From Frigoriglobus tundricola (GTDB lineage Bacteria > Planctomycetota > Planctomycetia > Gemmatales > Gemmataceae): a stretch of DNA of 64,000 nucleotides. A program made the position numbers and the translations under genes. Positions 1 through 64,000 of the stretch are shown here, piece by piece. Below the pieces are notes generated by a model, which worked only from the letters and a program-made list of their open reading frames with translations, was not told the DNA's origin and did no database searches. Location: contig NZ_CP053452.2 of assembly GCF_013128195.2 (NCBI RefSeq), positions 7,440,001-7,504,000 on the forward strand, written 5' to 3'. Position 1 is the stretch's first letter, and every line of letters starts with the position of its first letter.

Positions 1-1236
1 TGGTTGGAGTCGGTCCCCGTGTGGGGCGACGACAAGCCCAGGAACACCTCCTCCGAGCCGCCGGTGCGGTTCGCAGTGCTGTTCTCCGGCAACGGCTACC
101 ACAGCAAGGAGTGGTGGGCCAAGGGCGAAGGCAAGGCGATGGAGTTGGGCAAGGTCCTCGACCCGCTCAAGCCGCACCGCGAGAAGCTGCTGTTCCTCCG
201 CGGCCTGTACAACCAGGAGGCCCTCATCGGCGGCATCCACAGTTGCCAGACCGGGAACCTGCTTACGGGCGCGCACCTCGCTCCAGCCGGTGAGATCAAG
301 TCCGGGATCAGTTGCGATCAACTCCTCGCCGAGAAGACGAAGGGGCAAACGAAGGTGCCGAGCCTGGTACTCGGGACAGAGCCGTCGATCGCAGCGATCC
401 ACAAGAACTACTCGATGATCTATAGTTCCCACATCTCGTGGAGCTCGCCCACCACGCCCACGCCGCTCGAACTGTACCCGGCGCTCGCGTTCGATCGCCT
501 GTTCCGTGACGAGGTCGGCAAGGCCGATAAGAGCGTCCTCGACGCCGTCCGCGAGGACGCCACCAGCTACAAGAACAAGGTGAGCACGGCCGATCAGCGC
601 CGGCTCGACGAGTACCTCTCCAGCGTGCGCGAGGTGGAGCAGCGCATCGAACAGGCCGGGAAGAACGGGCGGCTCCAGGGCTGGCGGCCCACGCTCGAAA
701 AGCCCGACATGAAGCGCCCGGCCGACGGTATCCCGCAGGACATCGATCAGCACATGCGGCTCATGTGCGACATCCTCGTCCTCGCGTTCCGCACGGACAC
801 CACCCGCGTCTGCACCCTCAAGCTGAACAACGACCACTCGTCGCTGCGGTTCCCGCACCTGAAAGTGGACTACATGATCCACCACCTGCTCTCGCACACC
901 GACGGCGCGGACTGGTTGAAGGTGAATCAATTCTTCACGCAGCAACTCGCCTACATCGCGGACAAACTCGACGCGGTGAACGAGGGCGGGCGCACGCTCC
1001 TCGACAACAGCATGATCCTGTTCTGTTCCAGTATGATGACCGGCAATCACAACAACGACCAGTTACCGGTGGTGATGGTCGGCCGCGGCGGCGGGCAGAT
1101 CAAGACCGGCCGCGTCCTCGACTACCTCGGCAAGCCGAACCGCAAGATGTGCAGCCTGTACCTCTCGCTGATGGAGAAGGCCGGGGTGCGACTGAAGGAG
1201 TTCGGCGACTCGAAGGAGCAACTCGCCGAGATTTGA
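1..1236 (+). CDS. DUF1552 family secreted protein (5' end missing)
   Basis: The reading frame is open from the first base, so the window cuts the gene. The visible part (about 411 residues) opens with WLESVPVWG, which in this family follows a twin-arginine-like signal peptide. The TTG at position 4 is therefore not a credible start. The composition and the segments LLFLRGLYN, HISWSSPTTPTP, DEYLSSVREVEQRI and LFCSSMMTGNHNNDQLPVVMVG fit the planctomycete DUF1552 family. These proteins are thought to be exported and usually sit next to a gene for a large multi-domain cytochrome-c protein (DUF1587/1592/1588/1585), which would lie to the left. The biochemical role is unknown. The C-terminus is intact. 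Confidence 0.85.
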   Translation, partial: WLESVPVWGDDKPRNTSSEPPVRFAVLFSGNGYHSKEWWAKGEGKAMELGKVLDPLKPHREKLLFLRGLYNQEALIGGIHSCQTGNLLTGAHLAPAGEIKSGISCDQLLAEKTKGQTKVPSLVLGTEPSIAAIHKNYSMIYSSHISWSSPTTPTPLELYPALAFDRLFRDEVGKADKSVLDAVREDATSYKNKVSTADQRRLDEYLSSVREVEQRIEQAGKNGRLQGWRPTLEKPDMKRPADGIPQDIDQHMRLMCDILVLAFRTDTTRVCTLKLNNDHSSLRFPHLKVDYMIHHLLSHTDGADWLKVNQFFTQQLAYIADKLDAVNEGGRTLLDNSMILFCSSMMTGNHNNDQLPVVMVGRGGGQIKTGRVLDYLGKPNRKMCSLYLSLMEKAGVRLKEFGDSKEQLAEI

Positions 1237-1250
1237 CGGCGTTCCGGGTG

Positions 1251-1385
1251 CGAGCGGCGCGGCGTAAGCCCGCCGGTGCTTCCCAACTCGATGTGCCTTC
1301 GTCGTTCGTAGTCAGCGCCCGTTTTTTGTGAGCCCGCCGGTGCATGGCACACCGAAGCACCGGCGGGCTCACGCCGCGCCGCTCG
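1251..1385. repeat. Intergenic inverted repeat with an extra inner arm
   Basis: The arms at 1251-1282 and 1354-1385 are 32-base reverse complements with one mismatch. A third arm at 1328-1343 repeats the core of the left arm and pairs perfectly with 1357-1372, giving a compact 16-bp hairpin. The core word is GAGCCCGCCGGTGC. The element fills the gap between the convergent DUF1552 and DinB genes. It could act as a bidirectional terminator, or it may be one of the dispersed hairpin elements seen elsewhere in this window. Confidence 0.8.
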
Positions 1386-1393
1386 CTGTGCCC

Positions 1394-1873
1394 TCACGCC
1401 GTTGGGAGCGGCTTCCCGAGGTTGGCGCGCTTGCCGATGATGAATTTCAGGTGGTCGTCGATGTGATCGATATAGCCCGCAACGTATTCGCCGACCGTGA
1501 CCGTCCCGCGGCGGTTGTGCTGTCCGGTGCTGGCGAAGGCCGCGTCCGGGAGCCGGCGCAGCACCCGCGCCCATTGCCGGCGGCCGACTTCGAGAAGCGT
1601 CAGGGCATCCTCGATGTCCTGGTCGTGAGTGTGGAGGCGCTCGACGTAGGCAGTTTCGTCCGCGTAGAGCAGCGGCGGGTTGTCCTCGGTCAGCATCCGC
1701 TTCATCCGATCGATGCTGATGTCGTCGCTGTCGGCGAGGTGGACGACGACTTCGAGGATCGACCACGCCCCCGGTCCCGGCCGCGCCCGCAACTCGTCTG
1801 GCGTCAGCCCGGCGACGGCAGCGCGGAGCTTCGCCGGTCCGGCGACATAAGCTTCAATCACTGAGCGGTCCAT
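1394..1873 (-). CDS. DinB family protein (putative metal-dependent hydrolase/transferase fold)
   Basis: The 159-residue product fits the DinB/YfiT four-helix-bundle superfamily. Members usually bind a divalent metal with three histidines. The visible features are ELRARPGPGAWSILEVVVHL near residues 28-47, with a histidine in the position of the first ligand, and GYIDHIDDHLKFI near residue 135, with two more histidines. In other bacteria these proteins are thiol-dependent transferases or damage-inducible proteins, and the substrate cannot be predicted here. The ATG at 1873 is preceded by a GAGAG-like ribosome site. The gene is monocistronic and convergent with the DUF1552 gene. Confidence 0.8.
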   Translation of the reverse strand: MDRSVIEAYVAGPAKLRAAVAGLTPDELRARPGPGAWSILEVVVHLADSDDISIDRMKRMLTEDNPPLLYADETAYVERLHTHDQDIEDALTLLEVGRRQWARVLRRLPDAAFASTGQHNRRGTVTVGEYVAGYIDHIDDHLKFIIGKRANLGKPLPTA

Positions 1874-2162
1874 TTTTGGCTCTCGTATCAGAGGGGGTTG
1901 GGGTACGTGGTGTTATTGGTTTGAGTGGACACCGGTGCTCGCGTTCGGGTTCGCAGGATCCGCGTCCGTTCTTCGCCCCCTCATCACGAGCCGAGTAACC
2001 CACCCGCGCTGGGTACCCCGCGGCACTGGTCTTGCTTCTGGGAGAGTGTGCGCCCCTGGCCGATCCGGGTCAAGCACGAGCGCGGATCGGGATGCCGGCG
2101 GCGAGTGGGGCGATAAGCTGGTCTACGGTCGCCAGCGGGCACGCAGCACACGAGGAGTACCC

Positions 2163-2918
2163 ATGTCCGATAAGCGTTTGGCCGGAAAGGTCGCCCTCAT
2201 CACCGGATCGTCGCGCGGGATCGGTGCCGCCATTGCGACGCGGTTCGCCGCCGAGGGCGCGAAGGTGGTTGTGAATTACGCGAACAGCGCGGGCGAAGCG
2301 GACAAGGTGGTGGCCGCGGTGAAGGCGGCCGGCGGTGAAGCCGTTGCGGTCAAAGCGAACATGGGGGCGCCCGCCGAAATTCCGGGCCTCTTCGCGGCCA
2401 CCGTCAAGGCGTTCGGCAAGCTCGACGTCCTGGTCAACAACGCCGCGATCATGCAGCGCACGTTCCTGCCGGACGTGACCGCCGAGTCCATCGATGCGCA
2501 CTTCAACGTGAACGTCCGCGGGTACCTCCTGGCCGTCAAGCACGCCGCGGAGCTGATGACCTCCGGCGGGTGCATCATCAACGTCGGCAGCGCGATCAGC
2601 CGCATGGCCTACCCCGGCGCCGTCGTGTACACCGCGACGAAGGGCGCGATCGACGTCATGACCCGCGTACTGGCCGCGGAGCTGGGACCGAAGGGCATCC
2701 GCGTGAACGTCCTGGCCCCCGGGTCGACGCGCACCGACATGAACAGCGAGAAGAGTGGCAAAACGAAAGAGGAGGAACACCAGGAAGAGCAGGCGACGGC
2801 GCTGCGGCGGATCGGCGAGCCGGAAGACATCGCGGACGCCGCGGTGCTGCTCGCCTGCGACGACGCCCGGTGGATCACCGGCACGTGGCTCGATGTGTCC
2901 GGCGGCATCCGGTTGTGA
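2163..2918 (+). CDS. SDR family oxidoreductase (FabG-like)
   Basis: The 251-residue product is a classical short-chain dehydrogenase/reductase. It has the nucleotide-binding glycine motif TGSSRGIG (14-21), the NNAA motif (92-95) and the catalytic Ser143-Tyr156-Lys160. It ends with the usual WITGTWLDVSGG cofactor/oligomer segment. Family members reduce or oxidise carbonyl/alcohol substrates with NAD(P)H. The substrate here is unknown, and the gene has no pathway neighbours. The ATG at 2163 was chosen because a strong GAGGAG ribosome site lies 7 bases upstream. The frame is open further left, but that part has no family character. A lysine/glutamate-rich insert (EKSGKTKEEEHQEEQ) occupies the substrate lid. 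Confidence 0.92.
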   Translation: MSDKRLAGKVALITGSSRGIGAAIATRFAAEGAKVVVNYANSAGEADKVVAAVKAAGGEAVAVKANMGAPAEIPGLFAATVKAFGKLDVLVNNAAIMQRTFLPDVTAESIDAHFNVNVRGYLLAVKHAAELMTSGGCIINVGSAISRMAYPGAVVYTATKGAIDVMTRVLAAELGPKGIRVNVLAPGSTRTDMNSEKSGKTKEEEHQEEQATALRRIGEPEDIADAAVLLACDDARWITGTWLDVSGGIRL

Positions 2919-3013
2919 TTGATACGCAGTCGTGTTGATTCGCGGTGGCGCCGATCCGTCGGTACCGGTACTTGTTCTGTAGCTGGGATTTGTAAGGTGG
3001 AAGCAACACTTCT

Positions 3014-3086
3014 TCTGTAACCGGCCTCTGTGGGGCCGGAGCGCCACGATTTCCGGAGCCCCGGCCCCACTGATGCCGGCTACAGA
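3014..3086. repeat. Dispersed hairpin repeat, family A copy 1
   Basis: The imperfect inverted repeat at 3014-3042 and 3052-3086 is built on the word TCTGTAnCCGGC...GGCCGG. It is the same family as the perfect copy at 17227-17297. It lies downstream of the SDR gene and before the convergent proline-rich gene. No transposase is associated. Confidence 0.8.
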
Positions 3087-3157
3087 AAACGATCAAAACG
3101 CATTGGTATGACGGCGCCCTTGTGGTGCCTGAGCCACTGGCCCGGCGCCGCACGCGA

Positions 3158-4861
3158 TCACCGGACCAGGACACAGAAATCGATCTGGTACGAAGCCAGC
3201 TCCGGCCGGCGGCTGATGTCGTTCACGAGCTTCTGGGCTTCGGCCCGGGTGTGAACCTCGAAGCACACGCTCAGCTTCTTCGTCCCCGTCCAGCGCACCT
3301 CCAGGCCCTCCGCGCGCCCCTGGCAGATTTGCTTGATGAGTGTCGTGATCGGGTCCGGTTGCTGATCGCCGATCTGCCCACGTGCCACCGGCGCACCTGG
3401 GGCGGTCCCGGCCGGAACCGTCGGCAGCGGCGTCGCGCCCGGCGCGGGTGCCCACGTCCCGGGTGCGGGTGTCGCCGGTTCGTTCGATTGCTGCCAGCGC
3501 AACTCCTCACGCGGCGGGTTGTTCGTCACCGCGGTCGGTAGCGGCACGTTCGCCGGTCTCGTCTCCACGAGCGGCGGATGGGTTGCGACTAAGGTCGGCA
3601 GCGGCACGTTCGCCGGCCTCGTTTCCACCACAGGACTCGGCTCTACAACGGAAACAGGAACGCGCGCGGGTTCGACAGCAGGCGCGGCCGCGATCGAGGG
3701 AATCGGCAGCGGCGGCAGGACGGCCGGCGGGCTCACCGCGGCCTGATCCGGCTTCGGGGACGGGGGCACGGGTTCCGCCTCTTTCGTCACTCTCAGCAAC
3801 CCGGGCAGGGGCGGAAGGGTCGTCGGCTCCGGCTCCTTGACCGCTACCACCGAAGACGGTGGCGGGGGCAGTGTGGGAGTCAACACGGGGACCGACGCGA
3901 CCGGTTTTGTGACCGGCGGCGGGGTCAGTGTCGGGACACCGACCGGCACCGGTGGCGGATTGATCACTGGCGAATGGGCGGCACCGGCGTTGGCGTCCGG
4001 TCCGGGCATGAACTTCGGCCCCGTCCCGGGGATGAAGCGCGGCGGTTCCGGGCGCTCGGCAGTTTGGGGCGCCGGCTGTTGTTGTGGCGCCGGTTGTTGT
4101 ATCGGCGCAGGGACCAGTTGCGGGGCCGGCGGCGTTCGGGCGGCCAGCCCGTAACTCGGCGGTTCCGTCCCGGCGACCGTACGCACCGCGTTGCCGACCG
4201 TCACCGGGAACGCGCCGGGCGTTGCGCCAGTAATGGCGTACCAGTTGGCCGACGCCTTGGGGTACTGACCGGCGGGAGCGAGCGGGTTGGCGCCGGGGGT
4301 AACAGTCCCCCATCCGTACCACCTGTACGCCGGCGGACCGGCATAGACCGGGGCACCGTTGGCACCGGTGGCCCGGAACGGCGTGACGGCCGTCGGCTGT
4401 TCCGGCGACGCGGCGTTCGTAACGGGCTGTTTCGCCCCGGCCGACTTGGTATCGCTGGTGAACGTCCCCTTGACGCGGTCCAGGAACTTGGGCTGGGGGC
4501 GCGGTTGGAGCAACGGGTCGCTCGGCGTCACGGACGAGACCGTGGGCGCCGAATTCGAGGCCATGCTGGTCGCCGGCACGATGGACTGGTCGGTTCCTGT
4601 TGACCAGGTCGGCACGTTGGCACCGGTAGTGGGCGACACGCGCCAACCGGGGGTCGCGGGCTTCGCGATCGGGGTACTCGATATCGAGGTGGAGGGCGGG
4701 AAGTCGTCCCCCGATCCGCGCGCGACCGGGGGCAAGTCGCCCGGGGCGAGCGGTTGAGGCGGGAGCAACGTTGCGGCCCGCTGCCGCGGGGCGGGTGGTT
4801 GCGCGACGGCGGCCGCGACCGCCAACCCCAGCACCGCAATCGTGCCAACTGTGACCCGCAT
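3158..4861 (-). CDS. Secreted proline-rich protein of unknown function
   Basis: The product has 567 residues. The ATG at 4861 gives a clean signal peptide (MRVTVGTIAVLGLAVAAAVA); the frame extends further upstream but without signal-like sequence. Residues ~20-490 are low-complexity, rich in Pro, Thr, Ala and Val. They include a duplicated 20-residue block containing VETRPANVPLPT, encoded at about 3534-3628. The last ~65 residues (ITTLIKQICQGRAEG to the C-terminus FCVLVR) look like a small folded alpha/beta domain that I cannot assign. The layout suggests a periplasmic or surface protein with a disordered spacer. It lies downstream of another secreted protein and a Wza-like lipoprotein on the same strand. 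Confidence 0.75.
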   Translation of the reverse strand: MRVTVGTIAVLGLAVAAAVAQPPAPRQRAATLLPPQPLAPGDLPPVARGSGDDFPPSTSISSTPIAKPATPGWRVSPTTGANVPTWSTGTDQSIVPATSMASNSAPTVSSVTPSDPLLQPRPQPKFLDRVKGTFTSDTKSAGAKQPVTNAASPEQPTAVTPFRATGANGAPVYAGPPAYRWYGWGTVTPGANPLAPAGQYPKASANWYAITGATPGAFPVTVGNAVRTVAGTEPPSYGLAARTPPAPQLVPAPIQQPAPQQQPAPQTAERPEPPRFIPGTGPKFMPGPDANAGAAHSPVINPPPVPVGVPTLTPPPVTKPVASVPVLTPTLPPPPSSVVAVKEPEPTTLPPLPGLLRVTKEAEPVPPSPKPDQAAVSPPAVLPPLPIPSIAAAPAVEPARVPVSVVEPSPVVETRPANVPLPTLVATHPPLVETRPANVPLPTAVTNNPPREELRWQQSNEPATPAPGTWAPAPGATPLPTVPAGTAPGAPVARGQIGDQQPDPITTLIKQICQGRAEGLEVRWTGTKKLSVCFEVHTRAEAQKLVNDISRRPELASYQIDFCVLVR

Positions 4862-4935
4862 GATCTCGTCCCTGAGAGTGCCGAGTAAGCTCTGGTCGGG
4901 CCGACCGACGCTCCGTGTCGGTCGGCCTGAGTGTC

Positions 4936-5421
4936 TCACCGTAACTTCGGTGCGGATCCCGACGCGCCGATGCCGGCAATGCCGGAGCGCGACCCGCCGC
5001 GGTTGCCGAACGGCGACGGGAAATAGCCTAGTGTGTTGTTGTACACTACCGGGTGCCCGGCCGGTGGCAGCACGTTGCCGACGCCGACTTCCACCGGCTG
5101 GAGCGGGTCCGGGGCGTTGGCCAGTTGCGGAAAGAACGGTTGCCGGGTCGCGCCGCTCGTTGTGAAGGGGGCACCGAGCCCGAACCCCGTCCCGCCGGCG
5201 GTGCCCGGCCGGACGCCGTAGTAGTAGTTCACACCCGCGTTGCCGCCACGGAGCAGGTTGAGGTACGGGCTGAGCGGCTGGTTTTGCGGGTTGTAAATGT
5301 TCGGCTGCGCGCCGGGCGTTTGGTAGAAAGGTGACGGCTGGTAATACGGCTGCTGGTACTGGGCGCTCGCGCTTCCGGCGGCCGCGAGGGCCGCGGCGAG
5401 CGCAGTGAGAAGGCGTGTCAT
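4936..5421 (-). CDS. Small secreted Gln/Tyr/Pro/Gly-rich protein
   Basis: The 161-residue product has an N-terminal signal peptide (MTRLLTALAAALAAAGSASA, cleavage near residue 20). The mature part is rich in Gln, Tyr, Pro, Asn and Gly (YQQPYYQPSPFYQTPG), with no recognisable domain. Composition alone suggests a disordered exported or matrix protein. It starts 93 bases after the stop of the Wza-like gene and ends 74 bases before the start of the proline-rich secreted gene. All three share a strand, so co-transcription is plausible. Confidence 0.7.
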   Translation of the reverse strand: MTRLLTALAAALAAAGSASAQYQQPYYQPSPFYQTPGAQPNIYNPQNQPLSPYLNLLRGGNAGVNYYYGVRPGTAGGTGFGLGAPFTTSGATRQPFFPQLANAPDPLQPVEVGVGNVLPPAGHPVVYNNTLGYFPSPFGNRGGSRSGIAGIGASGSAPKLR

Positions 5422-5514
5422 GATTCGTGCCCCTGGTTGAAGCGGCCCGTCCGCGTCAAACGTTCGTCCCGGTGTCGGGGGGCGGACCCGGTGCCCGCCC
5501 CCTCAAGGATACCA

Positions 5515-6489
5515 CTAGTTCCCGGTCCCGTTGGTGTTGGTCCCGCGGATCTGGTTGACCGTACTCGACCCGAGCAGGGTGATGCCGAACAGGCGCTCGA
5601 TCGGCGAGATGATCCGGGCCAGGTTGCGGTCGATGGTCACGAGCTTCTGTGCCTTTACGTAGATGCGGTCCCCGGGGAACACCTGATAATTTGTCCGGGT
5701 GATGCCGTGCTGGGTGATGCCGATCCAGTCCACCGGCAGGATCTGCCACGGCTGATTGTCGTGCGGGGTGCGCCGCGCCACCCAGATGTTCCGTCGGCTC
5801 GCCACGTCGGGCAGGCCGTTAATGTTCGCCAGCGCGTCGAGAACGGTCTCGCCGCCGGTGATGGGGAACGGGAACACCTGTTCGCCGAACCCGCCGCCGT
5901 CGAAGATGACGTAATACTTCTTACTGTTGTACGCCAGCACGTCCACGATCACCCTTAGACTGTTCGCGCTGGTCCCGTACTCCTTGAGGGTCTCGGACCT
6001 CGCAAGTTGGGCCCGGATCGCTTCGGACGCCTGGTCAAGGGTCAGCCCGGCCACCGGGACGGAGCCCCAGAACCCGAGCCCGACGGTGCCGTCCAGGCGC
6101 ACGTGGAACTGTCCCGAGATCGGCTGCACGGGTAGACGCTGGTACGCCTGATTGTCGGCCGCGGCTTTATCCCCTTCAACAGCCGGCTTCGGGGGGCCGG
6201 GGTCCTTGCCGTTCTTACCTTCTTCTTTGCCCTTATCCTTGCTCGGGTCGGACACCTTGCTCATCTGGATGACTTCGATCAGCAGGACGTCCGGGGCCTC
6301 GATCACGTAGGGCGGGAACGCGATCTTCTCCAGTTCCCGCGGCACCGCCCCGGAGGGCGGAACGGCGATGGGCGCCCCGTCCGCGATCTGGGCGTGGTCG
6401 AACCCGTGCGACCCGTGCATGCAGCCCACCGTTGCCAGCGCAAGACTCGTGGACAGGGCCACCCAACTCACGCGCCGCGCGCCCGCCAT
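5515..6489 (-). CDS. Polysaccharide export lipoprotein, Wza-like (Poly_export/SLBB)
   Basis: The 324-residue product begins with a lipoprotein-type signal ending in LATVGC, so the N-terminal Cys would be acylated and anchored in the outer membrane. The Poly_export signature follows (YVIEAPDVLLIEV, near residue 65), and an SLBB-like segment comes later (GGETVLDALANINGLPDVA, IWVAR, PGDRIYVK). A Lys/Asp/Glu-rich linker (KVSDPSKDKGKEEGKNGKD) is inserted in the first domain. Wza relatives form the outer-membrane conduit for capsule or exopolysaccharide. No Wzc kinase, flippase or polymerase lies nearby, so the polymer is unknown. The ATG at 6489 was preferred over an upstream start because it gives the signal peptide directly. 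Confidence 0.85.
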   Translation of the reverse strand: MAGARRVSWVALSTSLALATVGCMHGSHGFDHAQIADGAPIAVPPSGAVPRELEKIAFPPYVIEAPDVLLIEVIQMSKVSDPSKDKGKEEGKNGKDPGPPKPAVEGDKAAADNQAYQRLPVQPISGQFHVRLDGTVGLGFWGSVPVAGLTLDQASEAIRAQLARSETLKEYGTSANSLRVIVDVLAYNSKKYYVIFDGGGFGEQVFPFPITGGETVLDALANINGLPDVASRRNIWVARRTPHDNQPWQILPVDWIGITQHGITRTNYQVFPGDRIYVKAQKLVTIDRNLARIISPIERLFGITLLGSSTVNQIRGTNTNGTGN

Positions 6490-6616
6490 GTCCGCTCCCC
6501 CGCTCGAATCGAGACCGGCAAGCACCGGCATCGCTGGTGTTATCGGCGCCGGCGGAACGGTTCCTGAACCAAACCCGCGGAATCCGCGCGGTTTGATTCA
6601 AGTGCGGGAAGTGGGG

Positions 6617-7630
6617 TCAGATGAGCAGCCGGGCGAGGTTGAAGTAGGCCAGCAGGGCGACCACGTCGGCACAGGTGAGGGCGATCGGACCGGCCGCGAG
6701 CTGTGGGTCGCGCTTGAGGAGCCGCAGCACGTGCGGCACGGCCAGGCCGGCAACGGCCGCGCCGGTCACGCCGATCGTGATCCCGCCGAGGACGATGACG
6801 AACAGCTTCGCCATTCCGTGCCAGACCCCCGCCAGCGCCCCGATCATGCAGCCGGTGACGAGGCCCAAGAGGGCGCCGGTGAGGGCCTCGGGGCGCAGCC
6901 GGCGGAAGAGTTCGGACCAGGACGGCCCGGCGTCCCGGAACGCTTCGAGCGCGAGCGTGACGGACTGGATCGCGACGCTCTCCGAGAGCGCGAGGACTAC
7001 CGGGATGAAGAGCGCGAGGACCGCGTGCTGCCAGTTCAGTTCGGCCGAGTACAGTTCCATGAGGACGGCCGCGAGCGACCCGCCGACGACGTTACACAAG
7101 AGCCACGGGAAGCGCCCGCGGAACGCGGCCAACGGGCGGGCCTGCTGGGCGCGCGTGAGCCGCACGCCGATGAGCTGGAACACGTCGTCGCGCGGGCCGG
7201 GGGGAACCGGCGTGGCGTCGCCGTCGCCGGTTTCGGCCAGTTCCTCCGCGTACGCCTCGATGTCGATGACGCCGACCAGTCGGCGGACCTCGTCCACCAC
7301 CGGGAACGCGAGCAGCCGGTGCATCGTGAAGAACTCGCACGCGTCGAGCAGCGTGGCCGCCGCCGGGATGGCGATGACCGACGCGATCATGATGTCGCGG
7401 ACGCGCGTGTCGAGCGCCGCCAGCAGGAGCCGCCGCGTGGGCACGACGCCGAGGAGCCGCATGGACTCATCGACCACGTAGAAATAAATGATCCGGCCCG
7501 GGGGCGGGTTGTTCCGCATGTGCGCGAGTGCCTCGCCCGCGGTCCAGTCCGGGTACAGCGTGGCGTAATCGCTGCGCGTGTAAGAGGTCACCGGCTCGTT
7601 GAGTTGCGCTTCGGTCAGGTGTAACGGCAT
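6617..7630 (-). CDS. MgtE family magnesium transporter, short form
   Basis: The 337-residue product has two CBS domains (residues ~15-135: GRIIYFYVVDESMRLLGVVP and the second copy RLLAFPVVDEVRRLVGVID). These are followed by an MgtE-type membrane domain with about five helices, including VVLALSESVAIQSVTLALE and GALLGLVTGCMIGALAGV. Canonical MgtE is ~450 residues and has an N-terminal superhelical domain that senses Mg2+; here it is absent, while the CBS pair remains. It should carry Mg2+ across the inner membrane under CBS control. The ATG at 7630 lies 2 bases from the stop of the upstream HlyD-like gene, so the two are probably co-transcribed. Confidence 0.85.
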   Translation of the reverse strand: MPLHLTEAQLNEPVTSYTRSDYATLYPDWTAGEALAHMRNNPPPGRIIYFYVVDESMRLLGVVPTRRLLLAALDTRVRDIMIASVIAIPAAATLLDACEFFTMHRLLAFPVVDEVRRLVGVIDIEAYAEELAETGDGDATPVPPGPRDDVFQLIGVRLTRAQQARPLAAFRGRFPWLLCNVVGGSLAAVLMELYSAELNWQHAVLALFIPVVLALSESVAIQSVTLALEAFRDAGPSWSELFRRLRPEALTGALLGLVTGCMIGALAGVWHGMAKLFVIVLGGITIGVTGAAVAGLAVPHVLRLLKRDPQLAAGPIALTCADVVALLAYFNLARLLI

Positions 7631-7632
7631 CC

Positions 7633-9018
7633 TCACTCCACTTTGACTTCGGCCCCGTCTACCAGTGCGCCCAGGTTCCCGGTCACGACCGCCTCGGTCC
7701 CGGTGAAGGGCTCCCAGCCGCCGGCCGTCGCGGTCGCCTTGCGGCGCCCGAGTACCTGTACGGTTCCCGGGTCGGTCCGGCCGAGCTGGACGCGGTATTT
7801 CACCGCTTTTCCGCCGTCCACCACGAAGACGTAATGGGTCTCGTCGGCCGGGAGCACGCACCCCGCCGGGAGCACGGTGGCGTCGGTGGCTTCGGCGTCG
7901 ATGCGCACGGTCGCGTACAAGCCCGGTTTCAGCGCACCGTCCTTGTTCACGACGTCGATTTCCACGCGCAGCGTTCGGGTCCCCGGATCGACGATGCCGG
8001 TCGTGCGGGTGACGGTGGCGGGGTACTCCCGGCCGCCCAGCGAGGGTACGCGGACCGTAGCGGGGGTCCCGACGCCGGCTTTCGGTGCGTTCACCTCCGG
8101 GATGTCGGCGAACACGCGCACCACGTCCGCGCGGACCACCGTGAACAGGACCGTCCCGTGCATCCCGGCCGCCGGTTGCAGGAAGTGGCCCGGGTGAACG
8201 TGCCGGGCCGTAACGATGCCGGGGAAGGGGGCGCGCACCTGGGTGTAGCCCTCCAGGGCCTTGACCCGGTCCCGTTCCGCTTCGGCCACCCGCACCCGTG
8301 CCGCCGCGGCGTCCACGTCGGCCTGGGCCTTCGAGCGCCGGGCCTTTCGCTCCTCGACACCGGCACCCGCGGTGGCGACTTTGGCGACGGCTTCCGCCCG
8401 TGCGGCCTTGGCGGCGTCCCAGTTCTTGGTCACCACGTTTCGCGTTTGAACGTCGGCCGTGCCCCCGGTGATCTGCGTGTTCACCTGATCGAGTTCGGCC
8501 TTCCAGCGGGTCACGTCGGCGTCCGCCCGTGCGATCCCGGCCTCCGCCTCCTTCACCATCTCTTCGGCGGCTTTAATGAGCTTGTCCGCGACGGCCCGGT
8601 CCTCCTCGGCCTGGCGCTGCTCGGCCCTCGCCCGCTCGATCATGGCCGCCTTCTCAGCCACTTCTGCGGTTAATTCGGGGATGGAGACGGTGGCGAGCAG
8701 TTGGTCCGCTTCGACCACGCTGCCGATATCAATGACCGGGGCCTGACCGCCCGGGAGCTGGATTCCGGCCTTCACGGCCGCGATGTCGGGGGCGATCGAC
8801 TTCAAGTAGCCCGGCAGTTTCGCGACGACCGGCGTCGATTCGAGGGGCTGAACGCTGGCCGGCTGTTCGATGGCCCACCGGACCGGCTTTTGCGCGGGCC
8901 GCGTCACCTTCACGACGGTCGGTCCGCCCGCCGGGTTCGCGCCGGTCGCGGGCGCGGCTCCGCGGTGACAACCGGCGGGGGCGACGAGCGCCAGAACCAG
9001 TAGGGGCGCGGTGCGCAT
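7633..9018 (-). CDS. RND efflux periplasmic adaptor lipoprotein (HlyD/MFP family)
   Basis: The 461-residue product has a lipoprotein signal (LVLALVAPAGC), a lipoyl/barrel-sandwich region, and a long coiled-coil hairpin at ~110-235 rich in Glu, Ala, Lys and Arg. It also has the second lipoyl half (YTQVRAPFPGIVTARHVHPG) and beta-barrel segments (TVRVPSLGGREYPATVTRTTG, GTRTLRVEIDVVNKDGALKPGLYATVRI). Such adaptors bridge an inner-membrane pump and an outer-membrane channel, but neither partner gene is nearby. The ATG at 9018 has a GAGGA ribosome site 7 bases upstream, and a TAAAAT -10-like word lies at 9047-9052. The frame extends upstream through the promoter region without family similarity. 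Confidence 0.9.
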   Translation of the reverse strand: MRTAPLLVLALVAPAGCHRGAAPATGANPAGGPTVVKVTRPAQKPVRWAIEQPASVQPLESTPVVAKLPGYLKSIAPDIAAVKAGIQLPGGQAPVIDIGSVVEADQLLATVSIPELTAEVAEKAAMIERARAEQRQAEEDRAVADKLIKAAEEMVKEAEAGIARADADVTRWKAELDQVNTQITGGTADVQTRNVVTKNWDAAKAARAEAVAKVATAGAGVEERKARRSKAQADVDAAAARVRVAEAERDRVKALEGYTQVRAPFPGIVTARHVHPGHFLQPAAGMHGTVLFTVVRADVVRVFADIPEVNAPKAGVGTPATVRVPSLGGREYPATVTRTTGIVDPGTRTLRVEIDVVNKDGALKPGLYATVRIDAEATDATVLPAGCVLPADETHYVFVVDGGKAVKYRVQLGRTDPGTVQVLGRRKATATAGGWEPFTGTEAVVTGNLGALVDGAEVKVE

Positions 9019-9201
9019 CGGTGTTCCTCGGGTGGTTCGCTCGGCTATTTTAGGGGAACCGGGCCGGCCGCACCTGCGGCAAGTCGTGCGGGCGTTAAAA
9101 AGTGCGTGTGGGGGCACCGTGAAATCGGAAGCACTTCGCGCGAGCGGCGTCTTCACCCCGTAAGCTGACCGCACCGACTCGCGTTCCCCGGGATTCGCTC
9201 C

Positions 9202-10182
9202 ATGCCGACCGACGTGGCGGGCACCGCCAACCGCATCATCGCCAACATCGAGAAGGTCATCATCGGCAAACGGCCCCAACTCACGTTGGCGGTCGCGGCG
9301 TACTTCTCCGAGGGGCACATCCTGCTCGAAGACGTGCCCGGCGTGGCGAAAACGATGTTCGCGCGGGCGCTGGCGCGGAGCGTGGGCTGCACCTTCAAGC
9401 GCCTCCAGTGTACCCCCGACCTGCTGCCGACCGACGTGACCGGCGTCAGCGTCTTCAACCAGCGCACTGCGGACTTCGAGTTCCGTCCCGGTCCGGTGTT
9501 CGCGCAAACGCTCCTCGCGGACGAAATCAACCGCGCGACGCCGCGCACCCAGGCCGCGCTCCTGGAAGCGATGGGCGAGCGCCGGGTCAGCGTGGACGGC
9601 CAGACCTACTCGCTGAAACCGCCGTTCCTGGTGATCGCGACCCAGAACCCGGTGGATCAGGAGGGCACGTTCCCGCTCCCGGAGGCGCAGCTCGACCGGT
9701 TCTTGATCCGGCTGAGCCTCGGCTACCCGACGATGGAAGAAGAGGCGAAGATGCTCGGCCGCCTCCAGATGGGGCACCCGATCGACGACCTGAAGCCGGT
9801 CGTGAGTGCGGACGACGTGATCGCGTGCCAGGAGGCGATCCGCAGCGTACACGTGGACGACAAGGTGACGCGGTACATTCTGTCCGTGGTCCACGCGAGC
9901 CGCGAGAACGAGGACGTCCTCCTCGGCGGCAGCCCGCGAGCGTCGATCGCCCTGTACCGCACCGCGCAGGCGCTAGCCGCCGTAACGGGCCGCGATTTCG
10001 CGATGCCCGACGACGTGAAGCGCATGGCCCAACCCGTGCTGGCCCACCGGCTCATTCTCAAGCCCGAAAGCCGGCTCCGCAAACGCACCCCGGCAGCGGT
10101 CGTGAAGGACCTGGTGGACGACGCGAAGGTGCCGCTGACCGACAAGATGAAGGCCAGCCAGGAGGACTATTTCGACAGGTGA
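9202..10182 (+). CDS. MoxR family AAA+ ATPase
   Basis: The 326-residue product is a typical MoxR ATPase: Walker A EDVPGVAKT (43-51, with the Gly-Val-Ala-Lys variant), Walker B LLADEINRA (104-112), sensor 1 VIATQNPVDQEGTFPLPEAQLDRF, and a C-terminal lid domain. MoxR proteins act with DUF58/von Willebrand-like partners as chaperones that mature or insert metal into client complexes. A DUF58 gene follows after two small genes, so the set is a probable operon. The C-terminus carries an extra basic segment (RLRKRTPAAVVKDLVDDAKVP). The next gene starts ~195 bases away, across a hairpin repeat. Confidence 0.93.
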   Translation: MPTDVAGTANRIIANIEKVIIGKRPQLTLAVAAYFSEGHILLEDVPGVAKTMFARALARSVGCTFKRLQCTPDLLPTDVTGVSVFNQRTADFEFRPGPVFAQTLLADEINRATPRTQAALLEAMGERRVSVDGQTYSLKPPFLVIATQNPVDQEGTFPLPEAQLDRFLIRLSLGYPTMEEEAKMLGRLQMGHPIDDLKPVVSADDVIACQEAIRSVHVDDKVTRYILSVVHASRENEDVLLGGSPRASIALYRTAQALAAVTGRDFAMPDDVKRMAQPVLAHRLILKPESRLRKRTPAAVVKDLVDDAKVPLTDKMKASQEDYFDR

Positions 10183-10266
10183 TACGCAGGGAACCCGCTC
10201 GCAAGGAGCGGCTCAAACCGGACGATCCGCGCTGATCTCATACACGAACCCGGTGCGAGTGTCTGT

Positions 10267-10330
10267 TTTCGTGGCACAGGCTTTCGAGCCTGTGTGCCTT
10301 GAAGCACAGGCTCGAAAGCCTGTGCCACGA
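10267..10330. repeat. Dispersed hairpin repeat, family B copy 1
   Basis: Perfect 27-base arms at 10267-10293 and 10304-10330 enclose a 10-base loop. Each arm is itself partly palindromic (CACAGGC...GCCTGTG). The related copy at 24641-24698 shares GTGGCAC.GGCTTTC and has paired base changes. This copy sits between moxR and the first small gene of the operon, so it would lie in the transcript and could modulate or partly terminate it. Confidence 0.85.
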
Positions 10331-10376
10331 ACTGAAAATCGGACAGACTCACCGGGTGCATGTATCAGGTGGACCG

Positions 10377-10652
10377 ATGGCGACGCAACAGACTCCGACG
10401 TTGGGCCAGATCGTCCAACTGCTCCACGGCCTTGGATTCGTGACCGAACCGGCCAAACGCGGCGTGCTCGCGCTGGTACACGTCGCATCAGGTGCGGAGC
10501 TTCTCTACCGCGAACGCGGGGCGGACACGCCGGCGCGTGAGAACGAACTCGTCAACTTACGTGTACAGCTCACCGCCCGCGGCCTCCTCACGGTCAAGGA
10601 ACTCGAGGGGCTGCTCGCGCCGTCCGCACAACCAACCACCGCTCCCCAATGA
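10377..10652 (+). CDS. Small protein of unknown family, MoxR/DUF58-associated, paralogue 1
   Basis: The 91-residue product has no signal peptide or membrane segment. It is clearly related to the next gene: both share the pattern P-T-x-G-x(2)-[VL]-x(2)-L-x(2)-LGF-x(4)-K-x-G, a conserved FRER/YRER followed by PAR-x(2)-E-x-VN-x(2)-VQL-x(2)-RG. The spacing suggests a small alpha+beta fold. I do not recognise the family. Its position between moxR and DUF58 suggests a role with that ATPase. The ATG at 10377 was chosen over an upstream start inside the hairpin repeat. The C-terminal tail (APSAQPTTAPQ) is low-complexity. Confidence 0.65.
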   Translation: MATQQTPTLGQIVQLLHGLGFVTEPAKRGVLALVHVASGAELLYRERGADTPARENELVNLRVQLTARGLLTVKELEGLLAPSAQPTTAPQ

Positions 10653-10683
10653 TCCGGCTCGTTTTGAGTTCGAGGACCTTCCG

Positions 10684-10974
10684 ATGGTGGAGAATCGGTG
10701 GCCGACTTTCGGTGAAGTTCTGGAGTATCTCCGTGCGCTCGGTTTCGCAGTCGGAACCGGGAAACCGGGTTACATCGTGGCCAAGCACCCCGAAGACGAG
10801 AGCTGGTTCGTGTTTCGTGAGCGCGACTTGAATTCGCCCGCACGGGCGACTGAACGGGTTAATATGAAGGTGCAACTTCCTGGGCGTGGGTTCGTCACCG
10901 ACGAAGAGTACGCTCTGTTTTGGAACCCGAGCATGCAACCCGCCTGCCCGCCCCCACCCGCAATGCCCCAATGA
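10684..10974 (+). CDS. Small protein of unknown family, MoxR/DUF58-associated, paralogue 2
   Basis: The 96-residue product is a tandem paralogue of the preceding one. Shared landmarks are PTFGEVLEYLRALGF, the Lys-x-Gly turn, WFVFRERD, SPARATERVNMKVQLPGRGF and a Pro-rich end. The region between the two genes is only 31 bases. The stop codon overlaps the ATG of the DUF58 gene (ATGA), which argues for translational coupling and supports expression. The frame is open upstream, but the paralogy begins at the ATG at 10684. Function unknown. Confidence 0.7.
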   Translation: MVENRWPTFGEVLEYLRALGFAVGTGKPGYIVAKHPEDESWFVFRERDLNSPARATERVNMKVQLPGRGFVTDEEYALFWNPSMQPACPPPPAMPQ

Positions 10975-12341
10975 TCTGGCTCGTCATAACCGGGTTAATG
11001 ATCGGGATCGCGATCGCCCTGAAAGCGGGCCTGGTCGCGTTCGCCGGGTACGTGTTGCTTGGTGTGTACCTGATTTCGCGCTTCCTCGCCCGCAGGTGGG
11101 TGCGTGACCTGAGCGCGCAACGTACGTGCGACGCCGCCCCGCGCGAGGTGGGTGAATCGACCGAGGTGACGGTCACGCTCAAGAACACCGGTGCGCTGCC
11201 GATCGCGTGGGTACTCGTCGAGGATCTCGTGCCCGACTTCGCCGTGAAGGCCCGCACCCCGCGGCTCACGATCAAAGGTAAGCGGGTTCACGTTATTACG
11301 CTCGGCGCGAAGCAAACGAAAACGATCAAGTACAAGGTCACCTTCGCGATGCGGGGGTACTACCCGCTCGGCCCGACGCTGCTCGAAACCGGGGACGTGT
11401 TCGGTCTCCACCGCCGGCACCGGGTCGTCGGCAAACCGGCCTATGTGATGGTGTACCCGCGAATCGTCCCCCTGCCGAAGTACGATTTCGCTTCCCAGCG
11501 CCCGATCGGCGAGGTGCGGCTCCAGAACCGGCTGTTCGAAGACCCGACCCGGACCGCGGGGGTCCGCCAGTACGTCATGGGCGACCCGCTCCAGCGCGTC
11601 CACTGGAAGGTGACCGCCCGCACCGGGCAGCTCCACTGCCGCGTCTACGAACCGACGACGCTCGCGGGCACGACGATCCTCGTGGACTTCCACCAGGACG
11701 GCTACCCGAAGCGGAGCGAGCCCCATCGGTCCGAGTTGGCGGTTACCGCCGCCGCGAGCATCGCCTACGCGGTCTCCGTGCTGAACCAGCAGGTCGGGTT
11801 CGCGAGCAACGGGCGCGACGCCGCGGACCGGATCCGCGAGGAGTCGCTCGCGGCCGAGTCGGCCGAGGACCAGGTCAAGGGGCACGCGACCCGCGAGGAG
11901 GCCGGCGAGCGGTTCGGGCTGAACGACGAGAGCGACCGCATCCGACCGGTGGTGGTCGAAACGCGGCGCGGGTTCGACCAGTTCCAACAGATCCGCGAAG
12001 CCCTCGCGCGGCTCGAGCTATCGGACGCGCTAACCTTCGCGCAGTTCGCTCTTGAGGTTTCTGCTCGCATTCCCCGCGACGCGACCGTGATCGCGATCCT
12101 CCCGCAAGTGCCACCGGAGACCGCCATCGCCCTGGGTACGCTCCGGCGCCAGGGGTTCGCGGTCACGGCCATTCTCATCGGCCTCGACGACGGCGAGAAG
12201 ATCGTTGCCCACGCCCGGCTCCTCGCGGAAACGGTCCGGGACATCCGCTACGCGAACACCGTCGAAGAACTCGCCCACCTCGGCGCGAACACGGCAACAC
12301 CCGGAGCCGCGTCTTACACCGTCGATGTGCCCCTCGCGTGA
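10971..12341 (+). CDS. DUF58 domain protein (MoxR partner)
   Basis: The 456-residue product has an N-terminal membrane hairpin (two hydrophobic segments within residues 1-40) and a beta-rich domain (EVTVTLKNTGALPIAWVLVEDLVPD). The DUF58 core follows, with the sequence ADPLQRVHWK-like GDPLQRVHWKVTARTGQL, followed by a von Willebrand-like region (TTILVDFHQ). An acidic/charged insertion lies at ~290-330. DUF58 proteins are usual partners of MoxR ATPases. The ATG at 10971 overlaps the upstream stop by four bases, fixing the start. The gene ends 26 bases from the convergent sulfotransferase gene. Confidence 0.9.
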   Translation: MIWLVITGLMIGIAIALKAGLVAFAGYVLLGVYLISRFLARRWVRDLSAQRTCDAAPREVGESTEVTVTLKNTGALPIAWVLVEDLVPDFAVKARTPRLTIKGKRVHVITLGAKQTKTIKYKVTFAMRGYYPLGPTLLETGDVFGLHRRHRVVGKPAYVMVYPRIVPLPKYDFASQRPIGEVRLQNRLFEDPTRTAGVRQYVMGDPLQRVHWKVTARTGQLHCRVYEPTTLAGTTILVDFHQDGYPKRSEPHRSELAVTAAASIAYAVSVLNQQVGFASNGRDAADRIREESLAAESAEDQVKGHATREEAGERFGLNDESDRIRPVVVETRRGFDQFQQIREALARLELSDALTFAQFALEVSARIPRDATVIAILPQVPPETAIALGTLRRQGFAVTAILIGLDDGEKIVAHARLLAETVRDIRYANTVEELAHLGANTATPGAASYTVDVPLA

Positions 12342-12367
12342 GAATCGATCGGTTACGCTCAGATCGT

Positions 12368-13144
12368 TCACCCCCGAAAACTGGCACACGCTTTTTGGAA
12401 CGCGGACCTCAGCGCGCGCTCCTCGGGCGAACCCGTTGGGTACGTCCAGGCCGAAACTTCGTCGGGCTGCGCGTACCCCAGTTCGATCATCAAAGGGCCG
12501 TGGAGCGTGTGAAACGCCCGGAGCCGGCTCGGCGTCCAGAACGCATTGGGTCTCCAGACGCTCTCTCCGTTCCCGAATAACACTGGATTGTGAGCGCGCA
12601 GGCGGGACTGCGGGTTCTCCCAGACGCGGAGCGGCGGTCCGATCCCGGTGAACGCCCCGATGCGCTCCAGCAGGGCCGCGTCCGCCCTGACCAGATCCTC
12701 GAACCGAATAAACAGGGTCGGTCCGCGATCCGCTCGGGACCAGACCCGATAGTGCCCCGTCCAGTCGCCGTACACGTGCTGACCGACGACGAGCGATTCG
12801 AACGTGCACTCGCCGGGGTGATGGACTTCCTGAAACCGGACGAAGCTTTCGAGCGCGAGCCGGCCGTCCCGGATCACATAAATCGCTCGCGCGGCGTCGC
12901 GCGGCGGGCGGTGCGTTTTAATGAAGACGGGATCGGCGCCGGCCCGGGAGCGGCGATAGAACGCCTCGGGATCACCCGAAACGAAGTACACGCCAAAGTG
13001 TTCCTCGTTGATCTTGTCCGGTTGCCGGAACCTGTCCGGGACCGGTTCGAGCCCCTCACAAGACTCCCGGTCGAAACACCGCTTCAATACCTGTCGCAAC
13101 AGCGTGTTTCCCGATCGAGGGTAGGACGCCAGCCAGACAATCAT
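12368..13144 (-). CDS. Sulfotransferase family protein
   Basis: The 258-residue product starts with IVWLASYPRSGNTLLRQ, which holds the 5'-phosphosulfate loop (SYPRSGNT, residues 7-14) of PAPS-dependent sulfotransferases. IYVIRDGRLALESF is the 3'-phosphate-binding segment. The acceptor is unknown; relatives modify lipids, glycans or small molecules. The length is close to the cytosolic family. The ATG at 13144 is the first start giving the P-loop at the expected distance; the frame runs on upstream into the promoter region of the divergent UbiA gene without similarity. It is divergent from the UbiA gene, with ~290 bases between. Confidence 0.88.
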   Translation of the reverse strand: MIVWLASYPRSGNTLLRQVLKRCFDRESCEGLEPVPDRFRQPDKINEEHFGVYFVSGDPEAFYRRSRAGADPVFIKTHRPPRDAARAIYVIRDGRLALESFVRFQEVHHPGECTFESLVVGQHVYGDWTGHYRVWSRADRGPTLFIRFEDLVRADAALLERIGAFTGIGPPLRVWENPQSRLRAHNPVLFGNGESVWRPNAFWTPSRLRAFHTLHGPLMIELGYAQPDEVSAWTYPTGSPEERALRSAFQKACASFRG

Positions 13145-13433
13145 GCCGTTCTCTTGCGTTGCTGGTCGGGCGAGGACACGTTGCGCTGCTTTTGTGAGAG
13201 AGGGAAAACGGAGCGCCCGTTTACTAAACCCGGATTCCTCGCACTGCGGACCAATGAGAAATTCATGGGGCGCACGCGGCCTGCCACATTTCGCTTCAAT
13301 CAAGGCCACAGCTCGACCACCGGTGACGCCGCGAGGTGAAACGGCATGAGACTCAACCGTCGCCCGGTTCATTCGGTGAAAGTCCCCGTCGGACCGCGGT
13401 CCGATCGGCCCGCCGCTCGTATATATCACTGAC

Positions 13434-14390
13434 ATGAGCCGTGACCGCCTGCTCGCGTTCGCCCAACTCCTGCGCATCCCGAACGTGTTCACCGCGTTTT
13501 CGGACATCGCGCTCGGCGCCTGTGTGGCCGTCGCGGTGGTGCCGTCTGCGCCGGTCGGGTTCTGGGGCGCGTACCTGGTACTCGCGCTCGCTTCCGGCTG
13601 CCTGTACCTCGCCGGGATGGTCTGGAACGACGTGTTCGACCTGGCCGAAGACAAAACGACGCGCGCGTTCCGGCCACTGCCATCGGGCCGTGTGAAACGG
13701 GGAACGGCAATCGGTTTGGGGGCCGCTTTGAGCAGCGCCGGGGTCGCGCTCGCGGCGCTGGCCGGTGTGCCGGGTCAGCCGGAGTGGACGCACGAACCGC
13801 TCGTGTTCGCGCTCGGCATCCTCGCGGCGGTGCTGATCTACGACGGCGGCGCGAAGCGCACGCCGGCCGGCCCCGTGGCGATGGCCGGGTGCCGGTTCCT
13901 GAACGTCCTCTTCGGCCTGTCGCTCGTCCCCGAAGCCGCGCTCGATGTCGAGTACCGCCTCCACCTCGCTTCGGTCGTCGGGTTCTACATCGTCGGGGTG
14001 ACGTGGTTAGCCCGTACAGAAGAGGGGGCGAGCCGGAAGCGCGACCTCGCGCTCGCGGCGAGCGTCGTCGGACTGGCTCTGCTGCTGGCTCTGCTCATGC
14101 GAATGAAATTGCACTCCGCCACCGGCTCGGCGAAACCCTTGGCGGCTCTCGGCACGGTCGCGTTCCCCTACCTGCTGGTCGCGTTCGGCTTCCTCGTGGG
14201 TCGGCCGATGGCCCGGGCCATCGCTCGCCCCACGCCGCGCACCGTCCAGGCGGCCGTGAAGCGGTGCGTTCTGGGCCTCGTCGCGCTGGATGCGGTGCTC
14301 GCGACGCTGTTCGTCGGCCTGCCGGGGTTGCTCGTCCTTTTGTTGTTGCCCCCCGCGCTCGTCCTCGGAAAATGGGTCTACTCGACCTAG
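13434..14390 (+). CDS. UbiA family prenyltransferase
   Basis: The 318-residue integral membrane protein has about eight or nine hydrophobic segments. It shows the first aspartate-rich motif N65DVFDLAEDKTTRAFRPLPSG and a weaker second motif (YDGGAKRTP near 141). UbiA enzymes move polyprenyl groups to aromatic or other acceptors. The second motif lacks the usual run of acidic residues, as in several planctomycete paralogues of unknown substrate. No quinone, haem or chlorophyll genes are adjacent. A TATATA word lies just upstream of the ATG. Downstream is a large inverted repeat rather than another gene. Confidence 0.88.
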   Translation: MSRDRLLAFAQLLRIPNVFTAFSDIALGACVAVAVVPSAPVGFWGAYLVLALASGCLYLAGMVWNDVFDLAEDKTTRAFRPLPSGRVKRGTAIGLGAALSSAGVALAALAGVPGQPEWTHEPLVFALGILAAVLIYDGGAKRTPAGPVAMAGCRFLNVLFGLSLVPEAALDVEYRLHLASVVGFYIVGVTWLARTEEGASRKRDLALAASVVGLALLLALLMRMKLHSATGSAKPLAALGTVAFPYLLVAFGFLVGRPMARAIARPTPRTVQAAVKRCVLGLVALDAVLATLFVGLPGLLVLLLLPPALVLGKWVYST

Positions 14391-14512
14391 GCGTGAAGAC
14401 GCAAGGGCCGCGGATGAACGCCTTTTGACGCGGATCAGAAGAGTAGGTTGCGTATCTCTGTTTGATCTGCGTTTCCGGCGTTGATCCGCGGCCCTTACGT
14501 GTTCCGCGCTCA
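14391..14512. repeat. Large imperfect inverted repeat, family C
   Basis: The arms at about 14391-14440 and 14462-14512 are imperfect reverse complements. The best-matching word is AAGGGCCGCGGAT.AACGCC, followed by ACGC.GATCA. The element lies between the UbiA gene and the metallopeptidase gene. It looks like a folded or miniature dispersed element; no open reading frame or target-site duplication was recognised. Confidence 0.7.
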
Positions 14513-14534
14513 ACACCAAACACCCGAAGCCGCC

Positions 14535-16232
14535 ATGCACGATCGCCGAACCTTTTTGCTCACCGGAGGGGCCGCCGTGGCCGCGACACTTTTGCCCGAC
14601 GCGCTTTCGGGCGCCGACGCCGACGACGGGGCCGCCGCGTTCATCAAGGACCACGTTTCCAAGTTGCGGCCGCTGGAGGTGCAGGCCGGCGTCGCGTGGT
14701 GGAACGCGAACACCACCGGAAAGGACGAGGACTTCAAGAAGAAGGAGGAGGCGCAGAACAAGATCGATGAGGCGCTCTCCGACAAAGCGACGTTTGACTG
14801 CCTCAAGCCGCTGAAGGCTGCCGCCGACAAGGGCGCGATCAAGGACCCGCTCGCCGCTCGACAGATCGAACTGCTGTACCTCCAGTACCTCGAAAAGCAG
14901 GTCCCGGCCGAGCTGCTCAAGAAGATCACCGCGAAGGCGAACGCGGTGGAGCAGACGTTCAACGTGTACCGGGCCAAGGTGGACGGCCAGGAGATCGCCG
15001 ATAGTAAGGTGCGGAGCACGCTCAAGGAGTCCACCGATTCCGCGCTGCGGCAAAAGGTGTGGGACGCGAGCAAGGGGGTCGGGGCGGCGGTCGAGGCCGA
15101 TCTCGCGGAGCTGGTGAAGCTCCGGAACGAGGCGGCGACCCAACTCGGCTTCAAGAACTTCCACGCGCTGCAACTCGCGCTCAACGAGCAGGACGGCGGC
15201 GAACTCGTCAAGCTGTTCGACGACCTGGACGCGCTCACGAAAGAGCCGTTCACGAAGGCGAAGGCGGACATCGACGCGCGGCTGGCGAAAAAGCTCGGCG
15301 TGAAGGTCGAAGACCTCATGCCGTGGCACTACCACGACCCCTTTTTCCAGGAGTCGCCGGCGGTCTTCGACGCGAACCTCGACAGCCCGTTCAAGGCCGC
15401 CGACATCCCCGCGCTGTGCAGCACGTTCTACGCGGGCATCGGTCTGCCGATCGACGACGTGCTCGGCCGCAGCGACCTGTACGAAAAGAAGGGCAAATCC
15501 CCGCACGCGTTCTGCACGGACATCGACCGCGAGGGCGACGTCCGGGTGCTGGCGAACATCGTGCCCAACGAGTACTGGATGGGCACGATGTTGCACGAAC
15601 TCGGCCACTCGGTGTACTCGTCGAAGAACATCCCGCAGGCGCTCCCCTACGTGCTGCGGGCCGAGGCGCACATCCTCACCACCGAGGGCGTCGCCATGCA
15701 GTTCGAGCGGTTCAGCAAGTCGCGGGCGTGGCTCGAAAAGATGGGCGTGAAGGTGGACGAGCCCCAGGCGTTCGACGAGGCCGCGGCGAAGACGCAGCGG
15801 AACCAGTTGCTCATCTTCAGCCGCTGGTGCCAGGTCATGCTGCGGTTCGAGAAGGCCATGTACGAGAACCCGAAACAGGATCTGAACGCGCTCTGGTGGG
15901 ACCTGGTCGAGACGTACCAGCAGGTGAAGAAGCCCAAGGGCCGCAGCGCCCCGGACTATGGTGCGAAGATCCACATCTGTAGCGCGCCGGTGTACTACCA
16001 CAACTACATGATGGGCCAATTGTTCGCCTCGCAGGTTCACCACGCGCTGTCGAAGGACGTGTTCAACACCGACCCCAAACAGACCATCTACATCGGTGAA
16101 AAGAAGGTCGGCGAGTTCATGAAGAAGAAGGTCTTCGAGCCGGGGCGGACGAAGACGTGGAAGGAACTCACCCGGTTCGCGACCGGAGAAGACCTGAGCC
16201 CGAAAGCGTTCGCGAAGGACTTCCAGGGGTGA
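14535..16232 (+). CDS. M2/M3-like zinc metallopeptidase with twin-arginine-type signal
   Basis: The 565-residue product begins MHDRRTFLLTGGAAVAAT, a Tat-like signal, so it is probably exported folded with its metal. HELGH at 354-358 is the zinc motif, with Glu384 (LTTEG) a likely third ligand. The N-terminal EVQAGVAWWNANTTG and C-terminal KIHICSAPVYYHNYMMGQL resemble peptidyl-dipeptidase A (M2) and oligopeptidase (M3) clans. It would cleave oligopeptides outside the cytoplasm; M2 versus M3 cannot be settled by eye. A helical Lys/Glu-rich region fills residues ~40-250. The ATG at 14535 was chosen because upstream residues derive from the repeat element. Confidence 0.85.
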   Translation: MHDRRTFLLTGGAAVAATLLPDALSGADADDGAAAFIKDHVSKLRPLEVQAGVAWWNANTTGKDEDFKKKEEAQNKIDEALSDKATFDCLKPLKAAADKGAIKDPLAARQIELLYLQYLEKQVPAELLKKITAKANAVEQTFNVYRAKVDGQEIADSKVRSTLKESTDSALRQKVWDASKGVGAAVEADLAELVKLRNEAATQLGFKNFHALQLALNEQDGGELVKLFDDLDALTKEPFTKAKADIDARLAKKLGVKVEDLMPWHYHDPFFQESPAVFDANLDSPFKAADIPALCSTFYAGIGLPIDDVLGRSDLYEKKGKSPHAFCTDIDREGDVRVLANIVPNEYWMGTMLHELGHSVYSSKNIPQALPYVLRAEAHILTTEGVAMQFERFSKSRAWLEKMGVKVDEPQAFDEAAAKTQRNQLLIFSRWCQVMLRFEKAMYENPKQDLNALWWDLVETYQQVKKPKGRSAPDYGAKIHICSAPVYYHNYMMGQLFASQVHHALSKDVFNTDPKQTIYIGEKKVGEFMKKKVFEPGRTKTWKELTRFATGEDLSPKAFAKDFQG

Positions 16233-16250
16233 GCCCGGAGCGTTTCCCGT

Positions 16251-16286
16251 GTAGGCCGCGGCCGAGGCTCCTCGACCGCGACCTAC
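16251..16286. repeat. Hairpin downstream of the metallopeptidase gene
   Basis: The 17-base arms at 16251-16267 and 16270-16286 pair with two G-T wobbles and almost no loop (core GTAGG.CGCGG.CGAGG). It follows the peptidase stop by 18 bases. It may aid termination, although no T-tract follows. Confidence 0.6.
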
Positions 16287-16486
16287 AACCACGACGCGTT
16301 TTGTGTGCCGTACTCGATCGAAAAGTGTGGCGCATTCATCCGCCGTGCGATCGAATTGAACGCGTGTCCAGTTAATTATCACTGTCCAGGTCATAATTCA
16401 CTCCCGTCAGCATGAATCGCTGCTGCTGCGGCCGCGTCGGAGCGGTCGGGGTCGGCACGGTCATTACTCGTTTCGGGAGGAGAGCG

Positions 16487-17203
16487 ATGGATCGTCGCGA
16501 GTTGCTCGGTGCGCTCGGTGCCCTGGGAGCCGTACCGGTCTGCGGGGCACTGCCGGCGGCCGCAGCGGGGCACGGTGGGAAGGACGACGGCGGGCCGATG
16601 TCCGCCCCGCACTTCCACTTCTGCGGCATTCACATGGCCAAGAAGAACAAGAACATCCAGTTCGTCACGCAGCACTACTGCGCCGCGCACACCGGCGGCT
16701 CGGAGGGCGACGTGTTCCAGTGCGTCCTGTTCGACGGGACCGGTAAGAACGCGAAACTGGTGGGCGTCGAGTACCTGATCTCGGAAGGGGCCTACGCCAA
16801 GTTGCCCGACGCCGAGAAGAAGTACTGGCACGCTCACACGTATGAAGTTCTCGGCGGCGGCCTGATCGCCCCGGCGATGAGTGCCGAGGACGAGATGAAA
16901 TTCATGAAGGTCGTCATCAAGACGTGGGGCAAAGCGTGGCACACGTGGCCCGACCCGTCCACCGCCGTGCCGGTCGGCGAGCCGCTCCTGATCTGGTCGC
17001 TCATGGGCGACGGACAGGTGGACGAGAAGGTCCTCGCGCAGCGCGACAAGGAATTCAAGGTCGATACCGCGAAGATCCGCGAGGCCCGCACAAAGGAGCT
17101 GGGCCTCGAGGTGCCCAACGTCCCGGTGCCGAAAGACATGAACACGATCGGCCGCCAGTGGACCGAAACGGGTACCGACAAGCCGACGCCGAAGAAGAAC
17201 TGA
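16487..17203 (+). CDS. DUF1264 (OBAP-type) protein with Tat-like signal
   Basis: The 238-residue product starts MDRRELLGALGALGAVPVCG, a twin-arginine-like signal. The mature part matches DUF1264, the family of plant oil-body-associated proteins and bacterial relatives: HFCGIHMAKKNKNIQFVTQHYC, DVFQCVLFD, VGVEYLISE, KKYWHAHTYEVLGGGLIAP. The biochemical activity of the family is unknown. The ATG at 16487 is set by a strong GGGAGGAGAG site immediately upstream. No operon partner: the metallopeptidase gene ends ~250 bases upstream, and a hairpin repeat follows downstream. Confidence 0.85.
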   Translation: MDRRELLGALGALGAVPVCGALPAAAAGHGGKDDGGPMSAPHFHFCGIHMAKKNKNIQFVTQHYCAAHTGGSEGDVFQCVLFDGTGKNAKLVGVEYLISEGAYAKLPDAEKKYWHAHTYEVLGGGLIAPAMSAEDEMKFMKVVIKTWGKAWHTWPDPSTAVPVGEPLLIWSLMGDGQVDEKVLAQRDKEFKVDTAKIREARTKELGLEVPNVPVPKDMNTIGRQWTETGTDKPTPKKN

Positions 17204-17226
17204 AGATGCAGCGGGCGGATTGCGGA

Positions 17227-17297
17227 CTGTAGCCGGCCTCTGTGAGGCCGGTGCGACGCGATCTCCGGAGCACCGGCCTCACAGAGGCCGGCTACAG
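17227..17297. repeat. Dispersed hairpin repeat, family A copy 2 (perfect)
   Basis: Perfect 28-base arms at 17227-17254 and 17270-17297 enclose a 15-base loop, built on CTGTAGCCGGCCTCTGTGAG. It is the same family as 3014-3086. It lies between the convergent DUF1264 gene and the broken giant gene. Confidence 0.88.
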
Positions 17298-17358
17298 AAG
17301 AGGCAGGCGCATCCGCTGGAACAATCACAAATTCACACGACCGCGTCTGTGACTCCCG

Positions 17359-20300
17359 TCACCCCAACTCGCTCTCACGGAGCCGCGCGGCCAGGTCCCG
17401 GTGGATGCGTCCACGGATGAGGAACTCGTCCCCGTCCAGCCACGCCCGCACCCCGGGGCTGAGCGTGAACTCGTCCGTCACGACGGCGCGGACCACGGTG
17501 TCGATGAGCCGCAGCGGGTGCAGCGTGTAGTAACAGTTCGACGAGCCCTGTACGCTGACGCGGTCGAGGCGCTGGAACAACTCTTCCAGCCGCCCGAGCG
17601 CGAACCCGGCGGTCGCGAAGCCGAGGGCCTCGGCGTAGGCCAGCGCCAGCGCCGTCCGCTTCGGCACGTCGTCCGACGTCGATAAGAACATTGCGTCCCG
17701 GGCCGCGTTCAAGATGCGCTCGCCCGCCTCCGCGTCCCCCGCCACGAACCAGCCCACGGCCAGGCCCACGCGCTCGGCGGTGAGCGCCGCGGCGGCCGGC
17801 TCGCCGCCGTTCGGGTCGATGATCCCGATCAGCGCCTCGGCGTCGGCCGTCAGGCCGAACTTGCGCGCGCGCGGAACGCGCGCGCGCCGTTGCCCCGGCC
17901 GCGGTGAGCAGCGAGCCGGCCGCCGCCCCGCGCGTGAGGTGCCGGAGCAGCCGTTGGGCCGCCCCGGCCGACGCCACCGCGAACGCCAGTTCGATGATCC
18001 GGGCCTGGAACCGGGTCACCCGGTTCGCGCGCTCGGCGTCCGTCCAGCCGCCCGGCACACACCCACGCTTCTGTCCAGTCCAGTGCGGTCGGCGCCCAGC
18101 TCCAGCAGCGGTTCGGTCACGGACGCGTCGAGGTGCGCGGCCACGCCGAGGAGCGCGAGCACCACCCGCGGCACGGTCGCGGTGGTCGGCCCGGCGAGCG
18201 CGCCCGCGAGCAGCGCCCCGGGCCTCCTCGAGCAACTGCGCCGGGTCGGTGCGGGTGCCGAGGACCGCGAGCCGCTCCCCCAACCGGTCGGCGCCCCAGA
18301 ACTCCCGCAGGTCGCGCCCGCGGTAGCGCGCACGGCCCCGACCGGCTGGAGGATGCGGCTGTGCTCGCGGAGCCGGTCGGCCGAGTAGCGGGCGAACTCC
18401 GGGAGCCGCTCCAACCGCTCGTGCAGGTCCGCGGGCAGCCCCGGTTTGGGCGTGTGGCCCTCGTGCGCTTCCTTGATCCGGTGGAGAAACAGGTCGCCCA
18501 GGAAGGCGTGCCCGGCCGGATCGACGCGGACCCCGGTGGCGCGCCCGAGCGCGCCTTGCGCGCCCGGGCCGCCCAGTCCCGCGCTGCGCCCCGTTCGCCC
18601 AGCGCGCCGAGCCCCACGCGAGCATGAACTGCGCGTACGCCGCCGTCGCCTCGCCCTCCCCGCTGAGCCCCGCCCACTCGAGCCCGGCGCCGCCCTCGGC
18701 GTGCCGCCGGACCCACTTCATGATCGGCTCGTGCATGCGGCCGAGCCACTCGCGGGCGGTCTTGAACCGCTCGGCGGTCGCGGTGCCGCGGAACCGCAGG
18801 AACGAGGGCTCGTCCAGGTCCAGCGCGGGGCCGCGCTCGTGTAGCCGGCGGATCAGCCGGTCCCGCCAGCGCGCCAGGCCGAGCGTGTCGCCGTCGCACG
18901 CCCGCGCCAGGGCGAGCCGGGCCAGCCACGCCCCGCGCACCGGCACGTCGTCGAACTGCTGCTCCAGAACCGCCAGCACCCGCGGGAGCGCCGCGACGAA
19001 CTCGGGGGCGGAACGGGGAGGGCGCCGAAGAAGGCCGCGAGCGCGGCGACCACCCGCCCGGTACCGGGCCGCGCGGGCTCGCTCAACCAGCGGTCCAGGT
19101 CCGCGCCGCGGTCGCCCCGCTTCGCCGCCCGGATCTCCGCGGCCGCCCACTGCTCGAACCACGCCTCCGGCGGGGCGGGGCCTCCCAGAGGGCGTTCGTC
19201 CAGCAGACGGCGGCGTCCAGCGACTGGCCGGTCGCGCCGTACACGCCGGCCAGCTCGGCCCACCGGGCCGCCCGGCCGGCCGGGTTTAGGTGCGAGAAGT
19301 CCGCGAGCAAGCGGGTTTCGAGGTCGTGCCGGCGGGCCGCCCAGTCGTGACCGTGGAGCAGGGCGTCCGCGGACGCGAGTTTCCGTTCCACCCGCCCGTC
19401 GTTCTGTGCGGCCACGGGGCGCGGCGGGTGGCGCGGGGGCGGGCGGGTCGGGTCCGGGTGCGGTTCGGCCGCCGCACGCTCGGCCCGTTGTCGCTGGCCG
19501 CGGACCCACCGAACCATCCGGAACACGGACTTCGAGACCCAACTGGAATCGTCCTCCGCCCCCGGCGCCGGCTCGTCCGCGACCGGTGCTTGTTTTTCGG
19601 GTTCCGGATCGGGCTCGAGTTCGATGGAGGTTTCGAGCTGAACGGTGAACCGGCCGAACGGGAACGTTTCTTCCGGCGGCTCATCCGCCACGAGTCGGGC
19701 GGGCCGCGGCACTACGTATTCCAGCCGCTCGGCGAGTGACCGGAACGCCGGCACATCGACCGCGTGGACCGCGATCCCGCGGCCCGCGGGCTCGACCCAC
19801 ACGATCCGCTGCGGGCCGAGAGCGAACTCGCGGACGAGTTCGCGCACCCGGACCACCGGGCGCGCGCGCCGCCCGCGGGCACAAAGAGCGTCGGGACCCG
19901 CGGGTCGGGTTGGAACGCCCGGGCCGGTACGGGCAGCACGGCCGCGCCCGTCGGCCGCGTCCGCCCGGCGGACGACGAGCCGCGTGTCGGGACCGGCTTG
20001 CACCGTCGCCACCTGGAACCGGTGGAGCAGGCGCTCGTCGGCGGTCCGGCAGAACGTCTCGAACGCCCCGTGGTCCGGAGCGGACAGCACCCACAGCGCC
20101 TCGTCCCGCGGGCCGTCGCGCTGCGCGAGTCGGAACCGCACCTCGATCCGCACGCGCGGGTCGGCGGGGGCGCCGGTCGTTCGCTGGAGCGGGACGGGCA
20201 GCTCTTCGAGGCGCGGGGGCGGGACCGGGCCGGGGACACACACCGACGCCCGGTCCGGTCCGCACAACAACACGCTGCCGTCCGGCACGTCCAGGTGGGC

Positions 20301-20820
20301 GGCGAGGGGGTGTTCCCAACCGCGAACGGTCCAAACGCCCTCGGCCTGTTTCTGGTACACCCGGACGTCCGCGCCGGCCTCGTCGATCCACAGGAACACG
20401 GCCGGGGGCGGCGCGTGGGCGGTGACCCACGCGCGGCCGGTGTACGGGTCCGGCAGCAGCCGCACGCCGACCTGCGCCACGCGCCGCCGCACGCGGGCGA
20501 CGAGTGCGGCGAGGTGCCGGTCCGGAACGTCGAACAGCACGAGGCCGTCCGCGGCGGGCTCGGCGCGGCGGAGCGGGAACACCTCGGCCCAGCACCGGAC
20601 GCCGTCCGTCGGGACGCCGGGCGTCCCGAGGGCGAGGACGCCGAGCCGGGCCAGAGCGGCAAAGGCTTCACGGGCCGGCAGCTCGTCCGGTTCGAGCCAG
20701 AGGCGCCCGAGGGCGTCGAACCCGGCCCGCGCCGGGCGCCCGCGCGACCTCCGGCGGCACCAGCCCGCTGACGAGTGCGAGACGCAGGGTGTCCAGGTTC
20801 GGGAAGAACAGCGCCGGCAT
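17359..20820 (-). pseudogene. Frameshifted tandem paralogue of the FtsH-locus giant protein
   Basis: Starting at the ATG at 20820, MPALFFPNLDTLRLALVSGL matches the N-terminus of the intact 1168-residue neighbour. Similarity continues to the end (YTLHPLRLIDTVVRAV, GVRAWLDGDEFLIRGRIHRDL versus RKWLDDDEYLVRRRIHADM). The coding frame must change about eleven times: near 20745, 19945, 19865, 19185, 19020, 18595, 18540, 18320, 18230, 18050 and 17870. Within each segment codon use is normal and no stop interrupts. GC content is extreme. Either the gene is decaying after duplication or this stretch has many sequencing indels; raw reads would decide. If intact it would be ~1140 residues with a Pro/Arg-rich middle linker. 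Confidence 0.75.
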
Positions 20821-20975
20821 GACCGAAGTGTAGTGCGCCGCGGTCGAAAGTGGGCAGAAGATAGTGGGCGGAAAAATCAAACCGGGCACGGCGCAGCGAG
20901 GAAAGGACCCGCGACCGCCGTGCCCAGTTGCTGGTCCCCTGTCCGCTCACGGCCGCACGTCACCGCCCGCCGCGC

Positions 20976-23900
20976 TCACAAGTGGTTCGTGTCCAGGTTC
21001 CGCTTCATGTCGGCGTGGATGCGGCGGCGGACGAGGTACTCGTCGTCGTCGAGCCACTTGCGGCCGGAGGCGCCCAGCGCGGAGTCGTCGCTCACGAGGG
21101 CGAGGATCACGTCCTCCACGAGGTTCAGGTGGAACCGCGAATAGTACTGCGCGGTGGTCCACGTGTTCGTGATCTTGGAGGGGGACATTTTGCGGAACAG
21201 TTCGATCATGCCGGCCAGACAGTTGTCCGGGGACCCGCCCTGGCCGAGCGCGCTGACGTACGCGCGGGCCAGCTCGGTGTAGTCCTTCGGCTGGAGCACC
21301 ATCGCGTTCGCGCCGAGGAGCTCGTTCCGCGCCTCCTGAAGGATCGGCGCGGCCCGGTCGTGGAGGCCGAGGTGCATCCACCCGCCGGCCAGGTTGAGCA
21401 GGGTCTGGAGCACGGCCGCCCACGCGTCGGGCTTGGCCGCGTACTTCTTCTTCAGTTCCGCGGCCGAGGCCCCGCGGAGCACCTCGTTGTGGAGCTTGGT
21501 CAGGAACCGGTCGATCTCGCTCATGAGCCCGAGCTTCTTCAGGTTCCGCAGGCACTGGCGCGCGACCACGTTAATGAGCTTGTACCGCGTGTCTTCGGCC
21601 TTGGAGTGGACCAGAGTGGTGAAATCGTCCACCAGTTTCTTGACGACGTCTTCGCGGTTGAAGTGACCGGCGAGGAACAGCGCGCGCTCGAGCAACTCGC
21701 CCTGCTTCCGGTGCAGGTCGGGCGATTCGGTGGCGGCGCCGGTGCCGCCGCTGAGCGCGGCCGGGACGTGCGTGAGCAGTTCCACCGTGAACGCCTCGTT
21801 CACGCGGGCCGCCAGCGGCAGCCCCTCGTGGAGGACATAAAACTGCACCTCCTTGAGCGGCTTGCCGGTCACGCCCTCTTTGTGCAACTTGCGGATGCGG
21901 TCCGCGAGCTTGTTCGGGTCGCGGATCGCGTGCAGCTCCGCGAGCTCCTTCTTCATCGCGTCGCCGTGCTTGGTCCAGTCGGCGTAGGGGTCGGGCTTCT
22001 CCTGCGGTTCCATGATCCGCGACTGCTCGCGCATCCGGTCCACCACGTACTTCGCGAGCTTGTACGGGTTGTTCACCGGGCCGGAGCCGCCCTTCTTGGC
22101 GATCTCTTCCAGCTTGTCGAGTACCTCGGGGGCCATCTGCCCGGTGTGGGGCTTCCCCGCCAGCACCTGCTCGACGCGGTACCGGAACGCAATGAACAGG
22201 AAGTTGCGGACGACGGCGGCGGTGACCGCCTGGTCGGTCTGCGTGTTGCCGCCGGTGGGGACCGGCCCCTCCATCGCCTTGCGGGCCTCTTCGAGCAGGT
22301 GCTTCGCCTGCGTCGATTCGTCGAGTCGGGCGACCGCGAACGCGAACAGCATGTCCACGAGCGGCTGGTTCGCCTTCAGGTGGTCGTTCTTCTGCGCGGT
22401 CGCGGAGTCGTCGAGCCACTTGCGGACGGCCCCGTGCAGCTCCATCGCCTTGTCGCGCACCACGCGCATGCGCTCGGAGTCCTTCATCCCGAAGAACCGG
22501 AGGAAGCCGGGCAGGTCGCGCTCGGCCTGGAGCCCGTTTTCGAGGAGCCGCTTGAGCAGCCGGTCGCGTACCCGGGCCAGCCCGAGGACGTCGGCCCCGG
22601 AGAGCTGCGCGAGCCGGTAGCCCGCGAGCCAGACGGCCCGCACCGGCAGCGCCGCGTCGTGCGTTTCCAGGTACTTTTGGAGCGCCGGGAGCCGGTGCGT
22701 CAGCCACCCCGGCACCGGCTGTTGCGACGCGAGCCACAGGAACGCCGCCACCACCCGGCGCGACTCCTCCAGCCCGCCGCCGGTGTGGTTCAGGAGCCGG
22801 TCGAACTCGTCGGCGCGGACGGTCTTGTCCGCGTCGGGCAGTTCGGTCCGGGCCCAGGCCGCGAGCCACTGCTGCGGCATCGGGTCGGCGTCCCAGAGGG
22901 CGTCCAGCCAGCACACGGCCGCGTCCACGGGCCGCTTCGCCCCGGAATACGCGGTCGCCAGTTCGGGCCAGAGGGCCTGGCGCTCGGGCGCGTCCAACGG
23001 GCCCTCGAGGGCGACGAACTGGGCCTCCAGTTCCTTGGCCCGGATCTCCCACTCGTTCGGCTTGCGCACCTCTTCGGCCGGCGGGAGGTAGTCCGTCTGT
23101 GCGGACGGTTTCGCGACCGGCTGTTTACCCTTGGCGGTCGGTTTCGTCGGGCCGACGCCCTTGGGCGCCTTCGCGTCGTCGTCCTCCTTACCCTTCGGCT
23201 CCTTGTCGCCCTTGTCCGGCTTGGTCTTCGGGCCGCCGTCCTTGCAGACGAAATGGTCGAAGTCGAACCGCGTCGCCTCGATCCACGCGGCCAGCGGCTG
23301 CTGTTCGGCCTCGATCACGTAATCGACCCAGTCCTCCAGCGACCGGAACGCCGCGTCCGGCACGCTCTCCGGGGTGAACCCGGTCGTGGTCTCGTCGGGG
23401 TAGAGCCACACCACCTGATCGGCGTCGTCCGACAGGAGCTTGCGGACCGCGTCGCGGCGGAGCGTCGGGTGCAGCCGCTTGCCGATCGGCAGGAACAGGT
23501 TCGGCAGCTTCCAGTAGGGCTTGAACGGCAGCGCGTTGTCGAGCGTCAGCACGGGGGCGGTGAGCTTCGACGGGCGGACGCGGAGGACGACGGTGCGCCG
23601 GCCCTGGGCGTCGGTGGCCACGGCGAACATGAGCCGCTGGAGGAGCCGGTCGTCGGAGTCGCGGACCAGAACGTCGAGCTGCTCGACGGCGTTGTCGCGG
23701 AGCACCCACAGTTCGGGGGTGTCGGTGGTGGTGCTGGCCGCGAGCCGGAGCGGCACGGTCATCTTCTTGGGCGCCTTCGCCTCGGTCCAGCCGACCGGCC
23801 CGGCCGGCAGCTTGAACTGCATGATGTCGTACACGTCCTGGAACGGGGCGTCGTCCAGGTACACCCACTCGCGCGGCGCGCGGACGAGGAGCAGCTGCTT

Positions 23901-24482
23901 GTCCGCGACGCGCAACTGTTGGGCGAGCGGGAGCGAGTGCCCGACCTCGACCCACACGCGGGGGGCGCGCTCGAGGTACGCGCGCACGCCGCCGCCGGCG
24001 CCGGCCGCGCCCGTGTCGAGCGCGCGGAGGAGCGTGTAGTACGGCGGGCCGATCACGCGGAGCAGGACCCGCTTGCCCTCGCCGTCGCCGGGCGCCGCGA
24101 ACCACCGGAAGCCCTGCCGGTCGTTGCCCAGCCGGAGCATTTCGGACACGAGCACCGGCAGGTCATCGGCCCGCTCCAGCTCGAACAGAACCGGGGCCTG
24201 GTTCGAGAGCTGGGGCGCGGCGGCGTCGCGCGTGACCGGCAGCAGCTGCGGCCAGCAGGTGACCTCCTGCGGCGCGTCGGAGGCGTGCCGCTTCGAGCCC
24301 TTCACGCCGATCCGGTCGAGGTTCTTGGCTACCGCCTTCGTCAAATTGGCGGTCGGCTCGACGTACACCTTCCCCTGGTCGTCGAAGCTGACGGCCGCGG
24401 GCGCGAGGGCGACCTCGGCGGGAACGATGCCGCTCGTGAGTGCGACGCGGAGGGTGTCGAGGTCGGGGAACAGGAGGATCAT
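20976..24482 (-). CDS. 1168-residue FtsH-locus protein of unknown function
   Basis: No signal peptide or membrane span is visible. The N-terminus MILLFPDLDTLRVALTSGIV is shared with the downstream paralogue and may be a docking module. Residues ~80-430 are beta-rich and repetitive. A Lys/Asp/Glu-Pro linker lies at ~440-500. Residues ~520-1168 are helical and solenoid-like (KELEAQFVALEG, AVCWLDALWDADPMPQQWLAAW, LLKRLLENGLQAERDLPGFLRFFGMK), ending with the conserved KWLDDDEYLVRRRIHADM. The ATG at 24482 follows an ATCCTCCTG-type start context on the coding strand. It is the last intact gene of the operon with the FtsH-like protease. A scaffold, substrate-recognition or effector role is inferred only from size and context. 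Confidence 0.8.
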   Translation of the reverse strand: MILLFPDLDTLRVALTSGIVPAEVALAPAAVSFDDQGKVYVEPTANLTKAVAKNLDRIGVKGSKRHASDAPQEVTCWPQLLPVTRDAAAPQLSNQAPVLFELERADDLPVLVSEMLRLGNDRQGFRWFAAPGDGEGKRVLLRVIGPPYYTLLRALDTGAAGAGGGVRAYLERAPRVWVEVGHSLPLAQQLRVADKQLLLVRAPREWVYLDDAPFQDVYDIMQFKLPAGPVGWTEAKAPKKMTVPLRLAASTTTDTPELWVLRDNAVEQLDVLVRDSDDRLLQRLMFAVATDAQGRRTVVLRVRPSKLTAPVLTLDNALPFKPYWKLPNLFLPIGKRLHPTLRRDAVRKLLSDDADQVVWLYPDETTTGFTPESVPDAAFRSLEDWVDYVIEAEQQPLAAWIEATRFDFDHFVCKDGGPKTKPDKGDKEPKGKEDDDAKAPKGVGPTKPTAKGKQPVAKPSAQTDYLPPAEEVRKPNEWEIRAKELEAQFVALEGPLDAPERQALWPELATAYSGAKRPVDAAVCWLDALWDADPMPQQWLAAWARTELPDADKTVRADEFDRLLNHTGGGLEESRRVVAAFLWLASQQPVPGWLTHRLPALQKYLETHDAALPVRAVWLAGYRLAQLSGADVLGLARVRDRLLKRLLENGLQAERDLPGFLRFFGMKDSERMRVVRDKAMELHGAVRKWLDDSATAQKNDHLKANQPLVDMLFAFAVARLDESTQAKHLLEEARKAMEGPVPTGGNTQTDQAVTAAVVRNFLFIAFRYRVEQVLAGKPHTGQMAPEVLDKLEEIAKKGGSGPVNNPYKLAKYVVDRMREQSRIMEPQEKPDPYADWTKHGDAMKKELAELHAIRDPNKLADRIRKLHKEGVTGKPLKEVQFYVLHEGLPLAARVNEAFTVELLTHVPAALSGGTGAATESPDLHRKQGELLERALFLAGHFNREDVVKKLVDDFTTLVHSKAEDTRYKLINVVARQCLRNLKKLGLMSEIDRFLTKLHNEVLRGASAAELKKKYAAKPDAWAAVLQTLLNLAGGWMHLGLHDRAAPILQEARNELLGANAMVLQPKDYTELARAYVSALGQGGSPDNCLAGMIELFRKMSPSKITNTWTTAQYYSRFHLNLVEDVILALVSDDSALGASGRKWLDDDEYLVRRRIHADMKRNLDTNHL

Positions 24483-24720
24483 GGGGCTGTCGCTGGTGGT
24501 CTGTGGCTTCGGCCGCTGCCCGCGCGGGCGGCGGGTTCGTTTGACCGCGATCACTTCACCACACCAGACTGTGGGTGCGTTCTGGGCGCCTGGTGGGAGT
24601 GTACGCGTGCCTGGTCGCTGTCGGCACAGGTAGAAGTTTGGTGGCACGGGCTTTCCCGCCCGTGCACCTGGAGGCACGGGCGGGAAAGCCCGTGCCACGA
24701 ACACGGAACAGGGGCCGCAC
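24483..24720. other. Intergenic spacer with hairpin repeat inside the FtsH locus
   Basis: This 238-base gap separates the 85-residue gene from the giant gene. It contains the family B hairpin repeat and otherwise no gene that I can support. It may carry a separate promoter for the giant gene; no clear -35/-10 pair was found. Confidence 0.5.
24641..24698. repeat. Dispersed hairpin repeat, family B copy 2
   Basis: Perfect 25-base arms at 24641-24665 and 24674-24698 enclose an 8-base loop. It is the same family as 10267-10330: the two copies differ by changes that are matched in both arms, so pairing is preserved. It would lie in the transcript between two genes of the FtsH locus. Confidence 0.87.
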
Positions 24721-24978
24721 CTAGCCTTTGTTGCCGGCCTTCTGCTTCGCGGGCTCGTTCGGCTTACCGACCGGTGCGGCCGGTTGCGTTTCGCCCTCGC
24801 GCTCCACGATGATTTCGTCGTTGTCTTCGAGCTTCCTGCCGAGAACCTTCTCGGCGAGTGCCCGGTGCATCTGCTCGTGCTCGATCGGAAGCGCGTCCGG
24901 TTCCGAGTCGAGTTTGATGATGATGTTCTGCTTCCCGGTGCTCGGGTCGCGGCGGAGCATGATGATCATTTCGGCCAT
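24721..24978 (-). CDS. 85-residue FtsH-locus protein of unknown function
   Basis: The small soluble protein begins MAEMIIMLRRDPSTGKQNIIIKL, a beta-hairpin-like start. A helical segment follows (EHEQMHRALAEKVLGRKL), then DNDEIIVERE, and the tail is Pro/Lys/Gln-rich. The N-terminal ~60 residues probably form one compact domain. It starts ~100 bases after the FtsH-like stop, on the same strand. I do not recognise the family. Small partners are common next to AAA ATPases in this phylum, so an adaptor or regulator is a fair guess but unproven. Confidence 0.7.
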   Translation of the reverse strand: MAEMIIMLRRDPSTGKQNIIIKLDSEPDALPIEHEQMHRALAEKVLGRKLEDNDEIIVEREGETQPAAPVGKPNEPAKQKAGNKG

Positions 24979-25080
24979 GTCTTCTCCGGGTTCCGGGTGC
25001 CAAGGGTCCCAAGGTCCAAGTTGGTGCCAAGCGGTCCCACGTTCCCCCGACTCGGAACCTGGAACTCTCGGGACTTGGAA

Positions 25081-27315
25081 TCACTCCCCATCCTTTTTCT
25101 TGGCCGGCTTCTTTTCGGTGCCGTTGGCGCTCGCGGTCTCGGCGGTGGTGCCGGCGCCGCTGCCGAGCTTCACCTCCGGGCCGGGGGCGCCCACGTCCTT
25201 CGGGTACCTCGCCCGCAGCTCGTCGATGATCTCGCGCGTCCGCTCGCCCTCGATGGTTTTCTTCTCCATCAGTTCGTCGCGGATCTTCACCAGGTCCGCT
25301 TTGTGCTTGGCGAGGATCGCCGCGGCCTTCGCCTGGGCCTCGACGATGATGGTGTTCACCTGCCGGTCGATCGCCTCGGCCATCGACCCGGACAGCACCA
25401 CCCGTTTGCCCTCGTGGTCGTGGAACGACCGCAGCGGGGCGGCCAGGTTCGACATGCCGCAGACCTCGACGATCAGCTCGGCCAGTTCGGAGGCGCGGAA
25501 CAGGTCCGAGCCGGGGCTGCCCATGCCGCTCGCGCCGGTGGACACGTCGCCCACGAGCACGCGCTCGGCCTCAATGCCGCCGTAGAGGACGGTGAGGATG
25601 TCGAGCATCTCGCTGCGGCTCATGCCGATCCGCTTCTTCTCGTGCTTGAACTGCGTGAAGAACGGCGCCCACGGCATGTCGCTCTGGATCGTCACCTTTT
25701 CGGGCGGCGCGTGGTGCGGGCAGAAGATGGACACGAGGAAGTGCCCGGCCTCGTGCGTCGCCACGACGGGCAGGTCCTTCTCGTGCAGCTCCACCTTCTC
25801 GTCGAACTCGGTGAGCGCCTTCTCGATCAGCTTCGGGTCGGTCGCGCCCTTGACGTTCTCGCGCATCCGGAGCCGGGCGACGGCCCGGCAGATGGCGTTC
25901 AGGTGGTCGCCGCTGAACGCGGTGCCGGTCGGCGTCATGTACCGGTTGCCGGTGCGGTGGGTCGCGTACTCCATCGCCGCGTCGGTGAACTGGAGCTTCA
26001 TCTTCTTGTTGTAGATCTCGAAGATGGCGCGGCGGTCGTCGTCGTCCGGGTACGGGATGTGGATGTGGAACTCGAACCGCCCGGGGCGGAGCAGGGCGGG
26101 GTCGAGCGACTCCACGAAGTTGGTGGTGCCCACGACGAACACGAGTTCGTCCTTGTGGAACCCGTCCATTTCGGTGAGCAACTGGTTCACCATCGAGTGC
26201 TCGACGCCACTGCCCGTGTACGTGCCGCGGGCGGTCGCGAACGAGTCGAGTTCGTCGAACACGATGATGGACGGCGCCGACTGGCGGGCCTTGTGGAAGA
26301 TCTGCCGCAAATTCTCTTCCGATTCGCCGACCCACTTGCTCTTCAGTTCCGGGCCGCTCACGATGGTGATGGCGGCGCCGATGCTGGCGGCGATGGCCTT
26401 CGCGAAGTACGTCTTCCCGGTGCCGGGCGGCCCCCAGAAGATCATGCCGCGCGGGATCAGCTCTTCCAGCCGCGCGACCTCTTCCGCGTCGGTCGCGCGG
26501 TCGCGCTTCGAGAGCGTGTCGAGGATCTCGCTCTTGAGCTTCGCCTTCACCTTCGTGTAGCCGCCGATGTCCTTGTCCAGATCGACGGCCGGGATCTCCA
26601 TGTGCCCGGTCAGCGTGGCCTGCCGCACCTGGGCGTACGCGCGCTTCGGGTCGGCGGGGTAGTCCTCGCCCTCGAGGGTGGAGAGGAGCCGGCGCAGGCG
26701 CACGGCGTTCACGCCGGAGACGTACTTGTAGAGCTGCCAGGGGGAGAAGTCGCGGCCGAACTTGCGGCTCTCCTTCTGCGTGATGAGGTGGCGCAACCGG
26801 TTCCGCGAGGTGCCCAGGATGCTGAGCCAGTGCGGGAACAGGTTCTCGATCACTTTGGGCAGCGAGAACGACGGGTCCTTGAACCCGAGCCACACGAGTT
26901 CGGGGTTCTCGTACAGCAGCGGGATGACCTCGCGCGCCTCGCTGGTCAGTCCGCCCTGGCTGGTGGTGAGCAGGTCGAGGTGGGGCAGCACGACGACGCG
27001 GCGCTCGGTGGCCCCGCGGACCGCGTCGCGGAGCTGCGAGATCATCGTGCCGATGAGCCCCTGCGGGATCGCACCCTGTTGGGGGTCACGCTGCCGCCCG
27101 TCCAGGTAGATGCACTGCAACTTGGCCTGGCGGAGCCGGTCGCGCACGTTCATGAACAGGTAGGGCGCGAGTTCCTTGTCGCACTCGATGAGCGTGGGGA
27201 GCCCGCGGACGAGCTTGCTGGCCACCTCCGCGAGTTCCTGGCTGTACGCCGCCTCCACCGCCTCCACGGGGGTCAGGCTGGTGGGCAGGTCTTTTTCGGT
27301 GATGGTGATGCTCAT
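25081..27315 (-). CDS. Soluble FtsH-like AAA+ zinc metalloprotease with a degenerate N-terminal P-loop-like region
   Basis: The 744-residue product has an FtsH-type AAA+ domain at ~245-480: Walker A GPPGTGKT (295-302), Walker B IVFDELDS (351-358), second region of homology LDPALLRPGRFE (404-415). An M41 peptidase domain follows with HEAGH at 521-525 and Asp604 as the likely third zinc ligand. FtsH proper has two N-terminal membrane helices; none is visible here. Instead ~240 residues precede the ATPase and contain VVVLPHLDLL, reminiscent of a worn-down P-loop domain. The C-terminus is a coiled coil plus a Lys/Ala-rich tail. It should unfold and degrade proteins in the cytosol. The ATG at 27315 was chosen; upstream in-frame codons look non-coding. 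Confidence 0.9.
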   Translation of the reverse strand: MSITITEKDLPTSLTPVEAVEAAYSQELAEVASKLVRGLPTLIECDKELAPYLFMNVRDRLRQAKLQCIYLDGRQRDPQQGAIPQGLIGTMISQLRDAVRGATERRVVVLPHLDLLTTSQGGLTSEAREVIPLLYENPELVWLGFKDPSFSLPKVIENLFPHWLSILGTSRNRLRHLITQKESRKFGRDFSPWQLYKYVSGVNAVRLRRLLSTLEGEDYPADPKRAYAQVRQATLTGHMEIPAVDLDKDIGGYTKVKAKLKSEILDTLSKRDRATDAEEVARLEELIPRGMIFWGPPGTGKTYFAKAIAASIGAAITIVSGPELKSKWVGESEENLRQIFHKARQSAPSIIVFDELDSFATARGTYTGSGVEHSMVNQLLTEMDGFHKDELVFVVGTTNFVESLDPALLRPGRFEFHIHIPYPDDDDRRAIFEIYNKKMKLQFTDAAMEYATHRTGNRYMTPTGTAFSGDHLNAICRAVARLRMRENVKGATDPKLIEKALTEFDEKVELHEKDLPVVATHEAGHFLVSIFCPHHAPPEKVTIQSDMPWAPFFTQFKHEKKRIGMSRSEMLDILTVLYGGIEAERVLVGDVSTGASGMGSPGSDLFRASELAELIVEVCGMSNLAAPLRSFHDHEGKRVVLSGSMAEAIDRQVNTIIVEAQAKAAAILAKHKADLVKIRDELMEKKTIEGERTREIIDELRARYPKDVGAPGPEVKLGSGAGTTAETASANGTEKKPAKKKDGE

Positions 27316-27426
27316 AGCAGTGTGCAGTGGACCGTGTGCAGTGGACAGTAAAGACACAAAGACGACGAGAGCGAGCGCGGGGGGCAGCGCCGGCCGCCGA
27401 CTGCCCGTTCCTCACGACCAACCCGA

Positions 27427-27999
27427 TTAGACTTCCACCTTGATGGTGAGTGAGCCGCTCTCGGCGTCCTCGCTGATCTCCTTCACGGTGCCCATTTGCT
27501 GGGCCTTCTGTTTGAGGGCGTCGCGGGTGACCTTGTTGACGACCTCGGAGATCTCCGGTTGCAGGTCGCTGAGGTGCTTCTCCAGCGCCTCGGTCGCCTT
27601 GCCCTGGAGACGGGACTGCTCCTGCTCGAACTTCTTGTCGAGGTCCTGCTTGAGCTGGTCCTTGACCTTCTCGCGGAGGCTCTTCTCGTTCGGGCCGACG
27701 TCGTTGAAGCCGGTGGCCTCGCGCTTCACTTCCTGGTTGATCGTCTCCTCGGTCTCGGCCTTCACGGACACCTCGCCGCTGCACGGGTCGATCTTGACGG
27801 TGAGGTCGCCGTCCTTGCGCTCCATCGTGCCGTCCTCTTGCTCTTCGAAGCCGCGCTTCTTCAGCTCTTCTTTGAGTAGCGTGGCCATGTCCTCGGGGGA
27901 GAGGATTTCGAGGATCTCGAGCTGCGTGCAGATCTCGTCCCCGGCCTTCAGGTGGCGGGATTCCGACTCTTTCACGGTGATGCGGTACGCGCGGCTCAT
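27427..27999 (-). CDS. 190-residue FtsH-locus protein of unknown function
   Basis: The soluble acidic protein starts MSRAYRITVKESESRHLKAGDEICTQLEILEIL. The middle is charged (KELKKRGFEEQEDGTMERKDG, beta strands TVKIDPCSGEVSVKAET). A coiled-coil helix follows (LREKVKDQLKQDLDKKFEQEQ), and the end is a beta strand (SGSLTIKVEV). I cannot assign a family. The mix of a small alpha/beta domain and a long helix suggests an adaptor. It lies 111 bases upstream of the FtsH-like gene and 65 bases downstream of the 393-residue gene, on the same strand. Confidence 0.75.
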   Translation of the reverse strand: MSRAYRITVKESESRHLKAGDEICTQLEILEILSPEDMATLLKEELKKRGFEEQEDGTMERKDGDLTVKIDPCSGEVSVKAETEETINQEVKREATGFNDVGPNEKSLREKVKDQLKQDLDKKFEQEQSRLQGKATEALEKHLSDLQPEISEVVNKVTRDALKQKAQQMGTVKEISEDAESGSLTIKVEV

Positions 28000-28064
28000 G
28001 AGTCGTCTCCAGTGAATGGTGGTCGGTTCAGGAATTCGGACGCCAGGGCGCCGGTTTCTCGTGG

Positions 28065-29246
28065 TCAGCCGGGGCTGTCGGCGGGGTTCTCGGTCGTTGT
28101 CGGTCCGCCGCCCGCTGCCGCCGGTCCGGGAGTGGCAGGACCGCGGAGCGGTTCGAGCATCTCCACCGCGGCGCGGGCGCGGGCGGCGACCCGGTCGCCC
28201 TGGGTCGTTTCCCACTCCGCCTTCCACATCTGGGCGGCCTGATAGTCCTCGTCGAAGTACCCGACGGACCGTGCCCGCGCTTGCCACTCTTCGAGTGTTT
28301 CCATCTGCCGCGGCAGCGCCAGCGCGGACCGCTGGGTCTCCAGGCGGTCGGCCAAACGCGGCGGGCCGCTGCCCTGGAGGCCGCCGGTCCAGAACACCGG
28401 CGTCATATCGGACTGGAGAACGGCCGCGTTGGTTCGCAGCACGAAGCGGGCCAGGTCGGTCCGGCGCGCCGCGTCGGCGGCTTGGAGGAAGGCCCTCAGT
28501 GCCGCGTGTTCGGCTTGTCCTTGCTGCCGCATCTTCTTCCAGTCGCCGATCTGACCCTTGGCGCGTTCGGACCGGGTCCACCTGAGCGTGAGGTGCGTCT
28601 GAAGGCACTCGAGTAGCACGGCGCGCTGCCCGGTGAACACCGGGGCGAAGTCCGGCGGTTGCGGCTTGGTGCTGTCCGGTTCGGCGACGTCCCCGGGGTT
28701 GGTGAGCCAGCAGAACGGGTTCCGGGTGAACGCGTCCTTGCGCCGCAGCGCCGCAAGCACATCGGGGTCCGAGCGCATGGCGTCGAACGCGAGGCAGAAG
28801 AACAACTCGTCGGCCGGGGTGAGCGCCTTGGGGGCGGCGTCCCACGCCTGTTTCGTTTCCTGTACCTTCTCCGCGGTCAGCCACAGCAGGAAGTCGAGGA
28901 CCGGACGCGAGAAGTGGAGCGCCCGTTCGTCGAGCGGGATGCGGTCCCAGACGCGACCGGCCACGGGCAGGTTCGCGCGCAAGAACTTGTCGTTCCGCCA
29001 GCCACCGGACCGCGTCAGGAACAGTACCGACGCTTTGGAGAGGGTGTCCTGCACGAGGTCCACGGCGCCGCCGCTGATGCACTCCGGCCGGCTGACGGCC
29101 GTGCGGACCAGTTGCAGCCCCTGGTCGGCGGGGAAGTGCCCCATGAGGAAGCGCAGGATGCGGAGCAGGTTGAACTCGAACTTCGACACCTGCCGCGGCC
29201 CGTCCGGTTCCGGTGGTCGAGTCGGTGGGACGGCGGTGCGCGTCAT
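28065..29246 (-). CDS. 393-residue FtsH-locus helical protein of unknown function
   Basis: The product is soluble and mostly alpha-helical, with many Trp and Phe (KFEFNLLRILRFLMGHFPADQG, FCLAFDAMRSDPDVLAALRRKD, NPFCWLTNP, WQARARSVGYFDEDYQAAQMWKAEW). The Pro-rich N-terminus and the Pro/Ala/Gly-rich C-terminus look disordered. No signal peptide, catalytic motif or known domain is recognised. The ATG at 29246 overlaps the stop of the radical-SAM gene (ATGA), indicating translational coupling and a shared complex or pathway. Confidence 0.8.
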   Translation of the reverse strand: MTRTAVPPTRPPEPDGPRQVSKFEFNLLRILRFLMGHFPADQGLQLVRTAVSRPECISGGAVDLVQDTLSKASVLFLTRSGGWRNDKFLRANLPVAGRVWDRIPLDERALHFSRPVLDFLLWLTAEKVQETKQAWDAAPKALTPADELFFCLAFDAMRSDPDVLAALRRKDAFTRNPFCWLTNPGDVAEPDSTKPQPPDFAPVFTGQRAVLLECLQTHLTLRWTRSERAKGQIGDWKKMRQQGQAEHAALRAFLQAADAARRTDLARFVLRTNAAVLQSDMTPVFWTGGLQGSGPPRLADRLETQRSALALPRQMETLEEWQARARSVGYFDEDYQAAQMWKAEWETTQGDRVAARARAAVEMLEPLRGPATPGPAAAGGGPTTTENPADSPG

Positions 29247-30073
29247 TGGGTATCGGTCCCCGGGGTTCGGTTCGCGTCGGTGCATGGAGCGGCCGTGAAG
29301 CCCGGCTGTGCGGGCGCCAGGTCGCGATCCACGGTGGCCGCGGCCGTGAAGCCCGGCTGTGCGGGCGCCAGGTCGCGATCCACGGTGGCCGCGGCCGTGA
29401 AGCCCGGCTGTGCGGGCGCCGGGTCGCGATCCACCGTGGGGAGGGGGACGGATTTCTTCCGCTTCCAGCCCTTCCACAAGCCTACTGCATCCGCGGCCGG
29501 AAAGCCATTCACACTGATCCCGTCGCGGTCGACGCGGATCTCCAGGGTGTTCTTCTGCCGCCACTGCTGGTCGTAGGAGTAGCGCGGGGTCAGGAAGTGG
29601 ATGCGCTGGTTCCGCGAGCCGATCCACCGGCGCTCGGTGTCCGGCTGTTCGCGAATGTACGGGCCGTCCACGAGGATGTCCGTCGCGGCGATCAACGCGG
29701 CAACTTCGGGCTCCGGCCGCGACTGTAACTCCTCAATCGTGAAGCCGCTGAACACCATGACCGACAGACCCCGGAGCCTCGACGCTTCCGCGAGTGCGAG
29801 TGCCGCCGGGGTATGCGCGAACGGCTCGCCGCCGAGGAGCGTGATCCCTTCGATCCCGCTTTCTCCCTGCGTTCGCGCCACCCACTCTACCATTTCACCG
29901 AGCGTCTTGGTTTGACCGCCCTTGAAGGGCAGAAACTCCGGATTGCAGCATCCCGGGCAGCGGAGCGGACAGCCCTGGAACCAAAGTGCGAACCGCTTGC
30001 CCGGCCCCTCGGCTTCGGTGCAGGGCACCACCTGTGCAATCTGCATCGTCAGGTCTTCAACCGTGTTCGACAT
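29243..30073 (-). CDS. Radical-SAM activase (NrdG/PflA-like) with a repeated C-terminal tail
   Basis: The 276-residue product has the [4Fe-4S] motif C35-x3-C39-x2-C42, the SAM-binding GGEP (81-84) and the short core of NrdG/PflA-type glycyl-radical activases (ALWFQGC, TLLGGEPFAH, DGPYIREQPD, WIGSRNQRI). No glycyl-radical enzyme gene is seen, so the substrate may be a protein of this locus. After residue ~210 a tail carries three copies of a 17-residue unit, TVDRDLAPAQPGFTAAA. ATG 30073 has a GAGG site upstream; an internal ATG at 30046 is an alternative. It is the first gene of the operon with the FtsH-like protease. Confidence 0.85.
   Translation of the reverse strand: MSNTVEDLTMQIAQVVPCTEAEGPGKRFALWFQGCPLRCPGCCNPEFLPFKGGQTKTLGEMVEWVARTQGESGIEGITLLGGEPFAHTPAALALAEASRLRGLSVMVFSGFTIEELQSRPEPEVAALIAATDILVDGPYIREQPDTERRWIGSRNQRIHFLTPRYSYDQQWRQKNTLEIRVDRDGISVNGFPAADAVGLWKGWKRKKSVPLPTVDRDPAPAQPGFTAAATVDRDLAPAQPGFTAAATVDRDLAPAQPGFTAAPCTDANRTPGTDTQ
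29290..29439. repeat. Tandem 51-base repeat inside the radical-SAM gene
   Basis: There are three consecutive copies: 29290-29340, 29341-29391 and 29392-29439, the last shortened and slightly diverged. The first two are nearly identical. The unit is a multiple of three and encodes a 17-residue block, so copy number can change without breaking the frame. Confidence 0.9.
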
Positions 30074-30152
30074 CAAGCCTCGGTGGTCCGCACTTCAGAG
30101 TATTCGGCAAGTTCAGCGTTTCGGGCATCGGTTCGCGCGCGACTGGTGCCGC

Positions 30153-30179
30153 ATTATACCCGCCGGGAGACGCGAACAA
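30153..30179 (-). promoter_or_regulatory. Candidate promoter of the radical-SAM/FtsH operon
   Basis: On the minus strand a perfect TATAAT lies at 30158-30153, with TTGTTC at 30179-30174 and 15 bases between. It is ~80 bases upstream of the ATG at 30073 and overlaps the rtcA stop codon. The spacer is short for sigma-70, so this is tentative. Confidence 0.4.
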
Positions 30180-31200
30180 CCCCCGATTTGCCGTCGGTGT
30201 GTTCGATCTGAATGGTACGATCCACGAACTTCCGCACAGTTTCAATGTTGGTGGTGAGGTGTCGCGTGATTTCGGAGGTGCGGTACTCACTGGCGTCGTC
30301 GCTGAAGCCGAGCGGGAGCAGTAGCTGGTCCGCCGAGTGCGGATCGACCGGGCACCGGGCGTCCCGGAAGGCGATGGCCTCATCGGCCGCGTCGTCGGCG
30401 ACCGACTCGGAAGGTTTCCCGCGTTCGCCGAGTCCGAAGAACAGCGGCGGCACCGGCGCCTGACGGAAGATCACCGCCGCGACGCTGCCCGGATTCGCCG
30501 CCGCCCACTCTTCCAACGGAATGTGCGATTCCACGTCTTCCGATTTGAGCCGCACGGCGAGGCGCCGCGCTTGCCTCCGGCCGACCGATTCCGGCAGCCC
30601 GGCGTACGCACTGAACCCGCCGGCGGTGGTGAGTTCCGGGCACGTCAGGAGCTGAATGCCGTTGATCCGCGCGCAGGGGTGGACCACAGCGCGAATTTCG
30701 CCCCCGCCGCGCGGGTAAAAGCCGGGGCGCGTCATCTCGACGTCCACGCGAATCCCCAGCCGCGCCAGGTATGCGCTCCAGGTCGTTTCGAGGAAGTGGA
30801 AGCACGGCGCGTGGGTGTTGTGCGTGCCGCCGGAAATAGTGATTTCGCTCGGTTGGTCGCCCCGCAGTGCGAGCGGCAGATAAACGGTGTGCAGCACGAG
30901 CGCCGTCGCCCCCGCGGTGCCGATGCTGAAACTGTACGTTCCGCTCCGGAGCTGTCCGGGCTCGAAATACAGCACAGATGACCCGACCGACCCGCCCTTG
31001 TACTGCCCGCCGCAGATGGCGCCCGCGGCGCGGACACACATGAGGTGCTGCGGTTGCAACCCCGGCTTACTGCGGTTCGCGCGGATGTTCACCAGCTTGA
31101 ACGGACGCTGCGTGAGGATGGCGAGGGCCAGGGCCGACCGGAGGATCTGCCCGCCGCCTTCACCTTCGGACCCGTCGATTTCGATCATGCCGTCGCTCAT
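30154..31200 (-). CDS. rtcA: RNA 3'-terminal phosphate cyclase
   Basis: The 348-residue product matches RtcA. The N-terminal IEIDGSEGEGGGQILRSALALA is the family signature, followed by GGTHNTHAPCFHFLETT and PRGGGEI. His288 in VDPHSADQLLLP is the residue that becomes adenylylated. RtcA converts an RNA 3'-phosphate to a 2',3'-cyclic phosphate using ATP. The usual RtcB ligase and RtcR regulator are not in the window. The ATG at 31200 gives the normal N-terminus, and a TACAAT -10 word lies ~50 bases upstream. It reads toward the FtsH operon, so read-through into it is possible. Confidence 0.95.
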   Translation of the reverse strand: MSDGMIEIDGSEGEGGGQILRSALALAILTQRPFKLVNIRANRSKPGLQPQHLMCVRAAGAICGGQYKGGSVGSSVLYFEPGQLRSGTYSFSIGTAGATALVLHTVYLPLALRGDQPSEITISGGTHNTHAPCFHFLETTWSAYLARLGIRVDVEMTRPGFYPRGGGEIRAVVHPCARINGIQLLTCPELTTAGGFSAYAGLPESVGRRQARRLAVRLKSEDVESHIPLEEWAAANPGSVAAVIFRQAPVPPLFFGLGERGKPSESVADDAADEAIAFRDARCPVDPHSADQLLLPLGFSDDASEYRTSEITRHLTTNIETVRKFVDRTIQIEHTDGKSGVVRVSRRV

Positions 31201-31252
31201 AGCATCACGGACACGGGTGGCGCGGCAGCGGTTCAGCACGAACGCAGAGCGA

Positions 31253-31282
31253 ATTGTACCGACGGGGCGGTTGGGGTAGAAT
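31253..31282. promoter_or_regulatory. Overlapping divergent promoters between rtcA and the plus-strand pair
   Basis: Plus strand: TTGTAC (31254-31259), 17-base spacer, TAGAAT (31277-31282), leading to the ATG at 31309. Minus strand: TTCTAC (31281-31276), 17-base spacer, TACAAT (31258-31253), leading to rtcA at 31200. The -35 of each occupies almost the same bases as the -10 of the other, so the two polymerases could not bind together. Confidence 0.6.
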
Positions 31283-31308
31283 GAATTACGGTCACGGAGG
31301 TCGCCCGA

Positions 31309-31749
31309 ATGAGTCGAAGAGTGCGGGTGCATCAATTCGTCGTCGCGGAAATTGTTAGGCCGCAAAGTCCGTCGTGGCGTAAGAGCGACTTGTTTTGCGT
31401 CAGTCATTGGTTCGACGTGCCTGCTGATACCGAGTTTCCGTACACGGTGGCGCGAATGCAGGTGTTCACACGATTCTACCTGTCACGAGCGCGGCCGACA
31501 GACTTTCGCGTTCGGGTGACGTGGTTGCACGCACCCGGCGGTGTGTCTCGGGTGATCGGCAATTTTGGTCCGTTCGCAGTCCCGTTCGCGCGGGATACCA
31601 CCGCCCGCGATTGCTCGTTCAACCTGCACAACATCCGGTTACAAGGTGTCGGAGTTCACCGCATCGAACTCATCCGCGAGGGCCAGCGCGGTTGGACCGC
31701 CGGCAAGGTGGTTCGAGTCGCAACGACCTATTTCGTAGTGGAGCGATAA
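31309..31749 (+). CDS. Hypothetical protein (146 aa) beside rtcA
   Basis: The small soluble protein has no signal or membrane segment and is rich in beta-type residues: RVRVHQFVVAEIVRP, PYTVARMQVFTRFYLSRA, DFRVRVTWLHAPGG, GVHRIELIREGQRGWTAGKV. The alternating pattern suggests a beta sandwich. I do not recognise it as a catalytic family. A perfect GGAGG site 8 bases before the ATG and a good sigma-70-like promoter support expression. The next gene follows after 2 bases, so the two form a small operon divergent from rtcA. Confidence 0.7.
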   Translation: MSRRVRVHQFVVAEIVRPQSPSWRKSDLFCVSHWFDVPADTEFPYTVARMQVFTRFYLSRARPTDFRVRVTWLHAPGGVSRVIGNFGPFAVPFARDTTARDCSFNLHNIRLQGVGVHRIELIREGQRGWTAGKVVRVATTYFVVER

Positions 31750-31751
31750 TT

Positions 31752-32075
31752 ATGCGCCGCCGTCGTGATCGTTACCGTTCGGGACCGCCCGCGCCGGGAG
31801 GGAAGCCGCCGACTGATCCCGTGCCGATCATCGAGCTGTACCCGAACCCGCTCCCGCCGCCGGGACCGCCGGTGACGCGTGAATCCACACTCGCGGATCT
31901 GCAAACCGGCCTCGCTTCGCTCACCGACGACGAATTGAAGGTCGCGCGGTTGTGGCTTGTCGGCGAAACGTTGGACGACGTTTGCTGCATACTCCAAATG
32001 CGAGAAAAGATGGTTCGAAAACTGTGGCAGAGTATGCGCCGGAAACTCAGCAATGCCCTGGAGCCGAATGCTTGA
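31752..32075 (+). CDS. Small protein with sigma-region-4-like helix-turn-helix
   Basis: The 107-residue product has an Arg/Pro-rich N-terminal half (~45 residues, probably disordered). The C-terminal ~60 residues fit a LuxR/sigma-70 region 4-type helix-turn-helix: SLTDDELKVARLWLVGETLDDVCCILQM, then EKMVRKLWQSMRRKL as a recognition helix. It probably binds DNA, but no sensor or sigma region 2 is present, so it may be an anti-sigma partner, an adaptor or a small repressor. It starts 2 bases after the preceding stop. Confidence 0.65.
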   Translation: MRRRRDRYRSGPPAPGGKPPTDPVPIIELYPNPLPPPGPPVTRESTLADLQTGLASLTDDELKVARLWLVGETLDDVCCILQMREKMVRKLWQSMRRKLSNALEPNA

Positions 32076-32412
32076 CACCGCCACACACCGACAGTCAACC
32101 GTAAGGCGTTGTTCGGAGGGACCGCTGGGCCGTTCCGCATGTCCTGTAGTTCGTGGCAGAACAAGTCCTCAATCGCGATGAGCCGGTGCCGTAACACCGG
32201 CTAATCGCAACTCCATCCTTCCTGCCCGAACCAGACGTGGGAATGCTTCCGGCGCGAGTTCGCTTGGGCTCAGTTCCCACCAGAACCGCGCGCCGCTTGT
32301 CATGGCCCAGTAGGCTGGGACCTTGCACTCGGCAATGACTGCGAGCGCCTCGTGCCACATCTTCACTGTGGCTATCCCACTCCAAAGTCGGTGTCGAACT
32401 TCTTCCCTGGTG
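32076..32412. other. Intergenic region between the HTH gene and hemB
   Basis: This 337-base gap contains no strong gene. One short minus-strand frame inside it is listed separately at low confidence. No repeat, promoter pair or terminator of note was seen. It may hold remains of a decayed gene. Confidence 0.4.
32169..32360 (-). CDS. Possible small or remnant gene
   Basis: The 63-codon frame reads MWHEALAVIAECKVPAYWAM and then SGARFWWELSPSELAPEAFP. The Trp and Glu content and helix-like pattern look more protein-like than chance in this GC-rich DNA. There is no recognisable domain, no good ribosome site and no neighbour logic. It could be the remnant of a longer gene, or non-coding. Confidence 0.25.
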   Translation of the reverse strand: MWHEALAVIAECKVPAYWAMTSGARFWWELSPSELAPEAFPRLVRAGRMELRLAGVTAPAHRD

Positions 32413-33435
32413 CTATTTGAGCCATTTCGCCACGTCGCGCGCGTGGTACGTGAGAACCATGTCCGCACCCGCGCGGCGGATGCTCGTCAGGATCTCCAGC
32501 GTCACGCGGCGCTCGTCGATCCAGCCCTTCGCGGCGGCGGCCTTCACCATCGCGAACTCGCCGCTCACGTTGTAAGCCGCCACCGGCACGCGGAACTTCT
32601 CCTTCACGCGCCGGATGATGTCCAGGTACGACAGCGCCGGCTTCACCATGATCATGTCCGCGCCTTCCGCAAGGTCGATGGCGACCTCCTTGATGGCCTC
32701 GTCGCCGTTGGCCGGGTCCATCTGATACGTGTTCCGGTCCCCGAACTGCGGCGGCGACTCGGCCGCGTCGCGGAACGGCCCGTAGAACCCGCTCGCGTAC
32801 TTGGCCGCGTAGCTCAGGATCGGGACGTCCGTGTACCCCGCGCCGTCCAGTCCTGCCCGGATCGCCCGCACCATGCCGTCCATCATGCCGCTCGGGGCGA
32901 TCACGTCCGCGCCGGCCCGCGCGTGGCTCACGCACTGGTCCGCGAGCAGCGGCAGCGTGGCGTCGTTGTCCACGTCGAGGACGCCGCCGCGGTCGCACAG
33001 CACGCCGCAGTGGCCGTGGTCCGTGTACTCGCAGAAGCACTCGTCCGTCATCAGGAGCACGTCCGACCCGTGCGCCTTGCGGAGCGCGCGGAGCGCCTTC
33101 TGCACGATGCCCTCGTCCTTGAGTGCGCTCGAACCGGTTGCGTCCTTGTACTCCGGGATACCGAAGAGGATGAACGCAGTGATCCCGAGGTCGCGGGCCG
33201 CCCCCACTTCGTCCACGAGTGTGTCGGTGCTCAGTTGGTAGTTCCCCGGCATCGAGCCGATTTCCTGGCGCACTCCGGTGCCGGGGCGCACGAAGAGCGG
33301 CAAAATCAGGTCGCGCGGGGAGAGGTGGGTCTCGCGCACCAGTTCGCGGACGAGCGGGTTGTAGCGGAGCCGGCGGGGCCGGGCGACCGGGAACGTCGGG
33401 GAGGGGGCGTCGTCGCCGCAGATCGGGTGGTTCAT
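32413..33435 (-). CDS. hemB: Delta-aminolevulinic acid dehydratase (porphobilinogen synthase)
   Basis: The 340-residue product is full-length HemB. Active-site lysines are Lys212 ([19 protein letters not shown]) and Lys265 ([14 protein letters not shown]), the latter forming the Schiff base. Cys133, Cys135 and Cys143 in [14 protein letters not shown] form the zinc site of the Zn-dependent class. It joins two 5-aminolevulinate molecules to make porphobilinogen in tetrapyrrole synthesis, in the cytosol. No other haem gene is nearby. The start at 33435 gives the family-like leader [18 protein letters not shown]. Confidence 0.97.
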
Positions 33436-33565
33436 GGGTGGTGCGCGGGGTGCGGGTGCGAAATCGTGTTACCTCCCATCCTACCGGCCGCGGGGTTCCT
33501 CTGGACACCTGGACTGGTGCTCGGCATATCCGGGCCAATTCGGAACGCCGTGAAGGAGTTCGCGT

Positions 33566-34906
33566 ATGCGCACGGTTCTCACCGTGATCGCCTTCGCATT
33601 TGTCACCGGTGGGCTGGCCGCTCAGCCGACACCTCCCGCGCCGCCGTTGCCCCCGCCGGCCCCGCTCCCGCGCGGCCAGGTGGTGGCGAGCCCGTTACCG
33701 CCCGCCGCCGGTGAGCTTCCGCTGCCCGGCGGAAGAGAGGTTTCGCAGCCGCTCCAGCCGGTCGGTCCCGCTGCGGCGGAGACGCCCTTGCCGGCGCCGG
33801 TCCCGCCCACGCCCGCGGTGGTGTTGCCGCCGGTGAAATCGATTCCCCCCGAACGCCCCCACGGCCCGCTCGGTCCGGCGTGGAACGACATCCAGTTCCT
33901 GAGCTGGTGGCCGGAGCGCGCCCCCGTTCCGCCGCTGGTCTTCGGGACCACCTCCGGCCAGCCGCCGGCTCCCGGTCAGTTCGACACCCGGCTCCTCGCC
34001 GGCGGGCACGCGTTCGCCTCGCAGCCGAGCGCCGGGGGGCGGTTTACGCTCGGCTTCGCGGTCGATCGGGACGAAACGCTGGGGCTGGAGGCGACGTACT
34101 TCTTTCTCGGCTCCCGCAAGTCCGGTGAGTACGTTCAGAACAGCGGCACCGAAAGTTTCGGCATCCCGTACACGAACGCGGTCACCGGTGCGGGTGAGAT
34201 CCTCACGCTCGCGCAGCCGGGGGTGGCCAACTCCATCTTTAGTGCCACTTCCTCAGTGCGCGTGCAGGGCTGGGAGGTGAACGGGATCGCCAACCTCATG
34301 GACGAGAAGTATCTGAAGCTCAACGCCATCGTGGGCTGGCGGTACTTGCAAGTGAACGAGGGGTTGCAACTCGACCAGACGCAACTGAGCGGCGGAGGGG
34401 CCGCCCGAACGATCGACCAGTTCAACACGCAGAACCGCTTTAACGGCGGACAACTCGGCCTGCATGCGGACGTCCGCCGCGGCCTCGTGTTCTGCGAGAT
34501 GACCGCGAAAGTGGCGTTCGGTCAGAACTACGAGGTCGTGAACAACGACGGGGCCACGGTGCTGCAAACGTCCGCGACGCGCGTGTTCGGCAACAGCGGC
34601 CTTTACGTACAGCCGTCGAACGCGGGGCGTACGGCCAACGGCGTGTTCGCGGTGGTACCTGAGGGGACGATCAAGTTCGGCTTCCGCGTCGGTGAATCCG
34701 GCCGGCTGTACGTCGGCTACAGCATCATCTACATGAGCGACGCCGTGCGGCCCGGCGACCAGATCGACCGCACCCTGAACCCGATGCAGGTGCCCCTCGT
34801 GAGCGGAACCGCTCCCATGGCTGGTGCGGACCGCCCGGCCCGGCTGTTCAACCGGTCCGACTTCTGGACGCAGGGGCTGATCGTCGGGTTGGAGACGCGG
34901 TTCTGA
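33566..34906 (+). CDS. BBP7 family outer-membrane beta-barrel protein
   Basis: The 446-residue product has a signal peptide (MRTVLTVIAFAFVTGGLAAQ), then a Pro/Ala/Val-rich spacer to ~100. A domain matching the planctomycete BBP7 family follows: NDIQFLSWWPERAPVPPLVFGTTSG, GGRFTLGFAVDRDETLGLEATYFFLG, and alternating beta strands to the final GLIVGLETRF, a typical barrel end with terminal Phe. It should insert into the outer membrane; the function is unknown. A GAAGGAG site 7 bases before the ATG at 33566 fixes the start. It is convergent with the DUF6159-like gene. Confidence 0.88.
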   Translation: MRTVLTVIAFAFVTGGLAAQPTPPAPPLPPPAPLPRGQVVASPLPPAAGELPLPGGREVSQPLQPVGPAAAETPLPAPVPPTPAVVLPPVKSIPPERPHGPLGPAWNDIQFLSWWPERAPVPPLVFGTTSGQPPAPGQFDTRLLAGGHAFASQPSAGGRFTLGFAVDRDETLGLEATYFFLGSRKSGEYVQNSGTESFGIPYTNAVTGAGEILTLAQPGVANSIFSATSSVRVQGWEVNGIANLMDEKYLKLNAIVGWRYLQVNEGLQLDQTQLSGGGAARTIDQFNTQNRFNGGQLGLHADVRRGLVFCEMTAKVAFGQNYEVVNNDGATVLQTSATRVFGNSGLYVQPSNAGRTANGVFAVVPEGTIKFGFRVGESGRLYVGYSIIYMSDAVRPGDQIDRTLNPMQVPLVSGTAPMAGADRPARLFNRSDFWTQGLIVGLETRF

Positions 34907-34929
34907 ACGCGGCGCCGACTTTGGCACTG

Positions 34930-35787
34930 TTACGCCCGGCCGAAGGCGGTTTCCATCACGCGCCGATCAAAGCCTTCGGGCACGCGCTCGTCGGCGGCGA
35001 ACTGGTACAGTGCGGCGAGGAAAATGGTGTGCAGGGCCGCGCCGACGGCCATGTGCAACAACATCGATATGCCGCCCGCGACCAGTAGCACCGCGCCCGG
35101 TACGGTCGATCCGCTGGCGAGCAGCCAGCCGCCCGCGACGAATAGGAGGACGACCGGGATCAGGAGCAGGAACAGGATGAAGCTCAGACCCATGTTCCCG
35201 ACCAGGGCCTCGCCCCAGGTCTTTTTCAGCAGCGCGGCCGACCGGCCGATCGCGGCCATCGGGCCGACCTTCTCCACGACGAGGACCGGGACCACGAAGA
35301 ACGTCATCACCGACCAGGCGGTGCCGAGCACCCCGGCGACGAACTCGCCCACCTTTTCGTGTGCGCTCTCGACCGCCTTCAGGAGCACCCCGACCGTCGC
35401 CGAAACGAGCGCCCAGGCGAAAATCTGGGGCAGGCGCGCGAGCGCCATCCGGAAGCCGTCCGCCAGAGTGGGCGACTGGCCGTTGAAGCGGAGCAGGGCG
35501 CAACTGATGAGCGCGGAGTTGCAGAACACGATGACGAAATAGGTGCAGAAGTAGTACGCGAACGCGACCGCGTACACCCAGACCGGCGGCCGGTTATTGT
35601 TCCGGTGAACGTGCTGCTCGAACTGCTTCCAGTCCACAAGTGTCGCCAGCGGCACGGCGAAACTGGCGACGACCAACAGGAACAGGAACCCGCTGACCAG
35701 CGGGAACGCCAGCAGGTGCTTGTCCCGGACGAGAACGCGCCACGTGCTGCCGGCGAGGGAGAGCCCGTTCGAAATGCGCTGGAACAT
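34930..35787 (-). CDS. DUF6159-like integral membrane protein
   Basis: The 285-residue product has about six transmembrane segments: LVSGFLFLLVVASFAV, AFAYYFCTYFVIVFCNSALISC, IFAWALVSATVGVLL, SVMTFFVVPVLVVE, FILFLLLIPVVLLFVAGGW and a last helix near 240. The segment FFVVPVLVVEKVGPMAAIGRS is the kind of conserved cytoplasmic loop found in this glycerophosphoryl-diester-phosphodiesterase-like membrane family. Transport or scaffold roles are not established. It is monocistronic on the minus strand. Confidence 0.75.
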   Translation of the reverse strand: MFQRISNGLSLAGSTWRVLVRDKHLLAFPLVSGFLFLLVVASFAVPLATLVDWKQFEQHVHRNNNRPPVWVYAVAFAYYFCTYFVIVFCNSALISCALLRFNGQSPTLADGFRMALARLPQIFAWALVSATVGVLLKAVESAHEKVGEFVAGVLGTAWSVMTFFVVPVLVVEKVGPMAAIGRSAALLKKTWGEALVGNMGLSFILFLLLIPVVLLFVAGGWLLASGSTVPGAVLLVAGGISMLLHMAVGAALHTIFLAALYQFAADERVPEGFDRRVMETAFGRA

Positions 35788-35884
35788 GGACGACTCCGGT
35801 GGGCGTGCTGGAACACGATGAGTGTAGCAGGGCGATCCCTTTTGGGTAATTGCGGATCGCCGCGGTACGGAAGTTATTCGCCCG

Positions 35885-36477
35885 TCAGCCGTCCGGATTC
35901 GCGAGAATCTGACGGAGCCGGTCCGCGAGTACCTCGGGGAACTTCTCCGGCCACGTCGCGTCGATAGGGCCGAGCCGGGCCATGTCCTGGAGGTGCAGTT
36001 GATCCTTCAGCCGGAACGCGACGAGTTTCATTCGCACCAGCGCTTCGAGCTGTAACACTTGAAAGGTGGCCCCGCGCTCGGACTCAGTCATCTCCGGGGC
36101 GGAAACGGGATCGCTCGGCATCACTTTTTCACCGCGCAGAGCAGGTGAACACCCTCGCTCGGTTTGCCGCCCGGTCGCTCGATGAACAGATGAACGCCGT
36201 TCGTGAACGCAAAATCGAAGCCGACGACACCCATTGCTCTCTTCGCAGCTTCGAGGTCGTCTCGGCGGATCAAAACATTAACGTCGCGGGTCGTGCGCAC
36301 CGCCCCCGCATCGACCTTTGCCACCCAGGCAGCCGCGGCATTCCCACCGATGATCGCGTAGGGCACGTTGCCGGCTTCCAGTGCGTGAGCGGCGCGATGG
36401 AGGCGCTGTTGTACCTCGCCCAAGGCTCGTGCCATCCGCTCGAGAATGTCGGCAGGCCAGGGCGCGCTGAGATTCAT
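35885..36477 (-). pseudogene. Nucleotidyltransferase (MNT-like) split by a one-base frameshift
   Basis: Two frames make up one protein. The 118-codon part (36121-36477) has the GGNAA motif (44-48) and TTRDVNVLI (63-70). The second part (35885-36121) has the usual C-terminal region LQLEALVRMKLVAFRLKDQLHLQDM ending RQILANPDG. Joining them needs one extra base near 36135, which restores the expected GEKV motif (now read as AVKK followed by a stop). The catalytic Asp-x-Asp of the fold is Asp-x-Asn (DVN), so activity is doubtful even if repaired. A TGATG overlap could also allow coupled synthesis of two halves. Confidence 0.7.
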
Positions 36478-36485
36478 GGTTCACC

Positions 36486-37664
36486 TCACGCGGCGTAAGC
36501 CTTCTCGGCGGCGGCTACGCCGGCACCGCCCGTCACTTTCACGCCCGCGCCGAGGAGAACCACCTCCAGCGCCGCGAGCACCTGGAACACGCAGCTCGGG
36601 CGGCTGTTCTGGCCCATGAGTCCGATCCGCCACGCCTTGCCCTTGAAGTCCCCCAGGCCGCCGCCGATCTCGATGCCGAACTCGGTCAGGAGCCGCTTAC
36701 GGCACGCCGCGTCGTCCGCGCCCTCCGGGATGCGCACCGCGTTCAGTTGTGGCAACTGGCAGTGTGCGGCGGCGGTGTAAGTGAGGCCGAGGGCTTCCAG
36801 CCCGGCCTTGAGTGCCACGTGGTTGCGGACGTGGCGGGCGAAGCGGGCCTCCAGCCCCTCCTCCAGAACGAGTCGCAGCCCCTCGCGGAGCGCGTACACC
36901 ATCGTGATCGGGGCCGTGTGGTGGTACGCCCGGTCGCCGCCCCAGTAGCTCATGATGGAGGTCAGGTCGAGGTACCAGCTCTGCACCTTCGTCTTCCGCG
37001 CCTTCAGCGCGTCAACGGCCCGCGGGCTGAAACTCACCGGCGACATGCCCGGGGGGCAACTCAGCCCCTTTTGCGAGCAACTGAACGCGGCGTCCACTTC
37101 CCACTCGTCGAGCTTCACCGGCGTGCAGCCGAGCGACGTGACGCAGTCCGTTACGAGCAGGGCGCCGAACTCGTGGCACAGTTTGCCCAGTTCGGAGATG
37201 TCCTGGAGCGCCCCGGTCGAGGTTTCCGCGTGGACGATGCCGAGCACCTTGGGCCGCACCGTCTGGAGCGTTTCGCGGAGGACCTGGAGGTCGAAGGTCT
37301 GGCCCCACGGCGCTTCTTTCACGGTGACCTGGGCGCTGCAGCGGCCGGCGATGTCCACCATCCGGTTGCCGAAGTAGCCCATCGTACAGATGACGGCCTT
37401 GTCGCCCGGTTCGATCAGGTTGACGAGGCACGTCTCCATGCCCGCGGTGCCGGTCGCGGACACGGGAAAGGTGAGCGGGTTCTTCGTCTGGTACACCGCA
37501 CGCAGCATCGTCTGCGTTTCGTTCATGATTTCGAGGAACTGCGGGTCGAGGTGACCGAGCAGCGGCGTGGTCATCGCCGTGAGTACGCGCGGGTGGGCGT
37601 CGCTCGGGCCGGGGCCGAGGAGCAACCGGGGGGCGGGGGAGAGCTGGCCGGGGATGGAGGTCAT
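36486..37664 (-). CDS. Alanine-glyoxylate/serine-pyruvate aminotransferase family protein
   Basis: The 392-residue class-V aminotransferase carries GPGPSDAHPRVL (17-28), SATGTAGMETCL, the PLP-stacking region, AETSTGALQDI, and Lys199 in SCSQKGLSCPPG, which forms the Schiff base with PLP. The C-terminal KAWRIGLMGQN is also typical. Likely reaction: amino transfer from alanine or serine to glyoxylate or pyruvate, in the cytosol; the exact donor cannot be told. The start at 37664 gives the standard N-terminus. It stands alone between the nucleotidyltransferase remnant and the isochorismatase-like gene. Confidence 0.92.
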   Translation of the reverse strand: MTSIPGQLSPAPRLLLGPGPSDAHPRVLTAMTTPLLGHLDPQFLEIMNETQTMLRAVYQTKNPLTFPVSATGTAGMETCLVNLIEPGDKAVICTMGYFGNRMVDIAGRCSAQVTVKEAPWGQTFDLQVLRETLQTVRPKVLGIVHAETSTGALQDISELGKLCHEFGALLVTDCVTSLGCTPVKLDEWEVDAAFSCSQKGLSCPPGMSPVSFSPRAVDALKARKTKVQSWYLDLTSIMSYWGGDRAYHHTAPITMVYALREGLRLVLEEGLEARFARHVRNHVALKAGLEALGLTYTAAAHCQLPQLNAVRIPEGADDAACRKRLLTEFGIEIGGGLGDFKGKAWRIGLMGQNSRPSCVFQVLAALEVVLLGAGVKVTGGAGVAAAEKAYAA

Positions 37665-37761
37665 GTGTGTGGCTCACTAATCGGGAGACGGCTCCCCCTC
37701 ATGAAAGTGCGAAGGGGAGGCCGGGTGAAGGGGTGAAACGGAAAAGACGGATTTCGTGCCG

Positions 37762-38325
37762 TCAGGACGACCGCGCAACGATCATCGCGCTCACGGTCTT
37801 GAACTGCGGGTGCGTGGCGTCCGCCAGCCACTCGAAGGCGACCGCTTCCGCGGTCGTGGGCACCGCGCCGGCCTGCTCCAACCGCCGCAGGGCCGTGTCG
37901 TGATCGATCGCGCTCCGGGCCGCGAGCGCGTCCACTGGGAGGAACACGTGCAGCCCGGCGTGGAGCAGGTCGAGCGCCGTCTGCGCGACGCAGACGTGCG
38001 TCTCCATGCCGACCAGAACGACGTTCGGCCGGCGGAGCATCTCCAGCTCCTCCAGGAACGTGCCGGCCCCGCAGCAACTAAATGCCGTTTTGGCGGGGAG
38101 CGGCGCGGGGAGCCGGCGGGCGAGGTCCGCTGTGGTCGGGCCGAGCCCCTTGGGGTACTGTTCGGTGGCCCGCACGGGCACCGCGAGGAGCGCGGCCGCG
38201 TCCAGGAGAAAAGCCGCGTTCCGCACCAGGCCCGCTGCGGACGGGATTTTCGCCAGCAACTTGTCCTGGACGTCGATGACGACGACGACGGACGTCTCGG
38301 CCCGCAACCGTTTGATGACGTTCAT
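37762..38325 (-). CDS. Isochorismatase-like cysteine hydrolase
   Basis: The 187-residue product has the nicotinamidase/isochorismatase fold with triad Asp18 (VVVVIDVQDKL), Lys79 (LPAKTAFSC) and Cys112 (VGMETHVCVAQTALDLL). The cis-peptide region VGMETHVCV is intact. These enzymes hydrolyse amides or vinyl ethers such as nicotinamide, isochorismate or ureidoacrylate; the substrate is not clear. It ends 97 bases upstream of the aminotransferase gene and follows the transglutaminase-like gene by 9 bases on the same strand, so it could be the last gene of that operon. Confidence 0.88.
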   Translation of the reverse strand: MNVIKRLRAETSVVVVIDVQDKLLAKIPSAAGLVRNAAFLLDAAALLAVPVRATEQYPKGLGPTTADLARRLPAPLPAKTAFSCCGAGTFLEELEMLRRPNVVLVGMETHVCVAQTALDLLHAGLHVFLPVDALAARSAIDHDTALRRLEQAGAVPTTAEAVAFEWLADATHPQFKTVSAMIVARSS

Positions 38326-38334
38326 GCCCAGTCC

Positions 38335-40608
38335 TCACTGTTCGAGTGCCCGGCGGAGCGCGGTCAGCCCGGATTCCAGTTCGGCCAGCCGGGCGTCCGA
38401 CGGCGGGGTCGCGCCGAACCGGTCCTGGTAGTACGCCCCGGCCCACGCCACGGGCACGTCGGCCACGTCCCCACAGCCCGGCTTCGATCGCAGCGCCGTT
38501 GCTGCCGCGGTCGCAAATTCCAGCGCCGTGTCGCCCGGCGCGGCCACAATGCCGTGCGTCGCGAGTACCGCGACCAGCTCGCCGAACCACCGCGTCGGTT
38601 CCGGGACCGCCGCGGGCGGGCCGGTGCGGCGCCGCACGCGCCGCCGCGCGAACCAGGCGCCCAGCCCCATCAGAATCAGGGCCGTCACACCGACGAGCGT
38701 CTCGGGACGGGCCAGCCGTTCGATCGCCCGGGCGATCGCCTGTCGGCGCTGTTCGGGGGTGTAGTCTTTGATGTACTCGTCGAACCGCGTTTCGACCCAC
38801 GTGTTCGCCTGCTGGACCCACCCGGCATCGGGAGCGACGGTCGGCGCCGACCCCGGCATCGGGTCGAGGCTCCGCCAGTAGTACGTGCGGCCGGGCGGGG
38901 CGCCCGGCCGGGCGGCCCTGCCCGGCACGGGGAGCAGGGCTTCGACCCACGCGTGCGCGTGTTCCTGTTTCACGAGATAGTGCCCGTCCTCGGTGTGTTC
39001 GCACCCCTTGAAGCCGAGGACGAACGCCGCTGGGATGCCCTGGGACCGGAGCATCAGCACCAGGGCGGTGGCGTACCGCTCACAGTGCCCGGCCTTCGAG
39101 TGGAACAGGAAATCTTCTATGGGATCGACGCGCGTGTTCTCCCGGCGCAGGTCGGTCGTGTAATGCAACTCGGGTGTGGTCGATAGATGGGCGACGAACT
39201 TTTTCGCCACCGTCTCGCGGTACTCCGGCTTCGGCACGAGCGACCGCTCCTCGCGACAGTCGGCCGGCAACTCGCCGGTGCGGATCAGATCGGCCAGAAC
39301 GCGGTCGGCGTACTCCTTCACCCGCGGCACCGGGTTCTGGCGCAGCGGGCTCAGCGACAGGTCGAACGAGGGCACCTCGAACTGAAACGGCGGCCCGGCG
39401 TCGGGGTCCGGTCCGGTCCGGTACGCCTGGACGTACCGCCGCGGGGTCCCCCGGACCCGCGCGCTCGTGTCCCAGAAGAAGCTCCCGTCGGAGATCGGCA
39501 TCCAGCCTTTCGGGGGCCCGTCGGTCAGGGCCGCGAGCGGCGGGGGCTGGTCCCCGACCCACTGCACCGGGTCCGCGACGAACGAGCTGCGGAGCCGGGC
39601 GGGCACGTCGTACGTGATCGCGAACTGTCCCGGCCCGAGTTTCGGCGGGGTCCAGGGCTCGGTCCGCCGCGCGAGTGGCGGGGTGATGGGAAGGGCCGGG
39701 GTCTCCGTCTGCTTCCACTCGCCGTGAGTGTACATGTGAAGGACCTTCCCGCGCCACCTCTGGTCCGGGTTCACGTCCGTTTTCGGTGCGCCGTCCGGGT
39801 AGGCGGCGGTGAACTCGAAGGCCGTTTCCGCGTTCGTTTGCAGCGGGCCGGTGCGGTTGAGGTCCACCATCTGGTCCGCCGCGTACCCGATCTCGATCCG
39901 CGGTTTGCCGAAGTCGGCCTTGCTCGCTTCGGACCGCGGGGTGAGGAGGTACAGGGGCACCGCCAGGGCCAGCGCGACACCGGCCCACGCGATCGCCGGG
40001 GACAGGTCGGTCCGGTGCCCGGTCGGGTCCGCGGTCACGGTGACCGCCTTCGTCGCGGGCGGCGGCCCGCCGGGGATCGGGGGGATCGTTCCGCTGGCCC
40101 GGCCCAGGTACAGCAGCGTCAGGCTCCAGACGGCCGCGACGAGGTACAGCCCGACGAGCACGAAACACACCGGGTGCTCCGCGAGGGCCGCGCCCAGCCC
40201 CACGCCCGCCAGTGAAACCCCGTGCAGGGTCCAGTAGTCGCCCGCGTGCTTCTCGCCCCGCGCGACCTTGGCCACGATGAGCATCATGACGAACGGGCCG
40301 CACATCGCCACGATGAACATGTGCCAGCCCGTGGTCGCGAACTCGGACGTGTCCACTTCGCGCTTGATCCGGTACGCGACCCACATGAAGTAGACGAGGC
40401 CGACGGTCATCCCGAGGCGGTTCGCGGACGGGATCGACAGGAACGCGATGCGGGACTCGAGGAAAAACATCACGGCCAGGGCGCCCACGGCCAGCAGCGC
40501 GAACGCCGCTACCTCGGGCAGCAGCTCGTGCTCGGCGTAGCCGAGGATCACGCACGCCATCGCGAGCGTCAGATACGTGCTGAACCGGAAGCTGGCGTCG
40601 GTCGGCAT
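38335..40608 (-). CDS. Transglutaminase-like membrane protein (TgpA type, DUF3488/DUF4129)
   Basis: The 757-residue product has ~6-7 N-terminal transmembrane helices (to ~270) and an extracytoplasmic domain with a transglutaminase-like core. In that core Cys~506 (GHCERYATALVLMLRSQG), His~550 (EHAHAWVEALLP) and Asp~583 (SLDPMPG) form the expected triad. A further TM helix (LVGVTALILMGLGAW) and a cytoplasmic tail follow. TgpA-like proteins commonly accompany MoxR and DUF58 genes, as here. Function is unknown beyond peptide-bond or crosslink chemistry by analogy. The ATG at 40608 precedes the first helix directly; a GTTTAAC-rich spacer lies upstream. Confidence 0.9.
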   Translation of the reverse strand: MPTDASFRFSTYLTLAMACVILGYAEHELLPEVAAFALLAVGALAVMFFLESRIAFLSIPSANRLGMTVGLVYFMWVAYRIKREVDTSEFATTGWHMFIVAMCGPFVMMLIVAKVARGEKHAGDYWTLHGVSLAGVGLGAALAEHPVCFVLVGLYLVAAVWSLTLLYLGRASGTIPPIPGGPPPATKAVTVTADPTGHRTDLSPAIAWAGVALALAVPLYLLTPRSEASKADFGKPRIEIGYAADQMVDLNRTGPLQTNAETAFEFTAAYPDGAPKTDVNPDQRWRGKVLHMYTHGEWKQTETPALPITPPLARRTEPWTPPKLGPGQFAITYDVPARLRSSFVADPVQWVGDQPPPLAALTDGPPKGWMPISDGSFFWDTSARVRGTPRRYVQAYRTGPDPDAGPPFQFEVPSFDLSLSPLRQNPVPRVKEYADRVLADLIRTGELPADCREERSLVPKPEYRETVAKKFVAHLSTTPELHYTTDLRRENTRVDPIEDFLFHSKAGHCERYATALVLMLRSQGIPAAFVLGFKGCEHTEDGHYLVKQEHAHAWVEALLPVPGRAARPGAPPGRTYYWRSLDPMPGSAPTVAPDAGWVQQANTWVETRFDEYIKDYTPEQRRQAIARAIERLARPETLVGVTALILMGLGAWFARRRVRRRTGPPAAVPEPTRWFGELVAVLATHGIVAAPGDTALEFATAAATALRSKPGCGDVADVPVAWAGAYYQDRFGATPPSDARLAELESGLTALRRALEQ

Positions 40609-40716
40609 GGCGGCCCCGTTAAACACGCGCGAGGAAAAGTGACCAAGGAGACGGCGCCGAATGTGAGCGCGATACGAGGAGCACGGGCGCTCGTTTCGTT
40701 CCCCTTTGTCCGCTTG

Positions 40717-41864
40717 TCATCGTGAACCCGGAGCGGCCGGCGGCAGGTACCACGGCGGGCGGTCGTCGGGGCAGACGGCGATGAACGGCTTGCCGGTCGA
40801 GTGCCCCAGCGCGGCCGCGAACGGGGTGTGTGCCCGACTGCTCACGACCAGCCTCGCGCCGCGCGCGAGGTGCCGGGTGAAGGTGCGGGCCGCCGGCGCC
40901 TCGACCGCGTCGGTGCCGCGGACGGACGCCAGGGGTGCGAGGGCCGCGCGCAGGTCCTCTTCGGACGCGGCCGTGGCGGCGACCGCGTCGGAGCCGGGGA
41001 CGACGACCGTCACCGCACTATCGAACGCGCGCCCACGCCACGTGACGGCGATCGTGGCGGCGAGGCTCAGGGCCGCCTCGAGCCGCGCGCGATCGGTTGC
41101 GTCGGGCGCCGCCGGCAGCCACGCCTCGACCACCAGCACGAGTTCCGGCGAGGGCGCGGTGTCGTACTCGCGAACCATCGGCTCCCCGCGCGCGGTGGTC
41201 CGCCAGTGGATGTCCCGGATCGCGTCGCCGGGCCGGTACGGGCGCACCCGCGCCCTCGGCCTGATCGGTACTCACCCGGCGCAGCACGCGCGCGCGCGGT
41301 CGTCCCCCGCGCGCTCCGGAGCACCCACCGCCGGAGGCCGTCCGCGTCGGCCGTACCGAGGCACGGGAGGACGACGATCTCGCCGCCCGCTTCGCCCGGG
41401 CGCTCGCACGCGATGAACCCGAACGGGAAGCCGGACGTGAGGGTCACGGGGCCGGCGTACCGCCCCCGTGCCGGGAACGTGCGCCACGCGGTACACGGGA
41501 GCGCGTGGCCGGCCGGGAGCCGGTACACCAGAAAGGAGTTCGCTCCCGGCCCCGCCCGGTCCTCGGCGGTGAGGGTGATCGGGTACCTGGCGCCGTTGGT
41601 GACCGTCAGGCCGCACTCGACGCGCTCGCCCGCGAAGACGGGCGGGAGCGCGATCCGGCGCGCCGTCGCCCGGCGCACCGCGAACCACGCCAGGAGCCCG
41701 TTCAGGACCAGCAGGCAGGCCATCGCGTAGACGACGATCAGCACCAGGTTGATGCTCTTGTACCAGGCGAGCGCCCCGATGAGCACCACCGCCGCGAGCC
41801 AACTCACCCCGGAGGGAGTGAACCGCAGGCGCCGGCCGGCCGGGTCGCCGTCGGCGCGTTTCAT
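40717..41864 (-). pseudogene. DUF58 protein gene with one frame change
   Basis: The 5' part (41864 down to ~41250) encodes a membrane hairpin and the beta domain, ending in APGEYRS. The 3' part (~41250 to 40717) continues with VRPYRPGDAIRDIHWRTTARGEPMVREYD, the DUF58 core, and SPELVLVVEAW. Both parts have normal codon use, and adding one base near 41250 joins them to ~380 residues. The site is a run of G and C. It may be a sequencing indel or a recent loss. The ATG at 41864 overlaps the MoxR stop (ATGA). If intact it would be the MoxR partner of this operon. Confidence 0.7.
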
Positions 41865-42829
41865 GCCGGCACCTTCAGCTTCGAGAGCACGTCGCGCACG
41901 ATCGGCCCGGCGTCGGGGTGCCCGCCGGCCGCCCAGCTCCGGGTCACGAGCCGGTGCGCGAGGACCGGTTCGGCCAGCGCCTTCACGTCGTCCGGGACCG
42001 CGTAGTCGCGCCCGGCCGTCACCGCGTACGCCTGCACGGCGCGGTACAGCGCGAGCGCGGCGCGGGTGCTGGCGCCGAGGGCGAGTTCCGCGTGCTTGCG
42101 GGTCTCCCCGATCAGGTCGAGGACGTACTCCGCGATGGCCGGGTCCACGCGGACCGTTCGGACGTGCTGCTGGAGCGCGATCACGTCGGCCGGCTGGAGG
42201 ACCGGTTCGAGCTTCTCGACCGGTTCGCCGGCGCGGTGCTGGGTGAGGATGGCCCGCTCGGCCTCGCGGCCCGGGTAGCCGACCTTCACGCGGAGCAGGA
42301 ACCGGTCGAGCTGGCTCTCCGGGAGCGGATAGGTGCCCTCGAACTCGTGCGGGTTCTGCGTGGCAACAACGAGGAACGGCGGCCCGAGCGGGCGCGTGGT
42401 TCCGTCCACCGTCACCTGGCGCTCCTGCATCGCCTCCAGCAGCGCGGACTGCGTGCGGGGGGTGGCGCGGTTGATCTCGTCGGCCAGGACGATCTCCGCG
42501 AACACCGGGCCGGGGTGGAACGTGAACTCGCCCGTCTGGGCCTTGTAAATGGTCACGCCGATGAGGTCGGCGGGCAGCAGGTCGGGGGTGAACTGGATCC
42601 GATTGAACTTGCAGGCGAGGCTGCGGGCCAGGGCCTTCGCGAGCAGGGTCTTGCCGACGCCCGGCACGTCGTCGAGGAGCAGGTGCCCGTCCGCGAGCAG
42701 CGCGACGGCGGCCATCCGGATCACGTCGGGCTTACCGAGGAACACCCGCCCGACGTTCGCTTGGAGCGCCGCGAGCAGCGGCGCCAGGTCGCGCGGGGAT
42801 CGGGCGGGGATCGAACCGTCAACAGCCAT
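41861..42829 (-). CDS. MoxR family AAA+ ATPase (second locus)
   Basis: The 322-residue product has Walker A PGVGKT (56-61), Walker B VLADEINRATPRTQSALLEAMQERQV (from 114), and sensor-1 region VVATQNPHEFEGTYPLPESQLDRF. It is first in an operon with DUF58 and a TgpA-like transglutaminase gene, the commonest arrangement for this ATPase. It differs from the other MoxR of this window (GVGKT rather than GVAKT) and is a separate paralogue. The ATG at 42829 lies downstream of a TATACT -10-like word at 42867-42862 (minus strand). Confidence 0.93.
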   Translation of the reverse strand: MAVDGSIPARSPRDLAPLLAALQANVGRVFLGKPDVIRMAAVALLADGHLLLDDVPGVGKTLLAKALARSLACKFNRIQFTPDLLPADLIGVTIYKAQTGEFTFHPGPVFAEIVLADEINRATPRTQSALLEAMQERQVTVDGTTRPLGPPFLVVATQNPHEFEGTYPLPESQLDRFLLRVKVGYPGREAERAILTQHRAGEPVEKLEPVLQPADVIALQQHVRTVRVDPAIAEYVLDLIGETRKHAELALGASTRAALALYRAVQAYAVTAGRDYAVPDDVKALAEPVLAHRLVTRSWAAGGHPDAGPIVRDVLSKLKVPA

Positions 42830-42861
42830 ACGCGCGGTCTCACGTGGGAAGTGACCGCGAT

Positions 42862-42867
42862 AGTATA
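42862..42867 (-). promoter_or_regulatory. Candidate -10 of the MoxR/DUF58/transglutaminase operon
   Basis: TATACT on the minus strand is a one-mismatch -10. A start site near 42855 would give a short leader before the ATG at 42829. No convincing -35 was found at 16-18 bases, so this is only a suggestion. Confidence 0.3.
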
Positions 42868-42946
42868 CGACGCACCGCCACCGGCGGTTCGGTTCGGCCG
42901 GCCCCGACACGATTTGCGGGACTGGCCTTACAACAGGGCGCCCGGC

Positions 42947-44590
42947 TCACTCGACGTCGAACCGGATCGGCCCGCCGACGCCGCCGCGGAGGTTCGGGTT
43001 GACCGGTCGGCTGGCCATCGTCTCCTCGGCCGTCCGCAAATCGGCCTCGCGCTCGGCCTCTTCGGCCGCGTCCGCCGCCGCTTCCGCTTCTGTAGCGATC
43101 TTCTTGAGGCTCAAGGCGATGCGCCGCGTGGTCGGGTCCGTGCTGAGGACCTCCACCACCACCGTTTGGCCCTCCTCGAGCACGTCCCGCACGCGCCGCA
43201 CGCGCTGCGTGGACAGTTCCGAGATGTGGATCAGCCCCTCGACGCCGGGCGTCAGTTCCACGAACGCGCCGAACTCGGCCGTCCGGCTCACCTTACCGGT
43301 GACCCGTGCGCCGGCATGAACGGTCTTCGTGTACTCGTCGAACGGGCTGACGGTGAGTTGCTTCATGGACAGGCCGATCTTCCGCGCCTCGAAGTCGATG
43401 CGGTTGACCTTCACCTCGACCTGCTGGCCGATCTTCACGAACTCGTTCAGGTCGGCGACCCGCTGCCACGAGAACTCGGACGCCGGGATCAGGCCGTCCG
43501 CGCCGCCGAGATCGACGAACGCCCCGAACGGCTTGATGCTCCGCACGATGCCCTTGAGCACCTGGCCTTCCTGGATGTTCTTCCAGAACTCCTCCGCCTT
43601 CGCCTGCTTTTCTTTTTCCTGGACGGCGCGGCGGCTGACGATGAGGTTCCGCTCTTCCGGGTTGACCTCGGCGACCATCACCTTGATGCGCTGGTTGACG
43701 AACTGTTCGATGTTCTCGACGCGGTACAGGTCGAGCTGGCTGGCGGGCAGGAACCCCTTGATGCCGTTCACTTCGACCGTCAGCCCGGTCTTGTTCTTGT
43801 TGGTCCCGGTGACGCGGGCTTCGACGATCATGCCGTATGTGACCTGCGACCAGTCGTGAACGACCTGCGTGGACCCCTCGCGGGTCAGAATGAGCAGCCC
43901 GTCGGCGGCGTCGTAGTGGTCGATGTCGAACTCGACCGGCTCGCCGACGACCGGTTTGCGGCCCTCGAACTGCTGGAGCGGCAGCACGCCCTGGCTGCGG
44001 CCGCCGGGCACCTCCACGAACACGTCGTTGCCGTGAACGCCGACGACCACGCCGGTCTTCTTGCCGCCGCCCACGGTCCCCGCGGCGCGGGGCTTCTGGA
44101 CCGTCTCGACCTGGGCGACGGTTTTCGTCACGTCGAAGTCGCCCATTGCCGCCGCGAGTTCGTCCTCGATGAGTTTGTCGAGTTCGCGGTTGTTCGGCTT
44201 CGGTCCGCCGAAGAAGAGCTGCGGGGGGGCGCCGCCGGGGTTCATCGGCTTGTCGCTCCGCTGCGGCCGGTCGCCGTGCGGTCCCCCGCGGTTCGGGCCA
44301 CCGGGGCGCGGCGCGCCCGGACGCGGCGGCCCCTTGCCCGCCGGAGCCGGGGACGCGCCACCGGGCTTCAGCGCGCTGACGGCGGGCGCCCCGTAGACGG
44401 GCGGCGCGGCGCCGGGTTTCGGTGCCGGCGGGGGGCGCGGGCGGGGCGGGGCCGCGCCGCCGGGCGTCAGCGCGCGAACCGGCTGCGCGCCGTACACCGG
44501 CGGTGTGGCACCCGGATTGGCCGCCGGTGGCGTGGGCGCGGCCGGCGGGGTGGGTTGCTCGGGAGCGGGCGAAGTGTTCTCGGTACTCAT
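42947..44590 (-). CDS. S1-repeat RNA-binding protein (ribosomal protein S1-like)
   Basis: The 547-residue product has a Pro/Gly/Ala-rich N-terminal ~170 residues with a duplicated block (PPVYGA...LTPGGA / PPVYGA...LKPGGA). About four S1 domains follow at ~178-510: GVVVGVHGNDVFVEVPGG, GMIVEARVTGTNKNKTGLTVEV, KGIVRSIKPFGAFVDLGGADGL, GKVSRTAEFGAFVELTPGVEGLIHISEL. Each has the usual GxxxxxxxxGxFVxL core. It probably binds mRNA at the ribosome or acts in RNA handling. E. coli S1 has six repeats and no such Pro-rich lead. The ATG at 44590 is preferred; the upstream frame does not look coding. Confidence 0.88.
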   Translation of the reverse strand: MSTENTSPAPEQPTPPAAPTPPAANPGATPPVYGAQPVRALTPGGAAPPRPRPPPAPKPGAAPPVYGAPAVSALKPGGASPAPAGKGPPRPGAPRPGGPNRGGPHGDRPQRSDKPMNPGGAPPQLFFGGPKPNNRELDKLIEDELAAAMGDFDVTKTVAQVETVQKPRAAGTVGGGKKTGVVVGVHGNDVFVEVPGGRSQGVLPLQQFEGRKPVVGEPVEFDIDHYDAADGLLILTREGSTQVVHDWSQVTYGMIVEARVTGTNKNKTGLTVEVNGIKGFLPASQLDLYRVENIEQFVNQRIKVMVAEVNPEERNLIVSRRAVQEKEKQAKAEEFWKNIQEGQVLKGIVRSIKPFGAFVDLGGADGLIPASEFSWQRVADLNEFVKIGQQVEVKVNRIDFEARKIGLSMKQLTVSPFDEYTKTVHAGARVTGKVSRTAEFGAFVELTPGVEGLIHISELSTQRVRRVRDVLEEGQTVVVEVLSTDPTTRRIALSLKKIATEAEAAADAAEEAEREADLRTAEETMASRPVNPNLRGGVGGPIRFDVE

Positions 44591-44713
44591 CTTGCGGATT
44601 CCTCGATTCTTACCGGTTGAGCCTATCAGACCGGCCGTATGGCGACAACAGAAGCTCGACACGACACGGGGCGGCTCCCGCCGTTTGCGGACACGCCTCG
44701 TACAATCCGGTTC

Positions 44714-45718
44714 ATGTCCCCAAGAGCGCGACGGATAGTGATGCTGGCGGTCCGGACCGCACTGGCCGTGGGCATCATGGTCGCGGTGGGCGCACACTTC
44801 TCCAGAACCCTGAACAAGATCGACGCGGGGCAACTTCCGGTGCGGTTGCAGCCGGAGTTGCTCGTCGCATCGGGCTTGCTGTACCTGTTGGCGCATCTGT
44901 GTTGGTCCACCTTCTGGGTGCGACTCCTTCACAATCAGGGCGTACACGTGTCCTGGTGGGTCGGGTTGCGGGCGTATTACCTCAGCCAGTTCGGGAAATA
45001 CGTGCCGGGGAAAGTGGCGGTACTCGGGATACGGGTGGTCATGCTCCGCCACTACGGCGGGCACCCGCTACCGGTGGCGGTCACCGCGACCTACGAGACG
45101 CTGTCGAGCATGTCGGCGGGGGCGATGTTGGGGGTGCTATTCCTCCCGGCGTTGGGCGGGGCGCTGGGGGACAAGATTTCTGGCGGCACAATGGCCTTCG
45201 TCGTCATCGCGTCCCTGCCGCTTGGGCTCGTCGTGTTGAACAAGCTCGCGGCGTGGGTCGTGAACCGCCGGCGGCGGCCGGGCGCGCCACCGTTGGCGAC
45301 CCCGTCGATCGGGCTTCTCGCACAAGGGCTGTTGCACGGCGCGTGCGGATACGCTCTGCTGGCACTGGGGCTGAGCCTGACCGTTCGTGCCCTCATTCCG
45401 GACGCCCGGATCTGGACGCTCGCGACGTACACCGCCGACATTGCGACCGTGGGCCTCTCCTACGTCGCCGGCTTCGTTGCCGTCATAGCGCCGGGCGGGT
45501 TGGGGGCGCGCGAACTCAGCATGCAGTTGGCGCTGACCCCCCAGTTCGCACCCGCACACGGCGAGCAGGCGGCCGGACTCGCGACTGTTGTGGCGCTGAC
45601 CCTCCGGCTGACGTGGACCATTGCCGAAGTCGTGATCGGCCTGCCGCTGTACCTGCTGAGGCCCGCGCTCCCGCCGCACGCTCATCACGAGACGCGGAAC
45701 GAGAACCCCCATGCCTGA
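44714..45718 (+). CDS. Flippase-like/UPF0104 integral membrane protein (LPG synthase TM family)
   Basis: The 334-residue product (from the ATG at 44714) has about eight transmembrane helices and the family motifs YYLSQFGKYVPGKVAVLGIRVVML, then TYETLSSMSAGAM, and PGGLGARELSMQLAL. These resemble AglD and the membrane half of MprF, suspected lipid or polyprenyl-glycan flippases. A longer start at 44639 is possible but would add a hydrophilic leader without similarity. A TACAAT word at 44701-44706 is close enough to make leaderless expression possible. Its stop overlaps the next gene's start by 8 bases, supporting an operon with a GT2 glycosyltransferase. Confidence 0.8.
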   Translation: MSPRARRIVMLAVRTALAVGIMVAVGAHFSRTLNKIDAGQLPVRLQPELLVASGLLYLLAHLCWSTFWVRLLHNQGVHVSWWVGLRAYYLSQFGKYVPGKVAVLGIRVVMLRHYGGHPLPVAVTATYETLSSMSAGAMLGVLFLPALGGALGDKISGGTMAFVVIASLPLGLVVLNKLAAWVVNRRRRPGAPPLATPSIGLLAQGLLHGACGYALLALGLSLTVRALIPDARIWTLATYTADIATVGLSYVAGFVAVIAPGGLGARELSMQLALTPQFAPAHGEQAAGLATVVALTLRLTWTIAEVVIGLPLYLLRPALPPHAHHETRNENPHA

Positions 45719-46691
45719 GTCGGCCGCGGAACCGCAGTTGCTCTCACTGGTGATCCCCGTTTACAACGAGCGGGAGAGCCTCGCTGCGCTACACGCGGAG
45801 ATCGCGGAAGTTGCGACAAAACTCCGTGAGCGGGTCGAACTGATCTTCGTGGACGACGGGAGCAGCGACGATTCCTGGGGCGTCATCCGAGAGATCGCAT
45901 CGAAGGACGACCGCGTGCGGGGGATCAAGTTCCGCCGCAATTTCGGTAAGGCCGCGGCGCTGGCCGCGGGGTTCGGGGCCGCGCGGGGCGGCGTGGTCAT
46001 CACGATGGACGCCGACCTTCAGGACGACCCGCACGAGATCCCGCACTTTCTGGAGAAGCTCCGCGGCGGTCTGGACGTGGTGAGCGGCTGGAAGCAGATC
46101 CGACACGACCCCTGGCACAAGGTGCTTCCGAGCCGCGTGTTCAACCGGTTCCTGAGCGTGCTGACGGGCGTGTACCTGCACGACCACAACTGCGGGATGA
46201 AGGCGTACCGCGCCGAGGCGCTGCGGGAGGTGCACCTGTACGGCGAGATGCACCGGTTCGTGCCGGTTCTCGCGTACAGTCGCGGCTTCAAGGTCGGGGA
46301 ACTGGTGATCCAGCACCGCGCGCGGAAGTTCGGCCGCTCGAAATACGGCTGGAAGCGGTTCATCAAGGGCGGGCTCGACGTCGTGACGGTGCGCCTGCTC
46401 ACCGGCTTCGGCCGCCGCCCGCAGCACTTCATCGGCGCGTGGGGATTGGGCTTCACGGCCGCCGCGCTCTTCGGTTTTTTTCTACTGGCGGTAAATGCCC
46501 TCGTGCGGCAGTGGGAAGCCGACCTCGGCGCCGGGCCGGTCGCGCAGGTCGTGGGGCTGGTGCTCTCGGTCGGCCTGGGGCTACTCGGTACTCAGTGCCT
46601 GCTCACGGGTTTACTCGCTGAGATGACCGTGGCCCGGAAGTGGCTCGACAACGAACCCTACAGCGTCGCGGAGCGCACGGATGGCTGCTGA
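45711..46691 (+). CDS. GT2 family glycosyltransferase (dolichol-phosphate-mannose-synthase-like)
   Basis: The 326-residue product has the GT-A fold signature LSLVIPVYNERESLAALHAEI, VDDGSSDDSW, D100-A-D102 (DADLQDDP) as metal/UDP-sugar ligands, and RRNFGKAAALAAGF. The C-terminal ~70 residues carry two membrane helices (LGFTAAALFGFFLLAV, VVGLVLSVGLGLL), as in GtrB/DPM-like enzymes that charge a polyprenyl phosphate. It probably adds one sugar to a lipid carrier on the cytoplasmic face. It overlaps both neighbours, so the three genes should be made together. Confidence 0.93.
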   Translation: MPESAAEPQLLSLVIPVYNERESLAALHAEIAEVATKLRERVELIFVDDGSSDDSWGVIREIASKDDRVRGIKFRRNFGKAAALAAGFGAARGGVVITMDADLQDDPHEIPHFLEKLRGGLDVVSGWKQIRHDPWHKVLPSRVFNRFLSVLTGVYLHDHNCGMKAYRAEALREVHLYGEMHRFVPVLAYSRGFKVGELVIQHRARKFGRSKYGWKRFIKGGLDVVTVRLLTGFGRRPQHFIGAWGLGFTAAALFGFFLLAVNALVRQWEADLGAGPVAQVVGLVLSVGLGLLGTQCLLTGLLAEMTVARKWLDNEPYSVAERTDGC

Positions 46692-48198
46692 CCCGTCTGA
46701 CATGCGCCGATCGGTTTATCTGTTGCTCATCGCGGTCGCGGTCGCGATCGCGGCCGCGAAGACCGTGGGCGGCGAGAACGTACTCGAGCCGAGTCGCTAT
46801 GCCGCACCGGTCACCCAGGACGGCATCAAGGGCTACGGCTCCGAGACGGACCGGAAGTGGCCCGAAACCCGGCCCGATCCGGTCCCGATGTTCAGCTCCA
46901 ATGATAAGTCCCGGTGGGCGACGGTTCGGGCTCTGGTTCACGACAAGACGTATGTGATCGGCAAGCGCACCTACGCCGACCCCCAGAACCCGAAGGCGTA
47001 CCGGGACGAGGGGATCGTGGTCGATCCGGCCTATAGAAGCACCGACGTCGTACTCAACCCGGAAACGAACGAGTTTTATTCGAGTAAACCGCCGCTCATG
47101 GCGACGATGGTTGCGGGCGAGTACTGGGCGCTCCGAAAGATGTTCGGCTGGAACATTGTTCACGACCGGTGGCTCGTCATCCCCGTCATCGTGCTGACGT
47201 GGAACGTCGTCCCGTTCGCGCTGTACCTGGTGCTGATCGGCCGACTCCTGGATGGGATCGGCAAGACGGACTTCGGCAAGCTCCTGGCCTTCACGACCGC
47301 GGCCGTGGGTACGTTCCTGACCACCTTCTCCGGGACGCTCAATAACCACACGCCGGCCGCGTTTTGTGTACTGTTCGCGAGCTACCCGCTCCTCAAAGCG
47401 ATTCTTGAGAACCGGGACCTGGGGCCGGGAGAGTACGCCCTCTGCGGCTTCTTCGCGGCGCTGGCCGCCACCTTCGAGTTGCCCGCACTTTCGTTCGTTG
47501 CGGCAGTGGGGGTGCCTCTGCTCGTCGCACGCACGCGGCCGGCGGTCTGCTATTTCCTACCGGCCGCGGTGGTGCCGATCGCGGCCCTCTACCTGTGCAA
47601 CTACGTCGCGCTCGGAACGCTGGAACCGGTGTACGACAAGTTCGGCGGGCCGTGGTACCGGTTCGAGGGGAGCCACTGGTCGAAGATCGGTACGCCGGCG
47701 GCGAAGGGGCTGGACTTCAACGACGAGCCGACGTCGGTGTACGCGTTCCACCTGTCCTTCGGCCACCACGGCTGGTTCAGCCTCACGCCGGTGTGGCTCG
47801 TCGCGCTCGTGGGGCTGGTGGTACTCGGAATCAAGAGCGCCCCGGCGGTTCGCAAGCTCCTCGGTTCAGTGAAGGGCACCGGCTGGACGCTGGAGATGTT
47901 CGCGGCGGCGACGCTGGTGGTGTCCCTGGCGGTGTTCGGCTTCTACCTCACGCGCACGCAGAGCTATAACTACGGCGGAAACACGAGCGGCCCGCGGTGG
48001 CTGTTCTGGCTCATCCCACTTTGGGTTTTGGCGATCCCGACGGCTGCGGACTGGCTCGCACGCAGCGCCGGTGGGCGGCTGCTCGGCGCGGGGCTTCTGG
48101 GCGCGAGCGCGTTCAGCGTGTTCTACCCCGCCTGGAACCCGTGGCGGAGCCCCTGGCTCATGCAGTTGATGGAATACACGGGCTGGTTGCGGTACTAA
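46681..48198 (+). CDS. Polytopic membrane protein, possible glycosyltransferase (GT39/GT-C-like)
   Basis: The 505-residue product begins after an 11-base overlap with the GT2 gene. It has ~9-11 transmembrane helices and large periplasmic loops (KTVGGENVLEPSRYAAPVTQDG, SNDKSRWATVRALVHDKTYV, TYADPQNPKAYRDEGIVVD). The layout of a first loop followed by packed helices recalls GT-C enzymes that take sugars from polyprenyl-phosphate donors, the product expected from the neighbouring GT2. I could not identify a clear catalytic Asp pair of that class, so this is inferred from the operon. Alternatively it is a structural membrane protein. Confidence 0.7.
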   Translation: MAADPSDMRRSVYLLLIAVAVAIAAAKTVGGENVLEPSRYAAPVTQDGIKGYGSETDRKWPETRPDPVPMFSSNDKSRWATVRALVHDKTYVIGKRTYADPQNPKAYRDEGIVVDPAYRSTDVVLNPETNEFYSSKPPLMATMVAGEYWALRKMFGWNIVHDRWLVIPVIVLTWNVVPFALYLVLIGRLLDGIGKTDFGKLLAFTTAAVGTFLTTFSGTLNNHTPAAFCVLFASYPLLKAILENRDLGPGEYALCGFFAALAATFELPALSFVAAVGVPLLVARTRPAVCYFLPAAVVPIAALYLCNYVALGTLEPVYDKFGGPWYRFEGSHWSKIGTPAAKGLDFNDEPTSVYAFHLSFGHHGWFSLTPVWLVALVGLVVLGIKSAPAVRKLLGSVKGTGWTLEMFAAATLVVSLAVFGFYLTRTQSYNYGGNTSGPRWLFWLIPLWVLAIPTAADWLARSAGGRLLGAGLLGASAFSVFYPAWNPWRSPWLMQLMEYTGWLRY

Positions 48199-48234
48199 CC
48201 GGCACTGAGGCCGACAAATGGGGACACGTCCGGC

Positions 48235-49386
48235 ATGAGCGAACCCGCGAACGATCCGCCAATGGTGACGCGCCCGCCGGAGGTCGCGCCCCCCGTACCG
48301 AAGCGGCCGCGCCCGGGGTTCTGGGAAGCGCTGGTGTGGTGCCTCCTGTTCCTGGCCGGACAGGTGTTCGGCGCGGTCGCGGGCATGGGCGTGGTGTTCA
48401 TCGCGTACGCACTGGCCGAGCCGGAGCCGGTTCGGTTCATGCTCGACCAACTCGAGGGGTTCTCGAAGGCTTCGGACGCCAAAGCGCAGGACGACCGGCC
48501 GCCGGTTCCGTTCGAAATCGGCCGGGCGGTGGCCTGGGGGATGCTCTCGGCGCAGTTCGTATCACTGGGGATGATTGCGCTCGTGTTACCCCGAAGGATC
48601 GGGCCGGACTGGAAGCGCCAACTCGGCGTCCGGCGCCCGTCCGGGTTGCACGTCTTGCTTGTGCTGATGATCGTGCCGGGGTTCGTGCTCTTCGCTGATG
48701 TGATTCAAACGGTTTTCGTCTGGGCAACAGATCTGAAACCGCCCGCAACCATGAGGGCGCTCAACGGCATTTTCAGGCAGTTCCCGTGGCCGCTGACGGT
48801 CCTGGCCGTGGCCCTCGGGCCGGGCGTGGTGGAGGAGTTCTGGTTCCGCGGGTTCCTCGGGCGCGGGCTGAGCGCGCGGTACGGGCTTGGCGCGGGTGTT
48901 CTGCTCACGTCACTGTTCTTCGCGGTCGCGCACCTCGATCCGTCGCAGCTCCTCACCTTCGCTCTAATGGGTGCCTATTTGCACTTTGTGTACCGTGCCA
49001 CGCGCAGCATCTGGCCCTCGATCCTCCTGCACGCCATGAACAACGGCATTGCTGTTTTGCTCCTTCTCGTGTTGCCGCCGGAAAAGCTCGAGCAGCCGAC
49101 GCCGGTCATTGTGCCCCTCGCGTCCCTCTCGCTACTGATCTTCGGCAGCGTCGCTTTGTGGACGAACCGGGCACGTGTGGAACGGATCGCAGCGGACGAC
49201 CCGACGCGGTGGGATGGGTGGGAATCGGATGAAGGGACGTGGAAGGCGGAGTACCCGGGCATTTCTACCCCGGCCCCGGAGTCGGGTTTACGTCTCGGAT
49301 ACGGGGCAGTAAGCCCTGTGGCGCTTGGGTTTACGTTTGCGTCGTTCAGTGTGCTGCTGTATCTCTGTTACCGCTATGTTATTTGA
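48235..49386 (+). CDS. CPBP family intramembrane glutamic protease (CAAX/ABI)
   Basis: The 383-residue product shows the conserved motifs of the ABI/CAAX protease family: Glu200-Glu201 with Arg205 (VVEEFWFRGFLGRGL), His233 (FFAVAHLD) and His266/Asn270 (LLHAMNN). A Pro-rich N-terminal ~25 residues and ~8 transmembrane helices surround them. It would cut substrates inside the membrane. Bacterial members are often linked to bacteriocin self-immunity or protein processing. It follows the glycan genes by 36 bases on the same strand; whether it is part of that pathway is uncertain. Confidence 0.88.
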   Translation: MSEPANDPPMVTRPPEVAPPVPKRPRPGFWEALVWCLLFLAGQVFGAVAGMGVVFIAYALAEPEPVRFMLDQLEGFSKASDAKAQDDRPPVPFEIGRAVAWGMLSAQFVSLGMIALVLPRRIGPDWKRQLGVRRPSGLHVLLVLMIVPGFVLFADVIQTVFVWATDLKPPATMRALNGIFRQFPWPLTVLAVALGPGVVEEFWFRGFLGRGLSARYGLGAGVLLTSLFFAVAHLDPSQLLTFALMGAYLHFVYRATRSIWPSILLHAMNNGIAVLLLLVLPPEKLEQPTPVIVPLASLSLLIFGSVALWTNRARVERIAADDPTRWDGWESDEGTWKAEYPGISTPAPESGLRLGYGAVSPVALGFTFASFSVLLYLCYRYVI

Positions 49387-49496
49387 GTCGTGGGACCGCA
49401 CATCTACCGAATCTGGGGCGCCCTGTTGCGCTTTGCGGAGTAAACTGGTATTACCCTCCCGCTGGCTCTTCCGCCCGTAGACCCCGAGGCCGACAC

Positions 49497-52193
49497 ATGC
49501 AGTGGTTTCTCGCGTTGTGTGCCACTTGCATTCCCGTTTTCGCGATCGCGGCCGATCCCGCTCCCAAACCGACCGCCGCTCAGCTCGAATATTTCGAGAC
49601 CAAGGTCCGGCCGGTTCTGGCCGATCACTGCTATTCGTGTCACGGGCCGAAGAAACAGAGCGCGGGGCTGCGCCTCGATACGGTCGCGGGGCTCAGGGCC
49701 GGCGCCGATAACGGCCCGGTGCTGGTCCCGGGGGCCCCGGCCAAGAGCCGGCTCGTGCAGTCGGTGAAGCGCGAGGGCGACTACGCGATGCCGCCGAAAA
49801 CGCCGCTCCCGGCGGAAGCCGTGGCGGCGATTTCGGAGTGGGTGAAGGCCGGCGCCGCACTGCCGGACGACATCGCGACGAGCCCGATCCCTGAATCGAA
49901 ACGGCACTGGGCGTTTCAGCCCGTTCGCGCGCCCGCGGTGCCGCAATCCGGCGCTCCCGCGCCCACCCCGATCGATGCGTTCGTTGCCGCCAAACTTAAA
50001 GAGCAGGGCCTCGCGCCCGCGCCGCGGGCCGACCGCCGGACGTTGATCCGCCGGGCCTATCTCGACCTGACCGGTCTGCCGCCGACCGCCGAAGAGGCCG
50101 AAGCATTCGCGAAGGACGAGTCCCCGGGTGCGTGGGCGAAACTGATCGACACGCTACTCGCGTCGCCCCGCTACGGCGAGCGCTGGGGCCGGTACTGGCT
50201 CGACGTCGCCCGGTACGCCGACACGAAGGGTTACACCTTCGGCGAGGACCGGAACTTCGCGTTCTCCTACACCTACCGCGACTACGTCATCCGCAGCTTC
50301 AACGAAGACAAGCCGTACGACCGCTTCGTGACGGAGCAGATCGCGGCCGACCTCCTCCCGCTCGGCGAGGACAAGCGCCCGCTCGCGGCCCTGGGCTTCC
50401 TCACGCTCGGCCGGCGGTTCCTGAACAGCCAGCCGGACATCATCGACGACCGCATCGACGTGGTGACGCGCGGGCTGATGGGCCTCACCGTCGCGTGCGC
50501 GCGGTGCCACGACCACAAGTACGACCCCGTCCCCACGAAGGACTACTACTCCCTGTACGGAGTGTTCGCGAGCAGCAGCGAACCGGCCGAACTGCCGCTC
50601 ATCGGAGCCGTCAAACGCACCCCGGAGGTGATCGCCTTCGAGGCCGAACTCGAGAAGCACGAGGCGGAGTACCGGGCCGCGCGGGCCAAGCACCACGCCG
50701 ATGCGCTGAAGAAGTTCGGCGAACCGGCCGGCGTGGCCGAGTACCTTCGGGCCGTTCTCGACGCCCACGGGAAACCCAACGGGGAGGTGCAGGCCCTCGT
50801 CCGGCAACGCGACCTCACGCAGTTCGTGTTCGACCGCTGGCGCGGGTTCCTGGAAGCCGAGTGGAAGGCCAAATCGCCCGTGTACTCACCGCTCCTGGCG
50901 CTCAAGACGGTCCCGGAGACCGAGTTCGAATCGAAGGCCCCCGGCGCGCTCGGCGCGGAGGCGAACCCGGTCGTTGTGGGCGCGCTGAAAACGGCGAAGC
51001 CGAAATCCCTGAAGGCGGCGGTGGAGGCGTTCGCGCACGCCATCGTTTCCGAACCGCAGCCCCCCGCGGCCGACAAAGTTCGTGCGGCGGTCGTCGCGTG
51101 GCGCGGGGCGGGCGGGCCGCTCGACATCCCGCTCGCGGACGCGGAGAAGGTGTTCAACCGCGCCGACCGCGACGCGCTCACCGCGGTCCGCACGAAGATC
51201 GACGCGTTCAAGGCGACGCACCCGCACGCGCCGCCCCGGGCACACGCCCTCCACGACAACCCGCAGCCGATGCAACCGGTCGTGTTCCTCCGCGGCAACC
51301 CGAACAACCACGGACCCGTGGTGCCGCGGCAGGCGCCAGAAGTGATCGCCGGCGCGAGCCGCAAGCCGTTCACCCAGGGCAGCGGCCGGCTCGAACTCGC
51401 GCGGGCGATCACGAGTTCCGAAAACCCGCTCACCGCCCGCGTGATGGTGAACCGCGTCTGGGCCGGGCACTTCGGCAGCGGCCTCGTCCGCACCCCGTCG
51501 GACTTCGGCACCCGCTCCGACCCGCCCACCCACCCCGAACTCCTCGACTGGCTCGCAACGACCTTCGTGAAAGACGGCTGGAGCGTGAAGCGCCTCCACA
51601 AGCAGATCATGCTATCGGCCACCTATCAACAGTCGTCCGCGGTGACGGCCGAGCAGTTCAAGCGCGATCCGGAGAACCGGTTACTGGCGCACCAGAACCG
51701 CCGCCGGCTCGACTTCGAGGCCCTACGCGACTCGCTCGTCGCGGCCTCCGGGCGCCTGGACCTGACGACGGGCGGTAGACCGGTCGATCTGTTCCACGCC
51801 CCGTTCCCGACGCGCCGGACGGTGTACGGCCTCATCGACCGCACGAACCTGCCGGGCACGTTCCGCGTGTTCGATTTCGCGAACCCGGACACGCACAGTC
51901 CGCAGCGGTTCCAGACGACCGTTCCGCAGCAGGCGCTGTTCCTGCTCAACAGCCCGTTCGTGCAGGAGCAGGCCAAAGCACTCGCGGCCCGAAAGCCAGT
52001 CGCTGAGGCGAAAACGGTCCCGGCGAAGGTAACCGCACTGTACCGCCTCGCGCTGGGCCGGAACCCCGCGACCGAGGAGGCCGCGCTCGCCGCCGAATTC
52101 GTGGCGCACGACGACCCGAAAGCGGCGTTCGGGCACTGGCCGCAACTCGCCCAGGTGCTGCTCCTGAGCAACGAGTTCGCGTTCGCGGATTAG
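49497..52193 (+). CDS. DUF1549/DUF1553 protein with planctomycete cytochrome-c domain
   Basis: The 898-residue product has a signal peptide to ~19 and a PSCyt1-like domain with the haem-binding C45-x2-C48-H49 (DHCYSCHGPKK). DUF1549 follows (~150-360; ADRRTLIRRAYLDLTGLPPTAEEA, ARYADTKGYTFGEDRNF). A less conserved helical middle precedes DUF1553 (~620-870; RLELARAITSSENPLTARVMVNRVWAGHFG, RTVYGLIDRTNLPGTFRVFDF). These are among the commonest exported planctomycete proteins and almost always precede a DUF1501 gene, as here. Role unknown; a cell-surface redox or carbohydrate-related complex is often suggested. The ATG at 49497 gives the signal peptide. Confidence 0.93.
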   Translation: MQWFLALCATCIPVFAIAADPAPKPTAAQLEYFETKVRPVLADHCYSCHGPKKQSAGLRLDTVAGLRAGADNGPVLVPGAPAKSRLVQSVKREGDYAMPPKTPLPAEAVAAISEWVKAGAALPDDIATSPIPESKRHWAFQPVRAPAVPQSGAPAPTPIDAFVAAKLKEQGLAPAPRADRRTLIRRAYLDLTGLPPTAEEAEAFAKDESPGAWAKLIDTLLASPRYGERWGRYWLDVARYADTKGYTFGEDRNFAFSYTYRDYVIRSFNEDKPYDRFVTEQIAADLLPLGEDKRPLAALGFLTLGRRFLNSQPDIIDDRIDVVTRGLMGLTVACARCHDHKYDPVPTKDYYSLYGVFASSSEPAELPLIGAVKRTPEVIAFEAELEKHEAEYRAARAKHHADALKKFGEPAGVAEYLRAVLDAHGKPNGEVQALVRQRDLTQFVFDRWRGFLEAEWKAKSPVYSPLLALKTVPETEFESKAPGALGAEANPVVVGALKTAKPKSLKAAVEAFAHAIVSEPQPPAADKVRAAVVAWRGAGGPLDIPLADAEKVFNRADRDALTAVRTKIDAFKATHPHAPPRAHALHDNPQPMQPVVFLRGNPNNHGPVVPRQAPEVIAGASRKPFTQGSGRLELARAITSSENPLTARVMVNRVWAGHFGSGLVRTPSDFGTRSDPPTHPELLDWLATTFVKDGWSVKRLHKQIMLSATYQQSSAVTAEQFKRDPENRLLAHQNRRRLDFEALRDSLVAASGRLDLTTGGRPVDLFHAPFPTRRTVYGLIDRTNLPGTFRVFDFANPDTHSPQRFQTTVPQQALFLLNSPFVQEQAKALAARKPVAEAKTVPAKVTALYRLALGRNPATEEAALAAEFVAHDDPKAAFGHWPQLAQVLLLSNEFAFAD

Positions 52194-52201
52194 TAGTTCG
52201 T

Positions 52202-52298
52202 AGTGACCCGCTTGAGCGGGTCTCGCCGCAGCGCGGCGAATCGTGAACGAAGGAAAGACCGGCACGCACTGCGTCCCCACCCGCTGAAGCGGGTCACT
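52202..52298. repeat. Inverted repeat between the DUF1549/1553 and DUF1501 genes, family D
   Basis: The 20-base arms at 52202-52221 and 52279-52298 match at 19 positions (AGTGACCCGCTT.AGCGGGT). Each arm is also nearly self-palindromic, so two small hairpins or one long stem can form. It lies within the presumed transcript of the gene pair and could set their ratio. Confidence 0.75.
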
Positions 52299-52318
52299 CC
52301 GAACTCAGCGAGGCGACA

Positions 52319-53752
52319 ATGCTTCCCCTTCCGCTTTCCCGCCGCGAGGTGCTGGCCCGGTGCGGCGTCGGCATGGGGCTGCTCGGGCTCACGCAACTCA
52401 TGGGCGACGCGGGCCTTTTGCTGCCGCACGCCGCGGCGGCCGACGACCTGAACCCGCTCGCGCCGAAGAAGTCCCACTTCCCGGCCAAGGCGAAGCGCGT
52501 CATCCACATTTTCGCCAACGGCGGGCCGTCCCAGGTGGACACGTTCGACCCGAAGCCGGCGCTGAACAAGTACGCCGGCAAGTCGCTGCCCACCACGAAC
52601 CTCCGCACGGAGCGGCGCACGGGGGCCGCGTTCCCGTCGCCGTTCAAGTTCCAGAAGTACGGTAAGAGCGGGCTGGAGGTCAGCGAACTGTTCGCCCGCA
52701 CCGCGGCGCACGCGGACGACATCTGCGTCATCCGCTCGATGCACGCGGACGTGCCGAACCACGAGCCGTCGTTCCTCCTGATGAACTGCGGCGAGCCGCG
52801 GCAGATCCGCCCCAGCGTGGGCAGTTGGGTGACGTACGGTCTCGGTACGGAGAACCAGAACCTGCCGGGGTTCGTGGCGATGTGCCCGAACGGCTACCCG
52901 CTCCAGGAGAGCCAGAACTGGCAGTCGGGTTTCCTGCCGGGTGTGTTCCAGGGCACCTATGTCGATTCCAAGCACACGGACGTGGAGAAGCTGGTCGAGT
53001 TCGTGAAGAACAAGGCGACCTCGAAGGCCGACCAGCGCAAGCAGCTCGACCTGCTCGCGAAACTGAACAAGGCGCACGAGGCCGCGCGCCCGAACGACCC
53101 GCAACTCGAAGCCCGCATCCAGTCGTTCGAGCTGGCCGCGCGGATGCAGACCGAAGCCAGCGAGGCGTTCGACGTGACCCGGGAACCGAAACACGTCCTC
53201 GACGCGTACGGCCCCGGCGAGCAAGCGCGGAGCCTGCTGCTCGCGCGCCGGCTGATCGAGCGCGGGGTGCGGTTCGTTCAGGTCAGCCACGCCCCGGTCC
53301 AGCCGTGGGACAGCCACGACGACCTGGAGAAGGAGCACCGGCGGCTCGCGGGCGAGGTCGATCGGGCGATCGCGGCCCTGATCGCGGACCTCAAGCGCCT
53401 CGGGCTGTTCGATTCGACGCTCATCGTCTGGGGCGGCGAGTTCGGCCGCACGCCGGTGGTCGAGCTGCCGACGCCCGGCTCGAACGCGGGCAAGGTCAAC
53501 GGCCGCGACCACAACCACTGGGGCTTCTCGGTGTGGCTGGCCGGCGGCGGCGTGAAGGGCGGCCAGGCGGTCGGCGCGACCGACGAGTTCGGCTTCAAGG
53601 CGGTGGAGAACCCCGTCCACGTCCACGACCTGCACGCGACGATGCTGCACCTGCTCGGGTTCGATCACGAGAAGTTCACGTTCCGGTACGCCGGCCGCGA
53701 CTTCCGTCTCACCGACGTGAGCGGCCGGGTGGTGAAGGAAGTGCTGGCCTGA
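52319..53752 (+). CDS. DUF1501 domain protein (exported, sulfatase-like fold)
   Basis: The 477-residue product starts MLPLPLSRREVLARCGVGMGL, a Tat-like signal. DUF1501 landmarks are KAKRVIHIFANGGPSQVDTFDPKPALNKYAGK, ICVIRSMHADVPNHEPSFLLMN, GRDHNHWGFSVWLAGGGVKGG and DLHATMLHLLGFDHEKFTFRYAGRDFRLTDV. The family has a fold related to alkaline phosphatase/sulfatase and is expanded in planctomycetes. The partner DUF1549/1553 gene is 125 bases upstream. Function unknown, probably acting with the partner in the cell envelope. Confidence 0.93.
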   Translation: MLPLPLSRREVLARCGVGMGLLGLTQLMGDAGLLLPHAAAADDLNPLAPKKSHFPAKAKRVIHIFANGGPSQVDTFDPKPALNKYAGKSLPTTNLRTERRTGAAFPSPFKFQKYGKSGLEVSELFARTAAHADDICVIRSMHADVPNHEPSFLLMNCGEPRQIRPSVGSWVTYGLGTENQNLPGFVAMCPNGYPLQESQNWQSGFLPGVFQGTYVDSKHTDVEKLVEFVKNKATSKADQRKQLDLLAKLNKAHEAARPNDPQLEARIQSFELAARMQTEASEAFDVTREPKHVLDAYGPGEQARSLLLARRLIERGVRFVQVSHAPVQPWDSHDDLEKEHRRLAGEVDRAIAALIADLKRLGLFDSTLIVWGGEFGRTPVVELPTPGSNAGKVNGRDHNHWGFSVWLAGGGVKGGQAVGATDEFGFKAVENPVHVHDLHATMLHLLGFDHEKFTFRYAGRDFRLTDVSGRVVKEVLA

Positions 53753-53959
53753 GAGCCGGGCCGCGGTTCTGTCGCCTCCCGCGGCCCCATTTCGCGAATC
53801 GTTCGGCCGACGGGCTCTGTCGCGGCCCGATCCGGTTCGTCACAGCGGCGCGCACAATTCTTTTTTCGCTCCGCTGTAACCGAGCGTCGCAGGTCGGGTT
53901 GTTCCGGAGGCGGCGAAGTGCGTCCGCCAGACAACCACTCAACCCGAACGAGATCTGTG

Positions 53960-54415
53960 ATGCTGAAGCCGATCAGCCGCTTCCAACCGTCTCTCGAAGC
54001 CCTCAGCGACCGCCTCACACCCACGACCCTCCCCCTGGGCGGCAGCATTGTCGTGACGACCGCGGTCCACGGCACCCAACTGACCGAGTCGATCGTTTAC
54101 ACGACGCCGAACGGAAAGGAAGTGACGGAAGAGGGGACGTTCGCGATCAACCTACGGACCGGCGCGGTGAACGGAACGCTCTCGGTCACCGGTCCCGGCG
54201 GACAGGTGCTCGCGACCGGGGCGGTGAAGGCCGTTCCGATCTCGGGCGGCGGGTACGACGCGGAAGTGACGGTCGACGGCCCCGGCGGTCAGGTGCTCGC
54301 GACCGGGTCCGTGACGGCGGTACCGAATTCGGACGGCGGGTACGACGGAGAAGTGACGGTAACCGGACCCGGTGGCCGAACCTTTACCCACGACTTCAGC
54401 ATTCCGGTCGGCTGA
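53960..54415 (+). CDS. Short protein with LEPR-like motif and two-and-a-half internal repeats
   Basis: The 151-residue product begins MLKPISRFQPSLEALSDRLTP, similar to the LEPR-XLL N-terminal motif found on many planctomycete surface proteins (family recalled, not searched). After it come related units of ~34 residues with VTGPGGQVLATGAVKAVP, DGPGGQVLATGSVTAVP, and a final GPGGRTFTHDF. The units look like beta strands of an extracellular repeat. A 200-base gap separates it from the DUF1501 gene. Role in surface layers or adhesion is only inferred. Confidence 0.65.
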   Translation: MLKPISRFQPSLEALSDRLTPTTLPLGGSIVVTTAVHGTQLTESIVYTTPNGKEVTEEGTFAINLRTGAVNGTLSVTGPGGQVLATGAVKAVPISGGGYDAEVTVDGPGGQVLATGSVTAVPNSDGGYDGEVTVTGPGGRTFTHDFSIPVG

Positions 54416-55211
54416 GTGGAGTCGTTTAGGGGACCGGTGTGGGTCGGCACTGAGGTCGCGCTCGTGCGGACGAACCACACCGGCCAGAAGCTCGTTCACC
54501 GCGCCCGGGTCGAATAGCGTCAGCCGGCGGGACGAGCACATCGGGACGTGTGAGTGCGACCGCTCACGTCCGGTCGTGCGCGCCCTTGATCTGGAAGACT
54601 CTTACCCGTTGGGTTGCGGGGCGTGCGTGCCACCAGACCCCCGGTGCCCATCGCCCCGCGGGCGAATGCGGCTTGGGGGCGAGACAGACGTTGCCCCCGT
54701 CGAATCAGTCCGCCGGTGGGAACGCCAGTTCCCCGGCGCACCGCACACCGGCCAGGGCTGCGAGCCGGTCGGGACCGAGCGTGGCCAGCGGTGACGGGCC
54801 GCGCCAGCGCCACGGGAGTTCGGTCGGCGCGCGGCCGCTCCCGATGGGTATGCGCCCCGGCGTGCGAAGGTGTGGCGCCATTTCGAGGGCAAAGATTCCC
54901 CCAAACGACGCACCGCCGACGAGACACGGCCGGCCCGGGGCGATGAACCGGCCTGGCCGCAATACCGTTCAGCGGGGTGTCTCGCCGACACCGGTCGCCG
55001 CTCCCCGGTAGCAAAGATACATCGAAGGAGAGTGCCCTATCGGCCTTCGGGCTTCGTTCTTCGTGACCACTAGTTTCGGTGGCCGCTCCGCGGCCGCAAA
55101 GTGAGACCGAGCGTAAAGCTGTGAACGCGGTGGACGAAGACCTCTACGTGCGTTAGCTTTTGCATTTAACGCCAGCTCGTCTCGGATCGCACCCTCCGCC
55201 GGAGAACCGTC
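54416..55211. other. Gene-poor 800-base region
   Basis: No intact gene is supported. The part at 54705-54962 is a decayed alpha/beta hydrolase (separate entry). The remainder shows several open frames on both strands that lack recognisable features and overlap one another. The 3' side, just before the SPFH gene, is AT-richer (GCGTTAGCTTTTGCATTTAAC) and probably contains its promoter. Confidence 0.5.
54705..54962 (-). pseudogene. Alpha/beta hydrolase remnant
   Basis: An 86-codon minus-strand frame includes CLVGGASFGGIFALEMAPHL, with a nucleophile-elbow-like G-x-S-F-G-G, and a following segment on a helix and strand (RIPIGSGRAPTELPWRWRG) typical of alpha/beta hydrolases. The first strands, catalytic Asp/His and C-terminal part are absent, so it is a fragment. 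It may be an internal remnant or a gene eroded by indels. Confidence 0.45.
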
Positions 55212-56354
55212 ATGGGACTGATGGATTGGGCCAAGGGCCAGTTCATCGACATCATCGAGTGGACCGAGCCGAGCCAGAACGAGATCCTGGCCCACCGGTT
55301 CCCGCGCCACAACAACGAGATCAAGAACGGCGCAAAGCTCATCGTTCGGGAGGGGCAGGCCGCCGGCTTCGTCAAGGAGGGGCAGCTCGCCGACGTCAAG
55401 ACGCCCGGCATGTACACGCTCGACACGCAGAACATGCCGATCCTGTCCACCATCCTCGGGTGGAAGTACGGGTTCGAGTCGCCGTTCAAGTGCGAGGTGT
55501 ACTTCATCGCCACCCGCCAGTGGACCGACCAGAAGTGGGGCACGCTCAACCCGGTCATGTACCGCGACCCCGAGTTCGGGCCCGTGCGGCTCCGGGCGTT
55601 CGGGAACTACGCGTTCAAGGTCACCGACCCCGGCACGTTCCTCAAGGAACTCGTCGCCACCGACCCGTCGTTCGAGCTGTACGAGATCTCCGCGCAGTTC
55701 CGCAACGTCATCGTCTCGCGGTTCATCGACGCCCTCGGCGCGTCCCACATCCCGATGCTCGACCTCGCCGGCAACTACGACCGCGTGAGCCGGGCGGCGG
55801 CGGAGAAGATCGCGCCGGAACTGGCCAAGATGGGCGTGTCGCTGACGCAGTTCTTCGTCGAAAACATCTCCCTGCCGCCGGAAGTGGAAGCGGCGCTGGA
55901 CAAGCGCTCCCAGATGTCGGTGCTGGGCAACCTCGATCAGTACGCGAAGATGCAAGCCGCCGACGCGATCCGCGACGCGGCGCAGAACCCCGGCGGCGTC
56001 GCGGGCCTGGGCGCCGGTCTGGGTGCGGGGGTCGCGGTCGGGCAACAAATGGGCGCTGCGGTGGCGGCCGCTGCGGCGGCGCCGGGTGTCGTGACACCTG
56101 CCAACACGACCCCCCCGGCCGGCGCGGCCAGTGGACCACCGCCACTGCCGACGGCGGTCGCGTACCACGCGGCGATCGACGGCGCCGCGGCGGGTCCCTT
56201 CGACATGACCGCGCTCGCGGGGCACGTGCGGGCCGGAAAGCTGACCCGCAGCTCGCTCGTGTGGAAGTCCGGCATGGCGGCCTGGGCCGCCGCGGAGACG
56301 GTTCCCGAGCTGCAACCGCTGTTCGCCAGCGTCCCGCCGCCGCTGCCGGGATAG
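55212..56354 (+). CDS. SPFH-domain protein with C-terminal GYF_2 domain
   Basis: The 380-residue product has an SPFH/virion-core-like domain (~1-245; FIDIIEWTEPSQNEILAHRFPRHNNEIKNG, VYFIATRQWTDQKWGT, VRLRAFGNYAFKVTDPGTFL, GNYDRVSRAAAEKIAPELAKMG). A Gly/Ala-rich linker follows, then a GYF_2 domain (~318-375; GPFDMTALAGHVRAGKLTRSSLVWKSGMAAWAAAETV). The Bacillus YdjI/PspA-associated proteins have this SPFH type, where they attach a membrane-stress complex. The next gene is a zinc-ribbon membrane protein, the same neighbour as in those systems. The ATG at 55212 has GGAGA upstream. Confidence 0.9.
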   Translation: MGLMDWAKGQFIDIIEWTEPSQNEILAHRFPRHNNEIKNGAKLIVREGQAAGFVKEGQLADVKTPGMYTLDTQNMPILSTILGWKYGFESPFKCEVYFIATRQWTDQKWGTLNPVMYRDPEFGPVRLRAFGNYAFKVTDPGTFLKELVATDPSFELYEISAQFRNVIVSRFIDALGASHIPMLDLAGNYDRVSRAAAEKIAPELAKMGVSLTQFFVENISLPPEVEAALDKRSQMSVLGNLDQYAKMQAADAIRDAAQNPGGVAGLGAGLGAGVAVGQQMGAAVAAAAAAPGVVTPANTTPPAGAASGPPPLPTAVAYHAAIDGAAAGPFDMTALAGHVRAGKLTRSSLVWKSGMAAWAAAETVPELQPLFASVPPPLPG

Positions 56355-56356
56355 TC

Positions 56357-56543
56357 TTCGCCCCGAAGGGGCGTTGGGTAACAGCCCAGGGCGCGAGCCT
56401 TGGGGCACCGATCGAGACACCTTGAAGCCCCGAAGGGGCGGCACAACGCGGTCGAGGGTCGCCCCTTCGGGGCTTCGTATCTTGGGCCACGGTTCCCAGG
56501 GCTCGCGCCCTGGGCTAATATCCAACGCCCCTTCGGGGCGAAA
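56357..56543. repeat. Nested triple inverted repeat between the SPFH and zinc-ribbon genes
   Basis: There are three nested pairs: outer arms 56357-56378 / 56522-56543 (TTCGCCCCGAAGGGGCGTTGG), middle arms 56383-56401 / 56496-56517 (AGCCCAGGGCGCGAGCC), and an inner hairpin 56424-56440 / 56460-56476 (GAAGCCCCGAAGGGGCG). The whole could fold into one long cruciform or mRNA structure. The word CCCGAAGGGGCG occurs in both outer and inner parts, suggesting growth by nesting of one hairpin unit. Confidence 0.85.
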
Positions 56544-56572
56544 ACAACCTACTGTAAGACCCGCCCTTAACC

Positions 56573-58018
56573 ATGTCCCAACCGCCGCCCCTTCCTTCGC
56601 CCGATCCGCCCCCGTTGCCCCCCCCGACCCGGCCGCCGGTGGAACGGGAACCCACCGTCACGAAATCGCCCCCGGCGGGCAAACTGTTCCCGTGCCTGAA
56701 GTGTGGAGCGAAGGTCGAATACGACCCCCGCGAGCGGGCGCTGAAGTGCCCGTACTGCGGTTACACGTCGGCCGTGGAAGACGGTAGCGGCGAGGTCGCG
56801 GAGCGCGACTTCGCCGAGTACGCCGAGAAGCTCGAACGGGGCAACGTCCGGCCCATCGGGGGCCGATCCACCCAGACCAAGTGCAGTGGGTGTGGCGCGA
56901 CCGTACTACTCGAGGACAAGGTCGTCACCGACAAGTGCCCGTTCTGCGGCACGCACCTGGAGAACCAGCCGGAAGCCGTGGCGGGGATGCTCCCGCCAGA
57001 ATCGCTCATCCCGTTCAAGCAGGACCTGCGCGCCGCCCGCGGGTCGTTCGCGGCGTGGCTCGAACGCCTCTGGTTCGCGCCGACCGAACTGAAGAACGTC
57101 GCCAACCTCGGCCAGCTCACCGGTGTGTACATCCCGTACTGGACCTACGACGCGATGACCTACACCCGGTACCGCGGCATGCGCGGCGACGACTATCAGG
57201 AGACGGAGACCTACGAGGAGAAAGACGCCAACGGGAACATGGTGACACGCACCCGCACCGTCACCCGGACGAACTGGTATCACGTTTCGGGCGAGGTGCG
57301 GCACTTCTTCGACGACGTGCTGGTGTGCGGGTCCCGGAGCGTGCCGCCGCACCTGATCGAGGGCCTGGAACCGTGGGACACCGGCGAACTGGAGCCGTTT
57401 CAGGACGCCTTCCTCGCCGGACTCAAGACCGAGCGTTACGCGGTGGACCTGAAGGCCGGGCTGGTGGTCGCGAAGCAACTCATGCAGCCGACGATCCACT
57501 CCCTCATCTGCCGCGACATCGGCGGCGACCACCAGCGCGTCGAAACCACGGACACCCGCTACCAGGGTGTGACGTTCAAGCACTGCCTGCTGCCGGTCTG
57601 GGTGGCGAACTACACCTACCGTGAACGGCTGTTCCAGATCCTCATCAACGGTCGCACCGGGAAAGTGTCCGGCGAGCGGCCCTGGAGCTGGCTGAAGATC
57701 GTTCGGCTGATTGTGATCATTCTGCTCGTGGTGGGCGCCGTAACTGCCCTGGTCATGGCAACATCCGGGAAGGCGAGGGGGACAGAACGGCGGCCTGAAA
57801 AGAACTGGGGTCAGAAGGATCGTATGTCGGACTATATCGGGAGCGGCGCTTGTCCACCGCAACGGAAGCTCGGGCACCTTGATCGAGCCGCGACCGGCAC
57901 GCCATCACGCCATCGGCCGTTCACGGACGAGCCCGTTCCTCCACGACATCAACTACGCTACTCGGTTCTTGCTCCGCGGGAGGCGAGGAGGCGCTCGCCC
58001 CAATACGTGCCCGGTTGA
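56573..58018 (+). CDS. Zinc-ribbon membrane protein (TFIIB-type ribbon) with an abnormal tail
   Basis: The 481-residue product starts Pro-rich. It has two CxxC...CxxC ribbons (CLKCGAKVEYDPRERALKCPYCG; KCSGCGATVLLEDKVVTDKCPFCG), a central domain (~190-395) with GVYIPYWTYDAMTYTRYRG and LLPVWVANYTYRERLFQILINGRTGKVSGE, and one transmembrane helix at ~380-400 (LIVIILLVVGAVTALVM). After the helix there are ~80 residues of low-complexity basic sequence that end inside the convergent neighbour, unlike typical family members, which stop soon after the helix. It pairs with the SPFH gene; a membrane-stress scaffold role is inferred. Stop-codon loss is possible. Confidence 0.8.
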   Translation: MSQPPPLPSPDPPPLPPPTRPPVEREPTVTKSPPAGKLFPCLKCGAKVEYDPRERALKCPYCGYTSAVEDGSGEVAERDFAEYAEKLERGNVRPIGGRSTQTKCSGCGATVLLEDKVVTDKCPFCGTHLENQPEAVAGMLPPESLIPFKQDLRAARGSFAAWLERLWFAPTELKNVANLGQLTGVYIPYWTYDAMTYTRYRGMRGDDYQETETYEEKDANGNMVTRTRTVTRTNWYHVSGEVRHFFDDVLVCGSRSVPPHLIEGLEPWDTGELEPFQDAFLAGLKTERYAVDLKAGLVVAKQLMQPTIHSLICRDIGGDHQRVETTDTRYQGVTFKHCLLPVWVANYTYRERLFQILINGRTGKVSGERPWSWLKIVRLIVIILLVVGAVTALVMATSGKARGTERRPEKNWGQKDRMSDYIGSGACPPQRKLGHLDRAATGTPSRHRPFTDEPVPPRHQLRYSVLAPREARRRSPQYVPG

Positions 58019-59859
58019 GTCACCCGGACGACTTCATATTTCCCGTGGCGGGACACGACCTCACCCGCTGCGTCTGGGATCGCCAATCCGCCGCTCCGGA
58101 TCACCAGCGCGCCGGCCGGGACTGCGGTAACGTCGATGAGCTGCGGTAGGGGTAAGTGTTGGAGCGGGGTCAGCCAGATCTGCTGCGGTGATGCCATCCG
58201 GACACGGTGCCGGCGGCCGTGGTAACACAGGGCGCTGGCCTCCACCCAGGCGTTCGGCTCCGCGGTGTCGAGCGCGATGACGAGGTCACAACTCGGTCGG
58301 GCGCGGAGTTCGGCGCACAGGTCGCGGAGCCCGGCGTCGTTCCAGACCCGCGCGAGTTCGCCGCGGCGGCGGTTGTGGAGCAGGTGGTCCTGCTGGTCCG
58401 TCACGATTTGAAACCCGAAGATCGCGGCGACCAGCCACAAGCCGGCGACCGGGACCTGCCTCGTCCGCACGCTGCGAACCCCGAACGCGAGTTCCCGAAT
58501 ACAGCAGGCGATGAACACCACCAGGAACGGCCCGAGCGTCCAGACGAGCTTGCTCTGCATGTACACGCTGTCCGGCCGCATCGCGGTGAGCACAAGCGGC
58601 GGGACGAAGAGCGAACACGCCGCCGCCACCGCCGGCCGCAACCGCCGACTGGAGCGAAGGCCACGCACGCCCGCCGAGACAATGCCGAGCGCGGCGGCGA
58701 CGGTGCAGCACAGCACCAGCGCCCGAACCGACGTGAATTTGGCTCCGAAGACGCGCGCCGCGGCCGCGTGGTAGTTCACCCACAGGCACGACGCCCACAC
58801 GCCGAGCGGGAACGGCAACGTCATGGCCGGTCCGGTACTGGCCCCGCGCAGCCAGACGTTGACGGCGGCGTCCAGGGCGGCCGGGTTCATGCACACGGCG
58901 ATCGTCAGCGCGGCGGCCACAAGTGCCGCGCGGCGCGGGCGCAACGAGCCGCACACGATTCCGGCTGTCAGCGCGGCGGCCGTGGTTCCGAAGAACAACG
59001 GAGCGAATTCCGTGTACACCGCGAACCCGAGCGCCAGCGCCGCCGCGGTTCCGACGAGGGGGCGCGTACTGCCGCCCCGTGCCAGGCGGGCGGCACCGGC
59101 CAGATTCGCGACAAGGGCCGGCATGCACAGGACGTGCGACAGGAAGCACGAACTGATGAGGAACTCGATTCCGGGTGCGATCCCGACGGCCACCGCGACC
59201 GCCGGCCAGAGGCGCCGCGGCAAGCCGAATTGTGGACACAGCAGGAACGTAGCCGGGCACAGGAGCGCTGCGCCCATCAGTTCCACCGGGAAGAACAGAT
59301 CGAGTGCGTCCCGCCCGGCGACGACGGCGACGAACCCGTGAATCACCGATTGTCCGAGCCGGTCGGATTTGAGTGCGTAAGCCTGAAGGACCCACGGGCG
59401 CGGGCCGATGTCATTCACCTCGGTCTGGAACGGCTCATCAATTAGGAACTGACCGGTCAGAACGTACTGATACTGATCGCTTTGCAGGTTCCCGCGGTAC
59501 TGCTCCACTCCCTGGACAAGAACCCCGATCCCTTGCGACAAGTACACGAGCAGCGCGAGGCCCAACACGCGTACCGGTAGGGCGCGTAACGATGCCCGTC
59601 CGGTCTGGGCCGCGAGCATAACCAGCCACCCGAGCGCGACGCTACCCACGAACCAGGGCGTCGATTGCCGGAGGGTCAGGTCGGCGTAAACGGTCAGGTT
59701 TTGCAGTACGACCGCAACGCCGGCGAGTCCGAGAAAGGGCGCCCAGAGCCAGTCGGCGGGCCGGAGGGCGCGCCGCCGCCCCCAGAGGAGCCAGGCGAGC
59801 GGTGCGCCAACCACCCACGGGGTGCAGAACGCGACCGACAGGCACCATGCGGTGGACAT
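57958..59859 (-). CDS. Polytopic membrane protein of unknown function
   Basis: The 633-residue product has about ten to twelve transmembrane helices: ADWLWAPFLGLAGVAVVLQNL, PWFVGSVALGWLVMLAAQ, LLVYLSQGIGVLVQ, and more to ~480. A soluble C-terminal ~150 residues follows (RARPSCDLVIALDTAEPNAWVEA, QLIDVTAVPAGALVIRSGG). Periplasmic loops include EQYRGNLQSDQYQYVLTG and NDIGPRPWVLQAYALKSDRLGQS. The general plan resembles membrane glycosyltransferases or exporters, but I see no definite motif. Its 3' end overlaps the zinc-ribbon gene by 61 bases on the opposite strand. The ATG at 59859 gives the first helix. Confidence 0.7.
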   Translation of the reverse strand: MSTAWCLSVAFCTPWVVGAPLAWLLWGRRRALRPADWLWAPFLGLAGVAVVLQNLTVYADLTLRQSTPWFVGSVALGWLVMLAAQTGRASLRALPVRVLGLALLVYLSQGIGVLVQGVEQYRGNLQSDQYQYVLTGQFLIDEPFQTEVNDIGPRPWVLQAYALKSDRLGQSVIHGFVAVVAGRDALDLFFPVELMGAALLCPATFLLCPQFGLPRRLWPAVAVAVGIAPGIEFLISSCFLSHVLCMPALVANLAGAARLARGGSTRPLVGTAAALALGFAVYTEFAPLFFGTTAAALTAGIVCGSLRPRRAALVAAALTIAVCMNPAALDAAVNVWLRGASTGPAMTLPFPLGVWASCLWVNYHAAAARVFGAKFTSVRALVLCCTVAAALGIVSAGVRGLRSSRRLRPAVAAACSLFVPPLVLTAMRPDSVYMQSKLVWTLGPFLVVFIACCIRELAFGVRSVRTRQVPVAGLWLVAAIFGFQIVTDQQDHLLHNRRRGELARVWNDAGLRDLCAELRARPSCDLVIALDTAEPNAWVEASALCYHGRRHRVRMASPQQIWLTPLQHLPLPQLIDVTAVPAGALVIRSGGLAIPDAAGEVVSRHGKYEVVRVTQPGTYWGERLLASRGARTE

Positions 59860-60185
59860 GGGGCAACCCGCGGCGTTTGGACGAGATACCTACGGGTTAA
59901 TCGGCCTGGGAAGCCGGGTAACTAAAGATGAATAGCTGAGTGGGTTTCTTGTTCTGGGACCCCGGCCGTCCCGGCCGCTCTTTGCATTGCGAGTCGGCTA
60001 AGACGCAATTGGGTTTGGGGGTCTCGGTGCTTGCTTTTGGCCCTCTCCCCTTTGGAATTCGGGAGCCCACGTGGCGTTCCCCGATTCCAAAGGGGAGAGG
60101 GCAAGAGCCAACCTCAACCGCTCCTCTTCGGCTCGATCGCATGAGAGCCGGTCGCGGCTCAGAAAACAGCACCCACGTGAGCCGG
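59860..60185. other. Intergenic region with a hairpin repeat
   Basis: This 326-base gap holds the family E inverted repeat (60040-60102) but no gene that I can support. The minus-strand promoter of the membrane-protein gene should lie near 59870-59930, but no clear -35/-10 was identified. Confidence 0.5.
60040..60102. repeat. Inverted repeat, family E
   Basis: The 24-base arms at 60040-60063 and 60079-60102 (GCCCTCTCCCCTTTGGAAT) differ at only two adjacent places. The loop is 15 bases. The outer bases (GGCTCTTGC-like) extend the similarity further. Related polypurine/polypyrimidine hairpins are scattered in similar genomes. No coding neighbour overlaps it. Confidence 0.75.
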
Positions 60186-61496
60186 TCACGGATTCGATTC
60201 CACAGCAGTGAAGACTACCGTATCGCCTTCCTGCTTCGCGCTGTACGTCGTGAGCCTGTCCTGTTCTTTCTGTTTCGCCATCCAGGGAAGGTCCACGCTC
60301 CCTTTGCCGTCGGCCGGGGCTTGGAGGACCGTGTGCGATTTGCCCTCGCGGTTCGAGCGGATTTCGAGTCGGTACTCGCGCTTGGCGCCGGCCAGGTTCA
60401 TCGGGGCCGGCGGGAGCGGCAACTCGGCCTTCAACACCGGCCCGGACGCCCCGAACGTGCCGGTCACCATCGTTACGGTTAGCGGGTGCGGCGCCACGCG
60501 CTCGTGCCCGAGCTTGATCCGCAGGATCGCGTCCGACCCGCCGGCCGCTTTGTTCGTGGCTTTCCGATCACCGGCCCACTCGCCGGACACGACCGCGGAT
60601 TGTTTGTCCTCGGCGATCTTCACCGTCACGTTTTTCACGCTCGAGGGCACTTCGGCGATTGTGGCCGCGGTGAACGTGTGGTTGGGGCGGGCGTGGATGG
60701 TCTTGTGGAAGGTTGTTGTTTTGTCGGACGGGACCGGGACCGCGACGGATTCCGTCGTCGCGGTGTGGTCCACGCGGGTGCCGGAGTCGATCACCTTCAA
60801 CACGGCCATCGTGGTGCCGTCGCGGGGCGCTTCGACCTTCACGGGGGTCGATTGCTTCGCGCCCAGTTTGCCGTTGTGCGCGACCAGCGAGACCGCGAAC
60901 GTGCCGGGCTTCTCGAAGGTCACGAGCCGGTCGATCTTCCCGCCGTCGGACACCTCCACGCGGCCGTCGCCGAAGTCCCACACGCACGCCCCGGCGTTGG
61001 ACACGTCGGCGGTGAGGCGGAACGTCGCGGGCGCGACCGCGGCCGGCGACACCGGGCTGAGCGCGAACGCCACGATCTGCGGCGGCGGAGCGTCCTTCAC
61101 CCCGTAAGCGACTTCGACGGGCACCGCGCGCTCGTTCTCGTCTCCGAGATAGTTCCGGACGGTGAGCTTCACGTGGTACGTGCCGGGCTTGGCGTACCCG
61201 TGCGTGACGTGCTGGTCGGGTGTGAACGGCTCGAGTGGGGAGCCGTCGCCGAAGTCCCACCAGCCGCTTTCGCCGCTGGCGTGGTTCTGGCAGGCCACGG
61301 TCAACCCGTCGGGGGTTGTGGCAAAGTTCGCGACCGGCTTGGTCGGTTTCACCACCCGATCGACCACCGCCGTGACGTAAGTACCAACGGCCCCGCCGCC
61401 GAGACCAAGGACCCCGTCGACCGCCGCCTTCAACCACCCGTGCTTGGCGGCCGCGGGGGACGGAGCGGCTGTAGGGGTCTGTTCGGATTCGGCCAT
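60186..61496 (-). CDS. Two-PKD-domain protein of unknown function
   Basis: The 436-residue product has a hydrophobic stretch near residues 23-48 (LKAAVDGVLGLGGGAVGTYVTAVV), probably a membrane anchor or signal-anchor. Two PKD-type domains follow: WWDFGDGSPLEPF (~54-130) and CVWDFGDGRVEVSDGG (~160-225). The remainder is beta-rich. The [WV]DFGDG motif is diagnostic. PKD domains mediate adhesion or carbohydrate contact outside the cell. The start at 61496 follows an MEGRAM context; a start 15 bases upstream is possible. No enzymatic domain was seen. Confidence 0.8.
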   Translation of the reverse strand: MAESEQTPTAAPSPAAAKHGWLKAAVDGVLGLGGGAVGTYVTAVVDRVVKPTKPVANFATTPDGLTVACQNHASGESGWWDFGDGSPLEPFTPDQHVTHGYAKPGTYHVKLTVRNYLGDENERAVPVEVAYGVKDAPPPQIVAFALSPVSPAAVAPATFRLTADVSNAGACVWDFGDGRVEVSDGGKIDRLVTFEKPGTFAVSLVAHNGKLGAKQSTPVKVEAPRDGTTMAVLKVIDSGTRVDHTATTESVAVPVPSDKTTTFHKTIHARPNHTFTAATIAEVPSSVKNVTVKIAEDKQSAVVSGEWAGDRKATNKAAGGSDAILRIKLGHERVAPHPLTVTMVTGTFGASGPVLKAELPLPPAPMNLAGAKREYRLEIRSNREGKSHTVLQAPADGKGSVDLPWMAKQKEQDRLTTYSAKQEGDTVVFTAVESNP

Positions 61497-61631
61497 CGCG
61501 CGGCCCTCCATTTATTCGGGACGAATGTTGGGCTGCGGAGGATATGTCACGGAGAAGGGCCGAGCAAGGCGAACCCGGGCGAAATGCACGACAGGACGAA
61601 CGCGGGCTTCCCTGGCGGGCGAAATGGTATA

Positions 61632-62327
61632 TCACGCCGCGGGCTGCACCCGCTGTTCGATGCAGGTCCGCTCGTAAGTCGCTTCCAGTTCAACAGGTAG
61701 GCACAATCCGCCCCTCAGCCAGAGGGGCAGGGTCGGCAGGGGCTGGTCGACCGCGATCGGTTCGCGCCAGACGTCCAGAACTGTGGTGTCGCCACGCTCC
61801 ACGGGCCGGTATGCGGACCCGCTCAGAGTGGGTTCGCATACCGGGTCATCGGCGCCCAACCGGATCAACAACTCGCGGTGAAGGTCCGCGAATCGCTCGG
61901 TCACCACGTCCACCAGGACGAGCCCCACGCCGGCCTGAATGTAGGCGGCGCACTTCGACACGAGCGCGTCCCGGTGCAATTGGCGATCTTTGTTGGTCGG
62001 ACTCACCAACTCAATAGCTCCAGCCAGGAGTGGACCGCCAGACTTACTGAAGATACCGATCTCGACCACCGCTCCGGGGAACTCCAACGGCAAACTGTTT
62101 TGTGGGGGTGGTGCGATCCAACCCGTCGCGGGAGTTGCGCCGGGTTCCTCGAACGTGGCGACGTCGATTTCGACACCAAATTGCACGTTCGCTTCCGCGA
62201 AGTACCCGGCAGGAAGAAGTGTGTTCAGTTGAGAGGAAAGATACGTCGCCCACGAATTGAGGAACGAGTGCAAGTGCCTCCGCTCGCTGAGGGGGGGGGG
62301 AAGTGATCCATCAGTGGCATGGGACAT
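61632..62327 (-). CDS. DUF4058 family protein
   Basis: The 231-residue product fits DUF4058: HSFLNSWATYLSSQLNTLLPAGYFAEANVQFGVEIDVATFEEPG, VVEIGIFSKSGGPLLAGAIELVSPTNKDRQLHRDALVSKCAAYIQAGVGLVLVDVVTERFADLHRELL. The family often has the pattern VELVSPxNKxR...KxxxYLxxGVxLVxVD and may be related to Cas4/PD-(D/E)XK nucleases. Here the Glu-Leu-Val-Ser-Pro and Asn-Lys-Asp-Arg features are present. The N-terminus is shorter than usual and contains a run of ten G/C bases. The ATG at 62327 was used. Confidence 0.85.
   Translation of the reverse strand: MSHATDGSLPPPLSERRHLHSFLNSWATYLSSQLNTLLPAGYFAEANVQFGVEIDVATFEEPGATPATGWIAPPPQNSLPLEFPGAVVEIGIFSKSGGPLLAGAIELVSPTNKDRQLHRDALVSKCAAYIQAGVGLVLVDVVTERFADLHRELLIRLGADDPVCEPTLSGSAYRPVERGDTTVLDVWREPIAVDQPLPTLPLWLRGGLCLPVELEATYERTCIEQRVQPAA
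62291..62300. repeat. Ten-base G tract in the DUF4058 gene
   Basis: A run of ten G on the plus strand (C on the coding strand) encodes Pro residues near residue 10. Slippage would shift the frame and end the protein early, so it could act as an on/off switch, or it may be a sequencing-error hotspot. Confidence 0.8.
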
Positions 62328-62408
62328 CCTCGAAACGGAGCTTTGCTTTACACGGCACACGCTCCTTCTCCGGAACGATCCCATTCGCCCGCACGCGCAC
62401 ACCACGAC

Positions 62409-63794
62409 CTACTTCTCCAGCCCCAGGAACCGCTGGTTGGCGTCGAAGCGGCCGGCGAACGCCTTGTCCTTCAGGTAGTTCGCGCGCGTGTGCCGGGTCG
62501 TCGGCCGCCCGGTCACAGCGACCAACATTTCTTCCGAGTGCAGCTCGGACGCGAGCTGCGCGTCCTCGCCGAGGATCACCCGCCAACTGTTCCGCGACGC
62601 GTGCCCCGGCACGCCGAACGCCTGGAGCACCGCGGCGTTGTTCACCAGCGACTCCCAGTTGTTCGGGTACAGCCGCATCATCTGGCTCAGGTCCTGCCAG
62701 AACGTCCACAGTTGCAGACCGTAGCCGCGGAGCAGCGAAACGGCCTGCGGCAGCAGGTCGAGCGAGCCGAGCTGGGCCGCTTCGTCGAGCAGGAACAGGG
62801 TGCGCTGTTTCGGGAGCCGCGTGCGGCGCATCACCACGGTCAACAGCGTGACCACCCACAACCGCAGGAGCGAGCGGTGGCTGTGCAGCTTCTCGGGCGG
62901 CAGCACGAGGTAGATCGTCATCGGCTTGTTGTCGAGCAGGTCGTTCAGTGCGAACGTGGACCGCTCCAGGCTGCGCGACACGCAGGTGCTGCCGAGGCAC
63001 TTCACAAACGTGGTCGCGGTGGTGCGGATGCACGGCCGCGTCTTGTCCGAGGGGGCCGCGAGGTACGCGACGAACTCGTCCCGCGCCAGCGGCGACATGG
63101 TCTTCTTGCGCGTGTCCAGGGCGACCGCCAGCGTGTAGTCGAGGTCGTCGTTGTAGAGCAGCTCGCGGAGCGTGCAGAGGTTCCGCTTCTCCGGCGGCGA
63201 ACTCGTCGCCACGTCCGCGACGAGGCCCGATACCAGCCCGCGGCCGGTGTCCTCCCAGTAGCGGTCCGTGCTGAACTCGTGGCCCACGGCGAGCTGGGCG
63301 GCGAGCATTTCGGCGTCGGATTCGGGGTCCGAGCCGGGCACGCCGAAGAGGTCGAACGGGTTCAGCTTGTCGCCCTTGTCCTTCGCCGTAACCAGGCCGA
63401 AGGGGTCCAGGACGACCACCTGTTGGCCCATCTCGCGGCGGTGCCGGGCGGTGACCTGGTAGTTCTCCCCCTTGATATCCGTGACGATGATCGTGCCGGG
63501 GTACGTTAGCAGTGCCGGGATGATCGCGCCGACGCCCTTGCCGGCGCCGGTCGGGGCGATGGTGAGCAGGTGGCCGTCGCCGTCGTACGTGAGCGCGGCA
63601 CGCGTGGAGACGCCGCTGACCGTGGGTTTAAAGCCGATGCTCGGTTTGTGGTCCGTGCCGTCCCATCCGAGAAACAGAGCGGAGCCGTCGTCGGGAAGGA
63701 TCTTGGAAATCGTGCGACGGGGGCCGGGCTTCTTGCGTGAGCGCCGCCCGGCCGTGCGTGAAGAATCGGCGTTGCTCTCGGCCGGGTCGAACAT
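62409..63794 (-). CDS. VirD4/TraG-like coupling ATPase (TraM recognition/type IV)
   Basis: The 461-residue product has Walker A PTGAGKGV (81-88), VTDIKGENYQVTARHRREMGQQVVVLDPFG, the T4 coupling-protein segment LNPFDL, Walker B RTLFLLDEAAQLGSLDLL, and FWQDLSQMMRLYPNNWESLVNNAAVLQAFG. These match VirD4/TraG ATPases that drive DNA through conjugation pores. No N-terminal transmembrane helices are present, and no relaxase, pilus or mating-pair genes appear, so it is probably a soluble orphan of a larger island beyond the right edge, or serves another DNA- or protein-handling task. The ATG at 63794 was used. Confidence 0.9.
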   Translation of the reverse strand: MFDPAESNADSSRTAGRRSRKKPGPRRTISKILPDDGSALFLGWDGTDHKPSIGFKPTVSGVSTRAALTYDGDGHLLTIAPTGAGKGVGAIIPALLTYPGTIIVTDIKGENYQVTARHRREMGQQVVVLDPFGLVTAKDKGDKLNPFDLFGVPGSDPESDAEMLAAQLAVGHEFSTDRYWEDTGRGLVSGLVADVATSSPPEKRNLCTLRELLYNDDLDYTLAVALDTRKKTMSPLARDEFVAYLAAPSDKTRPCIRTTATTFVKCLGSTCVSRSLERSTFALNDLLDNKPMTIYLVLPPEKLHSHRSLLRLWVVTLLTVVMRRTRLPKQRTLFLLDEAAQLGSLDLLPQAVSLLRGYGLQLWTFWQDLSQMMRLYPNNWESLVNNAAVLQAFGVPGHASRNSWRVILGEDAQLASELHSEEMLVAVTGRPTTRHTRANYLKDKAFAGRFDANQRFLGLEK

Positions 63795-63950
63795 GGGCTG
63801 CTCCTGCGTGGTCGGCAAGACGAACCTCCCGGAGTACCGCGGCGCGCGCCTGTTGGGGAAGCTCATCTATGATACGCGGTCGCGGCTCCCGTTTTGCCCC
63901 ATTTTTCGCCCGGATGATGTGGGCGAAGGGTCCCGTGTGTGCTGGGCGCG

Positions 63951-63984
63951 AAAAAAAACCGCCCGGTGAACCCACCGGGCGGTT
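63951..63984 (-). terminator. Rho-independent terminator for a minus-strand gene to the right
   Basis: Perfect 12-base arms at 63957-63968 and 63973-63984 (AACCGCCCGGTG) enclose a four-base loop. On the minus strand the stem is followed by a run of eight T (63958-63951 read in reverse). This is a textbook intrinsic terminator for transcription running leftward, so a minus-strand gene should end just beyond base 64000. It also separates that transcript from the VirD4-like gene. Confidence 0.85.
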
Positions 63985-64000
63985 GAGGGGTCTGTCAGAA

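What the first reader, a model, noticed from the sequence alone, without database searches (positions are those of the whole stretch)
17359..20820. Tandem paralogue with about eleven frame changes but no internal nonsense codons
The intact giant gene at 20976-24482 and this copy match along their length, yet the copy switches frame about eleven times in 3.5 kb. Within each piece coding is clean and GC-rich. The two readings are rapid decay after duplication, or sequencing indels in very GC-rich DNA. Because the other frame problems (40717-41864, 35885-36477) also lie in G/C runs or are single-base, error is a real possibility.
Basis: seen in the sequence. Interest (0 to 1): 0.6.

Follow-up and report, generated by a model that had tools for sequence, protein, structure and literature searches.

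The report
False gene breaks from GC-rich sequencing errors
A large planctomycete gene looks shattered into about thirteen out-of-frame pieces, but the breaks are almost certainly sequencing or assembly errors that hit the GC-richest parts of this whole genome, so the gene is probably intact and ordinary.

Summary
The gene at 20820-17359 (minus strand) aligns full length to its intact orthologues only if the reading frame changes 12-13 times, with no in-frame stop. It is not a recent duplicate but an old (~30% identical) second fvmX7 paralogue, intact in 13 of 18 same-genus relatives searched and next to its partner in 10 of those.

The breaks are best explained as indel errors in the assembly. 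A homology-free frame scan of 20 other stretches of this genome found frameshift-like breaks at 19 per 27.0 kb of coding DNA where local GC is at least 0.74, against 4 per 100.1 kb in three relatives (17.6-fold). Below 0.72 GC the rates are equal. The single-copy SMC and PEPCK genes are "broken" in the same way although their pieces are 54-87% identical to relatives. The fvmX7 copy keeps 229 of 236 family-invariant residues. The lack of nonsense codons is weak evidence by itself.

Not shown: the reads themselves. Real decay, a mutator and programmed frameshifting are much less likely. Low interest, except as a warning about this assembly.

The parts
17359..20820 (-). fvmX7-family gene, second paralogue ('X7b'), read in 13-14 pieces in the deposited sequence
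   Evidence: full-length match to 13 intact orthologues; PF20005 E=2.9e-50 in the genome search and 7.5e-50 for piece 19179-20735
17703..19384 (.). run of local GC >= 0.74 (600-bp window) holding ten of the 13 breaks
19849..20719 (.). run of local GC >= 0.74 holding two breaks (near 19948 and 19865); one more break lies just outside at about 20735
20976..24482 (-). intact paralogue 'X7a' (P0001, 1168 aa): N-terminal fvmX7 domain and helical C-terminal half
   Evidence: (PF20005, E=1.6e-129)
24721..25080 (-). fvmX3-analog domain protein
   Evidence: PF20002 E=6.3e-33
25081..27315 (-). FtsH-like AAA+ / M41 peptidase
   Evidence: AAA 9.7e-43, Peptidase_M41 1.1e-27; FtsH_fam E=1.2e-76, below that model's cut-off
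27427..27999 (-). fvmX5 domain protein
   Evidence: PF20003 E=1.2e-86
28065..29207 (-). fvmX6 domain protein
   Evidence: PF20004 E=1e-174
29243..30076 (-). radical SAM protein, NrdG/PFL-activase-like
   Evidence: NCBIfam matches all below their cut-offs
30154..31245 (-). RNA 3'-terminal phosphate cyclase
   Evidence: above NCBIfam cut-off; membership in the operon not tested
40735..41870 (-). DUF58 gene with a frame break near 41269 at local GC 0.77, same artefact class
   Evidence: 184-aa open frame against 399-509 aa in 11 of 12 same-genus relatives searched

Best explanation
The frame changes are base-calling or assembly indels, not mutations. The organism (a Gemmataceae-type planctomycete, judged from its named relatives) carries an intact second fvmX7 gene. 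The deposited assembly has uncorrected single-base-scale length errors where local GC exceeds about 72-74%, and this gene (GC 0.76, with stretches to 0.79) is one of the GC-richest in the window, so it collected about thirteen of them. Shown: the breaks' dependence on GC, their spread over the genome, their rarity in relatives at equal GC, and the residue-level conservation of the broken genes examined. Inferred: the technical cause, most likely long-read consensus errors in short G/C runs and GC repeats that short reads could not correct because their coverage collapses in extreme-GC DNA. The gene itself is probably a working accessory subunit of an FtsH-type 'ternary system'-like cluster: an N-terminal fvmX7 domain and a helical C-terminal half (seen in a modest-confidence model of the paralogue).
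For: (1) Genome-wide, GC-thresholded: in 20 evenly spaced 20-kb stretches of the same genome outside the window, frameshift-like events number 31 in 328.5 kb coding, against 6 in 318.5 (G002), 6 in 349.9 (G014) and 7 in 324.6 kb (G013). At GC >= 0.74 they are 19 in 27.0 kb against 1/36.1, 3/52.2 and 0/11.8 kb; at 0.72-0.74, 7 in 40 against 0/33, 1/71 and 0/14 kb; at GC < 0.72, 5 in 262 kb against 5/249, 2/226 and 7/299 kb. Pooled rate ratios are 17.6 (p=5.9e-10) at >= 0.74 and 1.1 (p=1) below 0.72; simulated indels are found and kept at 0.81-0.93 at high GC, 0.50-0.81 at 0.72-0.74 and 0.62-0.78 below 0.72. (2) Conserved single-copy genes are 'broken' the same way: SMC aligns to four relatives in 4 blocks in 3 frames, each 54-84% identical, its hinge in a 508-aa frame against 1159-1283 aa in 13 of 16 relatives with a hit. 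PEPCK is split in two with 81-87% identity to three relatives on both sides and is whole in 5 of 5 relatives that have it. (3) X7b keeps 229 of 236 residues invariant in 13 orthologues; the intact genes score 93.9-100% in the same leave-one-out test. (4) 10 of 13 breaks lie within 8 nt of a G/C run of 4 or more or a GC repeat of 6 or more nt, against 24% of positions (p=1e-4); GC around breaks 0.803 against 0.759 (permutation p=0.005). (5) In the window, 8 of 8 homology-free breaks without a nearby stop (cost 8) fall inside or within 20 nt of runs of GC >= 0.74. (6) Published precedent: short-read depth falls in GC-rich regions, which matters for polishing (PMC11261834, passages); long-read errors pseudogenise genes (PMC12007338, abstract).
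Against: No reads or second assembly could be examined. One break (near 20735, local GC 0.738) is just outside the GC >= 0.74 runs. One frame break in the window (36125) is in a GC 0.627 region and needs another cause. Among the flagged events elsewhere, at least one (L064, outer-membrane efflux protein then HlyD) may be a true gene boundary. Of the ten broken chains of which pieces were put to Pfam, only SMC and PEPCK gave the same protein family unambiguously on both sides; the CarboxypepD_reg chain was suggestive, and the rest were uninformative or, for L074, tested with one piece only. The GC cut-off used for the rate ratio was chosen after seeing the table. The sequencing method of this genome is not known from any call.
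Confidence: 0.95

Rival explanations
1. Real pseudogene: after becoming dispensable the second fvmX7 copy gathered about thirteen indels very recently, before substitutions could add stops.
For: Frame changes are present in the sequence with no in-frame stop; with 40 substitutions the chance of no stop would still be 0.29-0.40, so the lack of stops does not exclude it.
Against: 229 of 236 invariant residues kept; 13 of 13 intact relatives show 0 frame changes; the same kind of break hits unlinked conserved genes genome-wide, in excess only above a GC threshold.
Confidence: 0.03
2. The strain is a mutator that really accumulates indels in G/C runs and GC repeats genome-wide.
For: Breaks in X7b lie preferentially at G/C runs and GC repeats, and breaks are genome-wide.
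Against: The best MutS match lies in a 1027-aa frame and MutL in a 1001-aa frame, without stops inside the match. No excess of breaks in the 262 kb below GC 0.72, a threshold not expected of a repair defect (inference). Single-copy SMC would carry at least three frame changes.
Confidence: 0.015
3. Programmed or tolerated translational frameshifting joins the pieces.
For: Each piece is clean coding sequence.
Against: No orthologue examined needs any frame change (13 of 13); thirteen obligatory shifts in one mRNA have no precedent known to me (recalled).
Confidence: 0.005

Closest known systems
Gene-fragmenting indel errors ('false pseudogenes') in long-read bacterial assemblies, e.g. Lorv & McConkey 2025, PMC12007338 (abstract and outline seen)
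   Same: Conserved genes cut by length errors; breaks stand out on comparison with relatives
   Different: Here the excess of errors is confined to extreme-GC stretches, so most of the genome looks clean
Short-read coverage loss in GC-rich DNA limiting polishing (PMC11261834, passages seen; PMC3639258, abstract and outline seen)
   Same: Predicts uncorrected errors in the GC-richest regions
   Different: The technology used for this genome is unknown here; the link is inferred
FtsH-containing MoxR-vWA ternary systems (PMC7159879; section 21 and passages seen)
   Same: Locus carries fvmX3-analog, fvmX5, fvmX6, two fvmX7 proteins, an FtsH-like protein and a radical SAM protein
   Different: No MoxR or vWA gene was found among the ten proteins scanned at 13443-33435; the FtsH-like protein has an M41 peptidase domain

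Membership tests
GC-dependent sequencing/assembly indel artefact | Frame breaks spread over the genome, not confined to one gene | tested here: met
   31 events in 16 of 20 stretches outside the window
GC-dependent sequencing/assembly indel artefact | Break rate depends on local GC and exceeds that of relatives at equal GC | tested here: met
   17.6-fold at GC>=0.74, 1.1-fold at GC<0.72
GC-dependent sequencing/assembly indel artefact | Hits conserved single-copy genes whose residues are otherwise preserved | tested here: met
   SMC, PEPCK
GC-dependent sequencing/assembly indel artefact | Breaks absent from raw reads or an independent assembly | not testable with these tools
   no reads or second assembly of this strain were available
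Genuine pseudogene | Loss of selective constraint on the remaining sequence | tested here: not met
   229 of 236 invariant residues kept, GC3 0.927; a very young pseudogene would also pass
Genuine pseudogene | Disruption specific to the gene or locus | tested here: not met
   same kind of break genome-wide
Programmed frameshifting | Frame change conserved in orthologues | tested here: not met
   0 frame changes in 13 of 13
fvmX7 (Pfam PF20005) | Match above the curated cut-off | tested here: met
   173 bits for X7b, 436.2 bits for X7a, cut-off 24
FtsH ternary system | FtsH-type AAA+ component with two AAA+ domains, the first inactive | tested here: inconclusive
   one AAA match at residues 291-422 plus M41; region 1-290 not resolved
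FtsH ternary system | MoxR and vWA genes in the cluster | tested here: inconclusive
   none among the ten proteins scanned from 13443-33435; a MoxR-type gene lies at 41861-42820 beside a DUF58 gene; a divergent vWA could be missed

The most novel reading that the evidence does not exclude
The indels are real: this strain has a GC-tract-restricted indel mutation process that is breaking hundreds of its GC-richest genes, core genes included, in a very short time.
Probability: 0.015. Interest if true: 0.8.

Novelty: not a real feature. Interest (0 to 1): 0.08.

Why it matters
Only as a caution. In this assembly, 'pseudogenes' and short hypothetical proteins in stretches above about 72-74% GC should not be believed without reads, and gene-loss or completeness statements drawn from it are affected. 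Extrapolating 7.0 events per 10 kb of coding DNA at GC >= 0.74 to the whole genome suggests several hundred false breaks (inference). The homology-free GC-binned frame scan is a cheap way to spot such assemblies without reads.

Tried and rejected
Rejected: recent duplication followed by decay (paralogues about 30% identical; both kept in relatives). Rejected as decisive: the lack of nonsense codons, since it is expected for few substitutions. A first HMM setting with a frameshift cost of 14 was too insensitive: it found 1 break in the window and 4, 0, 2 and 0 events in G000, G002, G014 and G013, so costs 6, 8 and 10 were run. At cost 6 false calls rise (54 against 21, 11 and 21 in the same order); conclusions rest on costs 8 and 10, which agree. 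GC-binned results at cost 10, GC >= 0.74: 15 in 26.8 kb against 0/35.9, 2/52.1 and 0/11.8 kb. The binning threshold of 0.74 was read off the table, not set beforehand.

Dropped rows: of 18 same-genus genomes, 13 were used for the X7b profile. G006, G007, G011, G016 and G018 were left out because their second match is shorter or in fragments; they are assemblies of 590-930 contigs. Frame transitions with an old-frame stop near the junction were set aside as possible gene overlaps; this also discards some true breaks (one of the X7b breaks, 18073). Of 25 broken chains outside the window, pieces of ten were put to Pfam, for L061 and L072 two of three pieces and for L074 one of three. For SMC four and for PEPCK three relatives' proteins were aligned. 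NCBIfam on P0001 gave nothing.

Structure: the AlphaFold model of X7a has mean pLDDT 60.7 and is better only in about the first 75 residues and the helical C-terminal half. Its best PDB matches are importin-beta-like helical-repeat proteins at Z 11.7 and lower, below the level (about 13) at which helical repeats mean more than a common arrangement. Literature: a search requiring GC-rich, indel errors, frameshift, pseudogenes, nanopore and polishing together found 0 papers. The contig lengths (9,832,702 and, by subtraction, 24,691 bases) recall Frigoriglobus tundricola PL17, but this is from memory. PMC10817699 (passages) gave the reference to its description, which is not held, and no call names the genome.

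Full report
What was checked. The window lies at 7,440,001-7,504,000 of the main contig of a 9.86-Mb genome. The intact gene 24482-20976 encodes P0001, 1168 aa, whose residues 2-391 match Pfam PF20005, 'FtsH ternary system domain X7' (E=1.6e-129). A search of 59 genomes, the own one included, found it in 33, and in many of those a second, adjacent or separate, paralogue about 30% identical. In the own genome PF20005 has two matches, this gene and the finding.

The observation. I fetched the second paralogue (X7b) from 13 same-genus relatives, each a single stop-to-stop frame of 1147-1300 aa. A frame-aware alignment of the finding to their profile runs from window 20841 to 17365, covers columns 1-1151 of 1152, and needs 12-14 frame changes depending on the penalty, with no in-frame stop. 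The same program gives 0 frame changes for each of the 13 relatives against a profile without itself, and no meaningful match for the opposite strand or a shuffle (scores 42 and 41 against 2950). A codon-usage HMM without homology recovers ten of the places at its laxest setting.

Not a recent duplicate. X7a and X7b are 30-41% identical by block within this genome, and X7b is 61-64% identical to its seven nearest orthologues. In 10 of the 13 relatives the two genes stand in tandem; in G014 they lie about 2 Mb apart and in G005 and G009 on different contigs. 'Rapid decay after duplication' therefore has the wrong starting point.

No sign of relaxed constraint. Read along its frames, X7b keeps 229 of 236 residues that are invariant in the other 13 (97.0%); the intact genes score 93.9-100% in the same test. 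GC by codon position is 0.80, 0.55 and 0.93, a healthy high-GC coding pattern. The absence of stops is weak support: only 2.3-3.1% of random substitutions in this gene create one, so even 40 substitutions would leave no stop with probability 0.29-0.40. These tests show the gene was under selection until very recently, but cannot by themselves tell a very young pseudogene from an error.

The deciding test. If the breaks are errors, they should appear wherever the DNA is equally GC-rich, in any gene. I took 20 evenly spaced 20-kb stretches of this genome, none overlapping the window, and 20 from each of three relatives with long contigs, and counted same-strand frame changes without a stop of the old frame nearby. 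At a frameshift cost of 8 this genome has 31 in 328.5 kb coding against 6 in 318.5 (G002), 6 in 349.9 (G014) and 7 in 324.6 kb (G013); at cost 10, 23 against 2, 5 and 3. Split by local GC (cost 8), this genome has 19 in 27.0 kb at GC 0.74 or more, where the relatives have 1 in 36.1, 3 in 52.2 and 0 in 11.8 kb. At 0.72-0.74 it has 7 in 40 kb against 0/33, 1/71 and 0/14. Below 0.72 it has 5 in 262 kb, and they have 5/249, 2/226 and 7/299 kb. Pooled rate ratios are 17.6 (p=5.9e-10) at 0.74 or more and 1.1 (p=1) below 0.72. Simulated single-base changes in the two GC-richer relatives are found, and kept by the filter, in 13 of 16 and 25 of 27 cases at GC 0.74 or more, at 0.50-0.81 between 0.72 and 0.74, and at 0.62-0.78 below 0.72, so low sensitivity cannot make the low-GC part look clean. 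In the window, 8 of 8 breaks without a nearby stop (cost 8) fall in, or within 20 nt of, runs of GC 0.74 or more; none was called in the neighbouring X7a (GC 0.70).

Conserved genes are hit. One affected gene is SMC, single copy by its hinge domain. Four relatives' SMC proteins align to it in four blocks in three frames at 54-84% identity; its hinge lies in a 508-aa frame where 13 of 16 relatives with a hit have 1159-1283 aa, the other three having 639-819 aa. Another is GTP-type PEPCK, cut between profile positions 381 and 383 of 612, with 81-87% identity to three relatives on both sides, and in one piece in all 5 relatives that have it of 19 searched. In the window, the DUF58 gene near 41269 has a 184-aa frame against 399-509 aa in 11 of 12 same-genus relatives. 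It is not credible that a living cell has just lost SMC, PEPCK and many other genes together, selected by GC content. A mismatch-repair mutator is not suggested: the best MutS and the MutL match lie in frames of 1027 and 1001 aa without stops inside.

Mechanism. Breaks in X7b sit preferentially at G/C runs of four or more or GC repeats (10 of 13 within 8 nt against 24% of positions, p=1e-4), and the surrounding 50 bases are richer in GC than the gene average (0.803 against 0.759, p=0.005). The sharp GC threshold fits a consensus from error-prone reads corrected by short reads whose depth collapses in extreme-GC DNA. That short-read depth falls in GC-rich regions, and that this matters for polishing, is stated in PMC11261834 (passages); low coverage under strong GC bias is in the abstract of PMC3639258; pseudogenisation by long-read errors is in the abstract of PMC12007338. 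Which platform was used for this genome I could not establish; this last step is inference.

What the gene is. The cluster from X7b upstream reads X7b, X7a, fvmX3-analog, FtsH-like AAA+/M41 protein, fvmX5, fvmX6, radical SAM, then an RNA 3'-phosphate cyclase. By their Pfam names these X-domains belong to the FtsH class of MoxR-vWA ternary systems, predicted conflict systems with an FtsH-type ATPase, helical proteins found nowhere else and, in one subtype, a radical SAM enzyme (PMC7159879, section 21). No MoxR or vWA gene was seen among the ten proteins scanned at 13443-33435, so membership of the whole cluster is left open. A model of X7a has mean pLDDT 60.7, poor in most of its N-terminal half, with a helical C-terminal half, compatible with a scaffold or adaptor role (inference).

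Verdict. The frame changes are real in the file but very probably not in the cell. Confidence 0.95 for assembly error; what remains is mostly very recent real decay.

Noticed in passing
window 35888-36381 (-), break near 36125: Nucleotidyltransferase-like gene split at an A5 run beside a TGA, local GC 0.627; best-matching relatives have 198-220 aa frames. It does not belong to the GC-rich class and may be a true frameshift or a different kind of error.
   Followed up: partly
window 40735-41870 (-): DUF58 gene broken near 41269 at local GC 0.77, beside a MoxR-type AAA gene and a transglutaminase-domain gene; same artefact class.
   Followed up: yes
L067:6707-10458 and L073:8604-10440 (own genome, outside the window): Single-copy SMC and GTP-PEPCK genes appear broken in this assembly.
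   Followed up: yes
   Followed up: no
window 17359-31245: FtsH-ternary-like cluster with two fvmX7 paralogues, fvmX3-analog, X5, X6, FtsH-like peptidase and radical SAM, but no MoxR/vWA found nearby; the tandem fvmX7 pair is kept in 10 of 13 relatives examined.
   Followed up: partly
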